Shown piece by piece: positions 1 to 64,000 of a stretch of DNA of 64,000 bases. This stretch comes from Primulina eburnea (Eukaryota > Streptophyta > Magnoliopsida > Lamiales > Gesneriaceae). Numbering within the stretch: the stretch's first letter is position 1; every line of letters begins with the position of its first letter. The notes below the pieces were generated by a model that made no database searches, had not been told where the DNA came from, and worked only from the letters and a program-made list of their open reading frames with translations. Location: NCBI RefSeq assembly GCF_022965805.1, contig NC_133101.1, positions 17,951,054-18,015,053 of the forward strand, in the 5' to 3' direction. Both the position numbers and the translations under genes were made by a program.

Positions 1-1118
1 TGTGATTCGGATCATTTTTTAGGTCGTACGAGAATTTACGGTGCGATGTGCCAAATTGACTCTCGAAAGAGCGTTTCATGTTTTGGCCTCCATTCACCTA
101 AAATTCGACTTGCATCATTTTAGGAGCATTAATTCATCATTTTAAGCGTATTTTGATCATGACTATACGTTGGTTCTGTGTTGGTTTGGAGTCATGGTTA
201 AATACAAAGTCGTTAGACGCAATTGTCGAATTTCCAAATTTAATTGCATAGTTTACCCAAGAAAAATCTATTGCATATTTTTCATGGCATATTTAAGTCG
301 CAGCGAGCCTGGGAACCATCCACTCCAGTTGGTAAAATAGTTCAGGATATTTCACGATGCCATTAATTATATTACGTGCATAAAATTAGAAAATACTTAT
401 TTTTGAGATTTATGCGATATTGCTTGTGGTCAATTCACTATCATGGGAGCACTATTTTACTCGGTCGCCAGTGACTGATCAGTTCAGTTTGGTACCACCC
501 GATCGCCAGTGACTGGTCAGTTCAGTTTGATACTCCCTCGGTAGCCAGTTACCGATCAGTTCAGTTCAGTGCAGGGGCCACATGCGTAGACCATAATCTC
601 AACAGAAAAATTATTACCAGTTATTTCAGTACAGGGCTCCAAGGAGCAAACATTTTTACTACGATTTTTAATTCAGTCATGCACGTATTATAATTGCTCA
701 GTGCAAGTTATTTTCAGTATTCCTCATGACATGATATTTTATCCCATGCAAATTTTACTATAGTATTTACTCGTTATTTATGATATATGCATGTTGAGTC
801 TTTAGACTCACTAGACTTGATTGTTGTAGGTACCGATGAGGTCAGGACCGAGGGCGATGACCAGTGAGCCAGCTTGGGTCAGCAGTAGTGGCACCCGAGG
901 ACCTCAGTTCAGCATTTATTATTTTATTTCTCAAACATTTTTTCAGTTGATGGATATTCTTAAATTGTTATTTCGCAAAACAAATATTTTCTTCCGCTGC
1001 CATTTTGGATATCAAACTTTGTTTATCGGTTTAATTATGAATGAGGCATTTTAATTATTTAAAAAGAAAATTTTTAATTTTCCGTAAATTTTCAAGCAAG
1101 GATTTCTTGGCCTTCACA
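1..1118 (+). repeat. 3' part of a plus-strand Tekay-like LTR (element P)
   Basis: The reverse complement of this stretch matches the element A 5' LTR around 29628-30765, especially near 830-915 (the GAGGTCAGGACC region) and the last 100 bases. It ends in CA at 1118, where the next base begins sequence of an oppositely oriented LTR. It is truncated by the window edge. The middle (about 456-570) holds three imperfect tandem units of about 45 bases built around CCAGTGACTGxTCAGTTCAG, which I do not see in the LTRs of A, so this is a related but distinct subfamily. A palindrome TGAGTCTTTAGACTCA lies at 795-810. The small open frame at 836-1054 is LTR sequence, not a gene. Confidence 0.75.
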
Positions 1119-3298
1119 ATAATGCTCCTAAAAATTGTAAAACTCAAAATTTGATGAATGGAGGCCAAAAACTTGAAACGCTCTTTCGAGAGTCACTTTG
1201 GCACTTTGCACCGTAAATTCTCGTACGACCTCTAAACTTAACCGAATCACAAACGTCCAAAAATATGACCTTAATAACTTGATGAGGTACTTTCCAGTCC
1301 AAGTCCATAGGCTAAAAGCCAACCAAGAACTCAAACGAGCCTCTGAACCGAAGCACAAAGTTGCTGTCAAAAATTACAGCAGCAGCTGTTGCGCTTCCTT
1401 GCATCGTTTGCAAGGCTAATGGCCATTGGGGCTTGAACCACCAACCAGAGCCTCTTCCCAACATCCTAAGGTGTGGTCTGAACCATAGCTAAGGGCCTTA
1501 GGCCAACCACAAATCAACCCAACACCTACGACAAATATGAAGTTCCACTCGAGACGCCATTGAGCACGCGTGGGGGTGTTGCTTGTTTTGCTGTCAAATG
1601 AAGGATCCAATGGTTATGAGGTTAACCATGGTCCATGCTAGACATGCTAAGGTGTTTTATGAGTCATGGCTAAGGGCTAGAAGCCAACCACAACCCACTT
1701 GACACCATAATTTCAAAACCCAACATACTCAACAAAACCAGAAATTTAAAAACCGATGGGGCGCTGTTATTGTTAGTTTTAAAAACCAAGGGGAACATGA
1801 ACCAAGCCATGAAAGGGCATCTTGGTCACGTCCTAGACATGCCACAGAGGTATTCTAACCATGGCTACAGCCCATAGGGCAGCCATTATCGGAATCTTCA
1901 CCTTAGACAATAAACATGCAAATCGAGACACAAAAATGACATGATGGGGAGTTGCTGTCAAAACGTGTTGCAATGGGGGTGGGGGAAGGGGATGAAACTA
2001 ATGGAATACCACCTTCCTATCACCCCCAGTAACATGATCATAAGCAGCCTTGAATGCCTGGAACGAGCCACACCCTGAAATCATCAAAAACATTCAAACC
2101 GTGAAGGCACAAAGAAGAGAGCCGAAAAATCTGCACATATTTTCGAAAATTGCTTGATATAAATTTCGGTTTTTGCTATACAAATCATGCATATGTGATG
2201 TTTAAAATACCTATATGGCTTGATTAAATAGAAATGAAGGATATAGACATGCCTTGGATTTGTTTTGAAAAGAAAACAATCGAATACGACGACGCGACGC
2301 GGCGGAGACGGAGTTGCTTTGCTTCTTGTTTTTCTCTCTTGTTTTCTCCCTAGATATTCTCGATTTTTCTCTCTGAAATGCTCTGGAATTTTAAAGAAAT
2401 GGAGAGGAAAATGTCTAGGGAAGAGAATGGGAAGTTTGCAAGATAAAAGGGAATTAAATGGCAAGATCAAATCTTGCTTTCCTTGAATTTGCTAGGTAAA
2501 GAAATGGTTTGATATCATAAGATTTTTAGAGGGATAATTGAGGTGTGCATGGCCGATTCCTAGTCTAGGTACAAGGTAGAAAATTGCTTAATTGTTTACT
2601 TGTTTAATTGTTGGTGATTAAAAGGTGGGGGAAATTATCTACCAATAAAAGATTAAGGAAATGAATCACATGGTGAGTTGTCAAATATTTTTAAAGCTAA
2701 AAAGGAGGTGGTCGAAAATTTGATAGATAAATGGGGGAAGAATATTGCTTAATTTATCATTTTTGTTGAATTAAATTGAAGGAATTAATCATACCAAGAA
2801 AAGGATTAAGGAATGAATCAAATGGTGAGTTGCCAAATCAATAACAAATCTTTTACTAGGTGGCCGAATTCTTCTTGATAAAGGAGGGAAAATATAGCTT
2901 AAATATTGTATTTTAATTCTTTAGAGTTTTATCTACCTATTAAATATTTTAGTGAATTAATAAATTAATTATTGAACCTAAAAGAACTTATTTACTACTT
3001 AATTACCTCAAATTACTTAAATAATTCCTTAAACTTTCTTTCTTCATTAAAATAACTTATTATTTATCTTAAATAAATTCTAGGAATTTTTTCTAAATAT
3101 TAAGTTTTATCTCAATACTCTAACTCCAGTCCGGCCTCACTTATTTAACTGAAAAGATAAAACTAAACTTATGAGATTTAAAATAAATAATCATGACTAA
3201 CAACTTTAAAATACTTTAAATAATAAAGAAATCATTTTTAATTTCAATACTAGAAATTATGCATGGCTTATACGTAGTCTGATTTAACGGGTTCTAGA
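1119..3298 (-). repeat. 3' LTR of element A (partial)
   Basis: This aligns in the same orientation with 30629-32790 of the 5' LTR, with substitutions and small indels throughout. It starts on the minus strand with TCTAGAACCC, where the other LTR has TGTAGAACCC, so the terminal dinucleotide is mutated. About 1 kb corresponding to the LTR 3' end (29628-30628 in the other copy) is missing here and replaced by the oppositely oriented LTR at 1-1118. Small open frames at 1128-1370, 1416-1610, 2084-2470 and 2265-2486 recur in both LTR copies and show no coding features. Confidence 0.85.
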
Positions 3299-3317
3299 AC
3301 TCTCCCCCCCTTAAAAG
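3299..3317 (-). other. Polypurine tract of element A
   Basis: On the minus strand the sequence immediately upstream of the 3' LTR reads CTTTTAAGGGGGGGAGAGT. This is the expected primer site for plus-strand DNA synthesis and matches the polypurine tract of element C in form. Confidence 0.8.
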
Positions 3318-3334
3318 AAATTTTGTCTTCGAAA

Positions 3335-4863
3335 TTAAAACTTACCGAATAACTCGGGATACCGACTCCTCATCTCTGGCTCAGATTCCCATGTAGCTTC
3401 CTCCTCGGAATGATTAAGCCATTTGACTTTCACTAGCTTGACCAGTTTGTTCCAAAGCTTCTTCTCCTGTCTGTCTAAGATCTGCACTGGTCTCTCTTCG
3501 TAAGACAGGTTCGGAGTAAGCTGCAACGGTTCAAAATTCAGGACATGCGAAGAATTTGCCATATACTCTCATCATAGAGACATGGAACACATTGTGTACT
3601 TCGGCCAGATTCGACGGAAGAGCAACACGATAAGCTAACATCCCAACCCTGTCGATGATCTCAAATGGTCCGATGAATCTCGGACTGAGCTTCCCTTTCT
3701 TCCCAAATCGCATGACACATTTCTTAGGTGCCATCTTCACAAAAACATGGTCGTCGACGGCAAACTCTATATCTCTCCTCCTCTGATCCGCATAACTCTT
3801 CTGTCGACTCTGAGCAGTCCTCATCCTATCACGGATTTTGACTACTGCATCGGCAGCCTGCTGAATAATCTCCGGACCCAACTCTGATCTCTCCCCTACT
3901 TCATCCCAATGAATAGGAGATCTACACTTACGGCCATACAGTGTTTCATATGGAGCCATACCTATAGGCGACTGAAAACTGTTGTTGTAGGTTAACTCTA
4001 CCAACGTCAACTTCGACTCCCAACTTCCTGAGAAATCGATAACACAAGCACGTAGAAGATCCTCCAAAATCTGGATAACTCTCTCTGACTGACCATCTGT
4101 CTGAGGATGGAAAGTTGTGCTAAACAACAACTTCGTACCCATCGTCGAATGCAAACCAAAAAGAGGAAGTGAATGTAGGGTCTCTGTCCGATACTATAGA
4201 AACAAGAATACCATGAAGTCGGACTATCTCCCGGATATACAACTCTGCATACTGAATCATGGTGAAAGTCGTCTTAATAGGCAAGAAGTGCGCTGATTTG
4301 GTAAGACGATCAACAATCACCCAGATAGCATTGGATCCTCTGACTGACTTCGGCAAACCGACCACGAAGTCCATAGTAACATTCTCCCACTTCCACTTGG
4401 GAATAGGAAGAGGCTTGAGCATACCTGCTGGTCTCTAATGCTCTGCTTTCACAAGTTGCCATGTCAGACACTCGGAAACAAAACGTTTGATGTCCTTCTT
4501 CATTCCAGGCCACCAATACAACAACTGCAGATCTTTGTACATCTTCGTACTCCCAGGGTGAATAGAGTACGGCGACATATGGGCCTCTGAGAGAATATCT
4601 GCTCGAATAGAACCACTGCTAGGAACCCACATCCTGTCTCAATATCTCACTATACCGTCGCTAACTGTATACAAGATACTGCCCTTGGCCTCATCTCTCA
4701 ACTTCAACTTTGCCAACTGCTTATCTGCTGGCTGACCGCTGCAAATACGGTCCAGAAGGGAAGACTGAATCGTCAAAGTAGATATACGGGGAACTCTACC
4801 TCGAGGATAAGTCTATAGATCAAACCTGTGCATCTCAGACTGAAGAGGCCTCGAAATCGCTAG
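3335..4863 (-). pseudogene. Element A integrase with chromodomain-like tail (broken)
   Basis: Minus-strand frames give, in order, the H2C2 zinc-binding region (4632-4435), the DDE core (4422-3531) and a C-terminal tail (3562-3335). The core shows the first Asp in MDFVVGLP, the second in SDRDPTFTS and the Glu in SERVIQILEDLL. The tail has VKVKWLNHSEEEATWE and RSRYPELFGK, typical of plant chromovirus tails. Lesions include stops upstream of 4632 and between the zinc and core regions, frameshifts near 4140 and 3550, and replacement of the second CxxC cysteine by Trp (ECLTW). The gene is separated from its RNase H by the insertion of B. It would integrate cDNA in a live element but cannot be made intact here. 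Confidence 0.85.
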
Positions 4864-4868
4864 ATGAG

Positions 4869-6446
4869 TGATAAACATAAAATTTGTACATTAATTAAAT
4901 GTTTTATAATATAAATTTATAGTTTTTATTTTATTAAATGTTTTAATATTATATGTTTTATAATAAATTGTATAAAAAATAAGTTGTTGTGTAATTATAA
5001 GTTTTCACTATTTTTACAGGTTCGATAAAACAAGAATAACATTGGCGTTGCAAATGGGATTAAGATGATTCTTGGACCTGTAGAAAGTTGATGATAATAT
5101 CTACAATATTGATGAAGAGCATGAGATAAAAATCCTCTCACAATTGGGATCAAATTAAGCAACAAATAAAGTTACCGAAGGAATGGCAGTTTTACCATGC
5201 TCTAGTATTTTCATCATATCTCTCAAATTACTTGGTCAAATAATCTGAAAAAAATACCACAACTAGACAACTCAATTATCCACATGTTTCTTTTTATGTG
5301 AAGAAGCAAATTCGGAGAAGAAGATTTTCAAAAGTGATGTGTAAAATAATATAATATCTTGGAACACCAATGAAGACTTATGTATAAAAAAATAATATTT
5401 TATTTTTGGTTGTCTCCCCAAACTTGGCTATAAATAGGGGTGCATTGTAATGTATTGAGATATCCCTCATTCTATGAACAAATATTTGAGTTTATAATAT
5501 TTCTCTCTATATTTTCTCTTTATTTCTTCATTTAAATACAATTAGCATGTTAATTTCATATTCAAAGTTTTACACTTTGAATAATAAATAGCTAACTTCC
5601 TAAAGTTGAGATGATAAGGTAAAACTCTTGGCATGATAATAAGGTTATTAAAAGGTAAGAATCTATGTTTTATATTATTTAATCATTATTTATTGTTTAT
5701 GTTATATTTATTTCTTTAAGCATTTTTATACCCTACTTATAAGTGGGAGTTTTGATTTATTGTTGCTATATGTTACACTAAATTCTTGGAACCATTTAAA
5801 TGTTAGTTTGGTATTACCAACCATTTAAAGTGGATGCCTTGATTTATTATATATAAATATATTATAATATTAAATTCTTGGAACCATTTAAATGTTAGTT
5901 TGGTTTTACCAACCATTTAACTTGGATTCCTTGATTTATTATATATGAATATATTATAGTGTTAATTTATTGGTACCATTTAAATGTTTGTTTGGTTTTA
6001 CCAACCATTTAAAGTGGGAACCTCGATTTAGTGTTTACAAATATATATAGCACAATAAATACTTGACCACATTTATAAGTTTGTGTTTATACTATATACT
6101 TATAAGATAATAATATATAACATAATATAAATATGATTATTTAATATATTGGAACCATTTTATTAAGTGGATTTCAATATTGTTCGTTAATGTTAACTTT
6201 ATTAAAATACCAAGAGTGGATCCTTTAATCTCAACTATTTAAATTAAAATTTGAACAATTAAAATTTATCCATTAAAGATTCAAACAATTAAAAATTAAA
6301 AAGAAACAAAAACAAAAACAAAATAAAAAGATATTGTAGTGGACTTGTAATTACCTTAGCTTCCCTGTGGATACGATATCGGACTCACCGAATATATTAC
6401 TTGTGGACAACCTGCTCTTGGGAGTGCAACAATCAAAGTGAAAACA
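4869..6446 (+). repeat. 5' LTR of element B
   Basis: The LTR begins TGATAAACAT and ends GAAAACA, pairing with 24737-26285. It contains CTATAAATAG at about 5430-5439, a plausible TATA box for the element promoter, in sequence shared by both LTRs. It also contains three tandem units of about 93 bases (5781 to about 6040), each with AACCATTTAAATG facing CCAACCATTTAA, so each unit could fold into a hairpin. Confidence 0.92.
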
Positions 6447-6452
6447 AGTTTT

Positions 6453-6470
6453 TGGCGCCGTTGCCAGGGA
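6453..6470 (+). other. tRNA-Asp primer binding site of element B
   Basis: TGGCGCCGTTGCCAGGGA lies six bases after the LTR. It is complementary, with about one mismatch, to the 3' end of plant tRNA-Asp, the usual Athila minus-strand primer. Confidence 0.88.
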
Positions 6471-6644
6471 AGTATAATTTAATTTCAAGTCTATTTAATT
6501 TTATTTATATTTTATTTTTCTTTCTTTGAATTTTTATTGCTTTTGTGTGTTTTTCTTCTTTTCTTTTGCATTTGCAAGAGCATTATTTGGTCACGTACAC
6601 TTAGTGGTCGACTCATTCGAAATAACCCTTTATTTTCACAAAAC

Positions 6645-8410
6645 ATGGCGGAAGAACCCATCCAAGAAAATGAAGATGAAATTCAATCTCAACATGATCA
6701 TGATAGGCGAAGAACACTTAGAGATCACATGAATCCTACACGTACTAGTGCACGTTCATGTCTAGTTTTTCCCCCTAATGCATCTCATTTCAATTTTAAG
6801 CCTGGTATTATCCAACTTTTACCCAACTTTCATGGCTTAGATTCTGAAAATTCATACATGCATTTACGAGAATTTGAAGAAGTATGCAACACATATAATG
6901 ATCTAAATTGTAGCATGAACACCATTCGACTTAAGCTTTTTCCTTTTTCTTTAAAAGATAAAGCTAAAACTTGGTTACAAAATCTTAGATCGGGATCCAT
7001 TCGAACTTGGGATGAATTGCAACAACAATTTTTTTAAAAAAATTTTCCATCTCATAGAACAAATTCTATCAAAAGGCAAATCATCACTTTCATTCAAAAA
7101 CAAGGAGAAACTTTTTATCAGTGTTGGGATAGACATAAAGAATTGCTTAATCTTTGTCCTCATCATGGTTTTGAAATTTGGAGAGTTGTTTCTCAATTTT
7201 ATGAAGGTTTAACACCCAAAGATAGGCAAATGGTCGAATTTATGTGTAATGGAACATTTGAAGATAAAGATCCAAACGAGGCAATTGAGTATCTCGATTC
7301 ATTAGCTGAAAATGCTCAAAATTGGGACACGATAGGTACAATTGAACCATCGAACAATATTCAATCTCCCACATCTAGTGGAGGTATGTACACTCTCAAG
7401 GATGAACATGATCTTCAAGCCAGATTTACCTCTTTGGCAAGAAAAGTTGAGGCACTTGAATTGAAAAAAATGGTCAATTAAAATCTGTTCAAGAAATTGC
7501 ATGTCACATCTGTGATACAAGTGATCATTCTACAAAAGATTGCCCCACTTTGCCTTCTTTTAAAGAATGTCTCCATGAACAAGCCAATGTTTTAAACAAT
7601 TTCAAAAGGCCAAATTTTGAACCATTTTCTCAAAGTTACAATTCAGGTTGGCGAAATCATCCAAATTTTAGTTGGAGGAATGATAATGCTGCACAATTTT
7701 CACAACCACATTTCCAAAATCAACAAAATTTTCAAAATTATGCACCTTATGTTCCTCCACCTAAAAGGAATTTGGAAGATATATTGAATTCTTTCATTGA
7801 AAAGCAAGAGTCTATCAATACTCAAACTGCTCAAACCATGACAGATTTGAAAGATACTCTTGCTAAATTTGCATCTGCCCTTAATGTTCATGAAAAAGGT
7901 AAATTTCCTTCACAACCACAGCCTAATCCCAAGGATCATCATTCACAAACTGGAACTTCTGGAACTCAATCGATGGATCAGGTAAAATCTATTATTACCC
8001 TTCGCAGTGGTAAGGTTGTGGAAAAATCCATTCTTGAACCTTGTGAAGATGATGATAAATCAATTCCAAAGGGTAAGGAAGTGGAACCCATAACTTGCGA
8101 AGAGGAGGATCAACAGATAGTGCCACCACCATTCCCTCATGCATTAAAAAATACAGAAAAATCAAATTTGAATTCTGATATATATGATATTTTTAAACAA
8201 GTAAAAGTTAATATTCCTTTATTAGATGCAATAAAGCAGGTACCATCATATGCCAAATTTTTAAAAGACTTGTGCACTGTGAAAAGAAAATTGAATGTGA
8301 AAAAGAAAGCATTTTTAGCCGAACAAGTAAGTGCAATCATTCAAAATAATAATGCTTTGAAATACAAAGACCCAGGTTGTCCTACTATTTCTTGTATTAT
8401 TGGAAAATGA
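6645..8410 (+). pseudogene. Element B gag (broken)
   Basis: The start is the ATG of MAEEPIQENEDE, in an AAACATGG context. The Athila capsid signature FPFSLKDKAKTWLQNL is at about 6940-6990. The frame is interrupted by an in-frame TAA at 7035-7037, after which the same frame continues through the HKELLNLCPHHGFE region. A frameshift follows in an A-run near 7465. The zinc knuckle CHICDTSDHSTKDC (CX2CX4HX4C) is at about 7499-7540 in the shifted frame, followed by YNSGWRNHPNFSW and the late-Gag signature ITLRSGKVV. An in-frame TGA at 8408-8410 then separates it from protease. This would be the structural and nucleic-acid-binding protein of the particle. Confidence 0.9.
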
Positions 8411-10510
8411 AAAGTTAAAAAAGAATTGCTTGACCTTGGAGCTAGTGCGAATTTACTTCCATATTCAGTTTATCTAGAACTCAATCTAGGCGAGTTAAAA
8501 CCTACTTCGGTAACACTTTTACTTGCTGATAGATCTGTTAAAGTGCCAAGAGGTATGGTAGAAGACGTGTTGGTCGAAGTTGATAACTTTGTATATCCTA
8601 TCGATTTCATAGTTTTAGATACACAACCTATTGAAGCTTGTAATGAAATTCCTGTAATTTTAGGTCGTCCATTTTTAGCAACTTCTTATGCTCTTATAAA
8701 TTGCAGGAATGGAATAATGAAGTTGTCATTTGGTAACATGACTTTGGAGCATAATCTGTTTAATCTTTGTAAGCAACCACATGACAAAGGAGATGAAAGT
8801 GAAGATGAAAATCTTATTGAAACTCTTGTGGAAGAAAACATTCAAGAATGGAGTACTCGTGATCAATTAGATATTTGTTCAATTGATACTGTTAAAGAAA
8901 AAATTGAAACTGATCTTGATGATTTTATTAGGTATCACCCGTTACCAGGATCAGAAAAAGAATTTGAGGCGAAATATGAGAACAAAGACGAACCACCAAT
9001 ATTGGAGTTAAAACCCTTGCCAGAAGAATTGAAGTATGCATTTCTTGGAGAAGATGAAACATATCCGGTGGTAATTTCTTCTAAACTATCAAGTAATCAA
9101 GAATATAAATTAGTTGATATGCTTAAAAGACATAAAAATGCAATTGGTTGGACACTAAAAGATCTTAAGGGCATTAATCCACTAATTTGCACTCACAAAA
9201 TTCACTTAGAAGAAAATGCTAAAACATCTCAACAACCACAAAGAATATTAAATCCACACATGAAAGATGTTGTGAAAACTCAAGTTCTCAAACTACTTGA
9301 TGTTGGAATTATCTACCCTATTTCTGATAGTAAGTGGGTAAGCCCAACACAAGTAGTTCCAAAAAAATCTGGCATGACAGTGATAAAAAATGAAAAAGGT
9401 GAATTGTTAACAAGTCGAGTCCCATCTAGTTGGCGGATGTGTATTGATTATAGAAAATTAAATGATGCCACTAGAAAAGATCATTTTCCATTACCATTTT
9501 TGATCAAATTTGAGAAAGAGTAGCATGTCATTCCTACTACTGTTTTCTTGACGGATATTCAGGATATTTTCAAATTCCCATTGCACTCGAAGATCAAGAA
9601 AAAACTACATTCACATGTCCTTTTGGAACATTTGCATTCAGAAGGATGCCACTTGGTTTATACAATGCCCCAGCAATATTTCAAAGATGTATGCTAATCA
9701 TTTTTTGCGACATGGTTGAAAACTGTTTGGAGATTTTCATGGATGATTTAACTGTTTTTGGGAGTACATTTGATAATTGTCTTGAAAATTTTGAAAAAGT
9801 TTTAAAAAGATGTGAGGAAAAAGGTCTTATTTTAAATTGGGAAAAATGTCATTACATGATTACTTCTGGAATTGTTTTGGGACATATTGTGTCATCTCAT
9901 GGAATTGAAGTTGATAAAGCAAAAGTTGATGTCATTGCCAATTTACCCCCTCCAAAAACCATTAAATAAATTCGCTCATTTTTGGGACATGCTGGATTTT
10001 ATAGGAGGTTTATAAAGGATTTTAGTTTAATCTCTAAACCCATTTGTAACCTCTTAACAAAAGACAGTGAATTTGAGTGGACTCAAGAATGTCAAAATGC
10101 TTTTGATAAAATCATTTGACATTTAACATCAGCTCCTATCATGCAACCTCCTGATTGGTCTTTACCATTTGAAATCATGTGCGATGCGAGTGATTATGCA
10201 GTCGGTGGAGTATTGGGTCAAAGAAGAAACGGTAAGCCTTATGTGATATATTATGCAAGTAGAACTTTAAACAATGCTCAAATGAATTATTCCACAACTG
10301 AAAAAGAACTACTTGTTGTAATATTTGCATTAGATAAATTTCGTTATTATTTGATTGGATCAACAACTATTGTGTTTACTGATCATTCTGCTATTAGATA
10401 TTTGTTGACCAAACAGGATGCAAAGCCACGACTGATACGATGGATTTTGTTGCTCCAAGAATTTGACATTGTAATCAAAGATAAAAAAAAAAGGAACCGA
10501 GAATGTCGTA
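8411..10510 (+). pseudogene. Element B protease, reverse transcriptase and RNase H (broken)
   Basis: The aspartic protease motif LLDLGASANLLP is at about 8426-8461. RT begins around 9190 and shows [20 protein letters not shown], then a frameshift near 9500, then [13 protein letters not shown] and the catalytic FMDDLTVFG (about 9737-9763). In-frame stops are TAA at 9967-9969 and TGA at 10118-10120. RNase H shows [18 protein letters not shown] and [11 protein letters not shown], ending in a frameshift in the A-run near 10485. Each lesion is a single stop or shift in otherwise well-preserved sequence, so the gene decayed in place. The MDD-type RT and DLGA protease fit Athila. Confidence 0.9.
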
Positions 10511-11893
10511 GCTGATCATTTATCGAGACTAGCAACAAGATCATCTTGTGAAATGGCACCAATTGATGATAATTTTCCTGATGAACAGTTATTTTCAGTA
10601 ACTACTATACCTTGGTTTACTAACATAGTAAATTTTCTTGTGACAGGAAAAATGCCACCGCAAAGGAGTTCCCAAGATAAAAGAAAATTTCTGAATGAGG
10701 TAAAAAACTTTTATTGGGATGATCCGTATCTATTCAAGTATTGTCCAGATCAAATTTTTCGACGTTGCATACCCGACAATAAGGTTAGTAGTGTCATTAA
10801 ATTTTGTCATTCAGACGCATGCGGAGGACATTTTTCTTCAAAGAAAACAGCTGCAAAAATCCTGCTGTGTGGATTTTATTGGCACACTTTGTTTAAAGAC
10901 ACCCAAGAAATTAGCAAGATCTGTGAAAATTGTCAAAAATTGGGTGCAATTTCAAAAAGAAACATGATGTCTTTGAATCCTATCATTAAAATTGAAATCT
11001 TTGGCTGTTGGGGAATTGATTTTATGAGACCTTTTCCACTGTCGTTTGGATACTTGTATATTTTAGTTGCAGTTGATTATGTTTCCAAATGGATAGAGGC
11101 AATTCCATGTCGAACAAATGATCATAAAATCGTCATCAAATTTTTGAAAGAAAATATTTTTAGTAGATTTGGAATTCCTCGAGCCATGATAAGTGATGGG
11201 GGAACTCACTTTGTTAATAAACCATTTGCTTCATTAATGAAAAAATATGGTATTACTCACAAAGTAACTACTCCTTATCATCCTCAAACAAATGGACAAG
11301 TTGAATTAGCTAATAGGGAGATAAAGCAAATTTTGGAAAAAACTGTTAACTCAAATAGAAAAAATTGGTCTCTGCTACTTAATGATGAACTTTGGGCATA
11401 TCAAACAGCTTTTAAAACACCATTGAATATGTCTCCCTATAGGTTGGTTTATGGAAAACATTGTCATTTGCCTGTGGAATTGGAACATAAAGCTTATTGG
11501 GAGATCAAAACTTTTAATTCAAGCATGGATGAGGCCAGCAAATTGCTTAAATTGCAACTTAATGAACTTGATGAACTCAGAAATGACGCGTATGAGAATT
11601 CAAGGATTTATAAAGCAAAAATCAAATCATTTCATGATAAAACAATTTTTAGAAAATATTTTGAGATTGGTAAAAAAGTTTTGCTTTATAATTCTCGACT
11701 TCACATATTCCTAGGAAAATTACGATCAAGATGGACAGGCCCATATATTGTAAAACATGTGTATCCTTATGGAGTTGTGGAAATTGAAAATCCTAAAAAT
11801 GGTGATGTTTTTAAAGTAAATGGACAAAGGCTTAAACCATTTTTAGAAAATGAAATCTTTAAAGAAGAGTTTATTTCCCTTTCCGATCCTTGA
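10511..11893 (+). CDS. Element B integrase region (open frame)
   Basis: The frame is open from about 10494 to the TGA at 11891, with a first internal ATG at 10553. It carries the H2C2 zinc region ([19 protein letters not shown] through CENCQKLG) and the DDE core: Asp in GIDFMRPFP, Asp in ISDGGTHF and Glu in [10 protein letters not shown]. Tail motifs are [19 protein letters not shown] and the C-terminal [19 protein letters not shown]. It belongs to the polyprotein and has no independent start, because an upstream frameshift near 10485 separates it from RNase H. The catalytic residues are intact, but M-R-P replaces the usual M-G-P after the first Asp. Confidence 0.85.
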
Positions 11894-12157
11894 TTTTTTG
11901 TGTTGAATTTAATTTTGTTTGTTTTTATTTCAGGTTTCCTTAATCTTTTTATTTTCCCGGTTAAATGGCGGATAACGGTACTCCGTGGCTCTCATAGTCG
12001 GTTTAATCAGTTTCCCACAATTGCTGATACAAAAATAAATAAAAAAATTCATTTCTTTTCTTTTCAAAATGGATGAAATTCTCTCAAAAATTTGTAAATA
12101 TTTCCCCCTGTTTCTGAAAATGTTCTAAAAAAAATTTATGCAGGAAGGTGTGAAAGA
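11894..12157 (+). other. Spacer between element B integrase and the cysteine-rich frame
   Basis: This is a T-rich spacer. Two acceptor-like pyrimidine-AG sites are visible: TTTTTATTTCAG ending near 11933 and TTTATGCAG ending near 12143. Athila env-like genes are thought to be expressed from spliced RNA, so these are candidate acceptors for a subgenomic message; that is inference. An ATG at 12069 is in a different frame from the following open frame and stops at 12126-12128. Confidence 0.4.
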
Positions 12158-12631
12158 TTGAGATTGCTAATTCAAAAAGGAATTCCAGAAGATATTCGTC
12201 TTGTAATAGAAGCTAAGGTCCGATTAGGAGGAGAAGTTCCACAATCATTGTTCATTCGGTATTTGCTTGGATTAGGAAAAAGCACTTACGCAAAAAAAAA
12301 AAAAAGGGCCAAAAGGTTAGGGGTTTGTCATAAGTGTGCAAGATGGACTTGTGACACACGATGCAGATCTTTGGGATGTGTTTCCAATAACAGAGAAGAC
12401 AAAATTGATTTCATTAAGAATGGGCTGAGTAAGGAGTCTTTAGATAACATCTTATTGACTCTTGAGACGCATTCTAGTGGACACGTGCATATTGAACTTC
12501 TCCGTTTATGGAAACAATTCCAAGATGAACGTCATCTTAATAGTCTTGGGAATCCAACTAAAAAAGACCCTGTTTGCCAATTTATAATAAAATTGGAGGG
12601 AAGCATATCCTCGACTCATAGAAGGCGTTGA
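12158..12631 (+). CDS. Cysteine-rich nucleic-acid-binding-like protein, resembling carlavirus-type NABP
   Basis: The frame is open from about 12098 to the TGA after codon 157 (counting from TTG at 12158) and has no in-frame ATG near its start, so the true start is unknown. The N-terminal third is helical-looking. A strongly basic stretch (residues 46-53, KKKKRAKR) leads directly into a cysteine cluster at residues 57, 60, 65, 69 and 74, followed by a hydrophobic segment and a C-terminal extension of about 70 residues that I do not recognise. The basic patch before CxxC and a later CxxxxC fits the carlavirus/vitivirus/allexivirus zinc-finger family (Pfam Carla_C4), whose members bind nucleic acid and can suppress silencing or alter host transcription. 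The spacing between cysteine pairs is shorter than I expect, so homology is probable, not proven. A run of 14 A bases (12292-12305) encodes the basic patch. The frame lies in the Athila env position, 41 bases before element D. Confidence 0.5.
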   Translation: MRLLIQKGIPEDIRLVIEAKVRLGGEVPQSLFIRYLLGLGKSTYAKKKKRAKRLGVCHKCARWTCDTRCRSLGCVSNNREDKIDFIKNGLSKESLDNILLTLETHSSGHVHIELLRLWKQFQDERHLNSLGNPTKKDPVCQFIIKLEGSISSTHRRR

Positions 12632-12672
12632 AGCCGTTTCTGGACGTAAAACCAGAGGAAAATTGTGAGCCA
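12632..12672 (+). other. Element B spacer ending in target duplication AGCCA
   Basis: Bases 12668-12672 (AGCCA) are repeated at 22685-22689 and mark the insertion site of element D. Without D this spacer would run directly into the LOG promoter region at 22690. Confidence 0.85.
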
Positions 12673-14004
12673 TGACCGACGATTTCGGTTGGGAATAAAT
12701 CTAGCAAGCGGACTAGGTCAAGTAATAGTAATTGGAGATGAGTCCGGTATCGTACCCACAGAGATTGATGTTTAAATACTAGAATGCGAATTATTTTTCC
12801 TAATTTAGGCTAATAAAATTCAAATGATGGGAGATAAATTAATTAAAACTAAATAAAACAATTTAAACAAATTAACTAAAGCAAAAATAATTCAAACTAT
12901 TAATTTAGACGAAAATTCAAGTTATTTAAAAACGACTAAGGCGCACAACGGTACCGAGACAACTTATAATCTACGTGTCAAATTCATATTCAATAAATTA
13001 ATTATTTAATTCACGACGGAATTCCCAAAATTATTTATTAAACGATTCCTCGAATTAATAAACCTAATTAAATCTAACAGTCCAATTATTCCTAATTGAA
13101 TTTAATTAGATTCAACTGCATTAGATCGCTGTGAAATTCCAGTTTTTCAACCTAAAGTCGCACACTGAAATCGAATACTTATTTCTAGTCAATTTAACCA
13201 TGTGTTGATTGATGTGTGAAGCAAATATTAATCTATCGCCTTCCGGTTTTAGATTAACCAACAAATATTCTATTTAATTGGCCAGATTAAAAGAACACGT
13301 GATAAACGACATCAATCAATGAATAAAATAAATAATCTAATTGAATAAAACTCAAAACATCAAAAAATAATATGTCTCGGCCCTATCATGGCCTTAGTCT
13401 ATGAAAATCTACTCCATAAATTCAAAATAAAAGTCCAAATCAGTGTTTAAATTAAATGCAGAAAACATGATTAAGAAGGAATGGAAGAGATTCTCTGTAA
13501 TTTGTAGTGTGTTTGAGGAATTCCTCGCTGGTTTTGCTCTTCTTCCTCCCTTCTTTCTCCTTCTTCCGCGCTGTTCTGCTATTCTGTCTCTCACTTCCGT
13601 CCTCTTTTCTGCTTCCGTGCGTCTCTGCTTCCGTCTCCTTCTCTGCTTTTACGGCTGCCTTCTTTTGTACGCTTCTCCTTCACTCTTAATGGGCCTCCTT
13701 CTTCACTTTATTCTAAGCCCATGTCAAATAAAGAAAATGATAAGATATTTATCAAGATTCACATAGATTTTTCAAGATTTTAATATCATCAAGGAATAAA
13801 AATATTTTATTTTCTTTCTTTTGATATTTTTTTTCTTTGAAATCTTGTAAATTCATCTTTTATTTCAAATTTAATCATTTTCCTCTTTTATTCAAATCTA
13901 AAATTATTATTCAATTAAGCACATAATTAGGGATAAAAATATTAGATAAGGGCAAATATTATTAAATTAAATCCCTAAAATCTTTTCAAGATTTGGCCTT
14001 ATCA
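12673..14004 (-). repeat. 3' LTR of element D
   Basis: On the minus strand it runs from TGATAAGGCC to GTCGGTCA. It matches 21353-22684 at a constant offset of 8680 bases. Open frames at 13409-13594, 13443-13766 and 13507-13689 recur unchanged in the other LTR and are not genes. Confidence 0.95.
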
Positions 14005-14020
14005 ATCCCCCCACACTTAG
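14005..14020 (-). other. Polypurine tract of element D
   Basis: The minus strand reads CTAAGTGTGGGGGGAT directly upstream of the 3' LTR, a typical plus-strand primer site. Confidence 0.8.
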
Positions 14021-15847
14021 CCTTTGTTCGTCCTCGAGCAAATCAAAAGAAGAAAAATATTATGAAGGAATATTCAATGATTCACCACACAAAATGACAC
14101 AATCAACACTTTTCAACATACCAAATTCCGTCACACTCAATCAAAAGATCACACTTCGAAAATCATAAAATATACTTTCGTTGCAACTTTAAAACTCAAG
14201 CATTCACTAGAAAAGATCAAGATAATGAGACGTGTGTAGTGTGGAAGTCAAAACTCATATTCCTCAGAGGTGTTTCAGTTCAAGGAGTGCTCATATTTTC
14301 TGAATTTTTTTTTTTTTTTTTTATAAAGAAACTCTCCATAAACTTGTCTTTCATACCTTTCTCCACTAAATGTTGGAGGAATATGACCCGGTCAATAGGT
14401 CTTTTAAGCTTATAATGTTAGGCCACGGCTCACGGCTACAATAAAGGTTGGGAGATTCAAAATGAGAGAAAATAAACAAGTATTCCTTCAGCGCATTCCT
14501 TCATCTCTTATCTTCCTCCTCATTGAGTTTCATCATCCTCCAGCTTACTTTTTTCATCTTCCTTGTACTTTCATTCATATTCCCCCATATTTTTTTCTCT
14601 TCCTCTTCCTCCAGTTTCTTTCAATCTTCAACAACATTCCTTTTTAGTTTTTTTTTTTCAATAATCACATCAATATTCCTCCTTCCTTTCTTTTTTTTTT
14701 TTTTATGTATATATATTTTTTCATCAATCCCCTTCTCATTCTTCATGATTTTTTTTTTTTCAAACTCCCCCAATTTTTCTTATCAATCAGCACATGAGAG
14801 TTATTGAAAATTTAAAGCGCTAAAGGGGTTTATTTCTCTCAAAATTAGGTAGAGGAATAGTGTATGAGCTAAAATTGGGTAGTTGATGTGGGACTTTGAA
14901 GGAATACGAATGGTGGCTAATTGTATGTCTTTGACACACTCCATTCGATTTATTAGGCTCAAAAGGGAATACTAGGGATATGAATGATGCGTTGGGTAGG
15001 CTCGAAAGGCTCAAACGGTCCAAAGATCGCCTAAATCATCCCTAAGTCATTCTCCTCCGTATTTTCGCCTCGAAAGATAATCAGACAAGTTCTAGATTGT
15101 TTCTTTTCTTTTTTTTTTTTTTTTTTTTTTTTTGCTTATTTTTTTTTCATGAGCTCACCTTTTACCAATTCACGATTAATTCATATAAGTATGACCTAAA
15201 GTGCCTAGATGATGTCTCGAAACATGATACAAAACTAGTTTATGCTCAAATCCTTCGGCTACAACTACAGCTCATCTCAATCAATTCTAGGTGTGATTCA
15301 ATCTCTCGAGTGATCAAAAATCTAGGAAGTCAATTAGTGTGTCATGTAATCACAAGTGCGGTTTCTCAAAGAATAACCAAAGAAAAAAAGAAAAAAAAAA
15401 ATTTCATGCTCGAGGATTAAACATTGAAGCACATACTAAGTGTGGTGTCGTGAAACAAAACACAAATTCCCCCCACACTTTAGATTTACACTGTCCTCAG
15501 TGTCATACCCTTCAAAAAGTAAATAGAATTTGGATGTATAATAGTAAGAGAACACTTCCCTGGCAGTGTGCTTTGAGTTCCATGGAGTGGTACATGGGGA
15601 TGGTAGAATTCCTCACTGCTGGAAATCTCTTATTTCAACAGTTTAGCTTTTCCAGAGTCTAAGTCATCTTGCTTCATTCCAATATTCCCTACACACACCA
15701 AAATCACAGAGAATTAAACTAACAGACTGAAAAAGTAAAAAAAATAATAATAATAAAATAAAATAAAATAAAATAAAATAAATCACTGGGTTGCCTCCCA
15801 GCAAGCGCTAAATTTATCGTCTATAGCTAGACAACTCCCTTTATAAA
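14021..15847 (-). other. Element D 3' non-coding region
   Basis: There are 1.8 kb between the pol stop and the polypurine tract. It holds long A-runs on the element's coding strand (T-runs at about 14308-14323, 14690-14704 and 15107-15133 on the plus strand) and several purine-rich GGGG stretches near 15465-15475 that resemble second polypurine tracts. The short open frames on either strand are low-complexity or lack recognisable motifs. I see no transmembrane env-like gene. Confidence 0.6.
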
Positions 15848-18800
15848 TTAGGTCGGGTCGTGCAAAGGGGTACTCGGCTCTTCTTGCTCCATAATTCCTT
15901 CATGAAAAATTTTCAGCCGATGGCCATTCACCTTAAAGGGATTTCCAGAATCTCCACGGATTTCTACAACACCAAAGGGAAAAACTTCAGTAACAGTAAA
16001 AGGCCCGGACCATTTGGAACGAAGTTTACCTGGCATGAGTTTCAAACGAGAGTTATAAAGAAGAACTTTTTGTCCAGACTCAAATTCCCTGTGCACAATC
16101 CTTGCATCATGCCACTTCTTTGTCTTTTCCTTGTAGATTTTTGCATTCTCATATGCATCAAGACGAAATTCCTCCAGCTCATTGAGTTGTAGAAGACGCT
16201 GATAACCTGTAGCTTGCACATCAAAGTTCAAAAATTTAGTAGCCCATAATGCCCTATGCTCTAGTTCAACAGGAAGGTGACAAGCTTTTCCATAAACCAA
16301 TCGAAAAGGGGAAGTTCCTATAGGGGTTTTGAATGCTGTTCTATATGCCCACAATGCATCATCCAATTTACTAGCCCATTCCTTCCTCGAAGATCCAATG
16401 GTCTTCTCAAGAATTTTCTTAATCTCCCTATTTGACACTTCTACTTGACCACTAGTTTGAGGATGATAAGGTGTTGCCACCTTGTGCGTGACCCCATACT
16501 TAGTTAACAGAGACTCAAAATAACGATTACAAAAGTGTTTTCCCCCATCGCTAATAATGGCTCTAGGTGTGCCAAATCTTGCAAAAATATTTTTCTTTAA
16601 AAATTGGATCACAACCTTAGAATCATTGGTTCTACAAGCACTTGCTTCCACCCACTTGGATACGTAATCCACAGCCACCAAAATATATTTATTTCCTAAG
16701 GAATCTGGAAATGGCCCCATGAAATCAATTCCCCACACATCAAACAATTCACAGATTAAAATATTATTCAATGGCATTTCGTGTCTCCTTGAAATATTAC
16801 CAACACGTTGGCATTCATTGCAATTCAAAACATAAGTGTGTGCATCCTTGAACAGTGTAGGCCAGTAGAATCCAGCTTGAAGGATTTTTGTAGCAGTTTT
16901 ACTTGCCCCAAAATGTCCTCCAGTTGGACCACTATGACAATGAGAAAGTATAGAACTTACCTCTTCCGCTGGAATACACCTACGAATAATGTCATCTGCA
17001 CAAATTCTAATCAAAAGAGGATCTTCCCAAAGATAATATTTTAAATCTGAAAAGAACTTCTTTTTCTGCTGATATGTAAGATGAGAAGGAATAAATTTGC
17101 ATGACAAATAATTGACAAAATCAGCATACCATGGTAAATTAGAGATGGCATAAAGTTTCTCGTCAGGGAATTCATCTCTAATTACATACTTACCTTCCTC
17201 GGGCTTCTCCAATCTCGATAGATGATCAACAACTTGGTTTTCAGTCCCCTTGCGATCCACGATCTCTATGTCAAATTCTTGCAGTAGAAGAATCCATCTT
17301 ATCAATCGTGGCTTGGCATCCTTCTTGTTTAAGAGATACTTTAAAGCTGAATGATCCGTGTGGACTATCACTTTACTCCCTACAAGGTATGGCCGAAACT
17401 TGTCCAAAGAAAAAACAACAGCCAGCAACTCTTTTTCTGTGGTGGAGTAGTTCAATTGAGCTCCTGAAAGTGTCATGCTTGCATAGTAGATTACATGCAA
17501 GAATTTGTCCCTCTTTTGCCCCAAAACAGCCCCTAAAGCAATATCACTTGCGTCACACATGAGTTCAAACGGTAGATGCCAATCTGGTGAAACAATGATC
17601 GGGGTTGTGGTTAACTTTTGCTTTAATGCCTGAAAAGCTTGTAAACAATCCTCAGAAAAAACAAAAGGAACATCTTTCATTAGCAAATTAGTTAAAGGCT
17701 TAGTAATACTCGAGAAATCCTTGATAAATCGTCTATAAAAACCTGCATGCCCAATAAAGCTACGGATTCCTTTGACATTAGTAGGAGGAGGAAGCTTTTC
17801 TATGATCTCTACCTTAGCTCTATCCACTTCAATACCTTTTTCAGAAATTTTGTGACCAAGGACAATTCCTTCCCTTACCATGAAATGACATTTCTCCCAG
17901 TTAAGTACAAGATTCGTTTCTTCACATCTCTTTAGCACTTTTGACAAATTAATCAAACAAGAGTCGAAGGAAGAACCAAAAACAGAAAAGTCATCCATGA
18001 AAACCTCAATATACTTTTCAACCATATCATGAAAAATCGACATCATACAACGTTGAAAAGTAGCAGGAGCATTACACAAACCAAATGGCATTCTTTTATA
18101 AGCAAATGTACCATAGGGACAAGTAAAAGTGGTCTTATCTTGATCGTCGGGATCTATGGGAATTTGCATATATCCAGAATAACCATCTAAAAAACAATAG
18201 AAAGCATGACCTGCCAAACGCTCCAACATTTGATCAACAAAAGGTAAGGGGAAGTGATCTTTTCTTGTGGCATCATTCAATTTGCGATAATCAATACAAA
18301 CACGCCACCCAGTCACAGTTCTAGTGGGGATTAATTCGTTATTTTCATTTTCAACAACAGTGATTCCCCCTTTCTTAGGAACAACATGCACAGGACTTAC
18401 CCACTTGCTATCGGATATAGGAAAGATCATACCTGCATCAAGGAGTTTGATTACCTCCTTTTTGACGACCTCTTGCATAGCTGGATTCAATCTCCTTTGA
18501 GGTTGAGTAGTGGGAGAGTGCTCCTTCTCCATTAAAATTTTGTGCATGCACATGGATGGATTTATTCCCTTGATGTCAGCAATGCTCCATCCAATGGCAC
18601 ATATGTGATCCTTCAGCACTCTCAAGAGCTTATCTTCCTCATCACCTGTCAAGGAAGAAGAAACAATTACTGGCAGTTTATCTTCTTCTGTCAAAAATAA
18701 ATATTTTAAATGAGGAGGAAGTGGTTTGAGTTCGAGGAATGGGGGTTCTTCTATGGATGGTTTAAGTGATTTTGGAATATGTCCAAGCTCCCCAATCTTC

Positions 18801-21202
18801 GAATTCACCGATCTTGGCAGTGGCTTTGATCCCTCTAAGAAGTTCATACATTCCTCCACCTCTTCTCTGCTGGATTCCGTGGACTTTGGGCTAACCAAAA
18901 GCTTTTCCAGTGGGTCTTCAATCAAAGTATCCTGCACACTACACTCAACAATATCATCAATAGCATCTATTCTATAACAATCAGAAGATCCAGGATATTT
19001 CATGCTGTGAAAGACATTAAAAGTTACCTTCTCATCATTCAACCTCAAAACTAACTCACCTTTTTGCACATCTATGAGAGCTCTTCCAGTAGCTAAGAAA
19101 GGACGACCTAAAATTAGGGGGATCTCACGATCCTCCTCCATGTCTAGCACAACAAAGTCAACTGGAAATATAAATTTATCAACTTTAACCAAAACATCCT
19201 CTATAACCCCTCTAGGATATTTAATAGACCTATCAGCAAGTTGAAGGGAAATAGTGGTTGGTTTAACTTCTCCAATCCCCAATTTCTCAAAGCAGGAATA
19301 AGGCATAAGATTTATGCTAGCACCAAGATCACACAATGCTTTGTTAAAATTAGAATTACCTATAGTGCAAGGAATGGAGAAACTACCTGGATCCTTAAGC
19401 TTTGGAGGTAATTTATTTTGCAAAATAGCTGAACATTCCTCAGAAAGCTTAACAGTTTCAAAATCAACAAGTTTCCTCTTTTTAGTCAAAATATCTTTCA
19501 AGAATTTAGCATAAGAAGGCATTTGAGCCAAAGCCTCTACAAAAGGAATATTTATGTGCAATTTCTTAAAAACTTCAAGAAATTTTGAAAATTGTTGATC
19601 CAATTGTAGTTGCCTTGCTCTTTGAGGAAAAGGAAGTGTATTAATATCAATATTATCATTAGAATCAAATTCCTTACCTTTCTTACCTGTCTTCCGTGTA
19701 GTCTGAGTGTTCTGTTCCTTAGCATCTTCCATTTTTGGTTTCATTCCTCCATCATTCTTTGCCTCCATATCTGTAGAATTCTGCTTCTTTGATTCCTCTT
19801 CCTCGGCCTTGATAACTGTACTCACTGCATTCACTCCTTTCGGATTTTTCTCAGTATCACTTGGTAGTGTTCCAAGGGGTCGATTTGCTAATTGATTGGC
19901 TATTTGACCCATTTGAGCATCCAACCTCCGTAAGATAGCATCATGATTTTGCAGTCTCGTTTCCATCCCCACAACATGTTTCATCATAAAATCCTCATAA
20001 ATTGATTTTTGCTCTTCTTGCTTGAATCCTGGAGGTGCTGTAGGTACCAATACTCCTTGCTGTCTCATTTGTTGAGGAATGGGCAGTGGAGGAATATGTG
20101 ATGGATTAAGGGAATTCTCTGTATTCTTCCATGACAAATTAGGGTGATTCCTCCATCCTGGATTATACGTGGAACTGTATGGATTTGATTGCTGTCTCCA
20201 GTGATTCCCCACAAAATTCACTGCTTCTTCATCAAAAATGGGTTGTTCCTCGATGACTATTCCTTGGACTTGATTTGCTTGATTTGACTGCAGCTGAGAG
20301 AATTGATGGGCCAACCCATCAATCTTAGCAGTAAGTGCATTCAACACATCCATTTCAAGAACTCCAGCCTTCTTTTCTCGTTTAATATCTGGCCAACCCG
20401 CACTATTTTCAGCCATATTTGAAATTATTTCAAGTGCAACTCGTGGAGTCTTCCTGTATAAGCTACCATTGGCTGCCGCATCTAGCATGGAACGCACAGA
20501 AGGATCAACTCCGTTATAGAAAATCTGAACTTGTTCAGATGAAGAGAAACCATGTTGAGGACACCTCCTCAACATCTTCCTAAATCTTCCCCAAGCTGTA
20601 TGTAGTGTCTCCCCATCCTTCTGGCGAAAAGATGAAATATCCATACGCAGTTGTGCTAGCTTGGCGGGTGGAAAATATTGATTCATGAATAATTCCACCA
20701 ACCCATTCCATGTAGTAATAGAACCAGCTGGTAAATCTCTAAGCCATTCTGCTGCTTCACCATGCAAAGAGAAAGGGAATAGTCTCAATCTTATGGCATC
20801 CGTGCTCACTCCATTGAATTTGATTGTGTCACAGATAGATAGAAATCCCTCCAGATGTGCATTAGGATCCTCGGTCTGCGATCCTCCAAATCTCACTTGA
20901 TATTGTATCATTTGAATGATGGATGGCTTCAACTCAAAATTATTTGCTTCCACAGTAGGACGAGTAATGCTTGAACCATAACCTCCAGTAGTTTGTCTAG
21001 TAAGATCATAGACAGTGCGCTCATCCTCCTCGTTGGCCATTGCTTCTATCCCTGCTATTTCAACCTTCTTCTCTTGTTTGAACTGCTCTTCCACGTCAGA
21101 GTCTGAGGATTTCTCCCTTTGTGCTCTACGTCTCCGTCGAAAAGTATTCTCAATCTCTGGATCAAATGGCTCTAATTCTGTGTCTCCTCTAGCACGGCTC
21201 AT
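15848..21202 (-). CDS. gag-pol: Element D Gag-Pol polyprotein (intact)
   Basis: One frame of 1784 codons from the ATG of [13 protein letters not shown]. The frame is open 42 codons further upstream, but that part is a hydrophobic leader-like stretch preceded by non-coding sequence, so I choose 21202. Gag carries [20 protein letters not shown] and [13 protein letters not shown]. Protease has [11 protein letters not shown] (about residue 624), RT has FMDDFSVFG (about 1069), and RNase H has [15 protein letters not shown] (about 1214). Integrase has the H2C2 region and the DDE residues in GIDFMGPF (about 1490), SDGGKHF (about 1551) and [10 protein letters not shown] (about 1592). The polyprotein makes the particle, copies the RNA and integrates the cDNA. 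I find no CX2CX4HX4C knuckle in Gag, which element B retains. No stop or frameshift is present. Confidence 0.96.
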
Positions 21203-21329
21203 GCACAGTAAGATAATCCCTGAAAATAAATAAACAAACTTTAAACGTACGAATATGCGTAAAATCAACAAAATTAAATAAAAACCTAATCTCAAGAAAA
21301 TAATAAATCCTAATATTAAACAATTCAAT
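21203..21329 (-). promoter_or_regulatory. Element D leader with a possible splice acceptor
   Basis: On the minus strand GTTTATTTATTTTCAG (about 21233-21218) precedes the Gag ATG by about 15 bases. The pyrimidine-rich AG looks like a plant 3' splice site, so the leader might be spliced; no experiment supports this here. Confidence 0.3.
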
Positions 21330-21346
21330 CCCCGGCAACGGCGCCA
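21330..21346 (-). other. tRNA-Asp primer binding site of element D
   Basis: The minus strand reads TGGCGCCGTTGCCGGGG six bases after the LTR end, matching the plant tRNA-Asp 3' end, as in Athila elements. Confidence 0.93.
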
Positions 21347-21352
21347 AAAACT

Positions 21353-22684
21353 TGACCGACGATTTCGGTTGGGAATAAATCTAGCAAGCGGACTAGGTCA
21401 AGTAATAGTAATTGGAGATGAGTCCGGTATCGTACCCACAGAGATTGATGTTTAAATACTAGAATGCGAATTATTTTTCCTAATTTAGGCTAATAAAATT
21501 CAAATGATGGGAGATAAATTAATTAAAACTAAATAAAACAATTTAAACAAATTAACTAAAGCAAAAATAATTCAAACTATTAATTTAGACGAAAATTCAA
21601 GTTATTTAAAAACGACTAAGGCGCACAACGGTACCGAGACAACTTATAATCTACGTGTCAAATTCATATTCAATAAATTAATTATTTAATTCACGACGGA
21701 ATTCCCAAAATTATTTATTAAACGATTCCTCGAATTAATAAACCTAATTAAATCTAACAGTCCAATTATTCCTAATTGAATTTAATTAGATTCAACTGCA
21801 TTAGATCGCTGTGAAATTCCAGTTTTTCAACCTAAAGTCGCACACTGAAATCGAATACTTATTTCTAGTCAATTTAACCATGTGTTGATTGATGTGTGAA
21901 GCAAATATTAATCTATCGCCTTCCGGTTTTAGATTAACCAACAAATATTCTATTTAATTGGCCAGATTAAAAGAACACGTGATAAACGACATCAATCAAT
22001 GAATAAAATAAATAATCTAATTGAATAAAACTCAAAACATCAAAAAATAATATGTCTCGGCCCTATCATGGCCTTAGTCTATGAAAATCTACTCCATAAA
22101 TTCAAAATAAAAGTCCAAATCAGTGTTTAAATTAAATGCAGAAAACATGATTAAGAAGGAATGGAAGAGATTCTCTGTAATTTGTAGTGTGTTTGAGGAA
22201 TTCCTCGCTGGTTTTGCTCTTCTTCCTCCCTTCTTTCTCCTTCTTCCGCGCTGTTCTGCTATTCTGTCTCTCACTTCCGTCCTCTTTTCTGCTTCCGTGC
22301 GTCTCTGCTTCCGTCTCCTTCTCTGCTTTTACGGCTGCCTTCTTTTGTACGCTTCTCCTTCACTCTTAATGGGCCTCCTTCTTCACTTTATTCTAAGCCC
22401 ATGTCAAATAAAGAAAATGATAAGATATTTATCAAGATTCACATAGATTTTTCAAGATTTTAATATCATCAAGGAATAAAAATATTTTATTTTCTTTCTT
22501 TTGATATTTTTTTTCTTTGAAATCTTGTAAATTCATCTTTTATTTCAAATTTAATCATTTTCCTCTTTTATTCAAATCTAAAATTATTATTCAATTAAGC
22601 ACATAATTAGGGATAAAAATATTAGATAAGGGCAAATATTATTAAATTAAATCCCTAAAATCTTTTCAAGATTTGGCCTTATCA
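21353..22684 (-). repeat. 5' LTR of element D
   Basis: This is the same 1332 bases as 12673-14004. The end at 22684 (ATCA on the plus strand, TGAT on the minus) is followed by the target duplication AGCCA at 22685-22689. Confidence 0.95.
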
Positions 22685-22689
22685 AGCCA

Positions 22690-22846
22690 CAATCACACTA
22701 CTGTTTATATGCATGTGTGTCATTATTGTTTTTACTGTTTATTCTGTTTACAGCTGTGACCCATTGTTTTGTCATGATAACATATTATCCCTATAAAATC
22801 TCTCATCTTTCTCTCTATTTTCGAAGACCAAAAAGAAAGTAAAAAC
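22690..22846 (+). promoter_or_regulatory. Putative promoter and leader of the LOG gene
   Basis: TATAAAA lies at 22792-22798, 49 bases before the ATG, followed by a CT-rich initiator-like stretch and an AAAAACATGGCT start context close to the plant optimum. A pyrimidine-AG (CTGTTTACAG, ending near 22752) could alternatively be an acceptor for a spliced B transcript. A retrocopied mRNA would not normally bring a TATA box, so this may be element sequence or a later acquisition. Confidence 0.5.
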
Positions 22847-23485
22847 ATGGCTGGATCCTCTACACAATCATTGAAAAATATTTGTGTGTTTTGTGGGTCG
22901 AGTCCTGGAAAAAATGAAGTGTTTGTAGAAGCAGCGAATAATCTTGGAAAGATATTGGCTGAGAGAAAAATTCATTTGGTATATGGGGGAGGTAATATTG
23001 GGTTAATGGGATTTGTTTCAACATCTGCTCATCTTGGAGGTAGTCAGGTTTTGGGTATTATTCCTACAGCTTTAGCTGAAAGAAATATTACAGGTGTTAC
23101 GATTGGGGAGGAATTAAAAGTTTCTTCTATGTATGAAAGAATCACAAAAATGATTGAAAATTTGGATGCTTTTATCGCACTACCAGGTGGTTTTGGTACA
23201 TTAGAGGAAATTTTTCATACTGTTTCTTGGGCACAACTTAATATCCATAATAAACCTGTGGGCTTGTTGAATATAAATAATTATTATGACAGTTTGTTGA
23301 CATTTCTGGATAAAGCTGTGGAACAGAATTTCATTTCAGAAAATTCACGACGGATGCTCATTTCTGCTTCGACTGCCGACCAATTAATTGATGATTTGGA
23401 AGCTTTTGTTCATAAGCCTGATCCGATGATAGCAAAGATCAATTGGTCGCAATCAAGCAGTAAAAAAAGAAAGTTGGATCATTGA
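22847..23485 (+). CDS. LOG: LONELY GUY-type cytokinin riboside 5'-monophosphate phosphoribohydrolase, intronless, inside element B
   Basis: The gene encodes 212 residues, the usual plant LOG length. LOG enzymes release free active cytokinin base from the nucleotide in one step. ICVFCGSSPGK (12-22) and LVYGGGNIGLMG (44-55) form the Rossmann-like nucleotide fold. PGGFGTLEE (113-121) is the family signature, and R98 and E121, the residues needed for catalysis in characterised LOGs, are both present. The residue after R98 is Ile where most LOGs have Lys (RI for RK). SWAQLNIHNKPVGLLN follows. The tail ends KKRKLDH, a possible nuclear localisation signal. Plant LOG genes normally have several introns; this copy has none, suggesting capture through RNA. 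It sits where Athila elements have an env-like gene and has no stop or frameshift. Family call certain; activity and expression unknown. Confidence 0.95.
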   Translation: MAGSSTQSLKNICVFCGSSPGKNEVFVEAANNLGKILAERKIHLVYGGGNIGLMGFVSTSAHLGGSQVLGIIPTALAERNITGVTIGEELKVSSMYERITKMIENLDAFIALPGGFGTLEEIFHTVSWAQLNIHNKPVGLLNINNYYDSLLTFLDKAVEQNFISENSRRMLISASTADQLIDDLEAFVHKPDPMIAKINWSQSSSKKRKLDH

Positions 23486-23532
23486 TTCAAAAGTCGTGGT
23501 TTGGTTTGCGTTTGTTTCAGTTTGTTATCTTC

Positions 23533-23538
23533 AATAAA
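23533..23538 (+). terminator. Poly(A) signal downstream of LOG
   Basis: AATAAA lies 48 bases after the LOG stop codon within AT-rich sequence, giving the gene a plausible independent 3' end. Confidence 0.5.
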
Positions 23539-24720
23539 ATTCCAAGTGATATGTCTTTCATTATGTACTCTTTATTAATAGCTATTTTGACATTAGGGAC
23601 AATGTCATATTCTGATTGGGGGGAGAATAAACTTTCATAAAAAAAATTAATAAAAATTAAAAAAATATATTATTTTAAAATAAAATCATGTTTATTGTTT
23701 GTACCTTTGTAATTTTTGCAAAAATATCATACATTACATATTTGAAAGGTTTAAATTAGAAAATTTATTAATCTATCTAAGGATGTTTAATTTTTATTTG
23801 GAAAAAAGTCAATTTTAATATTCTGATCAATATAAAAATATGATTTATGAAATCTTTTTGAGTGATTAACCATTGTGATAAAATCAGGTATTAAAGTATA
23901 TGGCCCAAGATATACCTTATAAGAGTGCCTAAAATTTTAAACTCACACATATTTTGTGAGTGAGTGGAGAGGACAGAGAAAACAGCTTTCGAGCCTTTAT
24001 TGATCATGAGAGAGACTATCTATTATTTAGATCTTAAGTTCTTATTTTGAAAAAAAAATGATATTTCTTGAAAAAAAAAATTAAAAAAAAAGAGAAAAAA
24101 ATAAAAAAATAAAAAAAAGATATTGAATATCTATGTAATTTTTAAGTTATATGCTACGACCCATTTATCTCTCATAAAAAAAAAGAAAAAAAAGAAAAAA
24201 AAAAAGAAAGAGGGAAATTTATTGTAGAAATTAAATAAATATGTGGTCAAGAAGCATAAACTTATTCTGATTCCATGATGTTGTGAAAAAAAAATATCAG
24301 GAAAAAATATATAATAAGAACAACTAGATTTTGAATCAATGGATTTTCTATCTTTTGATTAGTTTGGCTCGTTTGTCTGTCTGCATTCTGTAAACTATTT
24401 TCCTGAGCATTTATCTGTATTTCAACTCCATGAGAGAAATCGTTCCCATAAATTGAAACATTTATTAAACATGTGAGGATATGGAGTTGAGACTCTTACT
24501 AGGAATTTCTGAAGGCCATGTACATTTAACTACCTGAAAATAAGCTTTGAATTGATCATCTCAGATTATTTCATAAATTATAATTATGATGATCTTGATA
24601 TAACTTTGACTATTTTCAAATTTAATTTAAACACTTAGATAGTTCTGATTATATTTCTATTTAAATTAATCAATATGTTTTGTATTGTTATTAACGCTTA
24701 AATTGCTAGAGACTAGCAAT
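23539..24720 (+). other. Element B 3' untranslated region
   Basis: TTAGGGACAATGTCATATTC followed by TTGGGGGGAG (about 23593-23624) resembles the conserved sequence after the last gene in Athila elements, perhaps an internal polypurine tract. The rest is A-rich low-complexity sequence (24050-24215) without open frames of note. Confidence 0.6.
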
Positions 24721-24736
24721 AAGCTGGTTGGGGGTG
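24721..24736 (+). other. Polypurine tract region of element B
   Basis: AAGCTGGTTGGGGGTG sits directly before the right LTR. It is purine-rich but interrupted by T, so the exact primer is uncertain. Confidence 0.6.
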
Positions 24737-26285
24737 TGATAAACATAAAAATTGTACATTAATTAAATGTTTTATAATATAAATTTATAGTTTTTGTTTT
24801 ATTAAATGTTTAAATATTATATGTTTTATAATAAATTGTATAAAAAATAAGTTGTTGTGTAATTATAAGTTTTTACTATTTTTACAGGTTCAATAAAACA
24901 AGAATAATCTTGGCGTTGAAAATGGGATTAAGATGATTTTTGGACTTGTAGAAAGTTGATGATAATATCTACAATATTGATGAAGAGCATGAGATAAAAA
25001 TCCTCTCACAATTGGGATCAAATTAAGCAACAAATAAAGTTACCGAAGGAATGGCAGTTTTACCATGCTCTAGTATTTTCACCATATCTCTCAAATTACT
25101 TGGTCAAATAATCTGAAAAAAATACCACAACTAGACAACTCAATTATCCACATGTTTGTTTTTATGTGAAGAAGCAAATTCGGAGAAGAATATTTTTAAA
25201 AGTGATGTGTAATATAATATAATATCTTGGAACACCAATGAAGACTTATGTATAAAAAAATAATATTTTATTTGTGATTTTCTCCCCAAACTTGGCTATA
25301 AATAGGGGTGCATTGTAATGTATTGAGATATCCCTCATTCTATGAACAAATCTTTGAGTTCATAATATTTCTCTCTATATTTTCTCTTTATTTCTTCATT
25401 TAAATACAATTAGCATGTTAATTTCATATTCAAAGTTTTACACTTTGAATAATGAATAGCTAACTTCCTAAAATTGAGATGATAAGGTGAAACTCTTGGC
25501 ATGATAATAAGGTTATTAAAAGGTAAGAATCTATGTTTTATATTATTTAATCATTATTTATTGTTTATGTTATATTTATTTCTTTAAGCATTTTTATACC
25601 CTACTTATAAGTGGGAGTTTTGATTTATTGTTGCTATATGTTACACTAAATTCTTGGAACCATTTAAATGTTAGTTTGCTATTACCAACCATTTAAAGTG
25701 GATGTCTTGATTTATTATATATAAATATATTATAATATTAAATTCTTGGAACCATTTAAATGTTAGTTTGGTTTTACCAACCATTTAACTTGGATTCTTT
25801 GATTTATTATATATGAATATATTATAGTGTTAATTTATTGGTACCATTTAAATGTTTGTTTGGTTTTACCAACCATTTAAAGTGGGAACCTTGATTTAGT
25901 GTTTACAAATATATATAGCACAATAAATACTTGACCACATTTATAAGTTTTGGTTTATATTATATACTTATAAGATAATAATATATAACATAATATAAAT
26001 ATGATTATTTAATATATTGGAACCATTTTATTAAGTGGATTTCAATATTGTTCGTTAATGTTAACTTTATTAAAATACCAAGAGTGGATCATTTAATCTC
26101 AACTATTTAAATTAAAATTTGAACAATTAAAATTTACCCATTATTTAAATTTAAATTTGAACAAAAAGATATTGTAGTGGACTTGTAATTACCTTAACTT
26201 CCCTGTGGATACGATATCGGACTCACCGAATTATATTACTTGTGGACAACCTGCTCTTGGGAGTGCAACAATCAAAGTGACAACA
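24737..26285 (+). repeat. 3' LTR of element B
   Basis: It begins TGATAAACAT and ends GACAACA, followed by the target duplication ATGAG (26286-26290). It differs from the left LTR by scattered substitutions and by an indel near 26130-26165. The three 93-base tandem units are at about 25647-25905. Confidence 0.92.
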
Positions 26286-26812
26286 ATGAGCTATCACTGC
26301 GACTTTTCTGCTCAATGCATCTGCAACTACATTAGCTTTGCTCGGGTGGTAGCTAATGTCACAGTCATAGTCCTTCACTAGCTCCAACCAATGCCTCTAA
26401 CGCATATTCAGCTCCTTCTGCGCAAAGAAATACTTGAGGCTCTTATGGTCGGTAAAGATCTGGCACTTCTCTCCGTATAAATAATGCCTCCAAATCTTCA
26501 AGGCAAATAATACGGTGCCAACTCCAGATCATGGGTAGGGTAATTCTTCTCATGGGTTTTCAACTGACGAGAAGCATACGCTATCACCTTCCCATGCCGC
26601 ATCAACATTGCGCTTAAACCGAGCTTCGAAACATCGGTATACAGAAAAAACTCACCGGGCCCTGATGGCATGGCCAAAACTGATGCTGAGATAAGAGCTT
26701 GCTTCAAAGTATCGAAGCTCTTCTGACACTCATCGCTCCACACAAATTTCACATTCTTCTTTGTCAATGATGTGAGTGGAACTGCGATATAGGAGAATCC
26801 CTGAATGAACTT
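26286..26812 (-). pseudogene. Element A RNase H (broken)
   Basis: Minus-strand sequence gives [22 protein letters not shown], then [14 protein letters not shown] with the first catalytic Asp, and [23 protein letters not shown]. The continuation through [11 protein letters not shown] and ELNMR to [17 protein letters not shown] is readable down to 26291 but in shifted frames with a stop. The far side is interrupted by element B. It would remove RNA from the cDNA hybrid in an active element. Confidence 0.85.
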
Positions 26813-28128
26813 CTAATAGTATCCTGCTAGCCCAAGGAAACTACGGATCTCCGATGCATTCTGCGGCACAACCCAATCTCTGACTGCTGCAACTTTTGCT
26901 GGGTCTACCTCAATACCGCTGCTATAAACGATGTGGCCTAAGAACGCCACCTTCTCTAACCAGAATTCGCATTTACTGAACTTCGCGAATAACTTTTGCT
27001 TCTGCAAGGTCTGCAAAACTGTGGTCAGATGTCTGTTGTGATCCTCTTGATTCTTGGAGTAGACGAGGATGTCGTCTATGAATACTATCACGAACTGATC
27101 AAGATACAGCTGAAATATGCGATTCATGAGATCCATGAAGATCGCTGGCGCATTCGTCAGACCGAAAGGCATAACAAGGAACTCGAAGTGGCCATAATGA
27201 GTCCTGAAAGCTGTCTTGAGAACATCGGCTTCTTTCACCCTCAACTGGTGATAACCAAAACGCAGATCAATCTTGGAGAATACCGAAGCTCCCTGCAACT
27301 GGTCAAACAAATCTTCAATCCTCGAAAATGGGTATTTGTTCTTCACTGTAACCCTGTTGAACTCCCGGTAATCAATACAGAGCCTCATCGTACCATCCTT
27401 CTTCTTTACAAACAATACTGACGCGCCCCATGGTGAAAAACTTGGGCGAATGAACTCATTGTCGAGAAGTTCCTGGATCTGCTTCTTAAGATCTGTCATC
27501 TCTGTCGGTGCTAATCGGTACGGTGCTTTGGATATCGGAGCCGTACCTGGCATAAGCTCAATAGAAAACTCCACCTCTCGCTCGGGTGTCATACCAGAGA
27601 TGTCCTCAGGAAAAACGTCTAGGAAATCCCTAACAATCGGAACATCTGAGGCTGACTGACTGGGTTCCTCAGGGACAGATACAAAAGTCGCTAAAAACGC
27701 CCGACACCCTCTATTCATGAGCTTCCTAGCCTGGACACAAGGTATAATGCGCGGTAAAGGAAAGTACATGTCTGGCTCAAATAAGAACTGCTCCATCCCA
27801 GGCGGTCGGACTTGAACAGATATCCGCTGAAAGTCAATCAACACTCTGTTCCGTAATAGCCAGTCCATCCCCAGAATGATGTCAAACTCTGGCATCGGCA
27901 GTACGATCAGATCCGCATAAACAAGATTGCCATGAAGCTCAAGGTCTATGTCTCGGATCACATTGGTAGCTGCCATCTCCTCACCAGAAGGCAATACTAC
28001 TGAATGGGCTATATCTAGCCCAATGGTCTTGACCTTGAGAAAATTATCAAAGGTCTCCGAAATGAATGAATGAGTAGCCCCTGAATCTATCAAGGCTTTC
28101 GTAGCCGACCCAACTATAAAAATTTTCC
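26813..28128 (-). CDS. Element A protease and reverse transcriptase region
   Basis: The frame is open on the minus strand from the putative splice acceptor at 28128 to a stop at 26813. The aspartic protease motif [16 protein letters not shown] is at the start and the LGMDWL motif follows. RT begins around [14 protein letters not shown] and has [29 protein letters not shown] (usually [11 protein letters not shown]) and the catalytic [10 protein letters not shown] (about 27072-27100). It ends in [12 protein letters not shown]. No ATG begins the frame, consistent with a polyprotein or a spliced message. All RT catalytic Asp residues are intact although neighbouring domains are broken. Confidence 0.9.
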
Positions 28129-28322
28129 CTGAAAGGTTGGAACGTCAAGCTGAACCCAATAATTACAAGAACTAAACTTATAAACAGGCGAAGGCCAAAG
28201 TTCTTCTAAACTAATTCCCGAAAATATCCCTGATTAGAACATGCAATCCTATCACAATTCTAAGTTCAAGATTTCAACCCAAAACAATAAATCCCAAATA
28301 CAAACTTAAAGCTTAAAGGTAC
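28129..28322 (-). other. Putative gag/protease intron in element A
   Basis: On the minus strand the Gag frame reaches CATGACAG|GTACCTTTAAG, and 194 bases later a T-rich stretch ends CCAACCTTTCAG|GGAAAATTTT where the protease frame ([17 protein letters not shown]) begins. The interval is AT-rich and full of stops. Exon 2 requires a phase-1 donor, while the present donor is phase 2, as if a 2-base deletion had occurred in ACACAG. Element C has an intron-like segment at the same place and phase. Confidence 0.55.
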
Positions 28323-29380
28323 CTGTCATGAGCATGGTTTCCTGGATTCGTCTCTGTCGCATAAAGGGCAAAAACTCTGCCTTGGGTAGGCAGACTCCCC
28401 CGAGGGCACTGCTGCAGCAAGTGGTCTAGACTACCACACTTATAACACTTTCCTGAGCCATACATACATGCTCCGGCATGGCAGCGTGTGCACCTAGGAA
28501 AGACTGGGTGCTCAAAGGTCCTCAACACTGGGCGTCCATGCTGCTGCTGTCCTCTGTTTCTGGGTGGACCGTGATAAGGCCTCTTATTCTGATGCTGCTG
28601 CTGCTGCTGAGGAGGAGGGAGGTGTGGTACTTGGACTGGTCGCTTACCCTAGCGATCCCTCTCAATGTCAATCTGATCTTGATCTACAGCAAGAGCTCTG
28701 GAAACAGCGACTTCCAAGGTAGTAGGACCAGCCACCCTAACGTCACGGCGCAAGATCGGCCGTAAACCATCCAGAAAGTGCTTCAACTTGGCTCCGGCAT
28801 CATTTGCAATCAGAGGCACAAAATGGCAGCCCCTCTCAAACTTACAGATGAACTCCGTAACAGTCAGATCTCCCTGCCTCAGGGTATTGAACTCTCTGGT
28901 CAACCTGGAACAAACCTCGTCAATGAAATATTCCTAGTAGAATACCTCGGTGAAGCGCGTCTAGCTCAGAGTAGCCAAGTTCAGGGCTACTGATGCTCCT
29001 TCCCACCATAAGCGGGCATCTCCTCCGAATAGATAGGTGTCACAACAAACCTTATCTTCGTCTCCAAGCTCCATGAAATCAAAGATAACCTCGAGGGACT
29101 TAATCCAGCACTCGGCAATCATGGGATCTGCAGTCCCTGAAAACTCCTTCAGTCTCATCTTAATGAACAGCTCATAGGTAGCCTCGGGCCCTATCAACCT
29201 GGCTGCCACAGCATTGTTCCCCACAAACTGCGCGAAGAACCTAGTCATCCCAGCTAACATCTTGGCATTCATGTCAGGTGGAGGGGGTGGAGGTCCGTTC
29301 CTCTCTTGCCTCTGATCCTCACCGTCCTCATGACGCTGCTCATCAACTCTTACGCGCTCAAGAATGCGTTTAGGAGGCAT
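28323..29380 (-). pseudogene. Element A gag (broken)
   Basis: It starts at the ATG of MPPKRILERVRVDEQ. A Pro run and LKEFSGTADPMIAECWIKSL lead to the capsid-like region (YLFGGDARLWWEGA), then RQGDLTVTEFICKFERGCHFVPLI in a second frame (28903-28649) and the zinc knuckle CYKCGSLDHLLQQC (CX2CX4HX4C) in the 28528-28313 part. At least two frameshifts or stops separate these parts (between 28961 and 28903, and between 28649 and 28528). A CTG/CAG-rich Gln tract lies at about 28588-28612. Confidence 0.88.
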
Positions 29381-29612
29381 ACTGTTCCATACATATAACC
29401 CATACGTAACCAACATGCAAAATTCCATAATTTCTTTAAATTTAAATAAATGCTGAATAATCATAATCTGAACATAAAATATTTCATGAAAACATGCTGT
29501 TAAAATATTTCATGCTTTAAATGAAATGCGTAAACGTAAAACTTACAGACCGAAGACGTGATTTCATGAGATTCTCGAGGTCAGTAGTAGTACAACCCTT
29601 AACAAGAACATA

Positions 29613-29625
29613 TGCTCTGATACCA
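29613..29625 (-). other. tRNA-iMet primer binding site of element A
   Basis: The minus strand reads TGGTATCAGAGCA two bases after the LTR end, complementary to the 3' end of initiator tRNA-Met. Confidence 0.9.
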
Positions 29626-29627
29626 AT

Positions 29628-32600
29628 TGTAGAGGCCCGAAATTCTTATTTGAAAATTTGCGGAAAAATTTTCAATTTTCTCTTTAAATAAATAAAATGC
29701 ATCATTCATAAAATATACTGATAAAAGATTCAATGTTTAAAGTAGCAGCGGAAGTAAATAATGGTTTCAAAATAACAACTTAAAATAATTCAACAAAATA
29801 AAAATTGAGTTTGGAATAAAAATAGTAAGTGTTGAAAATGAGGTTCTCGAGTTCCTACTACTGCCAACCCAAGCTAGCTCACTGGTCCCCGCCCTCGGCC
29901 CCGACCTCATCAGTACCTACAACAATCAAGTCTAGTGAGTCTAAAGACTCAGTATACATATATCGTAAATAACAAGTAATAATCATAAAATCGCATCCAC
30001 AGTAAAAATATCATAAGTCTGGCGTAACGTTAAAATATCGTGTCATGAATAATTATAAATACGTGCATCGCTGAAAAATCGTATGTAAAATGTTTGCTCG
30101 ATAGATTCCTGTAATAAAATAGCATATCATGATTTCTGTTGAGAATATGTTCTACGCAAGTGGCCCATAACATGAACTGAATCGTCTTATCAGACTAAAC
30201 CACAGTATACTGGACGGTAGAGATCATCACAGCCCTTGGATTGGATATTTGTACCCATAAATTAACATGAACCGGTCGTGAGTCACCGGGTGAAGTAATA
30301 ATCCCATAAGCTGCAATCCCATGAGCGTGAAGTGGCCACAAGTAATATCGCATATATCTCAAAAATAAACTTTTATATTTTTATGCACGTAATATAATTA
30401 AATGTCCTGTTTTATTTTACCGAAAGGGTTGGATCGTTCCCAAGCTTGTTGCGACCTAATTCTAACATTAAAAATATGCAAATGATTTTTCTTTGAAAAT
30501 AACTTAGTCTTTGCACCCAAAAACGAGCCAACTAGACCAACAACTAAATTTCCAACCATGACTCCGTACCAACCCAAACCGACATCGATCCATCGTTTAG
30601 TCATGGTCAAAATATGCCTAACATGATGAAATAATGCTCCTAAAAATTGTAAAACTCGAAATTTGATGAATGTAGGCCAAAAACATGAAACGCTCTTTCG
30701 AGAGTCACTTTGGCACATTGCACCGTAAATTCTCGTACGAACTCTAAACTTAACCGAATCACATACGGACAAAAAAATGACCTTTTTAACTCAATGAGGT
30801 ACTTTTCAGTCCAAGTACATAGGCTAAAAGCCAACCAAGAACTTAAACGAGCCTCTGAACTAGAGCACAAAGTTGCTGTCAAAAATTACAGCAGCAGCTG
30901 TTGCGCTTCCTTGCGTCGTTTGCATGGCTAATGGCCATTGGGGCTTGAACCACCAACCAGAGCCACTTCCCAACATCCTAAAGTGTGGTTTGAACCATGG
31001 CTAAGGGCCCTAGTCCAACCACAAACCAACCCAACACCTACAACAAATCTGAAGTTCCACCCGAGACGCCATTGAGCACGCGTGGGGGTGTTGCTTGTTT
31101 TGCTGTCAAATGAAGGATCCAATGGTTATGAGGTTAACCATGGTCCATGCTAGACATGCTAAGGTGTTGTATGAGTCATGGCTAAGGGCTAGAAGCCAAC
31201 CAGAACCCACTTGACACCATAATTTCAAAACCCAACATACTCAACAAAACCAAAAATTTAAAAACCGATGGGGCGCTGTTCTTGTTTGTTTTAAAAATCG
31301 AGGGGAACATGAACCAAGCCATGAAAGAGCATCTTTGTCACGTCCTAGACATGTCAAGGAGGGATTATAACCATGGCTACAACCCCTAGGTCAGCCAAGA
31401 TCAGAATCTTCACCTTAGACAATAAACATGCAAATCGAGACACAAAAATGACATGATGAGGAGTTGCTGTCAAAACGTGTTGCAAGGGGGGGAAAGGGGC
31501 TGAAATTAATGGACTACCACCTTCCTAGCACACCCTATAACATGACCATAAGCAGCCTGGAATGCCTGGAATGAGCCACACCCTGACATCATCAAAAAAA
31601 ATTCAAACCGTGAAGGCACAAAGAAGAGAGCCGAAAAATCTGCACATATATTCGAAAATTGCTTGATATCGGATTTTGCTATAAAAATCATGCATATGTG
31701 ATGTTTAAAATACCTATATGGCTTGATTAAAGAGAAATGAAGGATATAGACATGCCTTGGATTTGTTTTGAAAAGAAAACAAACGAATACGACGACGCGG
31801 CGCAGCAGAGACGGAGTTGTTTTGCTTCTTGTTTTTCTCTCTTGTTTTCTCCCTAGCTATTCTCGATTTTTCTCTCTGAAATGCTCTGAAATTCCGAAGA
31901 AATGGAGAGGAAAAAGTCTAGGGAAGAGAATGGGAAGTTTGCAAGATAAAAGGGAATTAAATGGCAAGATCAAATCTTGCTTTACTTGAATTTGTTAGAC
32001 AAAGAAATGGTTTGATATCATAGGATTTTTTGAGGGATAATTGAGGTGTGCATGGCCGATTTCTAGTCTAGGTACAAAGTAGAAAATTGCTTAATTGTTT
32101 AATTGTTGGTGATTAAAAAGTGGGGGAAATTATCTACCAATAAAAGATTAAGGAAATGAATCACATGGTGAGTTGTCAAATATTTTTAAAGCTAAAAAGG
32201 AGGTGGTCAAAAATTTGATAGATAAATGGGGGAAGAATATTGCTTAATTAATAATTTTTGTTGAATTAATTTGAAGGAATTAATCATACCAAGAAAAGGA
32301 TTAAGGAATGAATCAAAATGGTGAGTTGTCAAATCAATAACAAATATTTTACTAGGTGGCCGAATTCTTCTTGATAAAGGAGGAAAAATATAGCTTAAAT
32401 ATTGTATTTTAATTCTTTAGAGTTTTATCTTCTCATCAAATATTTTAGTGAATTAATAAATTAATTATTGAACCTAAAAGAACTTATTTACTACTTACCT
32501 CAAATTACTTAAATAATTCCTTAAACTTTCTTTCTTCATTAAAATAACGTATTATTTATCTTAAATAAATTCTCAGAATGTTTTCTAAATTTTAAATTTT

Positions 32601-32790
32601 ATCTCAATACTCCAACTCCAGTCCGACCTCACTTATTTAACTGAAAAGATAAAACTAAACTTATGCGATTTAAAATAAATAATCATGACTAACAACTTTA
32701 AAATGCTTTACATAATAAAGAAATCATTTTTAATTTAAATACTAGAAATTATACATGGCTTATACGTAGTCTGATTTAACGGGTTCTACA
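29628..32790 (-). repeat. 5' LTR of element A
   Basis: This 3163-base LTR runs on the minus strand from TGTAGAACCC to GGCCTCTACA and is complete. It pairs with 1119-3298. The palindrome TGAGTCTAAAGACTCA is at 29936-29951, 308 bases from the LTR 3' end. Short open frames inside it recur in the other LTR and are not supported as genes. Confidence 0.92.
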
Positions 32791-34664
32791 GGCTCCATCT
32801 GGGGCCTTTTATCTCACGATATCCCCAATCATATGTTTTATATTACAGTCAATTCACATCCTTCAAAACATTTTTTCTTTTCTTTTATTTATAAAATATC
32901 GTATCCTTGAAAAATCGTAAAATATCCTTTTTTCGGGAAAAATCGTACAACCTTTGCATATATCATAAAAATATCATATTTTCATCATAAAATTTTTATA
33001 AAAATCATTTATCATGTATTATGATTCTTCGGGACACTGTCAGACTTTTCGAACTACTCGGGACGTAGAATGACCATTTTACTCCTGGACCTCGAACTTC
33101 CCAATTTTAATATTTTCTTAATTTTCTTGACTCGAACCTATCCCTAACCATCATATAAGCTTAAATTTGACTTCTAATATTTTTCTTTAACTCGAGCTTT
33201 TCGATTTAATGACTTAATAATTAAACCGTGAAGTGTTTTTAAAACCCGAATAATTTCAAAACTTAATATTTTCATCCCAAATATTAAACTTAGACTTTTC
33301 ACCCCTAAAATATCCCCGTGAACCACGAATCAACCCCGCCATAACCGAACCCATTCTCTCCCTCGAACCCTTCGGCCACTCCATGACCCGACCCACCGCG
33401 GGACCAGACCCTAACCACGGCGCACCAGACCCTAGCCTACCCTTTCTGGACCATCACAGACCCCTGAACCACGCTTAGTTGTGCGCCGAAGTCCTCTTCT
33501 TCCTCAGCCACGCACATCTCTCTTGATTCTACCCCGGTTCGCGGCTTCCATCAGCGGCCACCCTTCCAGCCCCTCAAGGACTCTTCCTAGCCTCTTCCCT
33601 AAGCCGCGCACAGGGCCCTAGCCGAGCCCTGGTGCGGTTTCTCCATAGCCGTCCCATGACCACAAGGAAACTCATGAAGAAACCCTAGGTTCAACTACCT
33701 AACCATGAACGGCCCTTGCGCTACTGTCCAGCCCTCGTTCCCCCTGTAAACGACTCCTTTTCCAATATTTTAATTTCCCCTAACGACAGCGTGTCCTTTA
33801 GAAATCATAACACGTCTCCAACGAGCATAAAAACGTCAAAAACTTTGTAAAATAATCCTTTAAACGTTAAATATTTGAACTACAAATTTTTCATGCTTAA
33901 AAACATAAATCACACGTATTATGATTCGAATGGTGCAAAAGAGAAAGTTTAGAAACGTGACATTGCGTTTAGAACGCTCAAATATTTGATTGTTGGCACG
34001 GGTTGAAAAAAAGAACGAACGTGCGACGAACAACCTTGGATTTTGATCTCAAATTTTCGAAAATTTAGTGTGTGTGTGTGTGTGTGTGTTTGTGTTTGTG
34101 TGTGTATTTTTCGGTCACTAGAAGTCTTTAGAACCCTAGGTTTTGATTTATAAATTTCGAAAATAGTGTTTTAAAAGTTTAGGTTTCTAGGTTTTTTGTT
34201 TGGAAACAATTAGGCCTATCAATCTTAGGTAAATTAAGCTCATTAACGTCCAATTAATTATAAAATAAAAGTTTACAAAAATCATTTTAAAAAATAATAA
34301 CTTTCGGGCCTTTATAAGTTCTTCGTTTGACTAAAACCGGCTTCTCGTATAAAATAGCGCTCGATTCATAAAATAATTTGGACTCCAGCAATTTTAGAAA
34401 ACTTTCATCCTATTTAATAATTTTATCGAGCCTTAAAAATATTTAGAGAAAAATATTTTCATCTTGGTTGTCCCGGGTCTCTTTTCCCCGACCTAGTATC
34501 GAATATCCGGACAAAATCCTTAATTTTATGAAATCATGCAATTTAGACATTTAATCATATAAAATATATAATTTAAGCATTTAAAATCAACTAAATAAAA
34601 TAAATAAGTAATTTAAATAATTTATATGCATGCGGTTTACGTGTAATGATTTTTTGACGTTACA
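32791..34664 (-). repeat. Older minus-strand LTR remnant interrupted by element A
   Basis: The right edge reads GACGTTACA, so on the minus strand the LTR would begin TGTAACGTCA. The internal organisation (an ACTxTCAGACTTTTC...GACCATTTTACTCCTGGAC block near 33047-33100, then a GC-rich block at 33340-33700) parallels the LTRs of element C, which carry AAAACGGTCTTTTTACACC in the same context. The LTR 3' end is missing because element A begins at 32790. No coding sequence is visible. A (TG)n run is at 34068-34105. Confidence 0.6.
34068..34105. repeat. (TG)n microsatellite
   Basis: About 38 bases of TG repeats with two TTT interruptions. Confidence 0.9.
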
Positions 34665-34814
34665 AAAAACTTGTGATAAAACACTTGTATACACAAGATC
34701 TTACACTAAGAATAGTGATATATTTCTTCATTCACAGCTTCACTCACCACTAGTTTGGATATCACACCAAATTTTTCCCAATTTTCTCAATATCACATTT
34801 AATATTTAGATATA

Positions 34815-34996
34815 GGCAAAAACTTGTGTGAGACGGTCTCACGGATCTTATTTGTGAGACGGATCTTTTATTTGGGTCACCCATGAAAAAGTATCACTTT
34901 TTGTGCTAAGAGTATTACTTTTTATTGTGAATATGGGTAGGGTTGACCCATCTCACAGATTATGATCCGTGAGACGGTCTCACATGAGACTCACTC
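34815..34996 (+). mobile_element. Mutator-like MITE, copy 1
   Basis: A 182-base insertion flanked by the exact 9-base duplication TTAGATATA (34806-34814 and 34997-35005). The ends carry GTGAGACGGTCTCAC near both termini in inverted orientation followed by GGATC, so each terminus is itself a near-palindrome. A 9-base duplication is typical of Mutator-type elements. A second copy in reverse orientation is at 49831-50011. Confidence 0.82.
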
Positions 34997-36229
34997 TTAG
35001 ATATAATTTCATGTACTTATTAATGATTTCGAATTTTAACTTTTTTTCCACTTTTTCTCAACTAGATCCATCATCCTTTATACAACAAATTTTAACTAAA
35101 TCAAGTATTCAAAATTTTTTATTTTTAAAAAATAAAAACTATTTAAAAATATATTGTGCATATGCATATAATGTTCATATATTAAATATGAGCCTTTTTT
35201 TTTTTTTTTGCATTATACTTCCTTTGTACTTTATGTATTTGAAATTTATCTTTCTTACATAGTTACATGTTATTATTTATAAAACTTGATAAGGGAATAA
35301 ATATCAAATATATGAAAATATAAGATATGTGAATGTAAAAATCTTATATAATATTTTACACAGGCAACGATCATGCACTTATGCTAGTGATTAATAAAAT
35401 TTTGGAAAATCAAAATTTTATACATCCTATTAATTATTTCTTATTTTTATAAGAAAAAGAAGAGAAAAATACATATAATCCTAATAAAAACTATGAATAT
35501 ATTAAATTTAAAGATTAAAAAAATATTTTTGTTATATTTTACTTGAATGTGATAAAAAAAAATTATGAGAAAATTTTAAAATATTAATTTTAAAGTTGTT
35601 GATGCAAAGCTTTGCATTGGAGTTTTAAAAAGTAAATCAAAATTTTATAACAGAAGGTTGTGTTCACTTATCCCGCGATATGTTAAATAGATAAGTTGAA
35701 GCGTTATTAATTTTTTTCACATTTTATTGCATAGTAGATGAATGTCTGTGACTGACTTATTTTTAATTAAATTTATATTTGTTTTTTTATTAAAAAAATT
35801 AAGGCTTGAAACTAGAGTCATTACTTGATTATAATTAGAACCCGAACCTGAACGAACCATCCATTCCGAAATTATCAGCCCATAACCGGATTGGGCCGGT
35901 CGGGTTAATGATGTGATTGGATCAAATTTTTACCAGGATTGTCGCCATTAAGGTGTTGGGCTTGGTTTCTATGAAAAATAATGGCCCAAATGAATAAGTT
36001 GATTCAAACTCCCTTTTCTTTTAGTTGTGTGAAATTATATCAAAATATAAGAAATATATTAAATATCGAGTGAACCATCTTATTATGCACATGTACGAGT
36101 ACAATCACAATCGCTGTTACGAGGAGAGTGCCTTTTATATAATTCGAATGTGTCTTTCTTTGTCGAGATTGGGTTAGTGTTCCGCGTGTTTATCAAACAT
36201 AGATCTTGAATCAAGTGGACCTCAATACC

Positions 36230-36409
36230 CAGTTGGCTCCGCCAGGGCTAGAATTTTAATCTTTAGAATTTTTTATTATTTTAAATTGATATACCCGAAC
36301 TAATATCATATTATTTTAAAATTATACAAAATTTACCTATAAATTTTTTCGAAAAAATTGGACCACCCGGGCTAAAGACCGAGTACAAGCCCATGTACCT
36401 CCGCCCCTG
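36230..36409. mobile_element. hAT-like MITE
   Basis: A 180-base insertion flanked by the exact 8-base duplication TCAATACC (36222-36229 and 36410-36417). It begins CAGTTGGCTCCG and ends CCGCCCCTG, giving short imperfect CAG...CTG inverted ends, as expected for hAT-type non-autonomous elements. Confidence 0.65.
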
Positions 36410-36487
36410 TCAATACCGGTGGACTCCTCTCGGAGAACCAATGCTCTAACTTCATCTTCGCCTATCAGAGAGTGTTTCTTCCGATGC

Positions 36488-36490
<3 letters not shown>

Positions 36491-36544
<54 letters not shown>
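36491..36544. repeat. (AT)27 microsatellite
   Basis: 54 bases of uninterrupted AT repeats. Confidence 0.97.
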
Positions 36545-36546
<2 letters not shown>

Positions 36547-37005
36547 AAAAAAAAAACCCTAATATCTACTTATTATTTGAGTATTGTGTGTACATTTGAT
36601 ATCTATCATCAATTTAGTTGCTGTGTTTTGTTTAAATTGAAAGGTATCGTCCACACACATGCCTTTAATTATGAACGTGACATAAGTACAGTCCTTGTTT
36701 GGCTCCCTTATTATTAACCAAGTCCTGCCCTCTCAATCTTTTTTTCATTTATTAATCCAATATCATAAAAGCTTTTGTGACATTAGTCAATTTGAAACTA
36801 AATCTGTTGAAAACATAAACTATATTAAAATTTTTGCATTGATTATATCAATCAATTTAATTATAAACAGTATAAATAAATTTAAAATACTAATGATTGC
36901 AATGTTCAGTATCGCTCATAAGGTAAATTATTCATAAATACATTTTGTTATTTTAAATAATTTCATGCCCAAATTACTTACTAAAAAGAAATACAATATT
37001 TAATT

Positions 37006-40000
37006 TGTAAGGTCCAAAATTAAGATGACGTAACCCAACTGCATGCGAATCTAGAAAATAATAGAAAATAAGTAATAATTGATTTTAAGTGCTAATTAAT
37101 AATGTGACATACTTGTTTATATGCTAAATGAGATTCTATTATCATCATACATAAAATTGTATTTTTTTTAGGAATATTCAAGTGACGATCGAGGAACGGG
37201 GACCAAGGGCTGAAAAATGTAAAATATTTTTAGTAAATGATTATTTTTAATTATTTAAAATATGGTCGATGCTTTTTAGTATTTTTGAAAATAAGAGATT
37301 TTGAGGTGATTTTATACGCCGGAACGTAAATTTTTTCGGTGTTGGTCTTTCAACTAAAATACGAACTTTTTGACAACCCGGGTAATAAATTCACATATGT
37401 AATAAAAGAAAAACTTTGTTATTATTTTATTTAAATCTTAATTTAACTAATGAGCCTAATTAGATGGCTTAATAGGCCTAATAAGCCTTGTAGGTGTTTA
37501 ACTAATATTTAAAGTATAAAAAAAAGTCACAAAACCCCACCCTATTCTAGATTCATCAAACCATCGGCCACCTATTTTCTTTTTCTGAAAACTCTCCACC
37601 CCTCTCTCAATCACACGGCAACACAGTTACACATACACGGCACTTTGAAAAAGTTTGGTAAGGGTTTTCGAAGGTAGCAAGCTAGTAGAAGCCAAAGTCG
37701 TCAACGATTATTCGAGCGTATAATACGCAAAGGCACGCCTTAATCTTCCTTTTCTCATCCATCATGTCATAATATGTTTTTTTTTTAAGTTTTGTTATGA
37801 AGCATGAAAAAATTGAAAGTTGCTGCATTTGTTTCTCTTTTTTTATGACTTATGCATCTCTTATTGCATGCCATGATACACGTTTTTGTTATACCAAGGG
37901 GCTGCCATGATGTCTAGGCATGGATAAGTAAGGATTACACATGTTTAGGAGTCCCACACACCACACAAAAATCGCCTAAAACAAAGAAAGAAAAAGAAAC
38001 AAGAACATGCAAGAACCGTAAACTGCTGTCCAGAACATGGGGTTCGATTTTTGCTGTGCAAGGGCTAGGGCTTGGTTGGTTCGTTCCAGAGACTAGCCAA
38101 GGTCATGAGTGAGTCATGGAGGGAGTCCTAGTCGGGCTAGGACTCGCGCTAAGGGCCGGGAAAGAGTCCTAGCCAAGCTAGGACTCTATCCGAGGAAAAA
38201 CAGCCCACAGCTGTGCTGTCTTCGCGCGACTGCAGGGGTTCAGGGGCTCGTTGCGGGGGCACAGTCTGAGCGAGGGTGGTTCACTAGAGTCCTTAGAAGG
38301 TGCACAATGTGTTGGTTCAAGGGTTGGGGTGTCGGTTTAGGTTCTAGACACCAAAACATAAAGTCCTACCACACTAGGGAGTCTCGCGACCAGCTTGGGG
38401 TATTTTGGGAGGGCTTCGTTTTGGGCTTTAGGTTGGTTGTCTTGGTGAACCTAGGGTCCAGTAGGCTAATTTGGGACGTTGGTCAAGTTTTGGACCAACA
38501 TGGTTTCGGGGTAACTCGTGAAAATCGGAAGTTGGCTCGGGGTCGAAGTTTAGGTGTCAAATAGGTTTTTTAAAAGAAGAAAAATTGGAAAACGGCTCAC
38601 GGGGTCAACTTTGGTCCATAAGGGCTAAAATAATATAAATTTAGAATTTAGGAATTTTATATTAAAGTTTGGGATTTTTCGGGATTAAAACATCGTTAAA
38701 ACAATTAATTAAAGATAAATGAAAAAGTCTTATATTTAAGCTAAATAAAATTATGGAAAAATTCGTGTAAGCTTTAATAATTATTTGGGACATGTTAGAG
38801 TCATGAAATCTATAAGAAAGTCAAAATCGTAAAATGTCGAGTCCAGGGGTAAAACGGTCTTTTTACACCGGGAAATTAGTAAAGGTCATAGCAGTGCCCT
38901 AAATGCTGTTTTTATGTTAATATGATTATTTTTAAATGTTTATGAAATATTCATGATTTAATTATGAATTTTAAATGTTTAAGGGATTTTTATGATTTAA
39001 GAAGACATTTAAAATACATGTTGCATGCTTGGTTTCAAAAATGGAAAATGTAAATATTATTCATGATTTTTCTAAGTGATGTGAACGAAAAATGTTGAAG
39101 GATGTGAAGTTATTGTGACTAATTCGTTAATGATGGCGACGCCGTGAGGGTTATGGTCCCAGTGGGAGCCCGACAAGTGTGTTTCCATCGTTACGAAAAT
39201 GTGGTAACGGTTAAGTGGTAACGGTTTTGTGGTAACGAAAGAATGAGAATATCGTGAGGGGAAAAGGCCCCAGAGGGAGCCCATTTATGGGAAAAGGCCT
39301 CAGAGGGAGCCCCGACGATCGTATTTCTATTCGATAATGATAGGCCAAGGCTCTGTTGACCGGTGAGAGTGTCGCTGATGTCTCCGCCGCCTAGTACTGC
39401 GGTTTCATGTAGATGGATCCATCGATTTTCATGTCATGTCATGTTGAGAAAAGTCACAATTAACGATATGAATTCAATAAAGGAAAAGGAAAAGGAAAAT
39501 GTTTACGATCATGTTAAAATGTTTTATGTCATGATAAGGAAAAAGATCAAGGTTATTTATGCATGTTATGAAAATTTATTTTTACTTACAAGTATTTTCA
39601 ATATTACATGTGGTTTTATATATATTATTTGGTATAAAGATGACGGTGTGTTGAGTCTTTAGAGTCACTAGGTGTGATGGATGCAGGTGAGTTTGATGGA
39701 GGTCTTGATGGATGATTCTACTAGACTGTCGGTGCACACAACCCGAGGACCAACGCTACTATTTTCCGCATTACGTTTTATGATTACTGATTTAAGTTAT
39801 AGATTTTTAAGACTATTTATTTATGCTTTTGAGAGATTTTTGAGATGTTTAGTATGTGCTTTACTTTTCAATATATTGCTTTTTAGGTTTTGTAAAATAG
39901 TAGACGATTTTATTTTCAAGACTATTTCACTTGATTTTTAGAATGCTAGTGGTTGATGTTTCATTTTAATATGCAAAATATTTGATAAAAATATTTATAA

Positions 40001-40075
40001 GAGATGGCCGAAAATTAGAGGAAAAAAAATATATTTTCTAGTACTTTTAAAGCAATAAATAGGGCAGACGTTTCA
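37006..40075 (+). repeat. 5' LTR of element C
   Basis: It runs from TGTAAGGTCC to GACGTTTCA. It contains two hairpin-forming inverted repeats of GAGTCCTAG/CTAGGACTC (38123-38145 and 38164-38186), three tandem TGGTAACGGTT-like units (about 39200-39236), duplicated GAGGGAGCCC units (39245-39312), and the near-palindrome TGAGTCTTTAGAGTCA (39652-39667). Open frames at 38109-38564, 39363-39662 and 39681-39941 have counterparts, intact or disrupted, in the other LTR and are not supported as genes. Confidence 0.92.
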
Positions 40076-40077
40076 GT

Positions 40078-40094
40078 TGGTATCAGAGCAAAGG
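40078..40094 (+). other. tRNA-iMet primer binding site of element C
   Basis: TGGTATCAGAGCAAAGG lies two bases after the LTR and is complementary to initiator tRNA-Met at its first 12 bases. Confidence 0.9.
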
Positions 40095-40363
40095 TCCGGT
40101 AAAGGGTTGTGCCACCATCAGCGCCGGGAAGATCAGTCGTCAAGCCTAAAAGTTGTAAGTTTTACATGCTTTATGTGATTCAGTATGTTATTACTTGCAT
40201 GACGTTATGAATATCATGATTATGCTACATGTTTATTAGCTTTTCAAGTATTTTTGCTTTGCATGCTTAAATTGCTAATTAAGTTAGGATTTGTCACATG
40301 ATTAAAGAACTTAGATTTAAATGCATGTTAGTTACGTTAGAATTTGGAAAACATTCAGATATA

Positions 40364-41498
40364 ATGCCTCCTAGACGTGCACCCGTTCATGAAAATCAAG
40401 CCAAAAACAGTGTTAATCGTCGAGGGAACAGTCAAGGAAATGCATCACCACCACCACCCCCTCCTCCAGGGGATCCTGCTACTCGTGCATTAGAAGGTAT
40501 GGCTCGTCTCTTCGAGCAACAGTTACAGCAGCAACAGTTACAGCAGCAGCAGCTACAGCGGCTGCAGTTACAGCAGATGCAGCAGCAGCATCTAGAGCAG
40601 CCACCTAGGCCACCGCGCGACGTTTATAATCAGTTCCGGAGGCTAGGGCCGAAGGAATTTTCTGGCACTACCGATCCTTTTGCTGCAGAGGGTTGGATTC
40701 GTTCACTTGAGGTACATTTTCGCTATCTTGATATGGGAGATGCGGACCGAGTGAGATGTACCACTTATCTGTTTAGAGATGACACTTCTTTATGATGGGA
40801 AGGAGCCGAGCATGGTGTTGACCTTGCCACACTCACTTGGGCACAGTTCAAGACGAAGTTCTATGAGAAATATTTCACTCCGGATGCTAGGAGCCGAATA
40901 AAGAGGGAATTTATGGCTCTTCGCCAGGGAGATGCCACTGTTGCTGAATTTGTGAAGAAGTTTGATACGGGTTGTCATTTTGTGCCCCTTATTGCCAGGG
41001 ATGCGGAAGAAAAGCTGAGACACTTTATGGATGGCCTACGACCTACCATTCGGGATAAGGTAATGATGATGCGCCCCGGGGATTATGCTACAGAAGTTAC
41101 CTTTGCATATCAGGCTGAACAATCTTTGAAGGACATTGACTTCGAGTTACAGCGTAAGAGGCAACAATATCAGAATAATAATCAACCCAACAAGAATCCA
41201 TATACGGGTCCTCCTAGACCTCAAGGGCCTCAAAAGCCTCAAGGTCAAGTCAAGAAGCCAGCGCCACCAAAGCCACAGAATTCGGGAGCGCCAAAGCCTG
41301 CTGAGAGGCAACCATGCAAACAGTGCAACCGTACACACCTTGGCAAATGTGAATGGGGATCATATAAATGTTTCTACTGCAAGGAGGATGGTCACAAAGC
41401 TATTGATTGTCCAAAAAGGAAAGTAGCTACTACGGCCCGAGCTTATGTTATGAATGCCGAGAAAGCTGAGGTAGAGGCAGACACTACACTCATCACGG
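40364..41498 (+). pseudogene. Element C gag (one stop)
   Basis: It starts with MPPRRAPVHENQ. A Pro run and a Gln-rich stretch encoded by CAG repeats (about 40517-40600) precede LGPKEFSGTTDPFAAEGWIRSL. A TGA at 40793-40795 replaces the Trp of the expected LWWEGA motif, consistent with a G-to-A change. The same frame then continues through RQGDATVAEFVKKFDTGCHFVPLI to two zinc-binding motifs, CKQCNRTHLGKC and CFYCKEDGHKAIDC. The last codons before the putative intron are T-L-I-T. This would be the particle shell protein. Confidence 0.9.
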
Positions 41499-42070
41499 GT
41501 AACCTAGTCATTTAACATTTTTATATTGCTTATTATTGCATGAAATGTTAAATTGGTTATTAGAATTGTTTCGGGATCAAGATTTAACCTAGCGAAATTA
41601 GGTTGCATGTTCTACCTAGTTGGACTTAAGTGATGATTTTAGAAGCCGTAGAAAATGATTTGGATTTTGTGCCTTATTTTATGTGAAGGATGAAATGATT
41701 CCAAATAAAAAGTTTTAGGGCCAAAATTAAAGAAAATCATAATTAAGGGGGATTTCGAATTTTGGGGGTATTGTGGAATTTCGAAAAAAGTTAAAGGGAC
41801 TTTAATGAAATAATTTGAAAGTAAGGGACCCAAGTGAAATTTTTGAAATCTTAAGGGCTAAATCAGAATTTTGAAAAATATAAGGACTTAAGTGCAATAA
41901 TTAAAAAAAATTTGGGTCAATATTGCAAATTTCAAAAGTTGAGGGACTAAAGTGCAATTTTTCCAATAAATGTTTAAGTTCAACACAAAATCTTCATATA
42001 ACTTTGGGAATTAATGATAGTAAATCCTTAAGCTTAAACACGAAAAGATTTAAAGACATCTTCACTGTAG
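41499..42070 (+). other. Putative gag/protease intron in element C
   Basis: The Gag frame reaches ATCACGG|GTAACCTAG, and 572 bases later TTCACTGTAG|GGAGGATCATC opens the protease frame. Removing 41499-42070 joins the frames exactly (phase 1) to read [20 protein letters not shown], as expected from unsplit relatives. The interval is AT-rich, full of stops and holds degenerate repeats of GGGACTTAAGTGCAA type. It may be an intron or an insertion that can be spliced out. Confidence 0.6.
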
Positions 42071-45000
42071 GGAGGATCATCATTCTAGGTGTAGCTACCT
42101 ATGCATGGCTAGATTCAGGAGCTACACATTCTTTCATATCAGAAACCTTCATCCAAAGACTGAAAATTACTCCTCAAGATATGGGTTTGGGTTTCAAAGT
42201 TACTATTCCTTCCAGGGATCAAATGCTCACGTCTAAGATAGTCAAGAATCTGGAGCTTTGTTTATTCAAGGATGTTGTACGGGCAGATCTTATTGTACTT
42301 CATATGCCCGAATTTGATATTATACTTGGAATGGATTGGTTATCAGCGAATGGAGCTTCGATTGATTTTCGTCAGCGATCATTATCTATTAGGCCACCTA
42401 GTGGTAAAACTTTTGTCTTCGAGGCGGCGAGAAGCAAGCAAATGCCGCACATTATCTCCTGTCTATGTGCGAGGAAGCTTATTAAACGTGGGTGTCAAGC
42501 TTATCTAGCATGTGTCACCACTGCTCATGAGTCTATCAGTCAGAAGTTAGAAGATGTTGACATTGTGAGAGAATTTCCTTGCGTCTTTCCCGAAGACGTT
42601 TCTGGCATTCCACCCGACCGTGAAGTGGAATTTTCTATAGATCTAATGCCGGGCACTGTTCCTATATCAAAAGCACCTTATCGTCTAGCACCCGCAAAAA
42701 TGAAAGAATTGAAAGATCAAATTCAAGAACTGCTAGACAAGGGTTTCATTCGCCCTAGTTACTCTCCATGGGACGCTCCGGTATTATTTGTGAAAAAGAA
42801 AGATGGTAGCATGCGTCTTTGCATCGATTATCGGGAGCTTAATTGGGTTACCATCAAGAATAAGTACCCACTGCCAAGAATTTAAGATTTGTTTGATCAG
42901 TTGCAAGGAGCATCGATATTTTCTAAGATCGATATGCAATCTTGATACCATCAATTGAAAGTTAAGGAGTCTGATGTTCACAAGACGGCATTTTACACGA
43001 GATATGGGCACTATGAGTTTATGGTCATGCCATTCGGGTTGACCAATTCGCCAGTGATCTTCATGGATCTCATGAATCGCGTATTTCAGCCGTATTTGGA
43101 TCAGTTTATTATTGTCTTCATTGATGACATATTGATCTATTCCAAGAGCAGGGAGGAGCATAGCCGTCATTTGAGGTCTGCACTTCAAGTACTGCAAGAC
43201 AGAAAGCTTTATGCAAAATTCAGTAAGTGCGAGTTTTGGCATGATAGAGTAGCATTCTTAGGCCACATCATTTCCAGTAGTGGAGTGGAAGTTGATCCAA
43301 GTAAAGTGGAAGCAGTGAAAGAGTGGCCAGTACCAAAAACGTCACCGAGATTCGCAGTTTCTTGGGACTAGTGGGCTATTATTGCAAGTTCATTAAGGGG
43401 TTCTCATCTATAGCGGTACCCATGACCGCTTTGACAAAGAAAAATGCAAAATTTATTTGGGGACCCGAGTGCCAAGAAAGTTTTGACAAGTTGAAGCAAG
43501 CCTTGATATCAGCACTAGTGTTATCTATGCCATCAGGGCAAGGGGAGTATGTTCTTTATACCGACGCTTATAAACTTGGTTTGGGCGCAATTCTAATGCA
43601 AAAAGACCGAGTTATCGCCTATGCGTCAAGACAGTTGAAAATTAATGAAAAAAACTACCCCACTCATGATCTTGAGCTGACAGCTGTAGTCTTTGCGCTA
43701 AAAATTTGGAGACACTACCTTTATGAGGAGAAGTGCAAAATATTCACTGATCATAAAAGCTTGAAATACTTCTTCACCCAAAAGGAGTTGAATATGAGAC
43801 AGCGCAGATGGCTTGAACTGGTAAAGGACTATGATTGTGACATTAGCTACCATCCGGGAAAAGCTAATGTAGTGGCAGATGCGTTGAGTAGAAAAACAGC
43901 AGTTATCACTCAGTTATCACTCCAAAGACCGTTGCAGTCCGAGATACAGTGGTTTGAGCTTACAGTGTATGCTAGGGGTGAGGCCCCTAATCTTGCCACA
44001 TTAACGGTCCAGCCGACTTTGAGAGATAAAATCCGAGATGGACAGTCCATTGATAAGCAGTTGCAAAAGTGGAGAGCTAGAGATGAAGCCAAGGGCCGGA
44101 ATTTATATTCAGTGGTGGATGGTTTAGTCCGTTATCGAGACCGTCTATGGGTTCCTAATGACGATTCTTTGAGAGATCTTATTATGAAGGAAGCCCATGA
44201 CACACCATATTCCATTTATCCGGGCAGTACAAAGATGTATAGAGATTAGCAGTTGTTATATTGGTGGCCAGGGATGAAGAGGGACATTTTGAGATATGTA
44301 TCCAAGTGTTTGACTTGTCAGCAAGTCAAAACAGAGCATCAAAGGCCAGTAGGAAAATTGAAGCCACTCCCTATTCCCGAGTGGAAAAGGGAAAATATCA
44401 CCATGGACTTTGTTGTGGGATTGCCTAAGACTGTTAAGGGATTGAATTCCATTTGAGTGATAGTTGATCGTCTTACAAAATCAGCGCATTTTCTACCTAT
44501 TCAGACGACATTCACCATGGTTCAGTATGCAGAGTTATATATTCGGGAGATAGTTTGTCTGCATGAGATACCAGTGTCTATTGTTTCTGACAGAGACCCG
44601 CGATTTACTTCATCTTTTTGGAAGAGTCTGCATGCAGCGATGGGGACCAAGTTATTATTCAGTACAACATTCCATCCTCAAACCGATGGTCAGTCAGAAA
44701 GAGTTATTCAGATTTTGGAAGATCTACTGCGAGCATGTGTTATTGATTTCCAAGGTAGTTGGGAACCGAAGTTACCTCTAGTGGAGTTCACCTACAATAA
44801 TAGTTTCCAATCATCAATCGGGATGGCTCCTTTTTAGGCACTCTATGGAAGGAAGTGTAGATCTCCTATTCATTGGGACGAGGTTGGGGAAAGAAGAGAT
44901 ATTGGTCCAGATGTGATTGAAGAGATAGCTGAGCTTGTAGTCAAAATTTGTGATAAAATGAAGACTGCACAAAGCCGACAAAAGAGTTATGCAGACAAAA

Positions 45001-45446
45001 GGCGAAGGGACTTAGAGTTTGCAGTAGGCGATCATGTGTTTGTAAAGATAGCACCCATGAAGGATGTTATGCGCTTTGGCAAGAAGGGCAAGCTTAGTCC
45101 AAGATTTATAGGTCCGTTCGAGATTTTGGAGAGGATTGGGACACTAGATTATAAAGTGGCATTGCCACCAGCGCTTGCAGGAGTCCACAATGTGTTCCAC
45201 ATTTCAATGCTGCGGAAGTACATGTCAAATCCGTCACATTTGCTTAATTATGAACATCTTCAACTAACTCCAAATAGGACATATGAAGAAAGACCTGTCC
45301 AAATCCTAGCAAGGCAAGAAAGACGATTGCGGAATAGAGTCATTCCAATGGTCAAGGTCAAGTGGCTGAATCACTCGGAAGAGGAAGCTACTTGGGAAAC
45401 CGAGAGAGACTTGAAGAGTCGCTATCCAGATCTATTTGGTAAGTAG
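42071..45446 (+). pseudogene. Element C protease-RT-RNase H-integrase (broken)
   Basis: Protease has [15 protein letters not shown] (about 42109). RT has [18 protein letters not shown], stops at 42883-42885 (TAA) and about 42943 (TGA in the SGYHQ motif), and catalytic [10 protein letters not shown] (about 43120). A frameshift lies near 43330. RNase H has [15 protein letters not shown], and integrase has an intact CLTCQQVKTEH zinc region, Asp in MDFVVGLP, Asp in SDRDPRFTS and Glu in SERVIQILEDLL. Further stops are at about 44247 (TAG), 44454 (TGA, in place of a Trp codon) and 44835 (TAG). The tail VKVKWLNHSEEEATWE and SRYPDLFGK is the chromodomain-like region. Catalytic residues survive although the frame does not. 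Confidence 0.92.
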
Positions 45447-45467
45447 TAATTTCGAGGACGAAATTTC

Positions 45468-45486
45468 ATTTAAGGGGGGGAGGAAT
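45468..45486 (+). other. Polypurine tract of element C
   Basis: CATTTAAGGGGGGGAGGAAT-type sequence directly precedes the right LTR. Its G7 core matches the polypurine tract of element A. Confidence 0.85.
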
Positions 45487-48400
45487 TGTAAGGTCCAAAA
45501 TTAAGATGACGTAACCCAACTGCATGCGAATCTAGAAAATAATAGAAAATAAGTAATAATTGATTTTAAGTGCTAATTAATTATGTGACATACTTGTTTA
45601 TATGCTAAATGAGATTCTATTGTCATCATGCATAAAATTGTATTTTTTTTAGGAATATTCAAGTGACGATCGAGGAACGGGGACCGAGGGCTGAAAAATG
45701 TAAAATGTTTTTAGTAAATGATTATTTTTAATTATTTAAAATATGGTCTATGCTTTTTAGTATTTTTTAAAATAAGGGTTTTTGAGGTGATTTTATACGC
45801 CGGGACGTAATTTTTTTCGGTGTTGGTCTTTCAACTAAAATTCGAACTTTTTGACAACCCGGCTAATAAATTCACATATTTAATTAAAAAAAAACTTTGT
45901 TATTATTTTATTTAAATCCTAATTTAACTAATGGGCCTAATTAGATGGCTTAATAGGCCTAATAAGCCTTGTAGGTGTTTAACTAATATTTAACGTGTAA
46001 AAAAAAGTCACAAAACCCTATTCTAGATTCATCAAACCATCGGCCACCTATTTTCTTTTTCTGAAAACTCTCCACCCCTCTCTCAATCACACGGCAACAC
46101 ACTTACACATACACGGCACTTTGAAAAAGTTTTGTGAGGGTTTTCGAAGGTAGCAAGCTAGTAGAAGCCAAAGTCGTCTCCGTTCTTCGTCGTCAACGAT
46201 TATTCGAGCGTATAATACGCAAAGGCACGCCGTAATCTTCTTTTTCTCATCCATCATGTCATAATATGTTTTTTTAAAAGTTTTGTTATGAAGCATGAAA
46301 AAATCGAAAGTTACTGCCTTTGTTTCTCTTTTTTTTATGACTTATGCATCTCTTATTGCATGCCATGATACACGTTTTTGTTATACCAAGGGGCTGCCAT
46401 GATGTCTAGGCATGGATAAGTAAGGATTACACATGTTTTGAAGTCCCACACACCACACACAAATGGCCTAAAACAAAGAAAGAAAAAGAAACAAGAACAT
46501 GCAAGAACCGTAAACTGCTGTCCAGAACATGGGGTTCGATTTTTGCTCTGCAAGGGCTAGGGCTTGGTTAGTTCGTACCAGGGACTAGCCAAGGTCATGA
46601 GTGAGTCATGGAGGGATTCCTAGCCAAGCTAGGACTCTACCCGAGGAAAAACAGCCCACAGCTGTGCTGTCTTCGCGCGGCTGCAGGAGTTCAGGGGCTC
46701 GTTGCGGGGTCACGGTCTGGGCAAGGGTGGTTCACTAGAGTCCTAAGAAGGTGCTTAATGTGTTGGTTCAAGGGTTGGGGGATCAGTTTAGGTTGTAAAC
46801 ACCAAAACATAAAGTCCTACCACACTAGGGAGTCTCGGCCAGCTTGGGGTATTTTGGGAGGGCTTCGTTTTGGACTTTAGGTTGGTTGTCTTGGTAAACC
46901 TAGGGTCTAGTAGGCTAATTTGGGACGTTGGTCAAGTTTTGGACCAACATGGTTTGGGGGTAACTCGTGAAAATCGGAAGTTGGTTCGGGGTCGAAGTTT
47001 AGGTGTCAAATAGTTTTTTTAAAAGAAGAAAAATTGGAAAACGGCTCACGGGGGTCGAGTCATGGTCTATAAGGGCTAAAATAATATAAAAATACTAAAT
47101 TTAGAATTTAGGATTTTTATATTAAAGTTTGGGATTTTTCGTGATTAAAACACCGTTAAAACAATTAATTAAAGATAAATGAAAAAGTCTAATATTTAAT
47201 CTAAATAAAATTATGGAAAAATTTGTGTAAGCTTAAATAATTATTTGGGACTTGTTAGAGTCATGAAATCTAGAAGAAAGTCGAAATCGTAAAATGTTGA
47301 GCCCAGGGGTAAAACAGTCTTTTTACACCGGGAAATTAGTAAAGGTCATGGCAGTGCCCTAAATGCTGTTTTTATCTTAATATGATTATTTTTAAATGTT
47401 TATGAAATATTCATGATTTAATTATGAATTTTAAATGTCTAAGGGATTTTTATGATTTAAGAAGACATTTAAAATACATGTTGCGTGCTTGGTTTCAAAA
47501 ATGGAAAATGTAAATATTATTCATGATTTTTCTAAGTGATGTGAATGAAAAATGTTGAAGGATGTGAAGTTATTGTGACTAATTCGTTAATGATGGCGAC
47601 ACCGTGAGGGTTATGGTCCCAGTGGGAGCCCGACGGTCGTGTTTCCATCGTTACGAATATGTGGTAACGGTTAAGTGGTAACGGTTTTGTGGTAACGGAA
47701 AAATGGGAATATCGTGAGGGGAAAAGGCCCCAGAGGGAGCCCATTTATGTGAAAAAGCCCCAGAGAGAGCCCCGACGATCGTATTTCTATTCGATAATGA
47801 TAGGCCAAGGCTCAGTTGACCGGTGAGAGTGTCGCTGATGTCTCCGCCGCCCAGTACTGCGGTTTTATGTAGATGGATCCATCGATTTTCATGTCATGTC
47901 ATGTTGAGCAAAGTCACAATTAACGATCTGAATTCAATAAAGGAAAAGGAAAAGGAAAATTTTTACGATCATGTTAAAATGTTTTATGTCATGATAAGGA
48001 AAAATATCAAGGTTATTTATGCATGTCATGAAAAGTTATTTTTACTTACAAGTATTTTCACTGCTGCATGTGGTTTTATATATATTATTTGGTATAAAGA
48101 TGATGGTGTGTTGAGTCTTTAGACTCACTAAGTGTGATGGATGCAGGTGAGTTTGATGGAGGTCTTGATGGATGATTCTACTGGACTGTCGGTGCACACA
48201 ACCCGAGGACCAGCGCTACTATTTTCCGCATTACGTTTTATGATTATTGATTTAAGTTAAAGATTTTTAAGACTATTTATTTATGCTTTTGAGAGATTTT
48301 TGAGAGGTTTAGTATGGGCTTTACTTTTCAAATTATTGCTTTTTAGGTTTGGTAAAACAGTAGACGATTTTATTTTCAAGACTATTTTACTTGATTTTTA

Positions 48401-48531
48401 AAATGCTAGTGGTTGATGTTTCATTTTAATATGCAAAATATTTGATAAAAATATTTATAAGAGATGACCGAAAATTAGAGGAAAAAAAATAATTCTAGTA
48501 CTTTTAAATCAATAAAAAGGCATATGTTTCA
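45487..48531 (+). repeat. 3' LTR of element C
   Basis: It runs from TGTAAGGTCC to ATGTTTCA and is followed by TAATT. It has only one of the two GAGTCCTAG hairpins seen in the 5' LTR (46614-46636), consistent with loss of about 45 bases between the repeats. The palindrome TGAGTCTTTAGACTCA is at 48112-48127. Confidence 0.92.
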
Positions 48532-49830
48532 TAATTAGTTTAATTAAATTTTCTAAAAATAAAATTGATTGAGTGTTAAAAGTTATCACCACAACAAGGT
48601 TTTCCAATGAACATTAAATTAGCATTTAATAATATATTTTTTTATCCCAAATGCATATTATTTCGAAATTACCTTAATTTGAAAGAATTATAATGCATTG
48701 TAGTTTTCTTCCAAAACCATATGTATATTGTATATCTTGAATTGTCTTCTTAAAAATTCAAATATGAGAGCACAAGAAAATTAAAAGAGATAGATTCAAA
48801 AGAGTTTCAAATGAAAATTAAATTACTCTCAATAAACATGTATATTACCCTCAATAATAAAAATTGTTTGACACTCAATGCATGCGATTCGAGATTTCCA
48901 TAATTTGAAAGAGTTAATGTATGATATAATTCTGTCAAAAGCATCCAATGTATAATTTTTGTCCATTGAGATGTCTTATTTGAATTTTAAATTATAAATA
49001 ATGTAATACTGCATATTAGATTAGAAACCAATTTTATTCTATTTATCTTACTAAATTTATCTACTCCAAAATTGAATTCTGAAATGACTTCTCTTTTCAA
49101 CATCATATATGAGTTGAATCCTTCCAAGATGTAATGTTCGTTTAAATTTAGATTTGTTCGTTGTTATGAACTACCTACATATGGAAACAACGAGAACAAC
49201 GAAACACTAAGTTTGAAATCTGTCTTTCATGATCGAGAAGTAAAAATTATTATTCTTATATTTGTACAAAATTTTAATTATTACGTATTACTAATGTGAT
49301 AATTTTCTTCTATATTACAAAGTTCACGGATACATGATAGGTTAAAATGTCCCGTAATGAAAATGATTAAATCAATTCTAAAGAAAGTACACATCTTATT
49401 AGAAGATATCTTATAAAATTTATTGATCTTGTTTTGAAATACACATAATAAATATTAATAAAATAGTTTTTCTGATTTATACATAATTTACTTATAATCA
49501 CATGTTTCATTTTTCTTTCGGAATACTAGGTTGTTGTGTATATAATGAAGAGATTTTGTCACAACCTATTTGGATAAAGATATTGATGAAACAATTATTG
49601 TTATCATTCAAATGTGTCAAACACGTGCCATGTCAAAAAATTGTTTGTGAATGTGGATTTAGATGAAATTACTGATTTTTTTTAAAAAAATTCTCATTAA
49701 TTTTATTGAATGTGATTTTAAATTATTTTTTATCACATGTTAAAAAATTAATAATATATAGCTTCTCGAAAATTAAAAAATTAAATATGTATTAAGGTTG
49801 GTGGTCGACGTCAATACACTAAACACGATA

Positions 49831-50011
49831 GAGTAGATCTCTTGTGAGACGGTCTCACGAATATTTATCTGTGAGACTGGTCAACCCTACCGATATTCAC
49901 AATAAAAATTAATACTCTTGGCATAAAAAGTAATATTTTTTTATGGATGACCCAAATAAGAGATCCGTCTCACAAAATACGACCCGTGAGACTGTCTCAC
50001 AAGTTTTTACG
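49831..50011 (-). mobile_element. Mutator-like MITE, copy 2
   Basis: A 181-base copy, reversed relative to 34815-34996, with the same GTGAGACGGTCTCAC-type termini and the internal GTCAACCCTAC segment. The flanks AACACGATA (49822-49830) and AATATGATA (50012-50020) match at 7 of 9 positions with two transitions, fitting an aged 9-base duplication. Confidence 0.8.
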
Positions 50012-50231
50012 AATATGATAAGCATCGTGTCATTGCCTTAGGCTAACACAATCTAAAATTTTGATATATGATAGTGATTATTAGCCAAAAAATTTAATCG
50101 ACATGCGTTGTATTTAAGAAAGTTTTTTACAATTAACGAAAAATAGTTTTTATTTTTATTTTTTATAATTATATTATTTTTTTCAATTTAAATATCTATT
50201 TATTTTTCACTAATTTTTAATAATATCATCC

Positions 50232-50264
50232 CGTGCATGTGCATCGCACGTGTTAAATACTAGT
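50232..50264 (+). mobile_element. Helitron-like 3' terminus
   Basis: CGTGC and GCACG form a 5-bp stem around a 9-base loop (50232-50250), followed 9 bases later by CTAGT and then T. A short hairpin just before a terminal CTRRT with insertion before T is the Helitron 3' signature. The 5' TC end was not located, so the extent is unknown. Confidence 0.45.
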
Positions 50265-51248
50265 TAAATGTTAAACGAGACATTTAAGAGGCTTCATAAT
50301 ATTTTTTTTTTAACAAAGCTAATGTAACCATGAAACTATAGAAACACGTGACCTCTAAAACAACATAAACAGATCCTAAAACAAAACCAAAAAAAGGATA
50401 AAATAAAATTCATTAAAAAAATATAAAATACAAAAACTCAATATATTTATTATATTAAAAAATGTATTTCTTTTTACAAGAATATATATTTTGTGTCAAA
50501 AAATATTATAAATACGCTAACCGATATTATATATTTGAGAATATATACTTGTATAATCATATTTATAAGTTTTTAAAGAGATAATAAATTAGTATGCTTA
50601 TATTTTAAGGTTTTTTCATTAGTGTGCTTATATTTATAAGTTTTTAAAGAGATAATTTCTGGATGTTTTGTATTTGAAAATTTTTAAATAACATCTTAAA
50701 TGTTTCCTTAGATGTTTTTCATGTCACACAACTATTTAGGGTTTTTGGTCCTTTAAAGTTTAAATTTTCAATTTTTTTTTGTCTTAGTTTAATTTGGTTT
50801 TTCTTTTACTTTTACTCATTTTACCTTGATTATTGACTCAGATATGTTAGTAATGTTCAACATCGTATCAACATTGAATGTCATGTCAATATTACCACAA
50901 AAAATTAAAATTAACAATAAAAAACCAATGTATTTGATTAAAATAAATTTTTTCCTAGAATATATATATATTAAAAATTAAAATTAACAATAAAAAAACC
51001 AATTTATTTGATTAAAATAAATTTTTTCCTAGTGTGTGTGTGTGTATATATATTATGATGGTGAAATTAGTAGCCAGTACCTTTCGATACACGCTAGATA
51101 AACTCCAGAGCTAACGCAATACTCCGTAAACAACATAGGTAGATGTTATTTTTATTTTATTATTATTGTTACAATTGGATTTTGTAGAGGTATCAATTAA
51201 AAATAGCGAAAATTGAATATCGCCATTATCTAAATCCGAGCATGGTTT

Positions 51249-51707
51249 TGTCTGCAAAGAATAGTCAAATAAGGTGGCCAATTGGAGACATCATTTAATG
51301 TGAAATTTGTTGCAGTCTTCTTTGAATCTGATTTGAACACGTTACGTTCGGCAGATGAATTTCAGAAATTTCGGATGTTCATACTGGAATGATGCATCTA
51401 TAAATAGACGCATCATTCGACATTTCAATGTATCTCATTCACAAGTTTCTTCTTGTGATTTCTTATTTCTCATATTAGTTCTATAATATTTGTGAGGTGT
51501 TTGTTCTCCTGTATTAAGAGAGTGTGTGTTCTCTTTGAAAACACAGTGAGTGAGTTGTACACCACAAAATATTATAGTGGAAATCTTTTCATCTTGTCTG
51601 TGGTTTTTACCCTAATAATTTTAGGGACTTTCCACGTAAATCTCCGTGTCTAGTTTATTCTTTATTTTCGGGTTTATTATATCAAATTACCGCACGTGGG
51701 ACCAACA
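51249..51707 (+). repeat. 5' LTR of element E
   Basis: It runs from TGTCTGCAAA to GGACCAACA. CTATAAATAG at about 51399-51408 is a plausible TATA box and is conserved in the right LTR. Confidence 0.9.
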
Positions 51708-51709
51708 AG

Positions 51710-51726
51710 TGGTATCAGAGCATTGG
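51710..51726 (+). other. tRNA-iMet primer binding site of element E
   Basis: TGGTATCAGAGCATTGG lies two bases after the LTR. Confidence 0.9.
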
Positions 51727-51861
51727 TTTAAAATTTCTTAAAATTCTGAGTATACTCTGTGGTTGCAGCCTAGACTGATATTCCACATCAGAAAAGATTT
51801 TTTGAGTTTTTTATTAAGGCGGGATTTGTTTTGTCCAGTCTACTAAATTGTTGTAGACATA

Positions 51862-52652
51862 ATGGCGGGAAGGTACGAGATAACAAAGTTCAACGGAAGC
51901 AATTATATGCTGTGGAAAATAAAGATACAAGCAGTTTAAAAAAAAAGAATTGCTTGGCGGCTATTGGAGATCGACCGGTGGAAATTACGGATGATGGAAA
52001 GTGGAATGAGATGAATGACAACGCTGTTGCCAATTTACACTTGGCTATAGCAGACGACGTATTGTCAAGTATCTCTGAGATAAAAACAACCAAAGTTATC
52101 TGGGATACTTTGACAAAAATGTACGAGGTCAAGTCCCTACACAACATGATTTTCCTAAAGAGAAGGTTTTATACTCTTCGGATGACGGAATCCTCATCGA
52201 TGACCGACCATATCAACACACTAAATACTCTATTTGCCCGACTCACTTCCATGGGGCATAAAATAGGGAAAAATGAACGTGCAGAGCTTCTACTTCAAAG
52301 TCTACCAGATTCATATGATCAACTTATCATCAACATAACCAACAAAATTCTTATGGGCTTTCTAAGATTCGACGATGTCTTAACTGCGGTTCTCGGAGAA
52401 AAAAGCCAGCGCAAGAATAAGGAAGATATGTTGGTAACCTCGAAGAAGGTAGAGGCTTTACCGATGATAAGAGAAAGATTTATGGACCGTGACTCAAGTG
52501 AGAGCCAAAGACGAGGTAGATCAAAGTCGAGAAGTAAGAAGAAAAATATTTACTGCTTTAAATGTGGCGGTAAAAGACACTTTAAGAAAGAGTGTACGAG
52601 TATGGATAAAAGTTCTCAAGGAAATGTGGCCAGTACTTCAGGCAGTAGTTAA
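51862..52652 (+). pseudogene. Element E gag (frameshifted)
   Basis: The ATG of MAGRYEITKFNGSNYMLWK starts the protein. A frameshift in the A-run near 51938-51946 moves to the frame containing NCLAAIGDRPVEITDDGKW, VIWDTLTKMYEVKSLHN and LLLQSLPDSYDQLI. The zinc knuckle CFKCGGKRHFKKEC (CX2CX4HX4C) is near the end. It would coat the RNA in the particle. Confidence 0.87.
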
Positions 52653-53580
52653 ATATTATTCAACGAAGCAGCAACAGTTGCAGAAGGCAAGCACAAATTT
52701 TGTGACACATGGATTATGTATTCAGGACCGACGTGGCACATGATGTCTCGGAGAGAATGGTTTGATCATTATGAACCAGTCTCAGAAGGATCTGTATTCA
52801 TGGCAAATGATCATGCCTTGGAAATCGTTGGGGTCGGTACTATCAAAATTAAAATATTTGATGGCACCATTCGCACCATACAGGAGGTACGATATGTGAA
52901 AGGACTAACGAAAAAAATTTTTGTCCTTGGGGCAATTGGATGACATCGGGTGCAAAACCCGTATCGAGAACGGGATCATGAAAATTGTGAAGGGTTCACT
53001 TGTGGTTATGAAGGCGAAAAACGTTGCTGCAAATCTGTATGTACTTTTGGGATAAACACACAAGGAGGCAGAACTAGTTGTTGCATTAATTGGTTCAGGA
53101 AAAGAATTAACAGTGTTATGGCATAGAAAGCTCGGGCATATGTCAGAACGGGGGTTGAAAATTCTTTCAGAACGGAAACTGTTGCCGGGACTTACAGTCA
53201 AAACCGCTTGTTATATTATCAATCGTTCTCCTTCAGTGACGATTGATCTGAAGACTCCGATGGAGATGTGGACTGGGAAGCCGGTAGATTATTCTCATTT
53301 ACATACATTTGGAAGTCCTGTGTACGTTCTGTACAATGAACAAGAAAGATCAAAGTTGGATTCGAAATCCAGAAAATGTTTCTTCTTGGGATATGCTGGT
53401 GGAGTAAAGGGGTTTCGCTTGTGGGATCATACTGTTCACAGGCTTGTCATCAGCAGGGATGTTATCTTCGAGGAAGATAAAGTAAAAGAAGACAAAGGCA
53501 CATCGAATTCAGAAACTACTTATTTTCAGGAGGAAAATAAGACGGACGAAGGTCAAGTTTCTTGTGAAGCAGTACCATAG
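52653..53580 (+). pseudogene. Element E protease and truncated integrase
   Basis: The protease region reads WIMYSGPTWHMMSR: the catalytic Asp of the usual D-S-G motif is Tyr (TAT at 52719-52721), so the protease would be dead. After YVKGLTKKIF a frameshift leads to the GAG-pre-integrase domain LWHRKLGHMSERGLKIL (about 53113). That joins, after LLPGLTVKTA, directly to the C-terminal integrase part YIINRSPSVTIDLKTPMEMW and FLGYAGGVKGFRLWD. The whole DDE core expected between them is absent, an internal deletion of several hundred bases. Confidence 0.85.
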
Positions 53581-55270
53581 CATGAAGAACAAGAACATGT
53601 TGAGTCTGAAGTTTCCAATGTGAGGCAGTCAACTCGAGATGAAAGACCACTAGGTTGGCTTTCAGATTATGTCACTGAAAGTAACATTACATATTGTCTA
53701 TTATCAGAGGATGGCGAGCCATCGAGTTTCCACGAGGCTACTCAAAGCTCGGATGTATCCTTGTGGATGATAGCAATGCAAGAAGAGTTGGAGGTATAGA
53801 ATGGAATAAAACTTGGGATCTTGTACACTACCACGAGGGAGGAAAGCCATTGGAAAAAGATGGGTCTATAAGATCAAGCGTGATGGCAATAACCAAGTGG
53901 AGCGGTATCGTGCTAGGTTGGTTGTAAAAGGGTATGCTCATAAAGAAGGCATTGACTCCAATGAGATATTTTCTCCTGTGGTTCGGCTTACAACAGTCAG
54001 AGTGGTGTTGGCATTGTGTGCGGTGTTTGACCTACATCTAGAACAGGTAGATGTAAAAATGGCTTTTCTTCATGGAGATCTTGAAGAAGAAATCTATATG
54101 CTCCAGCCAGAAAGTTTTGCGGAAAAATACAATGAGAACTTGGTTTTTATGTTGAGCAAATCTCTGTACGGTCTCAAACAGGCGCCGAAGTGTTGGTACC
54201 AGAGATTTGATTCCTATATCATGATCCTTGGATACAACAGATTGAGTGCAGACCCTTGTACACATTTCAAGAGGTCTGGTGATGATTATATTATTTTGTT
54301 GTTGTATGTGGACGACATGTTGTTAGCAGACCCCAATAAAGATCAGGTCCAAGGATTGAAGACACAGTTGGCTAGGGAATTTGATATGAAGGACTTGGGA
54401 CTAGCAAACAAGATTCTAGAGATGAAAGTTCACTGAGACAGAAGTAACAGAAAAATATTGCTTTCCCATAAAAATTATATGAAGAAAGTCTTGCAACGCT
54501 TCAGCTTGCAAGATAGTAAGTCAATATCGACCTCTCTTCCTGTTAACTTCAAGTTATCCACTGAGATGTGTCCTAGCAGTGAAACAGAGAGGATGGAGAT
54601 GTCTCGAGTACCATATGCATCAGCAGTGGGGAGTTTGATGTTTGCTATGATCTGTACAAGACCGGACATTGGTCAAGCAGTGGAAGCAGTTAGTCGGTAT
54701 ATGACGAATCCTAGACGAGAGCATTGGAGCACTGTTAAGAGGATCCTTAGGTACATTAAGGGGAGCTCGAATGCTGCATTATGTTATGGAGGATCAGATT
54801 TTACACTCAGGGGCCATGTCGATTCAGATTATGCAGGTGATCCTGATAAGAGGAAATCTACTAATGGTTATGTGTTTACGCTTGCAGGGGGAGCAGTAAG
54901 CTGAGTTTCAAAACTGCAAACAATTGTGACATTATATACAACGGAGGCAGAATATATGACAGCAATTCAAGCTTGCAAGGAGACAATATGGATTAAAATG
55001 TTATTGGAGGAGATCGGGCACAAACAAGAGAATGTTTAATTGTTTTGTGACAGTCAGAGTGCCTTGCACATCGCAAGGAATCCAGCCTTTCATTCCAGGA
55101 CGAAACACATTGGAGTAAAATTTCACTTTGTACGAGAAGTAGTAGAGGAAGGAAGCGTGGATATCCAGAAGATCCATACAAATGATAACATAGCTGATTT
55201 CCTGACCAAGCCAGTGAACACTGATAAGTTTGATTGGTGCAGATCTTTAAGTGGCCTAGCAGAAACGTAA
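53581..55270 (+). pseudogene. Element E reverse transcriptase and RNase H (broken)
   Basis: RT shows YRARLVVKGYAHKEGIDSNEIFSPV-type sequence, VDVKMAFLHGDLEEEIYM, SLYGLKQAPKCWYQRF and the catalytic YVDDMLLA (about 54305-54328). RNase H shows RPDIGQAVEAVSRYM, GHVDSDYAGDPDKRKSTNGYVF and, after a stop at about 54902, [37 protein letters not shown] and [14 protein letters not shown]. Stops or shifts lie near 53800, 54436, 54902 and 55037. The active-site Asp residues are present. Confidence 0.88.
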
Positions 55271-55330
55271 GTAGTAGGGAATGACAAGATTAAAAGAATG
55301 TATGAAGATGTGTTTGATTCTCAATCAAAT

Positions 55331-55346
55331 CTCCAAGTGGGAGAAA
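55331..55346 (+). other. Polypurine tract of element E
   Basis: CTCCAAGTGGGAGAAA precedes the right LTR; AAGTGGGAGA is typical of Ty1/copia elements. Confidence 0.8.
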
Positions 55347-55805
55347 TGTCGGAAAATAATAGTCAAATAAGATGGCCAATTGGAGACATCATTTAATGTG
55401 AAATTTGTTGTAGTCTTCTTTGAATTTGATTTGAACACGTTTCGTTCGGCAGTTGAATTTCAGAAATTGCGGATGTTCATAGTGGAATGATGCATCTATA
55501 AATAGATGCATCGTTCAGCATTTCAATGTATCCCATTCACAAGTTTCTTCTTGTGATTTCTTATTTCTCATATTTGTTTTATAATATTTGTGAAGTGTTT
55601 GTTCTCCTGTATTAAGAGAGTGTATGTTCTCTTTAAAAACACAGTGAGTGAGTTGTACACCACAAAATATTATATTGGAAATATTTTCATCTTGTCTGTG
55701 ATTTTTACCCTAATAATTTTAAAGGTTTTCCACGTAAATCTCGGTGTCTAGTTTATTCTTTATTTTCGGGTTTATTATCTCAAATTACCGTACGTGGGAC
55801 TAACA
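55347..55805 (+). repeat. 3' LTR of element E
   Basis: 459 bases, TGTCGGAAAA to GGACTAACA, the same length as the 5' LTR and differing by scattered substitutions. Confidence 0.9.
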
Positions 55806-57510
55806 AGTTTTAAATTAACGATTCCGACTAAAAAAAGAAGGTGGAAATCGATTTCGAACCACTTGTATTCAATTTTTGTTGCAATTTGTTTCGTTTTATT
55901 TGTACGGAAGAACATTAATTTAAAATTAATGGTTAAATTAAATTTAGTTATTCGACAATTATATAATGAAATATTGTAAATATCTTATTTTTATGAAAAA
56001 AATAGTGGAAAATTAAATTTATATTTATTAAGTAATTTAATTATATGTTTTAAGTTATAAATTCATGTATGCTAAATATATCAAAATTTAAGAATAATTT
56101 ACGGTTTTTTTAAATTATGATTCCACATGATTTTAATTTTGGGTTCTTATTTATAGGAATCAAAATCGAATCGTAAGTTCTTAGTTGTGATTCCCATTTT
56201 CTGTTTGACAGCGATTTTGATTTCGATACCCTTGATTTGTTCATCATATATAAAATAGGAGACGGGAAGTCTCTGAGAACTTGTGATTCTCCTTGGATTC
56301 GTAATTCTTTGGCTTTAAACTCGTACCAAAAACCTTTCAAAACCTAAAATTTCAATGGGTTAGTGAACGCCTACAGGAAAATAAAAAAGATTGGAACATT
56401 GCCTTGATCAAATCGATATTCCGGAATCATGATGTGCAGGTAATTCCAAAATTCAGGTTGATCATAATGCAAACAAAGATAGATTTATATGGCATCATCA
56501 CAAAAAAATATTTAATGGCCATTCTCCTTACAATATGCTTTATGGATCTTAAATTTTTTTACTCTCTGAAAACAGAATGCAGTGATCATAATCACACAGA
56601 ACAATTTATGTGGAACACGACTTGGAAGCTTGAAATCAAAGAGAAAAAAAACAGTCAAGATTTGATGGATTGTACTTTCATAAAAAAAATTGGCATAACA
56701 AATTTCTTGAGAAAAAAGAAAAGTGAATTCTAAAATATTATTGTTGGACCAGGCTAAGTACAATTGGGCCTGAGCTGATAAGTCCACTCTGATCTTGTTA
56801 GTTTTCTTTGGATTATATTGGGCCCAAACTGAATACAACCTAACGTAACCAAACCAAAAAAATATACCGGCATGACCTATTTATCAGACTGTTTGTATAC
56901 ACGGTTGGAATGATAGCGATAAACCCTCAAAATTTTTTTTTTGGTGTGAGTTCGAGATAACGTAATAACTTTTAAATTAATATGATATGATAAATCGTAT
57001 GAGATAATTCATGTCTGATAGATTCAAACAAAATAACATTGTTAAGAAGATCAATTGAACTCGTAATCATTTGTACATAAAAATCATATGTTCTATTAAA
57101 TCGAATACGCAAAAATGAAATTAGCTTTGTTTTATTCTTACGGATCAAATACAAATCATTATTGTATTCCACTCGAACCTTTCTTCAAACTTTCTGCGGG
57201 GTCCTTAAATCCTAATCGTTATTACAATGTAATCTGATTAGGGTTAATTAATTACAGGAAAAAACAAGTTTAAAATTTCTTTATAATGAGTCCAAAACTT
57301 AATTGAATACTAAAATTATTATTCATCTCACATCATAAACATGTCCACACATAATCAAAACAAGTACATACAAACAACTCATATCCTCGGGACATGCATC
57401 GGTATATAAAGACATATACATATATACTGGGAAACAAAACATAAAATCTCAGCTCAACAGTGACTCCCTCCAAAAGCACCCTCTCTGATCTCCTGATATC
57501 ATGGAGTACC
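55806..57510. other. Intergenic stretch, no recognised feature
   Basis: AT-rich sequence. The longest plus-strand frame (56404-56733, 109 codons) and the overlapping minus-strand frame (56512-56838) show no motif, no good start context and biased AT content. I see nothing I can support as a gene. Confidence 0.6.
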
Positions 57511-59492
57511 TGTAAGGCCTGAGATTTCATTATAGTAATCCGGAATTAATGTACTGATGAAGAGATGTAATTATAGACGGAAAAGCCGAAGAAGACGTGG
57601 GAACAAGTAATTTCATGTGTGAGGCCAGCAAACCTCGCGCATATGCGCGAAGATGGGAGCGCATATGCGCGAGAAGCCATTGTGCGAGACAGAACATCTC
57701 GCGCATATGCGCGAGACAGGGCGCGAATATGAGCGAGCAGATGGTATGTCATATGCCGAGACATAACTTCTCGCGCATATGAGCGAGGACGGGACGTGCA
57801 TGTGCGCGAGCAACTGAACTTGCCATGCGTCGAGACAGTAGGTCTCGCGCATATGCGTCGGTGATGGACGCGCATATGCGCAAAACGTGCAGAATGCAAA
57901 ATGAGCCACATGTCTTTACCATGCATATTAAGTGTATGAATCTTCATTTCATTAAGATTTCCTCAGCAAGACCGAGACCTCCCATGATCAAAGCTTCTTC
58001 ATGTCTTAGAAAGTAGTTTTTTCAAGATCCGGCATCCGAATTTCAATCCGAACATATTTCCGTGCTCCTCTTGACAATAACTTCCAAAAGATGTAAGTTT
58101 TATTGAGTTTTAGCATGGTTTGAAATGTTGATATGAGAGAAATTATGATATGAGTTATATTATGTGTTCTTGACATTATAGTAATCGTTGAACCAAAATC
58201 GGATTGAAGAACGGGTACTGTATAGAATTGTTATCATTTTCCATGCCTATATTGATGGGGTTGTATAGATTTTGAGAGTTATGGCTTGGATTTTTGATGA
58301 TTATGAGTTGTTGAGATTGGTTTCTTATTGTTTGGTTACCGGATATGTCGAGATTGTGCCGTTATGCTGTCGAAACGTAAATAGATTGCGTATTGTCTTG
58401 CCTTGAGTTGTGTATTGATATTGTGCATCTCGAAACTGTTATTCCAGACCGGTATCGAAGGTTTAAAACTTGAAAACTCAACATCGAAATTGGTAGAGGA
58501 ACGAGCGAAGGTTCCAAGTTATTATACGTTGAAGAACAGAAGGTTATCGAGCAAGAGTAAGCTTGATTTCATCTCACCGAACACCGAAAACAGAAAGGTA
58601 TAAATCAATGCTAAACTGGGAGAAATAACTCGAGCGAGATACGATTTGAGTTTCCCAAAACCACATACTATTTTCTTATTGCTTTGATGTATTTGATTCT
58701 TAGTATATTGAATGAATACAAAGGCATATAGTATGAGATAGAGATGAGCATTTGGTAGAGGTGCCAAATCACTGGACATTTGGTTGTATCGATGAGCGTA
58801 GGAGAAGATCGACTCCTATTGTAGACACTCGATATAGAGGACAAAAGTTCGGGAATAGGAACGTACCGCCACCCCGAATGGGAGAGTAGGTGGGAAAATT
58901 GTTATGTTCTTATTCAAACCGGGATCCCTAGACTTAGATAAAAGTCGAGTCCAAGATGTAGATTGAAAGAGTTCGAGTTAAAGCTTTGTATGATTAATAT
59001 GTTCTAGATTTTAACACATGACGTTTTACAAGTGTTCTATGCTTTGAGATATCTTGTATGACATGCATGTATACGTTGTTTATACTAGAAAATATATTTC
59101 GCAGCGGAGTATCCGACTGTTGTTGTGTTTGTATGTGTGCATGACAACAGGTGGGACAGGATCATGGTCGAGAAGAGCTTGACGAGTGAATTTAGAGTGG
59201 TGGTTCGGGTATGAATAAAAGAAGAACTGGTTGTTTATCACTAGATATGTGGTTGTGATTAATAAACACTAGTTGTATGACTTTAGTCTGAATAACTTCG
59301 TATCGTGGATCTTGTTGTGAATATTAAACTTGATCTTGTAAATAGAATAAGAAACATAACTTCTTGTACTCTTTTGTATTCTCGTTATGAAACATTCGCC
59401 TATAAAAAAAATTTCGACCTAGTTTATTTAAATGATCCATTTAATCCCAAGAATGATTAAGAAAATTAATTAGCGTCCGGGTCCCCACAACA
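57511..59492 (+). repeat. 5' LTR of element F
   Basis: It starts TGTAAGGCCTGAG and probably ends CCCCACAACA at 59492, followed by a degraded primer site (TGTGTCATCAAAGCAGTAGG, recognisable as a decayed TGGTATCAGAGC type). It includes the GCGCATATGCGC palindrome array (57634-57884). Open frames within that array on either strand are repeat-derived. Confidence 0.7.
57634..57884. repeat. Tandem array of GCGCATATGCGC palindromes
   Basis: Four units starting CTCGCGCATATG at 57634, 57698, 57770 and 57844 (periods 64, 72 and 74 bases). Each contains two variants of the palindrome in alternating context. The second unit contains the perfect 20-base palindrome TCTCGCGCATATGCGCGAGA (57697-57716). It is GC- and CpG-rich in an AT-rich neighbourhood. 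Confidence 0.9.
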
Positions 59493-59806
59493 TGTGTCAT
59501 CAAAGCAGTAGGTTCCTTAGACTGAGATAGAAGCGAGTGAGCGGGGTAGAATGAGTTTTTTTTTTTTTTTTTTTTTTGTGCTATTAGCATGAGATTTATG
59601 GTAATGTTGATGTGCATTCTTTATATGCTAGAATGAAAGCATGTTTTCTCGCTTTGTAAAGTACATGTTTACCTGATTATCTGATTTGATTGGAAACGTG
59701 CATTATTGGAGAATGAATCAGAACCGATTCTTGATCAGAGGTATGATAAGAGGAGGACTGAGATAGATTTGTTATTGTGGAGTACTAATAATTTTGATAA
59801 TCAGAT

Positions 59807-60946
59807 ATGCCTCCTCGAAGAACTGCAGTTCGTGTACCAGAACAGGGTAGTACGTCGAATGATCCGATGGATGTTACAGCGACACCCATAGAAACACTGT
59901 TGAAGAGATTTCAGTCATTTAAACCGCCAACTTTGAAAGGCACAGAGAATTCTATTGAATGCGAGAGTTGGCTTGATGATATTGAGATGTTATTTGATTT
60001 GCTAGACTATACAGAGGAGCGTAGAGTTAAACTGATTGGGCATCAGTTACACGAGGTTGCGAAGAGCTGGTGGCTTACAACCAAGAAAGCCTTAGAACAG
60101 CGTTGCACGGTGATTACGTGGAAGATCTTCAAAGCTGAATTTTATCAACGGTTTTTCCCAGTATCTTATCGAAAGGACAAGGGTGCAGAGTTTGCTAACT
60201 TGAAACAGGGTCATCTGAACATTGAAGAATATGTGGCCAAATTCTCTACCTTACTCTGTTTTGCTTCTCATGTGGCTGAGAATGATGAAGCTGTAGCTGA
60301 TCAGTTCATCGATGGGCTGAATCTTGAAATTTTTACACTGGTAAATACGGGGCGACCAAATACTTTTGCTGATGCCTTGAATAGAGCAAAGGGAGTTGAA
60401 GCAGGTTTGATCAAACAGCGAGGAAGTCCGTATGTTACCCAGACACAGAGACAACAACAACCTCCAGTTCAGTTCCAGCAACCCCTTCCCAGATTTGATA
60501 GTGGCAGTAGCAGCAGTGGGAAGATAGATAATCTGAAAGCCCAAGGGAAACAGTTTAAGAGATCTAGAAGTAGTTCATCTAGCTTTATTTGCTCACGATA
60601 GACTGGTCCTGGCCAGATTTATACAGGGGTCTATTGCAGAACATGTGGAGGAAGACATCCCACAGAGCAATGCCGAGGATTGTTTTGTGTTTGCAACATC
60701 TGTCGACATCAGTGACATTTTGCTAAAGTCTGTCCACAGCGAGGTTCCCAACGATCCCAAGGAGCAGAATCATCTAGATCAGTGGCTCAAGATGATAGAC
60801 GATCATCGGTTGTTCACTCTTTCCAGCCTTCACCTAACCAGTCATAGACGAGGACAGCAGGAAGCCAGACTGTTAGCCAACCTCCGAGACAGCAGGCCAG
60901 AGTGTTTGCCTTGACTGAGGAATAGGCCTAGGAAGCACCTGATGAT
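59807..60946 (+). pseudogene. Element F gag (broken)
   Basis: It starts MPPRRTAVRVPEQGSTSND. Capsid motifs are FKPPTLKGTENSIECESWLDDIEMLF, KSWWLTTKKALEQ, and FANLKQGHLNIEEYVAKFSTL. A TAG at 60599-60601 is followed in frame by zinc-binding motifs: CRTCGGRHPTEQC, and CNIC...HFAKVC interrupted by a TGA at 60713-60715. It would form the particle shell. Confidence 0.85.
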
Positions 60947-62870
60947 GTGGTTGCAGGTAACTGCTCTCTTTGTGGTTATCCTGCTTATTTATTGATAGAT
61001 ACTGGTTCATCTCATACTTTTATCTCTGAGCGCTTTGCATTGAAGCATGCTTTGCCTGTTAAGTCCTTATCTGATATAGTATCTATCTCTTCACCTTTGG
61101 GGAGATATCTTATCTCAGTGACTTCTGTTAGAAATTGTATGCTATAGTATGACGGGCATGAGATAGAGTTAGATTGTATTGTACTCGGTTTGTCTGATTT
61201 TGACTGCATTATCGGTATTGATATGCTGACCAAGTACAGAGCTACGGTAGATTGTTTTCCAGAAAATTGTAAGATTCAGACAAGATATGGTTGATGAATG
61301 GAAATTTTATGGTAAGGGTTCCAGAGCTTGAATTTCTTTGATATCTTCTTTGTCTATGACTCGATTATTACAGAAAGGAGCAGAAGGATTCCTTGTGTAT
61401 TCAGTAGATGTACTGAAATCGAGCCCTTCATTGGCAGATTTGCCAGTGGTATGTGAGTTTGCTGATGTCTTTCCAGATGAGATTCCGAGTTTGCCTCCAG
61501 TCCGAGAAATAGACTTCAGCATTGAACTGATGCTAGGTACTATACCTATTTCAAAAGCTCCATACAGAATGAAACTAATTGAACTGAAAGAATTGAAAGA
61601 TCAGTTAAAAGATTTACTGGCCAAGGGTTACATCAGAACGGGTGTTTCTCCTTGGGGTGCTCCATTATTTTTTGTTAGAAAGAAGGACGGTTCAATGAGA
61701 CTCTGCATTGACCATCGGCAATTGAACAAGACTATGATAAAAAATAAATATCCTTTTCCGCGTATTGATGATTTATTTGATCATTTGCAGGGTTCTTCTG
61801 TTTATTCCAAGATCAATCTGAGATCTGGATATCATCAGTTGAGAGTTAGAGATTCGGATATAAGAGATTATGATATCAAAGATAGCTTTCAGAACCAGGT
61901 ATGGCCATTATGAGTTTATAGTCACGCCGTTTGGTTTAACGAATGCTCCAGCTGTATTTATGGGTTTGATGAACCGTATCTTTCAGAAATATCTTGATGA
62001 TTTTGTGATTATTTTCATTGATTATATTCTGATTTATTCCAAGAATATGATTGATCATACTGAGCATTTGAGAACTGTATTGAGAACTCTAAGGGCTGAG
62101 AAATTGTATTCCAAGTTATCGAAATGTGAGTTTTGGCTTAAACAAGTTGTATTTCTGGGACACATTATATCGAGAGATGGTATTTCTGTAGATCCTAGCA
62201 AAGTTGAGGCTGTAATTAATTGGCTTAGACCGACATCCGTGCCAGAGATACGTAGTTTTAAGGGTTTAACAGGCTATTATCGTCGATTCATTCAAGATTT
62301 CTCTAGTATTGCTAAGCCGATTACTTAGCTAACCCAGAAGAAAGCACCTTTTGTTTGGTCAGAAGCTTGTGAATCCAGTTTCTTGGAGTTGAAGCAGAGA
62401 TTGACCAGTGCTCCGGTGTTGATTATTCCGTCAGGTACTGGTGATTTTGTTGTTTATTGTGGTGCTTCTCACAGGAGATTAGGTTGTGTTTTCATGCAGC
62501 GATGACATGTTATTGCTTATGCCTCGAGACAATTAAAGACACATGAGACTCGCTACCCGATTCCTGATCTGGAATTGGCTGCCATCATATTTGCTCTGAA
62601 AATTTGGCGACATTATTTATACGGTGAGAAGTTTGAAATTTTATTCTGATCACAAGAGTTTGAAATATCTATTTTCACAGTCAGAACTGAATATGAGGCA
62701 AAGAAGATGGCTTGATTTGCTGAAAGATTTTGATTGTGAAATCAAATACTACCCGGGGAAATCAAATGCAGCAGCGGATGCACTGAGTCGAAAGGTATGT
62801 TCTTTATCCTTATCAACGATTGGTGTTTCAAATTTGATTGAAGATTGATGTCTTTCTGGATTAGTATTTG
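60947..62870 (+). pseudogene. Element F protease, reverse transcriptase and RNase H (broken)
   Basis: Protease has LLIDTGSSHTFISERF and later IIGIDML, with a TAG at about 61145. RT shows [39 protein letters not shown] and [13 protein letters not shown], then a shift near 61880. Its catalytic motif reads [10 protein letters not shown]: the second Asp is Tyr (TAT at 62023-62025). RNase H reads VVYCGASHRRLGCVFMQ, where the usual YTDAS Asp is lost, followed by stops at about 62326, 62503 and 62647. These changes would abolish activity even if the frames were open. Confidence 0.88.
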
Positions 62871-64000
62871 AAACAGATTGTAAGCCTTTGAGCCTTTGGA
62901 CTATACAAGTTGAACCAGAGCTGGTTGTGAGAATCAAAGAAACACAGAAAGGCGATCAGAATATCCAGAATTCGATTGTGATGGTCAGATCAAGGCATCA
63001 ATAAGAATATCAAGTTCGTGATGATGTATTGTATGTGAATAATCGTCTTGTTGTTCCAGATGTTTCAGTCTTGAAACAACATATTTTGACCGAAGAACAC
63101 CATAGTCGATTTAGTATTCATCCTAGTGGCAGAAAGATGTACAATTACCTGAAGAAACAGTTTTGGTGGAAACAGATGAAATCAGATATTGCAGAATTTG
63201 TATCTAGATGTTTGAATTGCCAAACGGTGAAAGCAGAAAGAAAGAAACCAGAAGGTTCATTGCGGAGTTTATCTATTCCAGAATGGAAATGGGATCACAT
63301 TTCCATGGATTTTGTGACGAAGCTACCACGTTCCTTCCGAGGTTGTGATGCGATTTGGGTCGTTATTGAAAGATTGACATAATCAGCATGTTTTATTCCG
63401 TACAGAATGACGTACCGACACAGCCAGATGGCAGAAATTTATGTCAGAGAAGTGGTCAGAATGTATGGAGTGCCAAAGTCCATTGTATCAGATAGTGATC
63501 CTTGATTTACTTTGCACTTTTGGAACAGTTTGCAACAGGATCTAGGTACGAAGTTACATCTGAATACAGCATATCTTCCTCAGACTGATGGACAGTCAGA
63601 ACGGACTATCTAGACATTAGAGTATATGCTTTGAGCTGTAGTTCTAGATTTTGGCACTAGTTGGCAAGATTCTTTGACATTATGTGAATTTTCGTATAAC
63701 AACAGCTATCAGACGAGTATAGAGATGGCTATGTTTGAAAGGGTTGTATGGAAAGAAGTGTAGATCTCCTCTTTATTGGGATAATATCTCAGAAGTACCT
63801 GAACTTGGACCTGATATGATACGAGAGATGACTGAAAAAGTGAAGCTGATTCAGTAGAGAATGAAGACAATTCAGGATAGACAAGCCAAATATGCGAATA
63901 TTCGACGTCGACCGTTAGAATTTGATCAAGGAGACAAAGTATTTCTGAAGATTTCTCCTTTCAGAGGCATTGTCAGATTTGGCAAGCGAGGGAAGTTATC
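62871..64000 (+). pseudogene. Element F integrase (broken, truncated by window)
   Basis: The H2C2 region (HHSRFSIHPSGRKMYNYLKKQFWW, CLNCQTVKAE) is at 63100-63235. The DDE core has Asp in SMDFVTKLP, Asp in SDSDP and Glu in GQSERTI. Stops are at about 63380, 63503, 63613, 63632 and further on. The window ends inside the C-terminal domain (PLEFDQGDKVFLKISP-like, RFGKRGKL). Confidence 0.85.

Follow-up and report, generated by a model that had tools for sequence, protein, structure and literature searches.

In 2011, Steinbauerova reportedly described a similarity to LOGL4 in two Athila-like elements. A LOG/YgdH domain has since been noted in Ty3/gypsy consensuses of Citrus sinensis, C. clementina and Populus trichocarpa in a study which itself cites that earlier report (Steinbauerova 2011; PMC9289625), so that the headline of a LOG gene in a plant Ty3/gypsy element was already known from the reports of 2011 and 2022 (the papers given here by PMC number are represented by parts of their text). 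The same study describes orchid Ty3/gypsy elements with an AlkB m6A demethylase, which is likewise an accessory gene, although a different gene in different plants (PMC9289625). The element analysed here resembles the Citrus and Populus consensuses in that a LOG-family domain lies inside a Ty3/gypsy element, but it comes from a Lamiales plant, Primulina eburnea, in which there are two LOG-carrying families, one of them high-copy. It also differs in having as a partner a gene for a carlavirus-type cysteine-rich nucleic-acid-binding protein (CRP), which, like an analysis of the LOG pocket and tail, is absent from the available text of that study (PMC9289625). No report linking CRP or PF01623 with retrotransposons was found among the titles and abstract openings of the open-licence PMC literature, and the combination of CRP with LOG seems to be new, as does the change in the enzyme pocket. 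Some plant RNA viruses also have genes of the AlkB type. The question why plant LTR elements retain additional genes downstream of pol gains two named examples here, both present in numerous copies and both under purifying selection. We document their gene order and copy number, the selection acting on the proteins, a single clade of element LOGs as set against the host LOGs sampled, a catalytic Arg/Glu pair that is mostly kept and a pocket Lys and Glu that are lost. As a whole explanation, it appears moderately probable from these sequences that CRP and the LOG-family gene form a two-gene cassette behind pol of an Athila-like lineage, which would make the cell permissive for the element.

The window, which is the whole stretch of 64,000 nucleotides that was analysed, contains a Ty3/gypsy LTR-retrotransposon, element B, which is interrupted by a second such element, A (Table 1). 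Element B has paired LTRs with TG..CA ends (97.7 % identity across 1408 columns) and a 5-bp target duplication, and the Pfam matches to gag, reverse transcriptase (RT) and integrase, which lie in separate pieces, follow each other in that order, with integrase behind RT as expected of Ty3/gypsy. With plant substitution rates of 0.7-1.3 x 10^-8 per site per year, B would have an age on the order of 1-2 million years. We call B Athila-like, which we take to be its lineage. The Athila ORF-1 domain PF03078, which is present in only 16 % of Athila elements (PMC6317226), had no Pfam match in the scanned pieces of B. Element A, which lies between CRP and LOG, is a recent insertion, since its LTRs are 100 % identical over 1333 bases, and its gag-pol frame at 15848-21328 (1826 aa) is unbroken. 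A location of LOG within A was ruled out, as tblastn of the window gave no LOG or CRP match in A. Both LTRs of B contain 92-base tandem repeats (5687-6046 and 25555-25914). Element B also seems to be nested in another Ty3/gypsy element, an RT-like frame of which lies at 3302-4725 and 26304-28093 on the minus strand, and relatives of this apparently enclosing element recur at 42552-45482.

Table 1. Features of elements A and B in the window, in order along the forward strand.
Feature	Position	Strand	Evidence or remark
TSD ATGAG flanking B	4864-4868 and 26286-26290		
Element B, Ty3/gypsy, split by nested element A	4869..26285	+	LTR pair, TSD
5' LTR of B	4869..6446	+	
PBS-like TGGCGCCGTTGCC of B	6453..6465	+	
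gag pieces of B, broken	6483..7481	+	PF03732 in two pieces
Protease-like and reverse transcriptase pieces of B, broken	8411..9969	+	PF00078 1.8e-23; PF13650 below cutoff
Integrase of B	10475..11893	+	PF00665, PF17921
35-base non-coding motif	11953..11987	+	also L001 1665-1699 and L092 649-683
CRP frame, carlavirus-type cysteine-rich nucleic-acid-binding	12158..12631	+	PF01623 4.3e-5, above curated cutoff
Nested element A, Ty3/gypsy	12673..22684	-	identical LTRs, TSD AGCCA
TATA-like box, ~50 bases before LOG start codon	22791..22800	+	
LOG-family gene, 212 codons, intronless	22847..23485	+	
Polypurine tract of B	24728..24736	+	
3' LTR of B	24737..26285	+	

The initial annotation, made from the sequence alone, had described the frame at 22847-23485 as a full-length LOG, and our analyses bear this out. 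Its 212 aa translation is free of stops and matches PF03641 at 2.8e-38, residues 8-202 match Arabidopsis LOG3 (2a33) at 2.8e-64, and an AlphaFold model (pLDDT 81) superposes on 2a33_B at 1.3 A with 53 % identity. Residues R98 and E121 and the stretch PGGFGTLEE are present, which are the catalytic Arg and Glu and the PGGxGTxxE motif by which a LOG is recognized. The position assigned to the gene, between integrase and the 3' LTR of B and thus in the place of env, agrees with the LTR pair and with the sister copies; the view that a gene of this kind would be unusual there is weakened, since LOG (YgdH) had already been reported in plant Ty3/gypsy elements (PMC9289625). Capture of LOG through RNA is plausible because the frame has no intron. 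A search of the source genome for host LOG exons, with whole-host-LOG and 92-aa queries, returned element-type copies only among 150 scored rows.

A LOG search of the source genome gave 1460 first-look candidates, and the 150 places that were scored, the window's own included, were all full length at 94-100 % identity, 148 of them without a stop. When 20 of these places were fetched with their flanks, LOG was found in every one, CRP upstream in 19 and integrase in 18; LOG mostly started ~0.9 kb after integrase, with CRP in between, and a 3' LTR followed ~1240 bases behind LOG in 19 copies. Twelve more loci, none of which is in the scored LOG-search list, were fetched from the 150 rows of a CRP search. 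LOG stood behind CRP in 11 of them, and was a full-length open frame in six (in one case without the usual stop), shortened in frame in one, broken in four and absent from one. A second Primulina family is represented by 80 of 150 scored rows at 82-100 % identity to the P. eburnea protein P0019, some of them broken, and 17 of these 150 rows from the source genome are 100 % identical to P0019. The LOG of the window family shares 68 % identity with P0019, and the order integrase-CRP-LOG recurred in all four fetched copies of the second family. Other Athila-like copies with LOG at the same place, for which the initial annotation had proposed to look, are numerous in the window family and recur in the second family.

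The CRP gene between integrase and LOG was absent from that first reading. In the window its homology begins at 12101 (tblastn 12101-12598), its frame is disrupted close to each end, and the fragment lies above the cutoff for PF01623 (Carla_C4) only; an open frame of 181-183 codons is found in 12 of the 20 sister copies. CRP relatives at E <=0.01 number 204, and the 120 listed include rosids and asterids, among them Xanthoceras, Populus, Acer, Rhamnella and Orobanche. PF01623 is matched by 34 and PF05515 by 32 of 35 aligned relatives at 1e-3, and a basic stretch and four cysteines (a C4 zinc finger) are invariant or nearly so across the 35 rows. The element CRP is like the CRPs of carlaviruses, allexiviruses and mandariviruses in its basic stretch followed by four cysteines, and most of its relatives match both of these Pfam families. 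It differs in its cysteine spacing, which is C-x2-C-x4-C-x3-C as against C-x2-C-x12-C-x4-C in one carlavirus (PMC8839810), and in being a retrotransposon-borne protein of ~182 aa, whereas viral CRPs are of ~11 kDa. The structural model of CRP is weak (pLDDT 66), and its best BFVD match, a viral RNA silencing suppressor, is not significant (E 0.77); no CRP relatives were confirmed in IMG/VR. In one Rhamnella gene model (P0156), by sequence reading, a C-terminal integrase portion is fused to CRP. In all four copies of the second family (L092-L095, 746-1366) CRP has extra sequence and a common early stop near the C-terminal end. The ENA entries for LOG P0007 and CRP P0174 each lie on a contig of 8723 bases, which suggests that LOG and CRP share a single contig in yet another plant. 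On contig L001, integrase and CRP are followed by 983 bases without LOG, so CRP does not need LOG and CRP-only elements exist. L001 belongs to a bacterial MAG (Candidatus Nomurabacteria, TPA) and holds plant retrotransposon DNA, an apparent case of plant contamination in a public bacterial genome.

Comparison of the window LOG with 20 copies gave dN/dS of 0.15-0.27, and the value among 16 distinct LOG sequences was 0.24, for copies that were mostly picked by similarity and are thus biased toward intact ones; the maximum likelihood omega over distinct copies, with kappa held at 1, was 0.34-0.37. Between the two families LOG shows a dN of 0.25 and a dS of 1.31, the latter near saturation. For CRP, dN/dS was 0.21-0.27 between the two families and against L001, compared with 0.07-0.13 for integrase. 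Changes in LOG were counted over 56 rows, two of which have a stop and some of which duplicate another row's place; these merged to 35 distinct sequences. Changes common to at least two of these had N:S of 24:23, or 0.41 of the neutral 2.57, and changes in single sequences had 44:26, or 0.66 of neutral, a pattern that, in a sample biased by choosing most copies for similarity, fits selection on the mobile lineage together with decay after insertion. The initial annotation had proposed dN/dS as a check, a value near 1 pointing to a chance insertion; the value found for LOG is about 0.2, both within and between the two families. A single chance insertion is ruled out by the copy number, the kept gene order and dN/dS. 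It is in turn highly improbable that LOG was captured once by chance and travels as passive, functionless cargo. Several LOG copies are indeed broken, and hundreds of transposon-captured genes have been reported in grasses (PMC7264820), but cargo of this kind is at odds with such low dN/dS, with the same gene order in both families and with rosid and asterid relatives in one clade.

LOG relatives at 1e-40 number 3461, and the best 120, which were listed, include 30 from Reevesia, seven from Diplodiscus, six from Populus and two from Paulownia; many relatives per plant are as expected if these genes outside Primulina, represented here by protein sequences, belong to repeats too. In a tree of 67 element-type and 28 host rows, the element-type proteins are separated from the host LOGs sampled (SH-aLRT 100), and in a tree of 29 element-type, 26 host and three Xanthoceras rows they form one element clade (bootstrap 100/SH-aLRT 95), with the three Xanthoceras proteins as its sister branch; the rows of both trees (67 of 121 element-type rows in the first, 29 in the second, and the host rows) were hand-chosen, and the host set was seeded by LOG3 and LOG8, so that the trees may lack further groups of host LOGs. 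This one clade holds rosid as well as asterid relatives. In IMG/VR, 28 loci at 23-40 % identity to LOG were judged too distant and left out.

In the LOG of C. glutamicum (CgLOG), Arg99 and Glu122 are proposed to be catalytic, Met96/Lys100/Glu121 make up the adenine site, and the prenyl site seems to consist of Met96/His97/Lys100/Glu125/Trp129 (PMC4979012); positions in the window LOG are the CgLOG numbers minus one. Residues were counted in proteins of 200-235 aa only, that is, in 117 of 121 element-type rows (window included) and 98 of 120 host rows, and the four element-type rows dropped include Xanthoceras P0003, P0005 and P0053. Host LOGs carry H96, R98, K99, E121, E124 and W128 in 98 of 98 rows. 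Within the clade R98 is kept in 111, E121 in 113 and W128 in 116 of the 117 rows, and H96 is present in 46, K99 in none and E124 in none. The window LOG has Y96, I99 and H124 where the CgLOG pocket has His97, Lys100 and Glu125. The pocket change probably took place on the stem of the element LOG clade, because the three Xanthoceras sister proteins keep E124 and, by sequence reading, K99. Like plant LOG3 (At2g37210, 2a33) and type-I LOGs in general, the element LOG has the LOG fold, PGGxGTxxE and the catalytic Arg and Glu; unlike them, it has Lys99 and Glu124 replaced and a basic tail, and it is ~53 % identical to 2a33.

These substitutions bear on whether the element encodes an ordinary LOG that activates cytokinin, tolerates its pocket changes and raises local cytokinin, favouring dividing cells as the initial annotation proposed, which we consider rather doubtful. 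The kept catalytic pair and the predicted LOG fold are what such an enzyme would have, and MmLOG likewise differs at some prenyl-site positions with a similar AMP binding mode (PMC4979012). Against it stand the loss of Lys99 and Glu124 from every counted row of the clade and from no host row, and the finding that in CgLOG alanine changes at AMP-binding or catalytic residues, among which Lys100 is named, almost abolished activity, S19A excepted (PMC4979012). Plant LOGs also differ among themselves, making mainly iP or iPR (PMC11593424), and the substrate of the element LOG may differ from that of host LOGs. The term cytokinin-activating in the initial annotation lacks support in that form, given that the replacements affect residues which line the adenine and prenyl pocket in active LOGs, and the claim should be lowered to the name LOG-family.

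In their last 22 residues, 104 of the 120 listed LOG relatives have LxLxL, which we take to be an EAR motif, and 103 have a basic run, each of which occurs in 0 of 98 host LOGs. Such a tail would suit a regulator in which the fold is reused and the basic run and LxLxL recruit repressors in the nucleus. This is nevertheless unlikely, as the LxLxL end is missing from the window family, although the basic run is present there, and as the catalytic residues, superfluous in a pure scaffold, are conserved.

Under the preferred explanation of a two-gene cassette, LOG would have been captured once as a processed copy and would then have changed its pocket and tail, and the element would drive expression of the cassette, perhaps through the TATA-like box that precedes LOG. 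CRPs of viruses are silencing suppressors, and the one encoded by chrysanthemum virus B acts as a transcription factor and causes hyperplasia (PMC8839810, PMC12172455); the element CRP might, as its viral relatives do, bind nucleic acid and weaken host silencing or change host transcription. The LOG-like enzyme could still cleave a nucleoside 5'-monophosphate, possibly not iPRMP, and given its basic tail it could do so in the nucleus, and the two proteins together would favour the element by making its host cell more permissive. Against the cassette stands the observation that CRP and gag-pol of the window copy are broken. A more specific version, which we put forward tentatively, is a counter-defence cassette of eudicot Athila-like elements, in which a nuclear silencing-suppressor CRP shared with flexiviruses would act beside a LOG-derived hydrolase with a new base specificity and a nuclear tail, repressor-recruiting in most relatives; the sharing of CRP would then, just as tentatively, reflect genes passing between retrotransposons and RNA viruses. 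Suppression of silencing by CRP would make it a viral-type gene by which a retrotransposon counters defence, and a new substrate for the LOG-like enzyme would mean that a hormone enzyme has been turned to the use of a mobile element.

Two non-coding signals accompany the genes. The 35-base motif had no Rfam family up to E 1 and no exact occurrence in the viral contigs searched, and it folds no better than its shuffles (z -0.01). It lies between the integrase stop and CRP and differs at two positions across the window, both families and L001, and the DNA near it differs between those elements. Upstream of LOG, TATAAA is aligned in both families, in the window and in two copies of each.
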